Of a stretch of DNA of 36,938 nucleotides, positions 1 to 36,938 are shown in pieces (the stretch's first letter is position 1; every line of letters begins with the position of its first letter). The stretch spans positions 1 to 36,938 of the forward strand of contig CAIRSA010000115.1 of assembly GCA_903881085.1 (NCBI GenBank). Reading direction: 5' to 3'. The stretch comes from an uncultured Acidobacteriia bacterium (GTDB taxonomy: Bacteria; Acidobacteriota; Terriglobia; Bryobacterales; Bryobacteraceae). Position numbers and translations under genes: made by a program. The notes beneath the pieces were generated by a model, which did no database searches, was not told where the DNA came from, and saw only the letters and a program-made list of their open reading frames with translations.

Positions 1-14
1 AAAGCTCAAAAGTT

Positions 15-130
<116 letters not shown>

Positions 131-139
131 TTAAAAGAA

Positions 140-180
140 GCACAAACGCCCCGGCCAGAAATGGTCCGGGGCGTTTGTGC
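140..180 (+). terminator. Hairpin B, copy 1 (rRNA operon terminator)
   Basis: A perfect 15-bp stem pairs 140-154 with 166-180. CCA and TGG at 155-157 and 162-164 extend it with one bulged T and a GAAA loop. No long T tract follows, but the stem ends in a T-rich strand. Its place just after the 5S gene suggests it ends the rRNA transcript. Related hairpins recur at about 1131-1173, 15115-15154 and 15909-15949. Confidence 0.75.
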
Positions 181-253
181 GATTGGGGTGCGGATTTTAA
201 AAAACGATTGCCACCAATAAACGCCGATGGGCAGTCATCGTGATGTGAACCCC

Positions 254-285
254 TTGCACTCGGGCGGTTGTAAATACATAATGTA
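254..285 (+). promoter_or_regulatory. Predicted brnTA promoter with overlapping palindrome
   Basis: TTGCAC at 254-259 and CATAAT at 277-282 are separated by 17 nt, a good sigma-70-type promoter. The -10 box lies inside the perfect palindrome TACATAATGTA at 275-285. BrnA-type antitoxins are known to repress their own operon, so this palindrome is a plausible operator. That role is an inference. Confidence 0.6.
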
Positions 286-296
286 AATAGGATCAT

Positions 297-638
297 ATGA
301 AATACGCTTGGGATCCGCGCAAGAACCGGAAGAATCTTTTAGTTCATGGGATTTCGTTAGACGTCGCGATTCGGATCTTTGAAGGTCCCACGCTGGAACG
401 TCTCGATGACAGGTTTGAATATGGTGAGGTCCGGATTTACCCAATCGGCGTCGTGAACGGTATCGAGATCACCGCGATCTATACGGAGGTTTCGGGAACC
501 GAGCGGCGGATTATTTCAGCATGGAGGGCAGAGCGTCATGAAAGAGAAGCATACTGGCAAAATATCGGGGAAGCAGAGTGCCACGGATTGGAATCGCCTT
601 CGTTCACTAAGCAGCGAGGAGATCAGGATTGGTATTAG
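297..638 (+). CDS. brnT: BrnT family type II toxin
   Basis: This is a predicted ribonuclease toxin of the BrnT family, which cleaves RNA to halt translation until neutralised by BrnA. The N-terminus shows the family pattern of W-D-x-x-K-x-x-x-N-x-x-x-H-G-(V/I)-S (MKYAWDPRKNRKNLLVHGIS), followed by DD, GE-R and the RIISA motif near residue 80. The start ATG follows AGGA at 289-292, and a promoter lies 15 nt further up. Typical BrnT proteins are about 90 residues. This one has 113 because its end runs about 100 nt into brnA, and the last 20 or so residues do not look like the family. It lies between two 5S rRNA copies. The family call is secure; activity is not known. Confidence 0.88.
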   Translation: MKYAWDPRKNRKNLLVHGISLDVAIRIFEGPTLERLDDRFEYGEVRIYPIGVVNGIEITAIYTEVSGTERRIISAWRAERHEREAYWQNIGEAECHGLESPSFTKQRGDQDWY

Positions 639-828
639 CGACGATCCGGAGGCGCATGCCACAGACGCAAAATTCTGGCAGAAAGCGCAGGTCGTTTTGC
701 CTCGGCCTAAAGAGACGGTTACAATTCGTCTGGATGCGGATTTGATTGAATGGCTGAGGCTCGAAAAGGGTTACCAGACTCGGATTAACGCAGTTCTGAG
801 AACTTATATGGAAGCCAAGCGGCCGTAG
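538..828 (+). CDS. brnA: BrnA family antitoxin
   Basis: This is the antitoxin partner of BrnT, which binds the toxin and usually represses the operon. The C-terminal half carries the family signature TVTIRLDADLIEWL followed by GYQTRINAVLRTYMEA, the ribbon-helix-helix-type DNA-binding region. The N-terminal half has the usual TDW...L..EEI segment that contacts the toxin. The start at 538 is supported by GGAGGG at 523-528, 9 nt upstream, and by family length (96 residues). It overlaps the end of brnT by 101 nt, longer than usual in these operons. The gene stops 38 nt before the second 5S-like copy. Confidence 0.9.
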   Translation: MKEKHTGKISGKQSATDWNRLRSLSSEEIRIGISDDPEAHATDAKFWQKAQVVLPRPKETVTIRLDADLIEWLRLEKGYQTRINAVLRTYMEAKRP

Positions 829-866
829 TCCCGCCGGTCATTACTGGCTGTTGCGACCTCACTTCT

Positions 867-979
<113 letters not shown>

Positions 980-989
980 ATTAACAAAT

Positions 990-1014
990 AGCCCGCTGGC
1001 AACAGCGGGCTTTT
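990..1014 (+). terminator. Hairpin A, copy 1 (rho-independent terminator)
   Basis: AGCCCGCTG at 990-998 pairs perfectly with CAGCGGGCT at 1003-1011 across a GCAA tetraloop (GNRA type), followed by TTTT. This is a textbook intrinsic terminator. Near-identical versions occur at 14958-14996 and 15799-15823, always after a 5S fragment. Confidence 0.85.
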
Positions 1015-1020
1015 CCTATT

Positions 1021-1175
1021 TCAGTAGGCCCCGCCTTCGCCAAGGCTTCCGCCTTCGCTAAAGCTACGGCGGATCTGTGATCGGCGGGCGGCGCATGAAG
1101 CGCCGGAGTTGACCTCACCCGATTAAAAGAAGCAAAAACACCAGGGCCAGCAATGGTCCTGGGCGTTTGAGCGTT
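1021..1175. repeat. Composite repeat: GC-rich palindromic segment, 5S tail remnant, degenerate hairpin B
   Basis: The segment starts with a GC-rich palindromic stretch (CCCCGCCTTCGCCAAGGC near 1029-1046) and ends in CGGCGG-type complements near 1056-1090. A short degraded 5S tail follows (GGAGT at 1105-1109, CCCGATT at 1118-1124). Last comes a decayed hairpin B at about 1131-1173. The same order of parts recurs at 15001-15154 and, shortened, at 15831-15949. No coding potential is evident. Confidence 0.75.
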
Positions 1176-1263
1176 TGGGGCTAAGCTGCTGATGCACAGA
1201 CCACGGCTCAATTCACACACGCTTGAATCTATTTGAATCTTAACCAGATCTCACTGTCTGGCG

Positions 1264-1279
1264 ACTGTTGCGCAACAGT
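1264..1279. promoter_or_regulatory. Palindromic operator candidate upstream of TonB receptor 1
   Basis: ACTGTTGCGCAACAGT is a perfect 16-bp palindrome. Its core TGTTGCGCAACA (1266-1277) has 54 nt between it and the receptor start codon. The second receptor has TGTTACGTAACA at exactly the same spacing, and both sites are followed 14-15 nt later by TTTGCT. The shared form TGTTRCGYAACA suggests a dimeric regulator site. The obvious candidate regulator is one of the local winged-helix proteins, but this is untested. Confidence 0.65.
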
Positions 1280-1331
1280 TCTAGACAAGCTTTTGCTCGC
1301 TGTTTTCTTCGCCTATGCGTAATATCCTGTT

Positions 1332-4300
1332 ATGCCAACACTCGCCGTTTGTGCTCCGTTGCACCGGTCCCTTTCTTCATGTACCAAGCTGTGCCTTCTT
1401 GGATTCGTGTTCCTATCAGGTCTCTGCGCACAAAACGCACAGATTACTGGACGCGTCTCAGACCCCACGGGGGCTCCTGTTCCCGGCGCGAAGCTGACCC
1501 TTCACAATGGCGACACCGGTGTCGAGCGCAGAATTGAGACCAATGGAGAGGGGTATTACGCGTTAGCCTTGCTCGTTCGCGGACACTATACCTTGTCCGC
1601 TGAAAAGACCGGGTTCCAGGTTGCTAAGCGCTCCGACGTTGTTCTGGACGAAGGACAAGTGGCGCGGCTGGACTTCGATCTGAAACTCGGCAAGGTCGGT
1701 GAAACAGTGGAAGTCTCCGGTGCAGCCCCACTGCTCGAAACGGAAAACGCCTCGATCAGCGCCGTGGTTACTAACCAGAAGGTTGTAGATCTGCCTCTCA
1801 TGAACCGGAACATCATGGGCCTTACAGCACTGCTGCCGGGAGTGCGGCCGACGGCAAATCTTGGGGGCATGTCCAGATCGGCGCTGGGAAGTTTTGCGGC
1901 CTCCATCGGCGGTGGCGCGCCAAGCGCCAACAATCCCATGGTGGACGGCGTCGCAGCGGACGAGTTTGAAAGCGGCTCAATCACGATCAGCCTTTCGGTC
2001 GACGCCACAGAAGAGTTCCGGATCATCGCCCACAATGCCGCCGCCGAATTCGGGCACACTGGAGGGGGGGTAGTGAACATCGTGAGCAAAGCTGGCTCTA
2101 ATGACTTCCACGGATCGCTGTTTGAGTTCTTTCGTAATCGTCTGCTGAACGCCAACGATTTCTTCGCCAACCGTGCCGGGATCACCCGCCCAGGGTTCAG
2201 CTACAACAACTACGGCCTGGCCATCGGCGGACCGATACTCCTGCCGAATGTATATAACGGAAAGAATAAAACATTTTTCTTCTTCAATTGGGAGGGGTTT
2301 AACCAGCGGACTCCAGGCCAGACGATTCGATCAGTTCCTACCAGTCTGCAGCGAAGCGGCGATTTCTCCCAGACTCTGAGCGCCCAAGGGCAACTCATCA
2401 CCATCTACGACCCGACCACGACCCGCCCGGATCCTTCGCACCCTGGCTCATACATTCGCGATCCGTTCTCCGGAAACGTGATTCCCGCAAACCGTCTAAG
2501 CCCCGTAGCTGTAAAAAGTATCGCCTATTTTCCCGCTGCAAATCAGGCTGGCACCCGTTTCGCGCAGGCCAACAACTTCTTTGCTCTGGCCTCGCAGCCG
2601 ATCGATAAGAACATCACCGGAACCCGCGTGGACCATTACTTTACCCCCAATCGCCGAATCTTTGCTAGATACACACGCGATACCACGCCGCAAGGAGTGC
2701 CTAATTTCTACGGAAACGTGGCCGAATCAAACACTTCCGATCTTATCTTCATACGTAATAGCGCGGTTCTGAGTTACATGGAGACGCTGGGTCCTGCCCT
2801 GCTCTTTGACGCGCGAATCGGATGGAATGACTATGAGACGCCGCGTAACAACCGCAGCCTAGGATTCGACCTGTCAACCCTCGGCCTGCCCGCCTCTTTG
2901 AACAGCCAGGTTCAACAGAGAATTTTCCCGCGATTCAACATAGCGGACGTCTCCACCCTTGGCTCCGATCCTGGCGACCAGATTAACAAGAACAATAGCA
3001 CTTATACAGCCGGGGGAGCATTGACCTGGGTACATGGCACGCATATAAGTAAGTTCGGAAGCGAAGCAAGGCTTTATCGGGGCTTTAACTCGCAACTGAG
3101 TGGCGATGTTCTGACGTTCAATATCGATCGGGGCTTCACGCAAGGCCCTAATCCCAATGTCGCAGCGGCCACTGCCGGTTTCGGTGTCGCCACTTTCCTG
3201 CTCGGTTCGCCGTCGAGCGGAAATGCGACGCGGGCGGCGGCAGTTACTTATAGTGAGCGTTACTTTGCATTGTATGCGCAAGATGACTGGAAACTAACGC
3301 CCCGGCTCACCGTAAACGCCGGCGTGCGATGGGACTACCAGTCCCCGTTTGTCGATCGTTTCGATGCCATTACAAATTTCGACCCGAACGCGTCGTATAA
3401 CTTGAACGGTGTCCCACTCATTGGCGGCCTTGCTTACCCGGCGACAAATGGGTTGCCCCGCGGCGATCGAGACCAGCGGTGGCGGGATTTTTCGCCGAGG
3501 CTCGGCATCTCGTATCAGCTCGCTCCGAAGACAGTAGTCAGGGCGGCTTACGGGCTCTACTTTCTTCCGGTCACCGGCAATGGGGCGCGTCTGGGGCAAA
3601 CCGGATTCTCGCTTAACAGTGCCATGACAACATCGTTGGACGGAGGTCTGACTCCCTCGGGCTCTCTCTCCAACCCATATCCTTCCGGGATCGCTGTTCC
3701 GGTGGGATCCGCTCAAGGTTTGGCCACTGGCCTAGGTACCTCCGTCTCTGCAAATCGGCGTTCGCTTTGGGGTGGATACAGTGAACAGTGGAGCTTCAAC
3801 ATGCAAAGAGAATTTGCCGGGAAATGGCTACTTGAAGCTGGTTATAGCGGCAATCGAGGGGTCTCACTTCCGGTTTCTTACTCCTATCGCCACCTTCCGC
3901 AGCAAGCGCTTCAGCTCGGATCACAACTACAGCAACTTTCGGCCAATCCATATGCTCGCGTAATCACAACCGGGCCGCTCAGCGTGCCGCAGGTAACACA
4001 GGCGACATTACTGCAGTTCTACCCTCAATACCTTGGCGCTAGCGGGCTTGAGAATTGGGGCGATTCCATATATCATGCTCTCACTGCAAGATTCGAAAGG
4101 CGATTTTCTTCCGGCTTGTCCGTGCTGGCAGCATACACGTATTCGAAAACGATTGACAATATGCTGAAAGGCGCATTTGCCGCGAGTGGTTCCAATAGCG
4201 TAGTTAATTGGGACAATCTGCGGGCAGAGCGGGCAATTTCCACAATCGATCTTCCGCAACGTTTCGTACTCTCCACCAGCTATGCGCTGTCTTTGGGCGG

Positions 4301-4769
4301 CACGAGCAATCGGATAGTCAAGCAGATAGTCTCCGGCTGGCAGATCAACGGAATATTGACACTGCAAAGCGGAGACCCGATCGCCGTGTCCCAAAACACG
4401 CCTACCCTTGGAAGTTTCCGTCCAAACGCTGTTGGCGATCCAACCAATCAGGACCCGACAATTGATCACTGGCTGAATCTTCAGGCGTTCACCCCAGCTG
4501 GTCCTTTCACATACGGGAATGCGCCGCGCAACCTGCCAAAGACGCGCACAGATAATTTCAAAAACCTGGATTTTTCAATACTGCGGACATTTCCTATCCA
4601 GGAACGATTCCGGCTGCAGTTCCGCGGTGAGGCGCAGAACCTCACCAATACGCCGACGTTTGGGACGCCGGCTTCCAACATCAGCGCCTCGAATTTCGGC
4701 ACAATTACCTCAGTGAGCGGATACAGCGCTCCCCGTCAAATTCAACTCGGCCTGAAATTGACTTTTTGA
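1332..4769 (+). CDS. TonB-dependent receptor, Oar-like, with carboxypeptidase-regulatory domain (receptor 1)
   Basis: This is a predicted outer-membrane receptor that imports a ligand using TonB energy. A signal peptide ends near residue 33 (hydrophobic LCLLGFVFLSGLCAQ). A carboxypeptidase-regulatory (Cna-B-like) domain follows at about 36-115, starting QITGRVSDPTGAPVPGAKLT. A plug domain spans about 125-260 (VVDLPLMNRN, SIGGGAPSANN, HTGGGVVNIVSKAG). A long beta-barrel ends in the aromatic residue of LKLTF, as outer-membrane proteins do. The start has no clear ribosome-binding site, but it keeps the same distance to the upstream palindrome as in receptor 2. The next gene starts 1 nt after the stop, so the two are probably co-transcribed. 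The ligand is unknown. Confidence 0.92.
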   Translation: MPTLAVCAPLHRSLSSCTKLCLLGFVFLSGLCAQNAQITGRVSDPTGAPVPGAKLTLHNGDTGVERRIETNGEGYYALALLVRGHYTLSAEKTGFQVAKRSDVVLDEGQVARLDFDLKLGKVGETVEVSGAAPLLETENASISAVVTNQKVVDLPLMNRNIMGLTALLPGVRPTANLGGMSRSALGSFAASIGGGAPSANNPMVDGVAADEFESGSITISLSVDATEEFRIIAHNAAAEFGHTGGGVVNIVSKAGSNDFHGSLFEFFRNRLLNANDFFANRAGITRPGFSYNNYGLAIGGPILLPNVYNGKNKTFFFFNWEGFNQRTPGQTIRSVPTSLQRSGDFSQTLSAQGQLITIYDPTTTRPDPSHPGSYIRDPFSGNVIPANRLSPVAVKSIAYFPAANQAGTRFAQANNFFALASQPIDKNITGTRVDHYFTPNRRIFARYTRDTTPQGVPNFYGNVAESNTSDLIFIRNSAVLSYMETLGPALLFDARIGWNDYETPRNNRSLGFDLSTLGLPASLNSQVQQRIFPRFNIADVSTLGSDPGDQINKNNSTYTAGGALTWVHGTHISKFGSEARLYRGFNSQLSGDVLTFNIDRGFTQGPNPNVAAATAGFGVATFLLGSPSSGNATRAAAVTYSERYFALYAQDDWKLTPRLTVNAGVRWDYQSPFVDRFDAITNFDPNASYNLNGVPLIGGLAYPATNGLPRGDRDQRWRDFSPRLGISYQLAPKTVVRAAYGLYFLPVTGNGARLGQTGFSLNSAMTTSLDGGLTPSGSLSNPYPSGIAVPVGSAQGLATGLGTSVSANRRSLWGGYSEQWSFNMQREFAGKWLLEAGYSGNRGVSLPVSYSYRHLPQQALQLGSQLQQLSANPYARVITTGPLSVPQVTQATLLQFYPQYLGASGLENWGDSIYHALTARFERRFSSGLSVLAAYTYSKTIDNMLKGAFAASGSNSVVNWDNLRAERAISTIDLPQRFVLSTSYALSLGGTSNRIVKQIVSGWQINGILTLQSGDPIAVSQNTPTLGSFRPNAVGDPTNQDPTIDHWLNLQAFTPAGPFTYGNAPRNLPKTRTDNFKNLDFSILRTFPIQERFRLQFRGEAQNLTNTPTFGTPASNISASNFGTITSVSGYSAPRQIQLGLKLTF

Positions 4770-4770
4770 T

Positions 4771-6378
4771 ATGGACAATCTGACGCGCAGGAGTGTTCTG
4801 CAAATGATGCCGGGTGCGGCGCTGGCCTCCCAGGCCGGCGCCAATCCCGGGACTCGCTTCGCGGATGTCGTGGTCTACGGCGGGACCGCTGCAGGGGTGA
4901 TTGCGGCGGTGCAGGTGTCCCGATTGGGGAAGAGGGTACTGCTTTTGGCTCCGGAGCGCCAAGTGGGCGGAATTTCGGTAGATGGCTTGGGAGCCAGCGA
5001 CATCAATAATCATTGGTTTCAGAACGATTATGCGGTTGGCGGCTTGGCTCGTGAATTCTACCTTCGGGTTGGTAGAAAATATGGCAGCGCAGCACCGGTA
5101 TATCGCTTTGAATCGAGTGTGGCCGAGAGCGTGTTTGAGGATCTGTTGCGCGAGGCCTCCGTCGCTATCGTCAGAGGCGTGCGCTTGCGAGAGCCTCTTC
5201 CATCCGCAGTGGATTGGGGAGGGCAGGTAAAGCGGGTACGGGCGATCCGGATGGAGTCGGGCGAAACCTTCTCCGGTTCGATATTCATTGATGCCACCAT
5301 GGAAGGAGACCTGTTAGCAGCGGCCAGAATCACCACAGCCTCCGGCCGCGAAGGTAATTCGCTCTACGGGGAGACGACGAATGGAATCCGCGGCGTGAAC
5401 GACTTCCACCAGTTCACGGAACGGGTTGATCCGTACCGGATCCCAGGTGATCCTTCGAGCGGACTGATTCCCACTATAAAGGACGAGTCGCTCGGTGAAC
5501 CGGGCGCCGCGGATCGCCGCATCATGGGGTTTGGGTTTCGCCTCTGTTTAACACGCGAGACAAGCAATCACCTCCCTATCGGTAAACCTTCCGGTTACGA
5601 TCCGGGCCTGTATGAGGTTTACCGCCGTTATGCTCTTGCCGGCGGCAAATTGCCGTTTCCTGCCGCCCGTTTGCCAAATGGCAAGACCGACCTGAATGGC
5701 GGCCTGTACGGCATGAACCATGACTGGCCAGAAGGCAGCTATGCAACAAGGAAACGCATTTTCGACGAGCACAAGCAATTTACTCATGGCCTTGTATGGT
5801 TCATGGCAAACGATCCAAAATTGCCGGAATCGGTGCGCTCCGAGTGGAGAGGCTGGGGCCTGTGCCAGGATGAATTCAGTGACAACAATGGCTGGCCAAG
5901 GCAACTATATGTCCGCTGCGGAAGGCGGCTGGTATCCGATTATATGATTACTGAGCACCATACGCTCAGTATCAATCCTGAACCAGTTGCAGATCCCGTT
6001 GCGGTGGCCTTCTGGCCACCGGATTTGCACGCTGTCCGCTGTATTGTTCGCGATGGCGCGGCTTACAACGAAGGTTATGTGTTTCACACTAAGGGCTGGG
6101 GCCCTTTCGGAATCTCCTACCGCGCATTGACGCCAAGGGAGGATCAGGCATTGAACATTCTGACGCCTACATGCCCTTCGTCCAGCTATGTCGCTTACGG
6201 CGCAATTCGCCTCGAGTGGACATTCATGGCCCTTGGTCAGGCCGCGGCGACGGCTGCCGCGACTGCGTTGGAACAGCAGTGCGCGGTCCAAGCGATCAAA
6301 TACAAAACGTTAAAGGAACGTCTTCTGAAAGACGACCAGGTGTTGACTCTCAATCTGGTCCCGGCAATAGAGAAGTAA
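4771..6378 (+). CDS. FAD-dependent oxidoreductase, Tat-type signal (FAD_oxidored family)
   Basis: This is a flavoprotein of the FAD_oxidored (PF12831-like) family. Residues 6-10 (TRRSV) and the hydrophobic stretch after them look like a twin-arginine signal, so the folded enzyme is probably exported to the periplasm. The dinucleotide fold starts near residue 33 (VVVYGGTAAGVIAAVQVSRL), with the family's GGIS...G segment after it and FIDATMEGDLL near residue 174. The gene begins 1 nt after receptor 1 and lies 50 nt before regulator 1, suggesting one operon. The substrate cannot be read from the sequence. Members of this family often sit in polysaccharide- or sugar-use loci, so an oxidised sugar substrate is a guess. 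Confidence 0.85.
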   Translation: MDNLTRRSVLQMMPGAALASQAGANPGTRFADVVVYGGTAAGVIAAVQVSRLGKRVLLLAPERQVGGISVDGLGASDINNHWFQNDYAVGGLAREFYLRVGRKYGSAAPVYRFESSVAESVFEDLLREASVAIVRGVRLREPLPSAVDWGGQVKRVRAIRMESGETFSGSIFIDATMEGDLLAAARITTASGREGNSLYGETTNGIRGVNDFHQFTERVDPYRIPGDPSSGLIPTIKDESLGEPGAADRRIMGFGFRLCLTRETSNHLPIGKPSGYDPGLYEVYRRYALAGGKLPFPAARLPNGKTDLNGGLYGMNHDWPEGSYATRKRIFDEHKQFTHGLVWFMANDPKLPESVRSEWRGWGLCQDEFSDNNGWPRQLYVRCGRRLVSDYMITEHHTLSINPEPVADPVAVAFWPPDLHAVRCIVRDGAAYNEGYVFHTKGWGPFGISYRALTPREDQALNILTPTCPSSSYVAYGAIRLEWTFMALGQAAATAAATALEQQCAVQAIKYKTLKERLLKDDQVLTLNLVPAIEK

Positions 6379-6428
6379 AGACTCGCCAGGGGGATGTTAT
6401 ATACTGAGGACAGTTCATCGAGTGACAC

Positions 6429-7739
6429 ATGGCAATCTTGAGCGCTGCAGAAAAACTGGCTGCTCTTAATCAGGTTCTCTCTAGCCGAACATTTCACAAA
6501 TCAGACCTTCTCATTAAGTTTCTGAAGTACGTCTGCGAAAAAGAGATCGCCGGAGAGACGGACCGTCTTTCGGAGTATTGGATCGCAACTGAAGCGCTCG
6601 GAAGAGGCAAAGACTTTTCCCCGGATCGCGACTCTTCCGTCCGTAGCCGTGCTCATGCCCTACGGAAAAAACTCGAAGCTTGCTACCGCGATGAACTCAA
6701 CAGCGCTGAAGTAAAGATTGTTCTGCCCAAGGGCGCCTACGTACCCGAATTTGTCGCGCCGGAACCTGGGGAGAGCAAGTTCCCACCTGAGGTTGCACCT
6801 TCGGCGGCAGTTCGCTTTGGGCGATCCAATCATCGGTTACTGCTAGCATTCTTGGCTGGGGTTGCCATAACGCTCGCCGCAACAACCGTCATTCACTCAG
6901 CCGGTGGCGTGGATGCGAAGCGAGTTGCACTTCCTGACGTATTGGCACGAGCCTGGGGGCCGCTACTAGACAAAGATTCCGAAGTGCTCGTTGTAGTAGC
7001 TGTTGCCAAACAGCTATGGGTGCGCGACATCGCCGGATCCTCGATCCCCAAGAACGGAAGATGGTATCCCGAAATTCGACCGGGTGAACTGCTTCCACAA
7101 TGGTTTTTTGGTATGTCGCACCCTCCAGACCACTCTTCCTTGCTGTTACATCCCAACTCAGGTTCTCCATTATGGGGCGACACGGCAGGAGCGCTTGTTG
7201 CTGTGAAGACTCTGACTGGCTATGGCATCCGTCATCAGGTGCTGCCGGAACGGGTGCTTCAGGCATACGCGCTTCGGGACCGCAACGTCCTGCTTATCGG
7301 CAACCCTGAATATAGTCCCGCCATACAAGCTTTGTTGCGGGATGCTCCATTTTCAGTGAGCTATGATCCGAAATCCCCTTGGGAATCTGCCAGTGCTCTA
7401 GTGAACCGAAACCCCGCAGCCGGAGAAGCCCCGGTTTTCAAACGCGATCGCGTTGAGGATTGTTACGGTCTGATCACAGTAACTGGAAGTAGGGTCGGTG
7501 GGTCTGGAGAAAACCGACCCAGCCGGCAAGTCGCCTTCTCCGGTCTTACTTCGGCAGGAACGCAGGCTGCGGTGGAGTATTTCTCCTCGCCGAACTCCTT
7601 GACGGAGTTGCTGAAGCATCTCGGTGGTGGAGAGAATAAGGCTCTACCTCGGTCGTATCAGGTTGTGGTGCACGCAACCATCGAAGGGAATCTTCCGCTT
7701 CGCTACACATACAAGACGCATCGGGTCCTTGCGGAATAG
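6429..7739 (+). CDS. Membrane-anchored winged-helix transcriptional regulator (regulator 1)
   Basis: This is a predicted one-component regulator with its DNA-binding domain in the cytoplasm and a sensor outside. Residues 8-108 form a winged-helix domain of the kind common in Acidobacteriota. It has the segment SSVRSRAHALRKKLEACY as probable recognition helix and VKIVLPKGAYVPEF as the wing. One membrane helix spans about 136-155 (LLLAFLAGVAITLA). The remaining 280 residues form an unrecognised extracytoplasmic domain with conserved blocks (AWGPLL, RWYPEIRPGE, GSPLWGD, LPERVLQAYALR, GNPEYS). The topology resembles ToxR/CadC, although the winged-helix family differs. A close paralogue lies at 10052-11365. 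The start lacks a strong ribosome-binding site. Confidence 0.8.
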   Translation: MAILSAAEKLAALNQVLSSRTFHKSDLLIKFLKYVCEKEIAGETDRLSEYWIATEALGRGKDFSPDRDSSVRSRAHALRKKLEACYRDELNSAEVKIVLPKGAYVPEFVAPEPGESKFPPEVAPSAAVRFGRSNHRLLLAFLAGVAITLAATTVIHSAGGVDAKRVALPDVLARAWGPLLDKDSEVLVVVAVAKQLWVRDIAGSSIPKNGRWYPEIRPGELLPQWFFGMSHPPDHSSLLLHPNSGSPLWGDTAGALVAVKTLTGYGIRHQVLPERVLQAYALRDRNVLLIGNPEYSPAIQALLRDAPFSVSYDPKSPWESASALVNRNPAAGEAPVFKRDRVEDCYGLITVTGSRVGGSGENRPSRQVAFSGLTSAGTQAAVEYFSSPNSLTELLKHLGGGENKALPRSYQVVVHATIEGNLPLRYTYKTHRVLAE

Positions 7740-7801
7740 TGCGGGGTGGGATGGCTGTTCAGAACTGACTTCATGCCTCGGTGTTGAAATTCGTCCTTTG
7801 T

Positions 7802-10015
7802 TCATTGGACAGATTCCAGATATTGGCACGCCATCGCCCGCGTCAGAGGCCCGTTCGGGGGCATTGGAAGTGTTGTTGGGATGCGTATATATTCGGCCTT
7901 GCCCGGTGAGAGCATCCCGCGCTCTTTGATTGCCCGGATGATTGCGACGAACTCGGCGGTGGAAATTGGCCTGTCTGGCTCAAAGTTACCGTACGATTCC
8001 TGGGATTGGTAGCCTGCATCCCGTTTGGCGTCGAACTCGCCACGTTTGCGCCAGAGTGGAATGAATCCGATTCCTTCCAGCATGCCATTGTCGGTTAGAG
8101 TTTCGATGGCTTTGAACTCGGGATGCGTGTAGGGAACGTCCGGGAAATGCGAATGGGTAACGCTTGGCCAGAGGTCAAATGCTTTTACCAGCATGGCTGC
8201 GGCTGCTGCGCGGGTCAGCGGTTCATCCGGTCCGAACGTACGGTCCGCCCGCTCGGCGATGACGCCTTTAAGAGCCAAGCGTTGGATGGCTGCAAACTGT
8301 GGGTGTGTGGGCTGAACGTCCCGCAGATAGACAAGTTTGATCTTCTGTTTTAGAAGTTCGTCTTGAAGGCCGGCAACGGCTAGTTGGCGAGGCGTGATTC
8401 CTTGTTTCACGCTCATGGCAGCTGAAATACCGGCGGCTTGGCCGAGTACGATCCAGAAAGGGTCCTGTCGGATCGATGAAAATGCAACGTGTGTAGTGGA
8501 AATGGCGGCTGCTACGAGAAGGTTTTCTATGCGTTGGGGAAGCATCGCGCCGTAGGGGACCTGTGTTGCAGTGGTTACTCCGGTAAGGTACATGTTGCCG
8601 TTGCCGAGCATTTCCGGCGTCAGGTTGTCGCGCTTGGGCTCTACTGGTTTTGCGTCGATGGGGTAGTGCGCCAGGCCGATGCTGTTAGTGAAGAAGGGAG
8701 GACGAAGACCGTTTGCACCGAGGAAGGCGTTCACATTCTGCTCGTTCAGTGTCTGGTCGCCAATGATGCGGCGGCCTTCCCGAGTGAACACGCGGTAGGG
8801 GATGTGTCCGTTTCCCGGCCAAGCCGACTTCGGTAGTCCCATGTGCTTGTAGCCTAGCTCCGTCTGCAGGTAATAAAGATAGCCGAGGGCGACGTTCTTG
8901 AACTTCTCATACATGTCGCGGCGTTCTTCACGAGTCGCTTCGGGCCAGCGCCAGTAAGCGCGGTCCAGCCCAGCCCGGAATTCCGATCCATTCCATTCGA
9001 TTTGAGAGTTGGGCAGAGCCGTCTCGCCGAGACAAGCCGAGCGTTTGGGATCGTTCTTAATGGCAGAGTAGAGAGAGGGGTCGTAATTGGGTGGGGGCGA
9101 CTTCAACAGATGGGAGTCGTCCTTCGCGGCATCGTAGTTGCACTGGATGCCAAGGCGGAGGATGTAGCCTGCCGGGGCGGCATCCTGCCGTCCGTTACTG
9201 CCGATTACCAGTTCCGCAGTCTGCTCCTGAACGTAGATTTCGCCAGCGTGCGGTTCCTCGGGACTGCGAGGTTCGCGTCCAACACGGTAGGGTGCGCCGG
9301 CCCAGGCGGCGATATCGCCTTCATGCGTGGCATCGACAAAGTTTGAAGCGTAGAGAATGAGGCGGGAGTTGGGCTTAGCTGGGGCGTAGGCATAGGATGC
9401 GGAGGCCTCTTCCGAGACAATGCCGACGACCTTACGATTGACCCGGATGACAGCGGTAGCGAAGCGGCGATAGAAGACCTTGATATTGGGATACTGTTGG
9501 AGCATCTCTTTTAGGATCTGGTCGGCAACTTGAGGCTCCCACACTCCGCCTTCGCCAGGGTCGTTGCCCCAATAGGAACCGGGATCGATGGGCCGGATGT
9601 CGGTTCTCGGTCTTGCTGTAGGCTCCGCGAGAAACTTGGCGCGTCTGGCGGCGAGGTTTGGATTGGCGGCGTTGTAGGCGGCGTAATGGGATTTGACGCG
9701 TTGCCGGAATTCTTCGAAGACGCCGCTCATGGATGCCCGGGAATAGGCGTCGATATTGGAGATGCCGTTAGAGAGCATGCCACCGAGGACGGGAGTGTCT
9801 TCGATAAGTGCGACGCGGACACCAAGCCGGGCAGCACCGATGGCGGCGCCAACACCCGCGGAACTTCCGCCGACAATCACAACATCATAGCTTTCGGATG
9901 GGGATTGCGCGTAGAGAGCAGTTGATACCGCAATCAACAATAATGAGTTTCTAAGGCTGAAAGATGACACCAGATGATTATCGTGTAAACTGACCGGCAC
10001 GGAAAGCACATGCAT
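7802..10015 (-). CDS. Secreted FAD-dependent oxidoreductase with C-terminal SLH repeats
   Basis: The N-terminal 560 residues are a flavoprotein of the same broad FAD_oxidored family as the 4771-6378 product. The dinucleotide fold reads YDVVIVGGSSAGVGAAIGAA, followed by LGGMLSNGIS, and FVDATHEGD lies further in. The last 170 residues contain S-layer-homology-like repeats: THPQFAAIQRLALKGVI...FGPDEPLTRAAAAAML, then FPDVPYTHPEFKAIETL, with a third partial repeat at the end (PLTRAMACQYL). A hydrophobic signal (SLLLIAVSTALYAQ) supports export. The reading frame is open up to 10138, but I chose ATG at 10015 because a longer form would overlap the divergent regulator. GTG at 9970 is also possible. 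The protein may be held at the cell surface. The substrate is unknown. Confidence 0.82.
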   Translation of the reverse strand: MHVLSVPVSLHDNHLVSSFSLRNSLLLIAVSTALYAQSPSESYDVVIVGGSSAGVGAAIGAARLGVRVALIEDTPVLGGMLSNGISNIDAYSRASMSGVFEEFRQRVKSHYAAYNAANPNLAARRAKFLAEPTARPRTDIRPIDPGSYWGNDPGEGGVWEPQVADQILKEMLQQYPNIKVFYRRFATAVIRVNRKVVGIVSEEASASYAYAPAKPNSRLILYASNFVDATHEGDIAAWAGAPYRVGREPRSPEEPHAGEIYVQEQTAELVIGSNGRQDAAPAGYILRLGIQCNYDAAKDDSHLLKSPPPNYDPSLYSAIKNDPKRSACLGETALPNSQIEWNGSEFRAGLDRAYWRWPEATREERRDMYEKFKNVALGYLYYLQTELGYKHMGLPKSAWPGNGHIPYRVFTREGRRIIGDQTLNEQNVNAFLGANGLRPPFFTNSIGLAHYPIDAKPVEPKRDNLTPEMLGNGNMYLTGVTTATQVPYGAMLPQRIENLLVAAAISTTHVAFSSIRQDPFWIVLGQAAGISAAMSVKQGITPRQLAVAGLQDELLKQKIKLVYLRDVQPTHPQFAAIQRLALKGVIAERADRTFGPDEPLTRAAAAAMLVKAFDLWPSVTHSHFPDVPYTHPEFKAIETLTDNGMLEGIGFIPLWRKRGEFDAKRDAGYQSQESYGNFEPDRPISTAEFVAIIRAIKERGMLSPGKAEYIRIPTTLPMPPNGPLTRAMACQYLESVQ

Positions 10016-10051
10016 GCACCTAACAGACAAAAACGGTTGTAGTATGGAGAA

Positions 10052-11365
10052 GTGAAATCGAGTACAGCCAAAATGCCAGCTGGATTGGTGAGCCCGGACG
10101 ATAAGCGATTCGCGCTGGAACAGGTTCTGAAGAGCCATACATTTCAGAAGAGCGAGTTGCTGATCCGCTTCTTGAAATACATTTGCGAATGCGAAATTTC
10201 GGGGAATGCTGGAACGATTACGGAGTATAGCATCGCCACGGGGGCGCTAGGCCGGCCGAAGGACTTTTCGCCGGAGGCGGATTCTTCGGTAAGGAGCCGG
10301 GCACATGCGTTGCGCCGCAAATTGGAAGATTACTACCGGGAAGAGTTGCCATCGGCTGGAATGAGAATCGTGCTGCCGAAAGGCAGCTATGTCCCCTACT
10401 TTGAAGCTGGCCAGCCTGAATTAGAGGTGGAAACCGATACGGTTCCTGCGGAGTTGGAGAAGCCCCGCAGGAGTCAGAGTCCTTTCATTCTCTTTGGTCT
10501 GGGTGCTTTCACAATGTTCTTGATTTTGCTGGGCGTTTACTTGCTGGTGGTGCGCCCGGAAGCGAGGGATGGGAGTCCGGCGATTGTTAAGCAGGCATGG
10601 GGCCCGTTGCTACAGCCAAATGCAGATGTGCTGGTGGTTGTGGCTATTCCGAAGCAGTTCTGGGCGAGGGAATTTGAATCTGGTGAAACGCCAAGGAATG
10701 AGCGATGGTATCCGCACTTGAGTCAGGATGAGGCGCTGCGGCATTGGTATTACGAGTCGTCAACGCCTCCGGCCGGCAGAACGATTCTATTGCACCCCAA
10801 TGTCGGATCGCCATTGTGGGGCGATATGGCGGGGGCAATGAGCGCAGTAAAAATTCTCGCGGCCAATGGCGTGAAGCACCAGTTGTTGCCTGAGCGAGTG
10901 TTGAAGTCATATGCGCTTCGCGGGCGCAACGTAATGTTGTTTGGGAATCCCGAGTACAGCAATTCGATCAGAAACGCATTAAGCAATGCGCCTCTGCAGG
11001 TACGTTATGATCCGGTCTCGCGGTGGGAAGCGGTCATGAACGGTAAGCCGGGGAGCGGGGAACCGGAGGCGTACCGGCGGGCAAAGGGCGATGATAACCT
11101 GGGCGTGATTAGCGTATTGGTCGACGACCAAGGGGATTCCCGGCCTACGCAGACGGTGGTGTTTTCCGGGCTTACCTCAGCAGGCACGCAGGCGGCGCAA
11201 GAGTTTTTCTCTTCTCAGGGATCTTTGAATGATCTGGCAGCGCGGTTCAAGGCGAGCGGAGTTGCAAAATGGCCACAATCGTACCAGGTTGTGATTGAAG
11301 CGTCGACAGACTTGAACCTGCCGACGAAACACCGCTACCGGACGCATAAGATTATCACTCCATGA
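10052..11365 (+). CDS. Membrane-anchored winged-helix transcriptional regulator (regulator 2)
   Basis: This is a paralogue of the 6429-7739 product with the same layout. A winged-helix domain covers about residues 15-117 (SSVRSRAHALRRKLEDYY, MRIVLPKGSYVPYF). A membrane helix spans about 144-166 (PFILFGLGAFTMFLILLGVY). The same uncharacterised outer domain follows, with AWGPLL, RWYPHLSQDE, HPNVGSPLWGD, LLPERVLKSYALRGRN and GNPEYS blocks. The GTG start at 10052 has GGAG only 2 nt upstream, which is too close. ATG at 10073 aligns better with the start of regulator 1 and is a real alternative. The gene is divergent from the SLH-flavoprotein and ends 77 nt before receptor 2, so it could control both. 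Confidence 0.8.
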   Translation: MKSSTAKMPAGLVSPDDKRFALEQVLKSHTFQKSELLIRFLKYICECEISGNAGTITEYSIATGALGRPKDFSPEADSSVRSRAHALRRKLEDYYREELPSAGMRIVLPKGSYVPYFEAGQPELEVETDTVPAELEKPRRSQSPFILFGLGAFTMFLILLGVYLLVVRPEARDGSPAIVKQAWGPLLQPNADVLVVVAIPKQFWAREFESGETPRNERWYPHLSQDEALRHWYYESSTPPAGRTILLHPNVGSPLWGDMAGAMSAVKILAANGVKHQLLPERVLKSYALRGRNVMLFGNPEYSNSIRNALSNAPLQVRYDPVSRWEAVMNGKPGSGEPEAYRRAKGDDNLGVISVLVDDQGDSRPTQTVVFSGLTSAGTQAAQEFFSSQGSLNDLAARFKASGVAKWPQSYQVVIEASTDLNLPTKHRYRTHKIITP

Positions 11366-11376
11366 GTCTGGAAACG

Positions 11377-11401
11377 TGTTACGTAACAAGTTAACAACTT
11401 G
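11377..11401. promoter_or_regulatory. Palindromic operator candidate upstream of TonB receptor 2
   Basis: TGTTACGTAACA at 11377-11388 is a perfect 12-bp palindrome with 54 nt to the receptor start codon, matching the site at 1266-1277 in form and spacing. A second, partly overlapping inverted repeat, CAAGTT-AAC-AACTTG, lies at 11387-11401. TTTGCT follows at 11404-11409. These features suggest a regulator site over or near the promoter of receptor 2. Confidence 0.65.
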
Positions 11402-11442
11402 CATTTGCTTTAGTTTGGGGATGTGATGGCATATTCTCGGAT

Positions 11443-14400
11443 ATGCTCAGTCTGCATCCATCCGTACCTATTTCCCTCACGCATTTGTTTGGCAAGATAA
11501 CGACTCAAGTGCTGGTTGGCACGTTGTTCCTCACTATTGCCAGTGCGCAAAGCACGCAAATTACCGGGCGTGTGATTGACCCATCGGGGGCGGCGACCCC
11601 CGGTTGCAAAGTGGCTGTCCGCAATTCCGATACGGGGCAAGAGCGTATTGTTGAAACGAATTCCGATGGCTACTATACGGCACCTTCGCTAGCTCGTGGC
11701 AAGTATTCGGTGTCGGCGGAAAAGTCTGGCTTTCAGGTCGGCCGGCGAACCGGTTTTGAGCTTGACGAAGGGCAAACCGTGCGTGTTGATTTCGAACTGA
11801 AGCTTGGAACGGTCGGTGAGACTGTGGAAGTGACTGGCGCCGCAGCGCTGTTGGAATCGGAGAGTTCGGCATTAAGCGCTGTTGTTACCAACCAGAAGAT
11901 TGTAGATCTACCGATGGTGAACAGGAATATTACGGCATTGATGTCGCTAATTCCTGGGGTGCGGCCAACGGCGAACCTGGGCAATATTTCCCGTTCGGCG
12001 CTGAATAGTATGAACGCATCGATCGGGGGCGGCGCGCCGAGCGCCAACAATCCACTGGTGGACGGAGTCGCTGCGGATGAGATGTTTTTCGGGCAACTGA
12101 CAATCAGCCTCTCCGTAGATGCAACGGAAGAGTTCCGCATCATCACGCATAATGCCAGTGCCGAGTATGGGCATACGGGCGGCGGTGTGGTGAACGTTGT
12201 GAGCAAGGCCGGCACCAACGAGTATCACGGCGCGTTGTTTGAGTTTTTCCGAAACCGGTCATTGAACGCAAACGATTTTTTTGCGAATCGGGTTGGCGCG
12301 GCAAGGACCGCTTTCAACTATAACAATTTTGGAATTGCCGGTGGCGGTCCGATGCTCATTCCAAAGGTTTACAACGGCAAGAATAAGAGCTTCTTCTTTA
12401 TCAATTGGGAGGAGTACAAGCAAAGGAGTTTGAGCCAGACGTTCCGCACGGTGCCAACGGATCTGCAGAAAAAGGGCGACTTTTCGCAGACATTGACTGC
12501 GCAAGGGGCGGTGATCAATGTGTTCGATCCTACGACGACGCGGCCGAATCCTGCCGCGGCAGGCACGTATTTTCGCGATGCGTTTCCGGGCAATGTAATT
12601 CCTGCGAATCGAATCAATCCGATCTCACAGAAGGTGTTGGGCTATTATGCTTCGGCGAATGTGCCTGGAGCGGCAGTGACGCACGCCAACAACTACTTTG
12701 GTTTGGCATCGGCGCCCCTGGACAAGTTACTGATCGGCGTGCGCGGGGACCATTACTTTTCCGCGGCGCGGAGGGTGTTTGTTAGATATACGCGGGATAA
12801 GACGCCGCAAGGATTAGCGAATTACTTTGGTAACTTGGCCGAGCCCAACACTTCCGATATCACGTTTATCCGCAATAGTGGGATTGTGGGCTATTCCGAT
12901 TCCATCCGGCCGAATCTGGTATTCGACGGCAGGTTTGGATACAACGACTACAAGACGCCCCGGCAAACCAGGAGCCTGGGTTTCGATGTGAGCACCATCG
13001 GACTGCCGGCGAGCTTGAATTCTCAGATGCAGCAGAATATCTTTCCCCGCTTTGCAATGAGCGATGTTTCCACGATTGGGGCGGATCCTGGGGACCAGAT
13101 CCGCAAGACGAACTCGACGCTGAGCGGCAATGGTGGACTGACTTGGATTCATGGGGCGCATACGAGCAAGTTTGGGGGAGAGATCCGCTATTACCGGGGC
13201 TTCGATTCGCAGTTGACTGGGGATTCGTTGACGTTCAATTTCAACCGGAGTTTCACGCAGGGGCCGAATCCGAACACGGCGTCATCAGCGGCGGGATTCG
13301 ATTTTGCGAGCTTCCTTTTGGGAACACCCGCTAGCGGAAATGCAACGCGATCCGCTACGGTTGGTTATAGCGAACATTATTATTCATTGTATGCCCTGGA
13401 TGACTGGAAAATTACTCCGAAGCTGACACTGAATACGGGCATAAGATGGGAGTATCAGTCGCCGTTTTATGATCGCTACAATGCAATTACTAACTTCGAT
13501 CCAGCAGCACAGTATAATCTCAACGGAATCGCGCTGCGCGGAGCAATGCTTTACGTCGGCCAAAGTGGCATTGGGCGGGGAGATCGCGATTCGCGTTGGA
13601 AGGATTTTGCGCCACGGATTGGGTTGGCTTACCAGGTGGCCGCGCGGACTGTGGTCAGGGCGTCGTTTGGCATCTTCTATTTGCCGATCACGGGCATCTC
13701 GTCGCGCTTGGGGCAGGCGGGCTTCACTATTAACAGTGCGATGACTACTTCGGCGGATGGCGGGTTGACGCCGCTGAATACAATTTCAAACCCCTATCCT
13801 GGGGGCATCGCGTTGCCGGTTGGCTCAAGCCAGGGAATGTCCACTGGCCTGGGGACGTCCGTTGGCGCCAACCCGCGGTCGTTGTGGGGCGGATATAGCG
13901 AGCAGTGGAGCATGAACATACAGCGTGCACTGGCTGGCAAGTGGTTGATCGAAATTGGTTACGAAGGCAACCGTGGCGTGTCTCTCCCCGCATCCTTCGC
14001 TTACCATCATTTGCCGCAGGATGCGTTGAAGTTAGGCACGCAGTTGCAGCAACTGGTTGCGAATCCGTTTGCCGCGATCATAAAGAGTGGACCTCTAAGC
14101 CTGACGCAAGTAACGAATTCGACTCTACTGAGCACGTATCCGCAATACACTGGCAACAGCGGGCTGGAGAACTGGGGGAACTCCATTTATCATGCCATGA
14201 CCTTGCGGCTCGAGAAGCGGTTTTCCTCCGGAGTGTCGTTGCTGGCTTCTTATGCATTCTCAAAGGTGATTGACGATACGCTGCGCGGTTCTTTTGGTGC
14301 GGCTGGGAGCAACAGTGTTCAGAACTGGGACAATTTGCGAGCCGAAAGGTCGATTTCGACGATCGATTTGCCGCACCGTCTTGTGACCACCGGAAGTTAT

Positions 14401-14886
14401 GCTTTGCCGTTCGGAAAGTTGGCGAACCCGGTGTTGCGGGCGATTGCGAATGGGTGGCAGGTGAATGGGATTCTTACGCTACAGAGCGGTGATCCGATTG
14501 CCGTGACGCAGAATGCACCGGCATTTGGGGGATTCCGGCCGAATGCAGTGGGCGACCCCAGCCGCCCGGACGCTACAATCGAACACTGGTTGAATCCCGC
14601 CGCATTCGTTGCCGCGCCTTCATTCACTTATGGGAATGCCGGGCGTAACTTGCCTCGGACACGCACGGATGTTTTTAAGGATCTGGATTTCTCATTACTG
14701 AGGAACTTTGTGATCCGCGAGTCAATGCGGCTGCAGTTTCGCGGTGAGGCCATCAATCTGACGAATACGCCAACGTTCGGCAATCCGAATGGCAATATCA
14801 GTTCAACCAGTTTCGGGGTAATTACAGGCCTGAGCGGGAATGCTACCGCGCGGCAGGTGCAATTAGGATTGAAGCTGCTGTTTTAG
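11443..14886 (+). CDS. TonB-dependent receptor, Oar-like, with carboxypeptidase-regulatory domain (receptor 2)
   Basis: This is a close paralogue of receptor 1 (1147 versus 1145 residues), colinear throughout. It has a signal peptide ending near residue 31 (VLVGTLFLTIASAQ). The regulatory domain starts QITGRVIDPSGAATPGCKV. The plug contains VVDGVAADE-like and HTGGGVVNVVSKAGT segments, and the barrel ends in the aromatic residue of LKLLF. Long blocks match receptor 1, for example LGLPASLNSQ/IGLPASLNSQ and SLWGGYSEQWS. Differences are scattered, so the duplication is not recent. It follows regulator 2 in the same direction. A 5S-derived repeat starts 22 nt after its stop codon, and hairpin A within it probably terminates transcription. 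The ligand is unknown. Confidence 0.92.
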   Translation: MLSLHPSVPISLTHLFGKITTQVLVGTLFLTIASAQSTQITGRVIDPSGAATPGCKVAVRNSDTGQERIVETNSDGYYTAPSLARGKYSVSAEKSGFQVGRRTGFELDEGQTVRVDFELKLGTVGETVEVTGAAALLESESSALSAVVTNQKIVDLPMVNRNITALMSLIPGVRPTANLGNISRSALNSMNASIGGGAPSANNPLVDGVAADEMFFGQLTISLSVDATEEFRIITHNASAEYGHTGGGVVNVVSKAGTNEYHGALFEFFRNRSLNANDFFANRVGAARTAFNYNNFGIAGGGPMLIPKVYNGKNKSFFFINWEEYKQRSLSQTFRTVPTDLQKKGDFSQTLTAQGAVINVFDPTTTRPNPAAAGTYFRDAFPGNVIPANRINPISQKVLGYYASANVPGAAVTHANNYFGLASAPLDKLLIGVRGDHYFSAARRVFVRYTRDKTPQGLANYFGNLAEPNTSDITFIRNSGIVGYSDSIRPNLVFDGRFGYNDYKTPRQTRSLGFDVSTIGLPASLNSQMQQNIFPRFAMSDVSTIGADPGDQIRKTNSTLSGNGGLTWIHGAHTSKFGGEIRYYRGFDSQLTGDSLTFNFNRSFTQGPNPNTASSAAGFDFASFLLGTPASGNATRSATVGYSEHYYSLYALDDWKITPKLTLNTGIRWEYQSPFYDRYNAITNFDPAAQYNLNGIALRGAMLYVGQSGIGRGDRDSRWKDFAPRIGLAYQVAARTVVRASFGIFYLPITGISSRLGQAGFTINSAMTTSADGGLTPLNTISNPYPGGIALPVGSSQGMSTGLGTSVGANPRSLWGGYSEQWSMNIQRALAGKWLIEIGYEGNRGVSLPASFAYHHLPQDALKLGTQLQQLVANPFAAIIKSGPLSLTQVTNSTLLSTYPQYTGNSGLENWGNSIYHAMTLRLEKRFSSGVSLLASYAFSKVIDDTLRGSFGAAGSNSVQNWDNLRAERSISTIDLPHRLVTTGSYALPFGKLANPVLRAIANGWQVNGILTLQSGDPIAVTQNAPAFGGFRPNAVGDPSRPDATIEHWLNPAAFVAAPSFTYGNAGRNLPRTRTDVFKDLDFSLLRNFVIRESMRLQFRGEAINLTNTPTFGNPNGNISSTSFGVITGLSGNATARQVQLGLKLLF

Positions 14887-14907
14887 CAGACCTGTCCACA
14901 TTGCATA

Positions 14908-14950
14908 ACTGCACTCGCGAGTGTGTGGGAGCGTAGGACGTCGCCCGATT
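14908..14950 (+). pseudogene. 5S rRNA 3' fragment (truncated copy 3)
   Basis: From ACTGCAC at 14908 to CCCGATT at 14950 the sequence matches the last third of 5S copy 1 with few changes. The first 70-odd bases of the 5S gene are missing, and the DNA before it is unrelated. The fragment cannot fold as a 5S rRNA. Confidence 0.85.
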
Positions 14951-14957
14951 AGCAAAC

Positions 14958-14996
14958 AGCCCGCTGGCAACAGTCCGCTGGCAACAGCGGGCTGTT
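14958..14996 (+). terminator. Hairpin A, copy 2 (with internal duplication)
   Basis: It has the same AGCCCGCTG...CAGCGGGCT stem as the hairpin at 990, but the block CCGCTGGCAACAG is present twice, separated by a T. It still can form the outer stem. The T tract is broken (GTTGC). It probably terminates the receptor 2 transcript. Confidence 0.7.
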
Positions 14997-15000
14997 GCTA

Positions 15001-15154
15001 TTTCAGTTGGCCCCGCCTTCGCCAAGGCTTCCGCCTCCGCTAAAGCTATGGCGGATCTACGATCGGCGGACGGCGCACGAGGTGCCGGAGTAAGTCGTCG
15101 CCCGATTTAAAGAAGCGCAACGCCCCGGCCAGCAATGGACGGGGCGTTTGTGCG
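15001..15154. repeat. Composite repeat, copy 2, ending in hairpin B
   Basis: It repeats the part order of 1021-1175: a GC-rich palindromic segment (15010-15070), a short 5S tail (CGTCGCCCGATT near 15096-15107), then hairpin B at 15115-15154 (ACGCCCCG paired with CGGGGCGT). It leads directly into the DUF4160 gene. Confidence 0.78.
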
Positions 15155-15175
15155 TGTGTGCGATAATCTAATGGG

Positions 15176-15436
15176 ATGCCGACCATCAGTTCTTTCTATG
15201 GGATTCTGATTCGGATGTACTACAACGATCACGATCCGTCGCATTTTCATGCGATCTATGGTGAATTCCAGGCGACCATTGCAATCGAAGCGCTCGAGAT
15301 ATTGGAAGGAGAGCTTCCGCGGCGGGCGCTCGAATTGGTTCTCGATTGGGCTGAACTTCATCAAGAGGAACTCCGGGAAGACTGGCGATTGGCCCGCGCA
15401 AACAGTGCACCCCACAAGATTGCGCCATTGAGGTAA
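15176..15436 (+). CDS. DUF4160 domain-containing protein
   Basis: This 86-residue protein matches the DUF4160 pattern throughout: MPTISSFYGI, then MYYNDHDPSHFHAIYGEF, then EGELPRRALELVLDW and a C-terminal LARAN segment. The histidines in DPSHFH are a family hallmark. DUF4160 genes are typically paired with DUF2442 genes, as here, and such pairs are often suspected of toxin-antitoxin or regulatory roles. No function is established to my knowledge. No clear ribosome-binding site precedes the start. The gene begins 21 nt after a 5S-type hairpin B. Confidence 0.88.
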   Translation: MPTISSFYGILIRMYYNDHDPSHFHAIYGEFQATIAIEALEILEGELPRRALELVLDWAELHQEELREDWRLARANSAPHKIAPLR

Positions 15437-15447
15437 TGGAGGGCTGA

Positions 15448-15729
15448 ATGTACTGGGACATTTTAGAAGTGAAAGCTGTAAGCAACGACGGGCTTTGGCT
15501 GCGGTTTGCGGATGGTGTGACCGGAATCGTGAGATTGAATTTATCCGACTTTACGGGCGCGTTAGCGCCGCTGAGTGATCCAAAATTTTTCGCAGAGGTT
15601 GGGTTAGAGCATGGCGCCCCCACCTGGCCAGGTGAGATTGACCTGGCGCCTGATGCTCTGTATCGAAAGCTCCAGAATCCGGTCGCCGGATCGGAGCCGA
15701 TATATTCCCATCCGGAGCAAATCAGTTAA
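15448..15729 (+). CDS. DUF2442 domain-containing protein
   Basis: This 93-residue protein matches DUF2442: LWLRFADGVTGIVRLNLSDF, then LSDPKFFAEV, GAPTWPGEIDLAPDALY. A GGAGGG ribosome-binding site at 15438-15443 supports the start, 11 nt after the DUF4160 stop, so the two are one operon. Its last codons and TAA stop (15727-15729) lie in DNA matching the middle of the 5S gene, starting at about 15724. The end of the gene therefore coincides with a repeat junction. The natural C-terminus may have been altered by that junction. Confidence 0.88.
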   Translation: MYWDILEVKAVSNDGLWLRFADGVTGIVRLNLSDFTGALAPLSDPKFFAEVGLEHGAPTWPGEIDLAPDALYRKLQNPVAGSEPIYSHPEQIS

Positions 15730-15791
15730 GCCTCTCAGACCCGATGGTTCTGCACGCGCGAGTGCGTGGGAGAGTAGGACGTCGCCCGATT
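15724..15791 (+). pseudogene. 5S rRNA 3' fragment (truncated copy 4)
   Basis: From AGTTAAGCCTCTCAG at 15724 it matches the second half of the 5S gene. With the hairpin after it, 15724-15829 aligns without gaps to 915-1020 with about six differences by eye. The first half of the 5S is absent. The left junction falls inside the DUF2442 stop region. Confidence 0.88.
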
Positions 15792-15798
15792 AACAAAT

Positions 15799-15823
15799 AG
15801 CCCGCTGGCAACAGCGGGCTTTT
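15799..15823 (+). terminator. Hairpin A, copy 3
   Basis: AGCCCGCTG at 15799-15807, GCAA loop, CAGCGGGCT at 15812-15820, then TTT. It probably terminates the DUF4160-DUF2442 operon. Confidence 0.82.
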
Positions 15824-15830
15824 GCTATTG

Positions 15831-15949
15831 TGGTGGGACCCGCCTTCGCCAAGGCTATGGCGGGCGGCGCATGAGGCGCCGGAGTAGGACGTCGCCCGAT
15901 TAAAAGAAGCAGAAACGCCCCGGCCGGCAATGGTCCGGGGCGTTTCTGC
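15831..15949. repeat. Composite repeat, copy 3 (shortened), ending in hairpin B
   Basis: A shortened GC-rich palindromic segment (15839-15880) is followed by an intact 18-base 5S tail, GTAGGACGTCGCCCGATT, and a perfect hairpin B at 15909-15949 (15-bp stem). Compared with the hairpin at 140-180, the third stem position-pair has switched from C:G to G:C with pairing kept. The stem also reads as a terminator for the opposite-strand gene that ends at 15998. Confidence 0.8.
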
Positions 15950-15997
15950 GTTTGGGATGAGTGCTATTCCCAGCAAATACCTAACTATCAGCATGGC

Positions 15998-17005
15998 TTA
16001 CCCAATATTTGCGATCTGATCTGCATCGACGGCGCGACTGTCCCCTTCGCCAATTACATAAGGTATAGATTCTTCCATATGACCGAACCAAATGTATAAC
16101 TCATGGACGAGGCTAAACGCTACCTGATAGGGTTTGAAGGAAGCTGTTGAGACTGTAATTTCAGTCATCCAGCTATTGCTTGGTGCGACTAGAAATCGAG
16201 CAAAGGCCTTCCAATGCGGGTTGCTGCCAACCGGGCCACTTGGTAAAGAATTCTTTTTTCCAGCAAGATGGAGATTTCTTAGCTGAATCTTAAATCTCAG
16301 ATGCTCTGGAATATTGCGAAGGTCGTCAACAACTAGCTCGTAGAAGTTAAAACAATTAGCAAGAAACTCAATCAGAGCCAGTGGATGTATTTCCAAATCT
16401 TGCTTATCGGACCACGCAAGAAACTCGGAATGGACCCTGGCCCCGAAGATCATGGTTCCGTCCCTGTATAGGTCAATGATGAGGTGACGGCTCTTAACTC
16501 TTACAAACTCGCCATGCATCAACTTTGCGTGATCTGATGTACGGAGAGACCAGCCGTTTTGCCTCAGCGCCGGTGGATCTTCAAGGTTCCGGCGAATGCT
16601 GCCTGCCTTGTCCGAAAACAGCGTTCGCAATTCAGTTGGAACCGTCGGTGAAGCCACAAGGATCAAGGATCGATCGACTTTGAGGAATTTATCTTCTTGA
16701 TCCTCAATAAGGCGAATTGTGCGCTCCTCGAGGCGGGATGTAAGGCTCTCTTTATTGACAGCGTCCTGGGCTGAAACGAAATGCCTCTCAATGAGAGATT
16801 CAATGTTAACAATTCTTCCTAGAAGCTCACGCTCCATATTGAAGCCAATTCGCAAGGCGTTTTGGATCTCGACAACTGTTCGTGGTGCGCTGTAGTCCAG
16901 TGATCGAGTTCGCTGGATTCGACTTGTTCTTGACTGGCGAAAAAAATATGGAAATGCAGCAGCGCCTCCATGGGCGGGCATTTGCTGTGCTGGTTTTATC
17001 CACAA
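15998..17005 (-). CDS. Hypothetical protein, possibly N-terminally truncated
   Basis: I do not recognise this 335-residue protein. It has no signal peptide or membrane helix. The N-terminal 60 residues (around AAAFPYFFRQSRTS and VVEIQNALRIGFNMERELLGRI) faintly resemble the region after the AlbA_2/Schlafen-type domain of COG2865-like regulators, but I cannot confirm this. The rest is a mixed helix/strand sequence. The start is poor. A run of seven T (minus strand) lies at about residues 20-22, where another frame continues upstream, so a frameshift or remnant of a longer gene is possible. ATG at 16837 is an alternative start. It sits between 5S-type repeats and a toxin-antitoxin pair. Confidence 0.5.
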   Translation of the reverse strand: MWIKPAQQMPAHGGAAAFPYFFRQSRTSRIQRTRSLDYSAPRTVVEIQNALRIGFNMERELLGRIVNIESLIERHFVSAQDAVNKESLTSRLEERTIRLIEDQEDKFLKVDRSLILVASPTVPTELRTLFSDKAGSIRRNLEDPPALRQNGWSLRTSDHAKLMHGEFVRVKSRHLIIDLYRDGTMIFGARVHSEFLAWSDKQDLEIHPLALIEFLANCFNFYELVVDDLRNIPEHLRFKIQLRNLHLAGKKNSLPSGPVGSNPHWKAFARFLVAPSNSWMTEITVSTASFKPYQVAFSLVHELYIWFGHMEESIPYVIGEGDSRAVDADQIANIG

Positions 17006-17187
17006 TCAATTGGCCGGTGATGAGGCCGCATATTCCCACCATCTCCGCAGCGATCGACTCTGCTGTGGCTGGTACGATTCAGGCTGTTTGGTGCGGGGTT
17101 TTTGTGCCGAAGGTGCACCGTAAGGGGCTGTAGAATCGTACTTTTGCAAGGTCTTGCCCGATTTGCTGCTATTGAGTCCGAGGGGCA

Positions 17188-17643
17188 TCAGGCTTCTTCG
17201 GGAATGATGACCGTGAAGCCTTCCATCTTGGCAACTTTGGCCAGCGTGCGGTCAGAGGTGACGAAATAGTCTATGTTGGTCCTGGCGCGGAGACGTATTG
17301 CGGAGGCCAGTTGCAAGGAGTCAAGTGTTCGGAGGCTATGCTGTTGCGCATAATGGGTGAGCAGCGTTTGTGCCTGGCGGTAATCTTCGTCCAGGATTCG
17401 TTGGATGATGAAACGCTGCGAGTCGGCGCTCTCCGCAACGTCTGCGAGGAATGTTGCGGCCTTTTCCTTGTTGATAGTGCCGGTGCGAACTTTGACACCA
17501 GCGACCGAGGTTAGTTCCACCACCGCCAACCGCGACGTGAATGCGCGATTTCTGTGCTCGGAATAGATCTGGATTACTTTGTCCGATCCAGGCTCCGGAT
17601 GGAACAGTTTGGCGAGTGCGCTGGAATCGAAGAAATAGTTCAC
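17188..17643 (-). CDS. vapC: PIN-domain toxin, VapC family
   Basis: This is a predicted PIN-domain ribonuclease toxin. The first acidic residue of the active site is in YFFDSSALAKL (D6), a second is the E of VVELTS, and the later acidic cluster includes LDSLQLASA and the terminal FVTSDRTLAKVA segment with its aspartate. A length of 151 residues is normal for VapC. It starts 3 nt after the stop of the antitoxin gene, typical of a translationally coupled toxin-antitoxin operon. The symbol reflects family only. Confidence 0.87.
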   Translation of the reverse strand: MNYFFDSSALAKLFHPEPGSDKVIQIYSEHRNRAFTSRLAVVELTSVAGVKVRTGTINKEKAATFLADVAESADSQRFIIQRILDEDYRQAQTLLTHYAQQHSLRTLDSLQLASAIRLRARTNIDYFVTSDRTLAKVAKMEGFTVIIPEEA

Positions 17644-17646
17644 TGG

Positions 17647-17910
17647 TTATCTTGGACCGCGTTGTTCCACGATCAGGTCGGCGAAGGAGCCGGGAACATC
17701 TTTGAGATGGTCCTGCATTTCCTCGATCGTCGGCGGCGGCGGGTTGCCACGTTTGGCCACTTCGGCGCGGACCTGCGCCAGATACTCGTGGTCGAGGTTG
17801 TCGTCATGGGGCTCAATGATGAGCGTGACGCGTTCGTCATTGTAGAGCGCCAATTGTTCCAGCGGACGCAGAATTCCGTTCTCGTAAATGGCTTCTACTT
17901 TAATCGTCAT
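17647..17910 (-). CDS. DUF104/AF2212-like antitoxin
   Basis: The N-terminus (KVEAIYENGILRPLEQLAL...ERVTLIIEP) is the diagnostic pattern of the DUF104 (AF2212/PG0164-like) family, small beta-barrel antitoxins usually paired with PIN-domain toxins. The C-terminal half is charged and probably folds on the toxin. It is directly upstream of the VapC gene. A TATAAA box lies about 15-20 nt before the start on this strand, but I cannot define a full promoter. Confidence 0.85.
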   Translation of the reverse strand: MTIKVEAIYENGILRPLEQLALYNDERVTLIIEPHDDNLDHEYLAQVRAEVAKRGNPPPPTIEEMQDHLKDVPGSFADLIVEQRGPR

Positions 17911-18151
17911 AGCTTCAGTTTATACGATTCTTGGTGCAGATTGCTTCGATTCAGGAACTTGGATTCTCGCCGAATCGTGCGCGTCGCTAGGGTGGCGGCG
18001 GTAGTGGTCACTTCAACGAAGGCAAACGATCACCGAAGGTCCGAAAACATTTCAACCCGTCTTTTCAACAAAATCCAGCCATCCCGCCCTCCCTCGCCCC
18101 AAACCCCATCGTACGATAGTCACGCGAGCCCACAACTCGCCGGTAATACCC

Positions 18152-18733
18152 ATGACTACACAAAAACAAATCGAAGCCTCGCGCAGCAACGGCGCAAAAT
18201 CACACGGTCCTGTCACGCCCGAAGGCAAGCAAATCGCTGCAGGAAACGCTACCCGTCACGGCCTTCTTTCCAGTTCCATCGTCCTCAAGGGCGAATCCGT
18301 CTCGCGATTCGAAGCCCTCTACGATTCGCTTCTCGCAGAGCACCAGCCCGCCACGCAATCGGAACACGCCTTAGTGAACTCCATGGCCGCGGCGCTATGG
18401 CGTCAGCTCCGCGTATGGGGCTTTCAGAAACTTGCGGTCGATAATCGAATAGCCCAAAGTCAGGAGTCGGGGTGGTTTGTCGCCATGGAAACCTATATCC
18501 TTGATCCCGACATCCCAACGCTCCTGCGCTACGAAACGGCCTTTAGCCGCCAGTTTTCTCGAGCTCTCAAAGAACTCAACACATTGAAATCCCGCCGCTC
18601 CGGCATCTGCCCACATCTGCCCACTGAGCCTCTTACCGGCTCTACTTGGGATCCGCTCCCTGACTCCACGGACCAAAACAGTTTTTGCGAAACGAACCCG
18701 GCAACGTGCAACTCCAATGAAATCAGTAGCTAG
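18152..18733 (+). CDS. Hypothetical protein of a family common in Acidobacteriota
   Basis: The 193-residue product begins with a polar motif (SRSNGAKSHGPVTPEGK) followed by ATRHGLLS. I know this pattern from multicopy Acidobacteriota proteins of unknown function. The middle is helical with a conserved tryptophan (ALWRQLRVW), and the tail is low in complexity. No signal or membrane segment is seen. The stop codon shares the bases CTAG with the stop of the convergent eutC gene. Third codon positions are rich in C compared with neighbours, which could mean separate ancestry. No function can be given. Confidence 0.65.
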   Translation: MTTQKQIEASRSNGAKSHGPVTPEGKQIAAGNATRHGLLSSSIVLKGESVSRFEALYDSLLAEHQPATQSEHALVNSMAAALWRQLRVWGFQKLAVDNRIAQSQESGWFVAMETYILDPDIPTLLRYETAFSRQFSRALKELNTLKSRRSGICPHLPTEPLTGSTWDPLPDSTDQNSFCETNPATCNSNEISS

Positions 18734-19413
18734 CCGATCAGCGGCTGGAAAGTGTCTTTAAGGTCTACTCCGCTGAGTCTACGGGTGCGAGCTTCGGACA
18801 TCAGAAAGTGAAGTTTCTGCGCGGCCAGATCGTAGGCGAGGCCCTCGGAGCGGATGTTGGAGATGCAGTTCCGCTCGGCGTCCGTGCGGCCGGGGCGGGG
18901 ATTCCAGGTCAGGTAGACACCCAAACTGTCGGGGCTGGTGAGGCCGGGGCGTTCTCCGATTAGCACCACTACCATGCGAGCGCCAAGAGCGGTGCCGATG
19001 GCGTCGCCGAGCGCAACGCGGGCTTGCAACGCCACCACCAGCGGGGCCACGTGCCAGTCGGCGAGCATTGGCATCAAAGCGTCGAGCAGCGGCCCGGCAT
19101 GGTGTGCCGCTGCGGGCGCCGAAAGACCATCGGCGACGACAATCGAAAGGTCGCAGTCGCCATGGGGCAGGTCGGTGCCTGGGGCGAGTTGGCGGCCCAG
19201 GTCTGGTCGGCGCAGGAATTCGCGGCGGTCGAGGGCTGCGGAATGGACCAGCAGATGGGGGCGGCCGATCGCAGTGGCGTCGAGCGGCTGGTGGACGGCA
19301 TCGCGCGCTCGGGCGTGGTCGAGGTCGAAACGCAAGAGTTCGGCGGTAGGCAACGAATGGCCGGTGCGGCCCAGTGAGACTCGGGCGGGAGTGAAGCGGC
19401 GCAGGTCGATCAT
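18730..19413 (-). CDS. eutC: Ethanolamine ammonia-lyase small subunit
   Basis: This is the light chain of the adenosylcobalamin-dependent enzyme that splits ethanolamine into acetaldehyde and ammonia. Family motifs include RVSLGRTGHSLPT near the start, the D-H-A-x-A-R-D-A-V motif, IVVADGLSA, and the C-terminal NCISNIRSEGL. I chose ATG at 19413 because it overlaps the eutB stop as ATGA, a coupled arrangement. An ATG at 19425 is also in frame. No other eut genes are seen nearby. Confidence 0.93.
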   Translation of the reverse strand: MIDLRRFTPARVSLGRTGHSLPTAELLRFDLDHARARDAVHQPLDATAIGRPHLLVHSAALDRREFLRRPDLGRQLAPGTDLPHGDCDLSIVVADGLSAPAAAHHAGPLLDALMPMLADWHVAPLVVALQARVALGDAIGTALGARMVVVLIGERPGLTSPDSLGVYLTWNPRPGRTDAERNCISNIRSEGLAYDLAAQKLHFLMSEARTRRLSGVDLKDTFQPLIG

Positions 19414-20696
19414 GATAGCAGCCATCCCGATTCCAGCGATGGTTGCCGCTCCAGCCAGGCTTCAAACTCTGGCGCTGGCCGCAGGCCTAACATTTTGCGC
19501 AGATACAGGGCGTCGTGAAAGCTGGTGCTCTGGTAATGCAGCATGACATCGTCGGCGCCGGGGACTCCCATGATGTAGTTGCAGCCGGCGACGCCGAGCA
19601 TCGTAAGCAGCGTATCCATGTCGTCCTGGTCGGCTTCGGCGTGGTTGGTGTAGCAGACGTCGCAGCCCATCGGCAGTCCGAGCAGTTTGCCGCAGAAGTG
19701 ATCTTCCAGGCCGGCGCGGATGATCTGCTTGCCATCGTATAAATATTCGGGGCCGATGAAGCCGACCACGGTGTTGACCAGCAGCGGATTGTAGCGGCGG
19801 GCAACGGCATAGGCGCGGGTTTCGCAGGTTTGCTGATCCACGCCGTGATGGGCGTTGGCGGACAGCGCGCTGCCCTGGCCGGTTTCAAAGTACATGACGT
19901 TGTGTCCGCGGCGGAGTTCGCGGGCGGCTTGGTGGGCTTCATCGAGCATGGTGAGCGTGACGCCGAACGATTGGTTGGCAGCCTGGGTGCCGGCGATGGA
20001 TTGGAAGACCAGGTCGACCGGCGCGCCTTGCTCCATGGCCATCATCTGGGTGGTGACATGAGCGAGCACGCAGGTCTGAGTTGGGATTTCGAAGCGCTGG
20101 CGAATGCGGTCGAGCATGTGGAGGAGGCTGATGACGGTTTTGACGTGGTCGGTGGCCGGATTGATGCCGATGACGGCGTCGCCGCAGCCGTAGGAGAGGC
20201 CGTCGAGGATGGTGGCGGCGATGCCTTGGGGATCGTCGGTTGGGTGGTTGGGTTGCAGGCGTGTGGCCAGGCGGCCGGGAAGTCCGATAGTCGAGCGGAA
20301 GCGGGTGACGACGCGGCATTTTGAGGCGGCGGTGACCAGGTCTTGCACGCGCATGAGCTTGCTGACGGCGGCCGCCACTTCAGGAGTGATGCCGGGGGCG
20401 AGGGCAGTGAGCCGATCAGTGGTGGCTTGATCGGAGAGCAGCCAGTCGCGGAATTCGCCGACGGTCAGATGCGAGATGGGGGCGAAGGCGGCCGGGTCGT
20501 GCGAATCGCAGATGAGCCGGGTGACGTCGTCCAGTTCATAAGGGATGATGGGTTCGGCCAGGAAGCGCTTCAACGGTACGTCGGCGAGTGCCATGCGGGC
20601 GCGGACGCGCTGTTCGGATGATGCGGCGGCGAGGCCGGCCAGTTCGTCGCCGCTGCGGAGAGGAGAGGCGTGGGCGAGAAGTTCGCGCAGGTTCAT
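19410..20696 (-). CDS. eutB: Ethanolamine ammonia-lyase large subunit
   Basis: This is the catalytic heavy chain that, with EutC, forms the cobalamin-dependent lyase. It follows the family sequence closely: LRSGDELAGLAAASS near the start, GLSYGCGDAVIGINP, CVLAHVTTQM, YFETGQGSALSANAHHG, NTVVGFIGPEYLY and MGCDVCYTNHAEADQ. At 428 residues it is about 25 shorter than the E. coli protein, with about 15 fewer at the start and about 10 fewer at the end. Both ends are outside the core. It is first in an operon with eutC. No microcompartment or reactivase genes are present here, so this enzyme probably works in the cytosol. Confidence 0.95.
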   Translation of the reverse strand: MNLRELLAHASPLRSGDELAGLAAASSEQRVRARMALADVPLKRFLAEPIIPYELDDVTRLICDSHDPAAFAPISHLTVGEFRDWLLSDQATTDRLTALAPGITPEVAAAVSKLMRVQDLVTAASKCRVVTRFRSTIGLPGRLATRLQPNHPTDDPQGIAATILDGLSYGCGDAVIGINPATDHVKTVISLLHMLDRIRQRFEIPTQTCVLAHVTTQMMAMEQGAPVDLVFQSIAGTQAANQSFGVTLTMLDEAHQAARELRRGHNVMYFETGQGSALSANAHHGVDQQTCETRAYAVARRYNPLLVNTVVGFIGPEYLYDGKQIIRAGLEDHFCGKLLGLPMGCDVCYTNHAEADQDDMDTLLTMLGVAGCNYIMGVPGADDVMLHYQSTSFHDALYLRKMLGLRPAPEFEAWLERQPSLESGWLLS

Positions 20697-20733
20697 GGGG
20701 CCGGCTCCTGGATTAATAATTGGTGGCAGAGGT

Positions 20734-20749
20734 GTCAGAGGTCTCTGAC
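20734..20749. repeat. Short inverted repeat between eutB and pyruvate carboxylase
   Basis: GTCAGAG at 20734-20740 and CTCTGAC at 20743-20749 pair across 2 nt, followed by CCCCAATT. The string matches the outer arm (ATTGGGGTCAGA) seen at 36893-36903, so it may be a remnant of a REP-type element. Confidence 0.5.
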
Positions 20750-20754
20750 CCCAA

Positions 20755-24180
<3,426 letters not shown>

Positions 24181-24255
24181 GGAATTCGGGGGTAATCCCC
24201 AGAATATCACGGAACCTTTTGCGGGCAGGTTCGTATTACTCGGAAAGGAGACTTT

Positions 24256-25113
24256 ATGCGCGCTCTTCCCTTGCTTGCGCTGGCTCTATGTCTGACCGGT
24301 TGCGACATTGAGGATTTCGATGGACGCCGGGTTGAGGAGGACTTTCACAATAGCTCACCGATGAACGCTGGGGGGCGGGTGACCGTGGAGACCTTCAATG
24401 GAACGGTGGAGGTGATTGGGTGGGAGAAGAACGAGGTGTCGATCGATGGCACCAAGTATGCTTCCACGAAGGCGCTGCTTTCCATGATCAAGGTGGACGT
24501 GGTGGCGAATGCAGGCGAGGTTCGGGTTCGCGTCGTGCGGCCGGATTTCCGGCGCGGAAATATGGGCACCCGGATGACGGTGCACGTGCCGCGCAAGGTG
24601 ACTCTGGATAAGATTGCGAGTTCGAACGGTGGGATCAAGGCTTCGGATGTCGAGGGGCCGGTGCGGTTGAAGACTTCGAATGGAACGGTGCGGGCCAGTA
24701 ACATTGTGGGGTCGCTGGATGTGCTGACTTCGAATGGCGCGATTGAGGTGCGAGAGATTCGCGGCGAGAACGTGCTGCATACTTCGAATGGAAAGGTGAC
24801 AGCCGATGCGGTGCGCGGCAGCCTGGATGTGAGCACGAGTAATGGGGCGATTGAAGCGCATCTGGTGGAGCCGCAGGCGGGGCACCGGCAGCGGTTCGAG
24901 ACTCACAATGGCGGCATCACTTTGTGGCTGCCGTCAAACACCAACGCAGAGCTGAGCGCTTCGACTACGAACTCTTCGGTGTCGACGGATTTCGATCTAT
25001 TGATGAAGGGCGGGGAAGTGTCGAAGCGGCATCTTGGCGGTAAACTGGGGACCGGCGGAGCATCGATCGACTTGACGACAAGTAATGGGCGGATTCGTGT
25101 GTTGAAGTTGTAA
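24256..25113 (+). CDS. DUF4097-type lipoprotein
   Basis: This is a predicted exported lipoprotein with lipobox LTGC ending at Cys16. It contains the DUF4097 beta-strand repeat: the phrases SSNGGIKAS, TSNGTVRAS, TSNGAIEV, TSNGKVTA and TSNGAIEA recur about every 20 residues, which suggests a beta-helix or sandwich of strands. AAGGAG at 24245-24250 sets the start. It is divergent from the pyruvate carboxylase gene. Function is unknown; such proteins are often linked to envelope stress systems. Confidence 0.8.
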   Translation: MRALPLLALALCLTGCDIEDFDGRRVEEDFHNSSPMNAGGRVTVETFNGTVEVIGWEKNEVSIDGTKYASTKALLSMIKVDVVANAGEVRVRVVRPDFRRGNMGTRMTVHVPRKVTLDKIASSNGGIKASDVEGPVRLKTSNGTVRASNIVGSLDVLTSNGAIEVREIRGENVLHTSNGKVTADAVRGSLDVSTSNGAIEAHLVEPQAGHRQRFETHNGGITLWLPSNTNAELSASTTNSSVSTDFDLLMKGGEVSKRHLGGKLGTGGASIDLTTSNGRIRVLKL

Positions 25114-25174
25114 CTGGCTGTAAAATTACGCTTGCACCGCGCCGGGGTGTAACTTTTTGTGTTCATATGTTTAT

Positions 25175-26020
25175 ATGAAGCACATGCTGCCTGTTGTTAC
25201 GATTTCCGCGGCGCTCGTTTTGTTTGCGGCGGGAGACCAGCCTTGGAAGGATAAGAAGATCGCCGAGTGGACGGAAGAGGACGCGAAGATCGTGCTCTCC
25301 GAGTCGCCTTGGGCGAAGACTGCTTATCCGACGACTAAGGCGGAAGGCCAGCAGCGCGGGATGAATAATGGGCGCGGCAGGCAGGGCGGCCGGCGCACCA
25401 GCGGCGGCTTGGGTATTCCGGGACTGGGGATTCCGATCGGCGGCGGGCGTGGCGGCGGTGGTTATCCTCAGGGTGGCGGTTATCCGCAGGGCGGAAATGG
25501 CGGAAATTATCCGCAGGGCGGGTCGAATGATCCGAACAATCCGAATAATAGCCGGCGGTTTCCGCAGGGAGATCCGAATGACCCGAATAGCGGATCGACC
25601 AGGCAGGATGATGACAACGCTCCGCGGCGGCCGCGGAATAACGATCCGCAAACTTTGACGCTGCGTTGGGCTTCGGCGAAGCCGGTTCAGGATGCCGAGT
25701 TGAAAGTTAAGGACGTGGATGCGCCGGCGATGGACAACGCGCATTACGCCCTGGTGATTTACGGCTTGCCGACCAAGTATTTGAATGCCGATAAGCCGCA
25801 TGCGGAGCTGAAGAAGGACGGCAAGGCGTTTACAAAGCATTCGGACTATAAGCTGTTCCGTCGTGATACGGGCAATGTGATGGTGTTCTATTTCCCACGC
25901 AAGAAAGAGATTTCGACAAAGGACAAACGGGTTGAGTTCCACGCGATTTTGGGCGCGATGGAAATCAAAGAGTCGTTTTACGTGTCGGACATGATGATCG
26001 ACGGTAAGTTGGAGCTGTAG
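25175..26020 (+). CDS. Secreted Gly/Pro/Asn-rich hypothetical protein
   Basis: A signal peptide (MLPVVTISAALVLFAAG) is followed by the segment WKDKKIAEWTEEDAKIVLSE and SPWAKT, a pattern I know from Acidobacteriota proteins of unknown function. Residues about 66-160 are a low-complexity linker with repeated YPQGG and NDPNNPN phrases. The C-terminal 115 residues form a folded region (TLRWASAKPVQDAELK..., VMVFYFPRKKE). Translation probably starts at ATG 25175, although a TTG at 25157 keeps the frame open and ATG 25184 is near. No enzyme motif is seen. Confidence 0.7.
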   Translation: MKHMLPVVTISAALVLFAAGDQPWKDKKIAEWTEEDAKIVLSESPWAKTAYPTTKAEGQQRGMNNGRGRQGGRRTSGGLGIPGLGIPIGGGRGGGGYPQGGGYPQGGNGGNYPQGGSNDPNNPNNSRRFPQGDPNDPNSGSTRQDDDNAPRRPRNNDPQTLTLRWASAKPVQDAELKVKDVDAPAMDNAHYALVIYGLPTKYLNADKPHAELKKDGKAFTKHSDYKLFRRDTGNVMVFYFPRKKEISTKDKRVEFHAILGAMEIKESFYVSDMMIDGKLEL

Positions 26021-26073
26021 AGTTGGTGGGGCTGCACCGATTACCCATTCTTTTTAGCGCTGATTTGGGTCAG

Positions 26074-26120
26074 AGTGCCACTCCAATGTCATTTACATTG
26101 GAAGTTTGGTGACGAAGTCA
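26074..26120. repeat. Dispersed hairpin repeat, copy 1
   Basis: CCAATGT at 26083-26089 and ACATTGG at 26095-26101 form a perfect 7-bp stem across 5 nt, preceded by AGAGTGCCACT and followed by a GTGRCGA-type tail. A similar unit occurs at 36800-36845. Confidence 0.65.
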
Positions 26121-26179
26121 GGCGTGCCCAATGCCACGTGGGACGGCGAATCACTGTGAAGTTATTCGCGCGTGGTCCC

Positions 26180-27472
26180 TTAGCGGGGCCGGATTCGAGC
26201 CAGCAGATAATAGCCGGCCAGGACGAGCAGTGAAATGCCAGTCACCACGATTGTTTCCGGCTCCGGAGTAACTACGTTCGGAACCGAATCCCGCGGTCGC
26301 GTGAGGTAGGGCGTGGAAGTCTCGGGCGGGTAATACGGAAGCTGCACACTGCCTGGATTTGTGCTTGGTTTTGATCCAGGGGGAACTGGCCCGGAATCTG
26401 TTGATGGCTCCGGCCCCTGTGGATAGGTGTATGTCACGACCGGCAGTCCGTTTTTCGAAACCAGCGGGTATGAAGCCCCGGCGGGCCGCTGAAGTTGCGG
26501 CAAATAAGTCAGTTGTGGCCAATATGTGATGTATGCCCGTGATGAGTTGATATTATCCGGGATCGCTGCCGGCGCAGAGGGGAGTGGGCCGCTGATCGCC
26601 ATCAAGATGGACTGGTATGGGGGCAGGTTCGCAAACAGCGTGTTGGTCCAGAAACTGGTTATCGAACTCGGAGGCACGAACGGACTAGGCGGATAGCCAT
26701 TGACCGCGACTGGCGTCGTACCCGAGGAGCCCGGCGATGCCGGACTCACCGATGCCGAACTTGGCGATGAGCCTCCGCCGCCTGCTCCGCCAAGCGGAAT
26801 GATTGCGCCTGGAGACGGGCTCGATGAGGAGGCCCACGATTGTTCGCCCGGTTGCGGAACTGGCAACGCAACATTGGGTTTTTCGCGAAGCGAATCTGTG
26901 AGAGACACGGGCGGTGCGTCTAAGCGTTCAGCCGCCACCGCATCCTGTGTTTCGCCAGGATATGGCGTCATCGCCTTCATCGTTGTCGGCTTATCAAAGA
27001 CCGCCGCCTTCGGTTCCAGCCTGGCCGGCGTCAGCGTAGGAAACATTGGGGTCTCGGAAATCAGATTGCCGCACCTTCCCCGAACCCAATTTTTACCATC
27101 GGATAAAACCAGTTCACCACGCTTCAAATTAATTTTGTCGGCGGTCCAGAAGACCAGATTCCCCACCCGGTAAGAGACGTAGGCAGACGTGTCGGCCGTG
27201 AGCCTCAGTGGCTTCAGGGCGTCAGCCTTGACGTTCCTGTAATGTTTCTCCACCACGGGGTCCTTCTGCTTGGCCAATTTCAGCTCAAGCGGGGTGAATA
27301 CACCGCCTTCGACGATGGAATATGGGAAGACTGGGCGTTTTCTTTCAGTGGCTTCCGTCTCCTTTTCGGCTGCTTGCGTTAACCGGGCGAGGGAGGATTG
27401 TGGCTCCTGTTTTGAGCGCTGGCAGGCGGCCAATAGAATGCAGATGAGAATGAGGTTATGTCGATGCATCAT
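26180..27472 (-). CDS. PEP-CTERM protein with N-terminal lipobox-like signal
   Basis: The C-terminus is a PEP-CTERM sorting signal: TPEPETIVV, a hydrophobic helix (GISLLVLAGYYLL) and the basic tail ARIRPR. These tails are cut by exosortase on the cell surface. The N-terminus has a short hydrophobic signal ending LLAAC, which looks like a lipobox, so the protein may carry two competing sorting signals. Residues 60-150 contain a stretch ending VRGRCGNLISETP that I know from Acidobacteriota PEP-CTERM proteins. The middle is rich in Pro, Ser and Gly. Start chosen at ATG 27472; the adjacent ATG 27469 is also possible. The role is unknown. Confidence 0.75.
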   Translation of the reverse strand: MMHRHNLILICILLAACQRSKQEPQSSLARLTQAAEKETEATERKRPVFPYSIVEGGVFTPLELKLAKQKDPVVEKHYRNVKADALKPLRLTADTSAYVSYRVGNLVFWTADKINLKRGELVLSDGKNWVRGRCGNLISETPMFPTLTPARLEPKAAVFDKPTTMKAMTPYPGETQDAVAAERLDAPPVSLTDSLREKPNVALPVPQPGEQSWASSSSPSPGAIIPLGGAGGGGSSPSSASVSPASPGSSGTTPVAVNGYPPSPFVPPSSITSFWTNTLFANLPPYQSILMAISGPLPSAPAAIPDNINSSRAYITYWPQLTYLPQLQRPAGASYPLVSKNGLPVVTYTYPQGPEPSTDSGPVPPGSKPSTNPGSVQLPYYPPETSTPYLTRPRDSVPNVVTPEPETIVVTGISLLVLAGYYLLARIRPR

Positions 27473-27566
27473 GACCGGACTCAAGCTTCATATCGGCCGG
27501 GCGGATGGGTGTGTGAGCTGTAGTTTCACAATTGTGGTGGAAGAAAAATGGAACGTGAAAGGGAGC

Positions 27567-27594
27567 TTGTGCGTTTGGATGATTGGTGTATACT
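27567..27594 (+). promoter_or_regulatory. Predicted clpB-lon promoter
   Basis: TTGTGC at 27567-27572 and TATACT at 27589-27594 are spaced by 16 nt, a reasonable sigma-70-type promoter about 40 nt upstream of clpB. I saw no CIRCE or HAIR element, so heat-shock control is not shown by the sequence. Confidence 0.5.
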
Positions 27595-27636
27595 AATAAT
27601 AGTTGATACGAATAGACTCATATAAAGAGGTCTGCC

Positions 27637-30252
27637 ATGGATTTTAACCGCTTAACCGAAAAAGTACAGGAAGCACTTCGCGCCGCTCAATCGCTGGCTG
27701 TCCGCTTGTCTCACCAACAGGTTGATGTCGAACATCTGCTTAGCGCCCTGCTCGAACAGCCGAGCGGTCTGGCGCCGTCCATCCTCAAGAAGGCAGGCGT
27801 CAACGTCGGGCAACTGGCTCAGCGCATTACGCAGGAGCTTAACCGACTCCCCAAAGTGACTCTGCCAACTGGTGGCGTAGACCAGATCTATGTCACCACC
27901 CGCCTGACTCGCGTCACGGTCGATGCCGAAGAAGAAGCCAAGCGGATGAAAGACGATTACGTCTCCGTCGAGCACATCCTGCTCGCCATGATCGCCGATG
28001 GCGGCTATGCCGGCCGGGCGCTGAAAGAAGCCGGCGCCACCCGCGACCGCCTTGAACAGGCGTTGAAAGAGGTCCGTGGCTCGCAGCGCGTGACCTCGCA
28101 AAACCCCGAAACCACCTACGAAGCCCTCGAGCGGTACGGTCGCGACCTGACGCAAATGGCCGCACAGAACAAACTGGACCCAGTGATCGGCCGCGACGAA
28201 GAGATCCGCCGCGTGATTCAGGTCCTATCGCGCAGAACAAAGAACAATCCTGTGCTTATCGGCGAGCCTGGCGTTGGCAAGACCGCCATTGCCGAAGGAC
28301 TTGCTCAGCGCATCGTGCGCGGCGACGTGCCGGAAGGCTTGAAGAATAAGAAGGTAGTCTCGCTCGATATGGGCGCCCTGATTGCCGGCGCCAAGTTCCG
28401 TGGCGAATTTGAAGAGCGGTTGAAGGCCGTGCTGAAAGAAGTGCAATCGTCGAATGGCGAAATTATTCTGTTCATCGACGAACTGCATACTGTTGTCGGA
28501 GCCGGTAAAGCCGAAGGCTCAATGGATGCGGGCAATCTGTTGAAGCCCATGCTGGCGCGCGGCGAACTGCATTGCATCGGCGCAACCACGCTCGACGAAT
28601 ATCGCAAATACATTGAGAAGGATGCCGCGCTGGAGCGACGTTTTCAACCGGTGGTGGTGGATCAGCCGTCTGTGGAAGACACCATCTCCATTTTGCGAGG
28701 CCTGCGCGAACGCTACGAAGTGCATCATGGCGTGCGCATCAAAGACGCCGCGCTGGTGGCTGCGGCCGTGCTTTCGAACCGCTATATTTCTGACCGCTTT
28801 CTGCCCGATAAGGCCATCGATCTGGTGGACGAATCGGCCGCCAAGCTACGCACCGAAATCGATTCGCTGCCGGCCGAACTGGACGAAGTGCAGCGCCGTG
28901 TGATGCAGCTGGAAATCGAGCGCGAAGCGCTGAAAAAAGAGAGCGACCATGTATCGCGCGACCGGCTGACCAAGCTGGAAAAAGAGCTTGCCGGCCTCAA
29001 GACGGAATCCGGCGCGTTGCTCGCCCAATGGCAGAACGAAAAGAAGGCCGTGCAGAGCCTGCGTGACCTGCGCGAAAAGCTGGAGCAGACTAAAGTTGAA
29101 ATCGAACAGGCAGAGCGCCAATACGATTTGAATCGCGCCGCGGAGTTGAAATACGGCAAGCTGATCCAACTGGAACAGAAGATCGCCTTGGAAGAGAAGG
29201 CGCTCGAAGACGACAAATCGCGGCTGATTAAAGAAGAAGTCGGCGAAGAGAATATCGCCGCCGTTGTCAGCCGTTGGACCGGTGTGCCACTGCAGCGCCT
29301 GCTAGAAGGCGAGACGCAAAAACTGCTGCACTTAGACACGGAACTGCACAAGCGCGTGATCGGCCAGGAAGAAGCGGTCAATGCCGTAGCCGAAGCGGTG
29401 CTGCGTGCGCGCAGCGGTTTGAAGGATCCGCAACGGCCCATTGGCAGTTTCATCTTCCTTGGCCCCACCGGCGTTGGCAAGACGGAACTGGCTCGAGCGT
29501 TGGCGCAGAATCTGTTCGATGATGAGCGCTCAATGATTCGGATCGATATGTCTGAATATCAGGAAAAGCATGCCGTCGCAAGGCTGATTGGCGCGCCTCC
29601 GGGCTATGTCGGCTATGATGAGGGCGGCCAGTTGACTGAGGCCGTGCGCCGCCGTCCGTACTGCGTGTTGCTCTTCGATGAGATCGAAAAAGCGCATCTG
29701 GACGTCTTCAACATTCTGCTGCAAGTGCTCGACGACGGCCGCCTCACCGATGGCCAGGGTCGCACGGTGGACTTCAAAAACACCATCGTCATCATGACGT
29801 CGAACATCGGCAGCCACCGCATTCTGGAATATCGCGGCAAGTTCGAAGGCTACGATTACGACCGCATGAAGGAAGCGGTGCTCGAAGAGTTGCGTCTCCA
29901 TTTCCGGCCCGAATTCCTCAACCGCGTGGACGAGACGATTGTCTTCCATGCGCTGGACGAAGAGCATTTGAAAAAGATCGTCGACATTCAACTGGCAGGT
30001 TTGCGCAGCCGCTTGGCCGAGCGCAATATTCTATTGGATCTTGACGACGAATCGCGCATCCATTTAGTAGGACGCGGATTCGATCCGAGCTATGGCGCGC
30101 GTCCGCTGAAGCGTGCCATTCAGAAAGAGATCGAAACGCCGCTGGCGCGCCGTTTGATTAGCGGAGAGATCCGCGATGGCGCCCACATTCATGTAACTGT
30201 CGCCAAAACTGGCGATCTTGAATTTCAAACAGGGGAGGTAGTAACCAAGTGA
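27637..30252 (+). CDS. clpB: ATP-dependent disaggregase ClpB
   Basis: This is a ring-shaped AAA+ chaperone that pulls proteins out of aggregates together with DnaK. An N-terminal Clp repeat domain starts at [14 protein letters not shown] and the first AAA+ module has Walker A GEPGVGKT at 209-216. A long coiled-coil middle domain spans about 410-530 ([30 protein letters not shown]). The second AAA+ module has GPTGVGKT at 609-616 and [12 protein letters not shown] length of 871 residues fits ClpB. An AAAGAGG ribosome-binding site at 27624-27630 sets the start. Its stop overlaps the lon start by 4 nt, so the two are co-translated. Confidence 0.97.
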
Positions 30253-32588
30253 GTGAACAAGGATTAAACATTCGCACGTTGCCGGTGCTGCCGTTGAAAA
30301 ACACGGTGCTGTTTCCCAATCTGGTAATGCCGCTTTCGGTTGGCCGCGCGGCCAGCATTGCGGCGGTGGAAGCAGCCATGGCGACCGAATCGAAAGAGAT
30401 CGTCATCCTGTCACAGCGTGACTCCTCCGATGAGGAGCCAACGGCCGATCAGATGTACGCTATCGGCACTGTGGCTACGATCCGTAAAATGACCAAGGGG
30501 CCGGAGGACACTTTGCAACTGATGGTGTCCGGTCTGGATCGCATCGCGGTCATCAAAATCGAACAGGGCGAGGAGTACGTCAAAGCGAAGATCCGCGACC
30601 TGCCGCTGCCTACCGATAGCGGTACGGAAGTGGAGGCGCTGTCTTCAGCCGTGATGGACTTGGCCAGTCGGGCCATTCAACTGGCCCAGCCGCAAGCCCC
30701 GCCCGATCTGGCGCGGATGATCGCCGGAACGGATGACCCGCTGCGCATGGTGTACATGCTATCGAGTATGATGAGCCTGTCTCTCATCAAAGAACAGGCA
30801 CTGCTCGAATCGGCCACTCGCGCCGATGCGTTGCGTTTGTTCCATACGTATCTTTCGCACGAAGTTGCCGTATTGGAATTGAAGTCGAAGATCGCCTCCG
30901 ACGCCCAGACCGAGTTAGGCAAGGAGCAGCGCGATTATCTGTTGCGCCAGCAGATGCGAACCATTCAGCAGGAGCTTGGTGAAAAGAATCCTGAGCAGGC
31001 TGAAGTGGAACAGCTGCGCGAACGCGTGGAAAAGGCCAACCTTCCCGAGGCTGCGCTTAAGGAAGCAAAGCGCGAACTGTCGCGGCTGGAAAAGCTACCC
31101 ACGTCCTCGCCTGATCATCATGTGATCCGCACATGGCTGGAGTTTGTGCTCGATCTGCCGTGGAACACGGTGACCGAGGACAATCTCGACATCGTCTCGG
31201 CGCGCAGCATTCTCGACAACGATCACTTCGATCTGAAGGAAGTGAAAGAGCGCATTCTCGAACACTTGAGCGTGCTCAAGTTGAACCCGAAGGCCAAAGC
31301 ACCGATCCTTTGCTTTGTCGGGCCTCCCGGCGTGGGTAAGACTTCGCTCGGCCAATCGATTGCGCGTGCGTTGGGACGAAAGTTCGAGCGCATGAGCCTC
31401 GGTGGTTTGCACGATGAGGCCGAACTGCGTGGACATCGCCGGACATACATCGGCGCCATGGCCGGCCGCTTGATGCAAGCCATGAGGCGAGCGGGAGCCC
31501 GCAATCCAGTGGTGATTCTGGACGAGGTCGACAAGCTAGGCCGCGATTTCCGCGGCGATCCTTCCAGCGCCTTGCTCGAAGTGTTGGATCCGGAACAGAA
31601 CAAGACGTTCCGTGATAACTATCTCGATCTGGAGTTCGACTTGTCGAAGGTGATGTTCATCACCACTGCCAACTCGCTCGATTCGATTCCGCGGCCATTG
31701 CTTGACCGTATGGAGTTGCTGCGGCTTGGCGGATACAGTGAGGAAGAGAAGATGGAGATCGCCCATCGCTATCTGATTCCGCGCCAGTTGGCCGAGTGCG
31801 GTTTGGATCCGGCGCTGGTGGATATCCAGGACGACGCACTGCGCGGCATCATCTCCGGCTACACACGCGAGGCCGGTCTGCGGCGTTTGGAACGCGCCAT
31901 TGGTAAGGTGGCCCGCAAGATCGCCCTGCGCTATGCCGAAGGCTACTCAGGTGCTGTCACGGTGACTGCGGCCGATCTTTACGACATGTTGGGGCCGGTG
32001 CAGAACACGCAGGAAAAGATGCGCCAGAATTTGCCGTCAGGAGTTGTGGCGGGCCTGGCGTGGACTGAAGCGGGCGGAGAAGTGCTGTATGTGGAAGCCA
32101 CACTGCTGCCTGATGGCAAGGGCCTGACCATCACCGGCCAGTTAGGCGATGTGATGCAGGAATCGGCCAAGGCCGCGCAGAGCTTTCTATGGTCGCATGC
32201 TGAGGAGTTTGGCATTGACCCAGCGCTGTTCCGCACGCATGGGCTGCACATTCACGTGCCGGCGGGGTCGATTCCCAAGGATGGCCCCTCGGCGGGTGTG
32301 ACCATGGCGACTGCCATCGCCAGTGCGTATACGCGCACTCCCGCTCGTTCGGATACGGCAATGACTGGTGAGATGACCCTCACTGGTCTGGTGTTGCCCA
32401 TCGGTGGCGTGAAGGAGAAGGTGCTGGCTGCGCGGCGGGCCGGCATCAAGCGCATCATTCTTCCCAAGGCCAATGAGAAGGATCTGCGCGAGTTGCCTGA
32501 TCATGTGCGGGCGGATACGGAGTTCATCCTCGCCGAGCATGTCAACGACGTCTTCCAGGCGGTGGGCTACGCCGCGGCGTTAGTATAA
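30249..32588 (+). CDS. lon: ATP-dependent protease Lon
   Basis: This is a homo-oligomeric AAA+ serine protease that degrades damaged and regulatory proteins. It has the N-terminal substrate-binding domain ([19 protein letters not shown]), an AAA+ module with Walker A GPPGVGKT near 358-365 and VVILDEVDK, then the proteolytic domain with the Ser681-Lys724 dyad (PKDGPSAG and [10 protein letters not shown]). At 779 residues it is full length. Translation starts at GTG 30249, inside GTGA shared with the clpB stop, so the pair forms a proteostasis operon. Confidence 0.97.
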
Positions 32589-32601
32589 AGACAATCCAAA
32601 A

Positions 32602-32625
32602 GGGGACAGGCCGATCGCCTGTCCT
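32602..32625. terminator. Hairpin between convergent lon and Gfo/Idh genes
   Basis: GGACAGGC at 32604-32611 pairs with GCCTGTCC at 32617-32624 across 5 nt. On the minus strand the hairpin is followed by CCCCTTTT, a weak U tract. It overlaps the stop codon of the minus-strand gene and could end both transcripts. Confidence 0.6.
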
Positions 32626-33688
32626 ACCTTAATTTGATGGCCTGACCGGTGGCGACGGATTTCTTCGCCGCGTCGATGATCTCAATCACGCCCAGGTTCA
32701 GGTCCAGTCCAACCATCCCGGTGATTGGGGTATTGGTGCGGATGGTCTTCACCATGAAGGCAATCGGCTCGGAATCGTCGGCAGCCAGCGGATCGATCTT
32801 CACTTCCTGCGACGGCGTGCGGCCCTTGCGCAGCTCCACCTTGCCGTTCTGCATGTAGAGGCTGCCTTCGCGGCCGAAGACCTCCAGATCCTGGAAGCTG
32901 CGCGGCAGGTCCCATGAGCCTTCGAAGAGGCCGACGGCATTCTTGTATTTGAGGATCATCGCCGAATTGTCTTCCACCTTGGGGAACTCGCCGGGCCGCA
33001 ATTGATTGGTGGTGGCGTAGACGGACTCAGGGCGGCCCAGATACATCAGGCTCCACAAGGCGTTGTAGCAACCGAAGTCCATCAGCGCGCCGGCGCCGTT
33101 CTTTACCGGATCAGTCAGCCAGCCGAAGAAGTATTTGTTGAGTCCGGAGTTGTTGCCTGGACCGCCGTGGCCGACAACTCCGCGCAAGCGATAGACCTGG
33201 CCGACGGCGCCCGCATCGGCTTGCGCTTTGGCCGTATAGTTGGCCGCCCACCAAGCCATCTGGTAATTGACCATCACGTGGATGCCGTACTTCTTGGCGA
33301 GGTCGCGGATCTTCACCGCGTCAGCGTAATTCGACGCGAGCGGTTTCTCAAACATGACGTGGACCTTACGCGGGGCACAGGCCTGGACGACTTCCAAGTG
33401 GCGGTTGTTTTCGACGAACGACCAGACAATATCGGGCTTGGTTTCATCGAGCATCTTCTTCACGTCGCTATAAAAAGGGACGGTTGCGCCGCGCTTTTTC
33501 GCTTCGGCGATGAGCTCCGGTTCCGTCTCCACGATGCCGACCAGGCGCGCCGGTTCGCCCTTGATCATCTTTCCGATGTGCCCCCAGACGTGCGAATGGA
33601 GAAGCCCGACGATGGCTATTTTGGGCTGCTCGGCCGCTGCCGCGGTGCTGGCCGCGAGCAGTAAGATTGCGAATTTCCTGAAATGCAT
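32624..33688 (-). CDS. Secreted Gfo/Idh/MocA family oxidoreductase
   Basis: This is a predicted NAD(P)-dependent sugar or sugar-like oxidoreductase. The cofactor fold starts IAIVGLLHSHVWGHIG, and the family's substrate-site motif EKPLA is present (MFEKPLASNYADAV). The C-terminal alpha/beta domain is typical. The N-terminus is a signal peptide (FAILLLAASTAAAAE), unlike the cytosolic enzymes, but this is usual for Acidobacteriota and Planctomycetota. ATG 33688 starts the signal; the frame extends to 33766 without a better start. It is 354 residues long. The substrate cannot be told from sequence. Confidence 0.85.
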   Translation of the reverse strand: MHFRKFAILLLAASTAAAAEQPKIAIVGLLHSHVWGHIGKMIKGEPARLVGIVETEPELIAEAKKRGATVPFYSDVKKMLDETKPDIVWSFVENNRHLEVVQACAPRKVHVMFEKPLASNYADAVKIRDLAKKYGIHVMVNYQMAWWAANYTAKAQADAGAVGQVYRLRGVVGHGGPGNNSGLNKYFFGWLTDPVKNGAGALMDFGCYNALWSLMYLGRPESVYATTNQLRPGEFPKVEDNSAMILKYKNAVGLFEGSWDLPRSFQDLEVFGREGSLYMQNGKVELRKGRTPSQEVKIDPLAADDSEPIAFMVKTIRTNTPITGMVGLDLNLGVIEIIDAAKKSVATGQAIKLR

Positions 33689-33759
33689 ACCCTCTGTTTT
33701 TAGCACAAAATGGGGCTGGCGAAAGAGGCCGCGGGTGTTTTTTGAGGGTGGCCTTTTAA

Positions 33760-33785
33760 AAAACATTTTTATATGATAATGTTTT
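33760..33785. promoter_or_regulatory. AT-rich inverted repeat in the divergent intergenic region
   Basis: AAAACATT at 33760-33767 and AATGTTTT at 33778-33785 form a perfect 8-bp inverted repeat with a 10-nt spacer, between the divergent genes starting at 33688 and 33839. It is a plausible operator shared by both, but nothing identifies the regulator. Confidence 0.45.
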
Positions 33786-33838
33786 GGGGTACACTATAGC
33801 CGTATGAGCGCGCATGCCGCGCGGAAGGAGACTACTTG

Positions 33839-35602
33839 ATGTCAAAGTTACTCAAGATGAGTTCGATCTTATTGGGCTTTTTGGGATTGGTACAGGGCTT
33901 GATGGCGCAATCGACGCCAATGAGTTGCACTGCCAGCGTCCCAGTCGCACCCAATGTCAGGCAAGAGGGTATCGCCGAATTGGCCGGTGACATTTTGATT
34001 ACCTGCACCGGCGGAACGCCCATTGCCGCCGGCCAGGCACTGCCGACGTATAGCCTGGCGATGTTCCTTTCCACCTCGGTAACCAGCCGCGTACTTGTAG
34101 CCACCACTCCGCCTCTCATCGAGACCCTGCTGTTCGTTGACGACCCGGCGCCGCAGGTTCAATCGGCCTGCGTCACTACGCCATGTAACCTGAACGACAA
34201 TGTTTTCCAGGCGCAGTCCATCCAGTTCAACTCCGTGAACTGGAATGCCGTGCCTATTAATCCGCCCGGACCGAATGGCCAGCGGATTTTGCGCATCAAG
34301 AACTTGCGGGTGAATGCTTCGCAGCTGCCGGTGAACACCTCGGTACTGGCGTTTATCTCATTGACTGGTCCTAATCTCAACTCGCTGAATGGCGCGCAGC
34401 AGACCATCGCGTACACCAAGCAGGGCTTTGTAATGGAACAGCGCAACCTGACGGACACCGCTGCCGTAGCACCTTCGTTTGTCGCCTGCACGGGGAACAA
34501 CGTGGACCTGGCGACCAGCAACTCCGCACAATACAGCACGAACGGCGGGCGCAGCTTTCTGTTGAAATTCAGCGAGCCAAGCGGCTTTGCCGCGGCGTGG
34601 AAGCGCCGCAACGCGGCAACGACCGTAGCAGCACCGACAGCGCTTGGGCAACAGGATTCGCCATCGGTATCGTATGGGACTGAGTCCGGCTATTACAGCG
34701 CCAATTTGCCGTTAACTAACAATCTGCGTTCATCGGGGCTGGCCGATTCCGGCACACGCCTGCGCGTGCAGTTCAGCAACATCCCGGCGGGCGTACGCAT
34801 TTATGTGACAACTCGCGAAGTGCTCACTGGCTCAACTGTTATTGGCTCCACGACTACGACCCATGCAGTGCTCACCAGCAATCCGGGGGCTTTTTCGCCG
34901 CTGACGCCTGACAGCACGGCCGATAATGGGCTGAAGCTGGTTGGGCCTTCCGGCGAAGCTGTATGGGAGATCATGGATACCGACACCGGCAATTCAGAGA
35001 CGGTCGCTTTCGGGGTGGTCGTAGCGTTCACCAGCAACCCACAGCCGGCAGCCGGTACGATCAGCGTAAGCGGATCGTTCGCCCCCGCCAGCACGGTGAC
35101 GTTTGCCAGCCCGTCGGAATCGGTACCGCGTTTCAGCATTCCCAGCCCGCCGGTCCTGAATACCGCCTTCACGCTGAATGCCTGCCACACGACTCTTTTG
35201 TTCCAGTTCCTGACCAACCAGGCCGGATTCGATACGGGCGTCGCAATCAGTAATACGACGAAGGACACGATCAATACGCAGCCGCAGACCGGCAGGTGCG
35301 TGGCAACGTTCTTCCCGACGCCGGCATCGAGTTCGCCGCAGTATCCACCGCTAAACACCAACGGATCTTTGGCGGCGGGCGAGCAGTGGACGTTCAACAT
35401 CTCCAGCCAGCGGCCCGGCTTCCAGGGCTACATGATTGTGGGATGCGACTTCCAGTTCGCGCATGGATATGCGTTCATCAGCGACTTTGGCAGCCAGAAG
35501 CTGGCGCAGGGGTATCAGGCGTTTGTCTTGCCTGAGCGTCCGCGCCTGGCGGATCCGGCCTCGACTGCGGCGGCTGGTTCGGGCGAACAGTTATTGCAGT
35601 AG
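33839..35602 (+). CDS. Large secreted protein of unknown function
   Basis: A signal peptide ends near residue 24 (ILLGFLGLVQGLMAQ). The mature 560 residues are rich in Thr, Ser, Asn and Pro with many short strands, suggesting beta-sandwich domains. The start SCTASVPVAPNVRQEGIAELAGD followed by ITCTGGTP is a pattern I associate with Acidobacteriota surface proteins. No catalytic motif or C-terminal anchor is seen. The start ATG follows AAGGAG 10 nt upstream; a TTG codon directly before it could extend the frame by one residue. A strong terminator follows at 35661. Confidence 0.72.
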   Translation: MSKLLKMSSILLGFLGLVQGLMAQSTPMSCTASVPVAPNVRQEGIAELAGDILITCTGGTPIAAGQALPTYSLAMFLSTSVTSRVLVATTPPLIETLLFVDDPAPQVQSACVTTPCNLNDNVFQAQSIQFNSVNWNAVPINPPGPNGQRILRIKNLRVNASQLPVNTSVLAFISLTGPNLNSLNGAQQTIAYTKQGFVMEQRNLTDTAAVAPSFVACTGNNVDLATSNSAQYSTNGGRSFLLKFSEPSGFAAAWKRRNAATTVAAPTALGQQDSPSVSYGTESGYYSANLPLTNNLRSSGLADSGTRLRVQFSNIPAGVRIYVTTREVLTGSTVIGSTTTTHAVLTSNPGAFSPLTPDSTADNGLKLVGPSGEAVWEIMDTDTGNSETVAFGVVVAFTSNPQPAAGTISVSGSFAPASTVTFASPSESVPRFSIPSPPVLNTAFTLNACHTTLLFQFLTNQAGFDTGVAISNTTKDTINTQPQTGRCVATFFPTPASSSPQYPPLNTNGSLAAGEQWTFNISSQRPGFQGYMIVGCDFQFAHGYAFISDFGSQKLAQGYQAFVLPERPRLADPASTAAAGSGEQLLQ

Positions 35603-35660
35603 ACGTTTCGTTTGACAAAGGTGAGGGCTGCCGGTTGGCGGCTCTTCCACTCCATGAGCA

Positions 35661-35696
35661 GGCGCGGGGACTGATCCTCCCCGCGCCATTTTTTTT
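35661..35696 (+). terminator. Strong rho-independent terminator
   Basis: GGCGCGGGGA at 35661-35670 pairs perfectly with TCCCCGCGCC at 35678-35687 across a 7-nt loop, followed by an A and eight T. It ends the secreted-protein gene 58 nt after its stop. Confidence 0.92.
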
Positions 35697-35751
35697 GGCG
35701 TTGGCACTTCTTAACTACTCCCGGTGCCTGATTTGCTAAAGTCGTAACTGC

Positions 35752-36756
35752 ATGTCCAAAGACACAGTCAGACTAGAAGAACCAGGACGGTTCACCCATG
35801 CCGATTCGGCGAAACCCGGCGCGCCAGGACCAGGCGAAGTGCTTGCCCGCGTGCTCATGGTCGGCATCTGCGGCACCGATCTGCACGCTTTCGAAGGGAC
35901 ACAACCCTTCTTCACCTACCCGAGAGTTCTAGGCCACGAACTGGCCGTTGAGATCCTTGCTACGGGCGATGGCGTGGATGGCATCAAGGCCGGTGATCGC
36001 TGCGCAGTGAATCCCTACATGACCTGCGGAGAGTGCTCCGCCTGCCTGCGCGGCCGGTCGAACTGCTGCGCGAAGATGCGCGTCATTGGCGTTCACACCG
36101 ATGGCGGCATGTGCGAGAGTATCATTCTTCCCGCTAAGCAGATGTACAAGGTGGAGAATTTGCCATCGGTGCAGATCCCGATGGTGGAGACGTTGGGCGT
36201 TGGAATCCACGCCGTCGGACGCGCGGCGGCGCAGAAGGGCGAGCGTGCCATCGTTGTAGGCGCGGGTCCCATCGGGCTATCGGTGATTGAATTTTTGAAG
36301 GTGGCTGGTGCGGAGATCGGTGTGGTTGAGAAGATGCCGGAGCGGTTGGAGTTCGCCGCCAGGCATCACTCGTTGACACGGTATTATCCGTCGCACGAAG
36401 AGGCTCGGCAGGAAGAGCCTTCGATGCTGGTGTTCGATTGCACGGGTAGCCGCGAATCGATGGAAACGTCCATTCAACTGCTTCAGCAGGGGGGCAAATT
36501 GATCTTCGTCGGTTTGATCAATGACAATGTTTCGCTGTTCGATCCGGATCTTCACCGGCGCGAAGCCACGATTCTGGCGAGCCGCAACAGCACGCCGGCG
36601 GAGCATCATCGCACGCTGGAACTGATGGAGACGGGACAGATCGACATCAGTGCGTGGCCGACGGAATGCGCTCCGCGCGCGACCATGCACGAGCGCTTCC
36701 CAGCGTGGTTGCACCGAGAGGCGGGTGTGGTTAAAGCTGTTGTGGATTGGTCGTAG
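35752..36756 (+). CDS. Zinc-dependent alcohol dehydrogenase family protein
   Basis: This is a medium-chain dehydrogenase of the zinc type, oxidising a polyol or sugar alcohol. Catalytic zinc ligands include Cys40 (VGICGTDLHAF) and His62-Glu63 (LGHELA). The structural zinc site has the exact C-x2-C-x2-C-x7-C spacing at 92, 95, 98 and 106 (CGECSACLRGRSNCC). The NAD(P) fold is at VVGAGPIGLSVIEFL. The length of 334 residues is normal. It resembles the sorbitol/threonine/galactonate-type branch, but the substrate cannot be fixed. It is preceded by the terminator at 35661, so it has its own promoter. Confidence 0.88.
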   Translation: MSKDTVRLEEPGRFTHADSAKPGAPGPGEVLARVLMVGICGTDLHAFEGTQPFFTYPRVLGHELAVEILATGDGVDGIKAGDRCAVNPYMTCGECSACLRGRSNCCAKMRVIGVHTDGGMCESIILPAKQMYKVENLPSVQIPMVETLGVGIHAVGRAAAQKGERAIVVGAGPIGLSVIEFLKVAGAEIGVVEKMPERLEFAARHHSLTRYYPSHEEARQEEPSMLVFDCTGSRESMETSIQLLQQGGKLIFVGLINDNVSLFDPDLHRREATILASRNSTPAEHHRTLELMETGQIDISAWPTECAPRATMHERFPAWLHREAGVVKAVVDWS

Positions 36757-36799
36757 CGCCTTTAAGTTAGTTGGGCTGGGCGAGTGCCACTCGCCCGCA

Positions 36800-36845
36800 G
36801 AGTGCCACTCCAATGTCGCTTACATTGACGGTTTTGTGGCGAGGT
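36800..36845. repeat. Dispersed hairpin repeat, copy 2
   Basis: CCAATGT at 36810-36816 and ACATTG at 36822-36827 pair across 5 nt, with the same AGAGTGCCACT before the stem as at 26072-26082. The right arm has one mismatch. Confidence 0.6.
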
Positions 36846-36892
36846 TGCGATTGGGTGAGCGGTTCCTTGGGGCATTGCGGTGAAGGGCAATT

Positions 36893-36938
36893 GGGGTCAG
36901 ACAGCCCATTTTCGGCAAAAACAGCCGAAAAAAGGTGT
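36893..36938. repeat. REP-like palindromic element, cut by the window edge
   Basis: ATTGGGGTCAGACA leads into TTTTCGGC at 36909-36916, which pairs with GCCGAAAA at 36924-36931 across 7 nt. The final GGTGT could begin a closing GTGTCTGACCCC arm beyond the window. The layout resembles elements associated with REP-type transposases (RAYT). No such gene is in the window. Confidence 0.5.

Follow-up and report, generated by a model that had tools for sequence, protein, structure and literature searches.

Candidate membrane-anchored winged-helix regulators encoded beside Oar-type transporters in Acidobacteriota

We analysed a stretch of 36,938 nt from contig CAIRSA010000115.1 (assembly GCA_903881085.1) of an uncultured Acidobacteriia bacterium (Bryobacteraceae), which is referred to here as the window. 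It carries two genes for Oar-type TonB-dependent receptors, two for flavoproteins and two for predicted regulators (REG), in the order Oar1(+) FAD1(+) REG1(+) / FAD2(-) / REG2(+) Oar2(+), with the following features:

1266 to 1277, no strand assigned: palindrome TGTTGCGCAACA, at -66 from the Oar1 ATG, a candidate operator
1332 to 4769, plus strand: Oar1, Oar-type TonB-dependent receptor with a CarboxypepD_reg domain and a beta-barrel
4771 to 6378, plus strand: FAD1, PF12831 FAD-dependent oxidoreductase, with a gap of 1 bp to Oar1
6429 to 7739, plus strand: REG1, predicted membrane-anchored winged-helix regulator
7802 to about 9970, minus strand: FAD2, FAD-dependent oxidoreductase (PF12831) that carries an SLH domain and, by eye, a Sec-like signal (the longest ORF extends to 10138, with the likely start near 9970)
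10022 to 10035, plus strand: AACA-N6-AACG direct repeat of 10-bp period, between FAD2 and REG2
10073 to 11365, plus strand: REG2, paralogue of REG1
11373 to 11388, no strand assigned: AACGTGTTACGTAACA, comprising the palindrome TGTTACGTAACA (11377-11388, at -66 from the Oar2 ATG) and an upstream AACG half-site
11443 to 14886, plus strand: Oar2, Oar-type receptor with plug PF07715

Both receptors scored over the Pfam cut-offs for PF13620, PF25183 and PF00593, with E-values of 6.6e-22 and 2.1e-19 for the N-terminal PF13620 domain in the two proteins, and the plug PF07715 was found in Oar2 (28.0 bits against a cut-off of 23.9) with none detected in Oar1 at E<=1. The STN signalling domain was absent from both receptors at E<=0.01 (Pfam), with PF13620 in its place, and the genome from which the window comes holds at least 65 Oar-like transporters. 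In FecI/FecR-type cell-surface signalling, a TonB-dependent receptor of the outer membrane is linked to the control of its own expression, and the REG/Oar locus is a candidate for a similar link. The earlier note had proposed a circuit that does without the anti-sigma/sigma factor of FecIR, and in agreement with this no sigma, anti-sigma or STN domain was found by Pfam in the 26 window ORFs scanned, a set from which ORFs overlapping larger genes had been left out. FecIR-type signalling at the locus is therefore not supported by the domain content.

The AlphaFold model of REG1 (pLDDT 86) predicts an OmpR-like winged helix (residues ~1-110), one membrane helix (~135-158) and a periplasmic alpha/beta domain (~166-436), and hydropathy analysis of REG1 and REG2 gave one peak each over 1.6 (2.41 and 2.42, respectively), consistent with the arrangement of winged helix, single membrane helix and outer domain that had been read from the DNA before. 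Foldseek matches indicate that the modelled N-terminal domain resembles the DNA-binding domain of SaeR. Likewise, the outer domain resembles the S-layer anchor of M. voltae (9fsa), BcsB and the N-terminal domains of GH67/GH115 alpha-glucuronidases, at 11-17% identity. The structural Z is modest; the REG matches come from a second look at those of Foldseek, and a family absent from this list may still be similar. REG matched no Pfam family, none of the Pfam DNA-binding domains reached its cut-off in 36 family members, no NCBIfam family matched REG at E<=1, and a sequence search of the PDB returned no REG relative. The description of the outer domain as large and unrecognised has to be qualified by the predicted fold likenesses. 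No sequence relationship of REG to BcsB, 9fsa or GH67/GH115 was detected, and the REG domain differs from these in sitting in a predicted regulator.

In Acidobacteriota, genes of the REG family lie next to Oar genes much more frequently than genes in general. Loci were taken from the contig sets searched, the window's own genome and relatives, where 118 regulator ORFs scoring above 200 bits were reduced to 88 non-redundant ones by shared 6-mers. We used the 45 that had 5 kb on both sides (five of them from the window's genome) and left out the 43 without such flanks; an Oar gene lay within 300 bp of 27, within 1.5 kb of 36, within 3 kb of 42 and within 5 kb of 44, and when only 1.5-kb flanks were required 48 of 62 regulators had one within 1.5 kb. 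The null came from a single genome, that of the window, and covered 20 of its contigs, spaced almost evenly by contig number; here 9/96 genes lay within 1.5 kb of an Oar gene and 13/45 lay within 5 kb of one. Oar genes could be so common that anything falls near one, making the pairing incidental, and the null does show such neighbours; but this background is far below the 36/45 and 44/45 seen for regulators at the same distances. Moreover, the 45 regulators are surrounded by 54 Oar genes, of which 34 were within 1 kb, and we regard incidental pairing as highly improbable.

Among the nine regulators with no Oar gene within 1.5 kb, five belong to flavoprotein modules in which a flavoprotein gene lies in between. 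As counter-examples to the pairing, the 17 other regulator-like places in the window's genome, weaker paralogues included, comprised two with no Oar gene in ~20 kb, three whose nearest Oar gene was 2.5-4.7 kb away and two that lay on short contigs lacking an Oar gene. Orientation varied over the 60 pairs within 1.5 kb drawn from all 88 regulators (41 divergent, 15 with the regulator followed by Oar, four other), and the pairing is therefore not one inherited gene order. Furthermore, the distance matrices of REG and Oar correlated with r 0.58 over 59 pairs (maximum of 2000 permutations 0.15), a value to which shared genome ancestry adds, and in 32/59 the nearest REG relative also had the nearest Oar.

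The flavoproteins behaved differently from the receptor and regulator. Both gave a PF12831 match, and these are two of 14 near-full-length matches in the window's genome; their relatives were set apart by score into distinct ortholog groups. By eye the N-terminus of FAD1 is twin-arginine-like and that of FAD2 Sec-like, and an SLH domain occurs in FAD2 of the window, L049 and L207; FAD1 and FAD2 are different oxidoreductases, both probably exported. The structure model of FAD1 (pLDDT 70.9) gives no substrate because only widespread FAD-binding folds were matched; FAD1 had no relative in the PDB sequence search, and the PDB matches of FAD2 were confined to its nucleotide-binding part. In two related loci (L196 and L207) FAD1 and FAD2 stand in a single module, as FAD2-Oar-FAD1 with REG divergent. 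Elsewhere, a divergent REG adjoins another related flavoprotein-Oar-FAD1 (L229 and L039, with PF12831 confirmed for L229) or Oar-FAD1 (L227), and FAD2 lies opposite REG-Oar in L049. A same-strand Oar directly adjoined FAD1 in five of eight orthologues (>=55% identity, outside the window), namely L291, L294, L295, L296 and L297, of which L291 and L295 repeat the L039 and L207 modules described above and L294 has only an Oar fragment, at its edge. One of the three orthologues with no such Oar, L292, stops at that point.

A FAD1 or FAD2 relative was found within 3 kb of 6/45 regulators, a raw count in which two of the six are the window's own. The co-occurrence beyond chance that the earlier note had set as a test was borne out between regulator and receptor, but for the flavoproteins it was limited to one clade, and they are likely to be clade-specific cargo of the REG/Oar module. 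Its picture of a locus duplicated as two halves fits the receptors (65% identity) and regulators (49%, and 64% over the DNA-binding domain at residues 1-110), but not the flavoproteins, which share 31% identity, fall into separate ortholog groups and occur together in single modules elsewhere. Because FAD1 and FAD2 share single modules in relatives, the most fitting reading of the window is a single module within which receptor and regulator were duplicated, and this duplication probably came later, in the window's lineage.

We obtained upstream regions for 85 of the 88 regulators, the other three giving no usable region. Same-strand pairs in these peaked at 11 bp for TAAC (13 pairs) and at 10 bp for AACG (21 pairs), with 1 pair each at these spacings in 64 control Oar promoters. 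When all 4-mers were scanned at spacings of 5-40, the top two were AACG at 10 bp (14/85) and TAAC at 11 bp (12/85), and the best of any 4-mer and spacing combination in 60 shuffles reached 8. One or the other was present upstream of about one third of the regulators (26/85, or 22/73 with similar regions collapsed) and of 5/403 other genes from the same loci, with neither in 59/85. The Fisher p of 2.7e-15 for 26/85 against 5/403 is optimistic, since inspection of promoters and the scan's own output had guided the choice of words, and the shuffles and a split of the regulators are fairer tests. In the split, AACG at 10 bp was found in 9/37 of the first set, where it was the top combination, and in 5/48 held-out regions (p 0.002; control 5/403), while TAAC at 11 bp was found in 2/37 (p 0.007) and in 10/48 held-out regions, where it was top (control 0/403), although for TAAC at this spacing the held-out regions had not been kept blind; either word occurred in 15/48 held-out regions. 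Most of the repeats are located ~10-100 bp upstream of where the REG family model begins. One AACG match at 10 bp counted among the 85, that upstream of REG1, is part of the coding sequence of FAD1 and likely arose by chance, and in the repeat at 10022-10035 the first half-site is in a run conserved with L049 and the second outside it.

In the available text of a study of a PhoP-DNA structure (PMC4832192), OmpR/PhoB-type sites are direct repeats about one helical turn apart, those of PhoP being 7-bp motifs with a 4-bp spacer, which gives 11 bp. REG is similar in its predicted winged helix and in direct repeats about one turn apart, but unlike OmpR/PhoB it has no receiver domain, a predicted membrane tether and a candidate AAC(G/A) half-site, and its candidate sites show both 10- and 11-bp periods and, in the window's clade, a palindromic form. 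These operator-like repeats support a putative direct action of REG on DNA. Alternatively, REG might not be a transcription factor, with its N-terminal domain binding a protein partner and its outer domain serving as an Oar anchor or assembly factor in the manner of BcsB, which is part of cellulose secretion. Sequence searches indeed recognise no DNA-binding family in REG, and the best structural matches of the outer domain include structural and assembly proteins such as the S-layer anchor; however, the enrichment of one-turn repeats upstream of the regulators and the SaeR-like model of the N-terminal domain argue against this, and we think it quite unlikely.

The palindrome noticed earlier in the window is also real, as TGTTRCGYAACA occurs exactly twice in the 36,938 bases (1266-1277 and 11377-11388), each time with its first base at -66 relative to an Oar ATG, and in none of 100 shuffles. 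L049, with 56% regulator identity, has AACGCGTTACGTAACA at the matching place, a close match to the Oar2 site of the window, which can also be read as AACG-N8-AACA. As an operator of the whole family the palindrome was rejected: the first set of Oar promoters had GTTRCGYAAC in 3/21, the held-out promoters in 0/38 and the controls in 0/64, and we therefore keep it as a feature of the window's clade only. Likewise, the 7-mers CGTAACG and ACGTTAC, which ranked highest among k-mers in 28 promoters of the first set, did not replicate, with 3/38 and 1/38 in the held-out set and 2/64 each in the control. AACGTT did replicate (held-out 8/38 against control 2/64, Fisher p 0.005), mostly in one clade. 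A strict -35/-10 pattern search found no match; by visual inspection, the sequence would be compatible with a leaderless start that places the palindrome near -60. Since the recognition helices of REG1 (DSSVRSRAHALRKKLE) and REG2 (DSSVRSRAHALRRKLE) are near-identical, cross-regulation of both Oar promoters by the two proteins is likely.

A site ~60 bp before the start is commoner for an activator. REG could instead be a repressor, or mainly an autoregulator, that binds the shared intergenic region and keeps both the Oar operon and itself low until ligand is present; the repeats lie upstream of the regulator's own gene, and the region is shared in the divergent pairs, which make up most of the close ones. 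The centring of the window palindromes ~60 bp before both Oar ATGs speaks against it, to an extent that depends on where transcription starts, and we judge repression or autoregulation unlikely, if less so than a protein that does not bind DNA.

Our preferred reading, which we hold to be reasonably probable, is that REG1 and REG2 belong to an Oar-paired family of membrane-anchored, ToxR-like one-component regulators that control neighbouring Oar operons directly. The periplasmic domain would be the sensor of a ligand, which might be a glycan or a polymer resembling those of the cell wall that the Oar system handles. REG dimers would then occupy half-sites of the AAC type and activate transcription of the Oar operon. 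Both REG1 and REG2 would recognise one common site at the two Oar promoters, with FAD1 and FAD2 carried as module cargo by one clade. The earlier proposal that a ligand is imported, oxidised outside the cytoplasm and sensed is one possibility. In the available text of PMC6434023, Oar of M. xanthus is needed for secretion of the protease PopC. Its architecture (PF13620 extension, plug and barrel) is that of the window's receptors, the plug being detected among these in Oar2 only, but it differs from them in having this assigned role, and because it serves secretion, export is as possible as import for the window's receptors.

The outer domains of ToxR and CadC have a fold other than the one predicted for REG. 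As regards general form, the earlier note was not aware of a described system of this kind, but ToxR/CadC-type transmembrane transcription regulators (TTRs) provide a precedent; the available text of a survey (PMC10269533) describes them as widespread, names Acidobacteriae as having somewhat more of them, and found regulators with Pfam DNA-binding models. REG shares with these an N-terminal DNA-binding domain (predicted in REG), a single membrane helix and a C-terminal outer domain, but is unlike them in its coupling to Oar transporters and in that none of the 36 members reached the cut-off of a Pfam DNA-binding model, so that the Pfam-based census likely missed the family. The word 'TonB' is absent from the main text of the survey, and within the titles and abstract openings of a partial literature collection no such regulator of Oar genes was found. 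We withhold outright ToxR/CadC membership because the DNA-binding domain of REG is predicted and not recognised by sequence, and its binding to DNA is likewise putative. By analogy, REG likely functions in the manner of ToxR/CadC-type one-component regulators of the membrane and serves a transporter of the TonB type, and we consider the family likely to be a new variant, dedicated to Oar, among the ToxR-like membrane regulators.

More tentatively, and with less confidence than in the preferred reading itself, Acidobacteriota may have a one-protein route for Oar, in which the module's own membrane-tethered winged-helix sensor, with an S-layer-anchor/BcsB-like periplasmic domain, detects the polymer being transported and binds AAC repeats one helical turn apart at the transporter promoter, combining the two proteins of FecIR in one and, with no Pfam model, likely missing from Pfam-based censuses. 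The REG family points to a class of membrane regulators without any Pfam model, and its outer domain would be a purifiable handle for finding ligands. A regulator that travels with its transporter, together with a readable candidate operator, would offer a way to sort this genome's many Oar-like transporters into regulons.

The Oar locus, which carries two Oar-type TonB-dependent receptor genes, is accompanied in the window by copies of the 5S rRNA gene and of a related repeat, the tails of which are related to one another.

15-131 and 865-981, two copies of the 5S rRNA gene
297-638, BrnT-type ribonuclease toxin gene (PF04365), located between these two copies
14908-15150, degraded 5S copy (31.5 bits, under the family's cut-off)
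15678-15960, further copy of the 5S 3'-end repeat

The Oar locus falls between these 5S-type copies, as do the BrnT-type gene and a DUF4160/DUF2442 pair. Elsewhere in the genome the repeat was found mainly on one contig, within the first 600 bases of C355, and as it recurs mainly at the start of this one other contig, the region may be an rRNA-linked rearrangement hotspot.

The window also contains the following genes, and a Pfam search with the last of these at E ≤ 0.01 returned zero matches.

17188-17643, minus strand, PIN-domain ORF (PF01850)
18730-20696, EutB/EutC ethanolamine ammonia-lyase genes
20755-24210, pyruvate-carboxylase-like gene adjoining EutB/EutC
33836-35602, 588-amino-acid ORF, N-terminus signal-like by eye

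Three paralogues of REG1 and REG2, the predicted membrane-anchored winged-helix regulators of the Oar locus, have an N-terminal domain related to that of the REG family, followed by TPR repeats.

L112, 8409-10295, TPR-type paralogue
L118, 9986-11746, TPR-type paralogue
L117, 6797-8698, TPR-type paralogue

Oar was not detected in the 20-kb loci of two of them, L112 and L118, and the predicted DNA-binding domain of the REG type apparently recurs in combination with different sensors.
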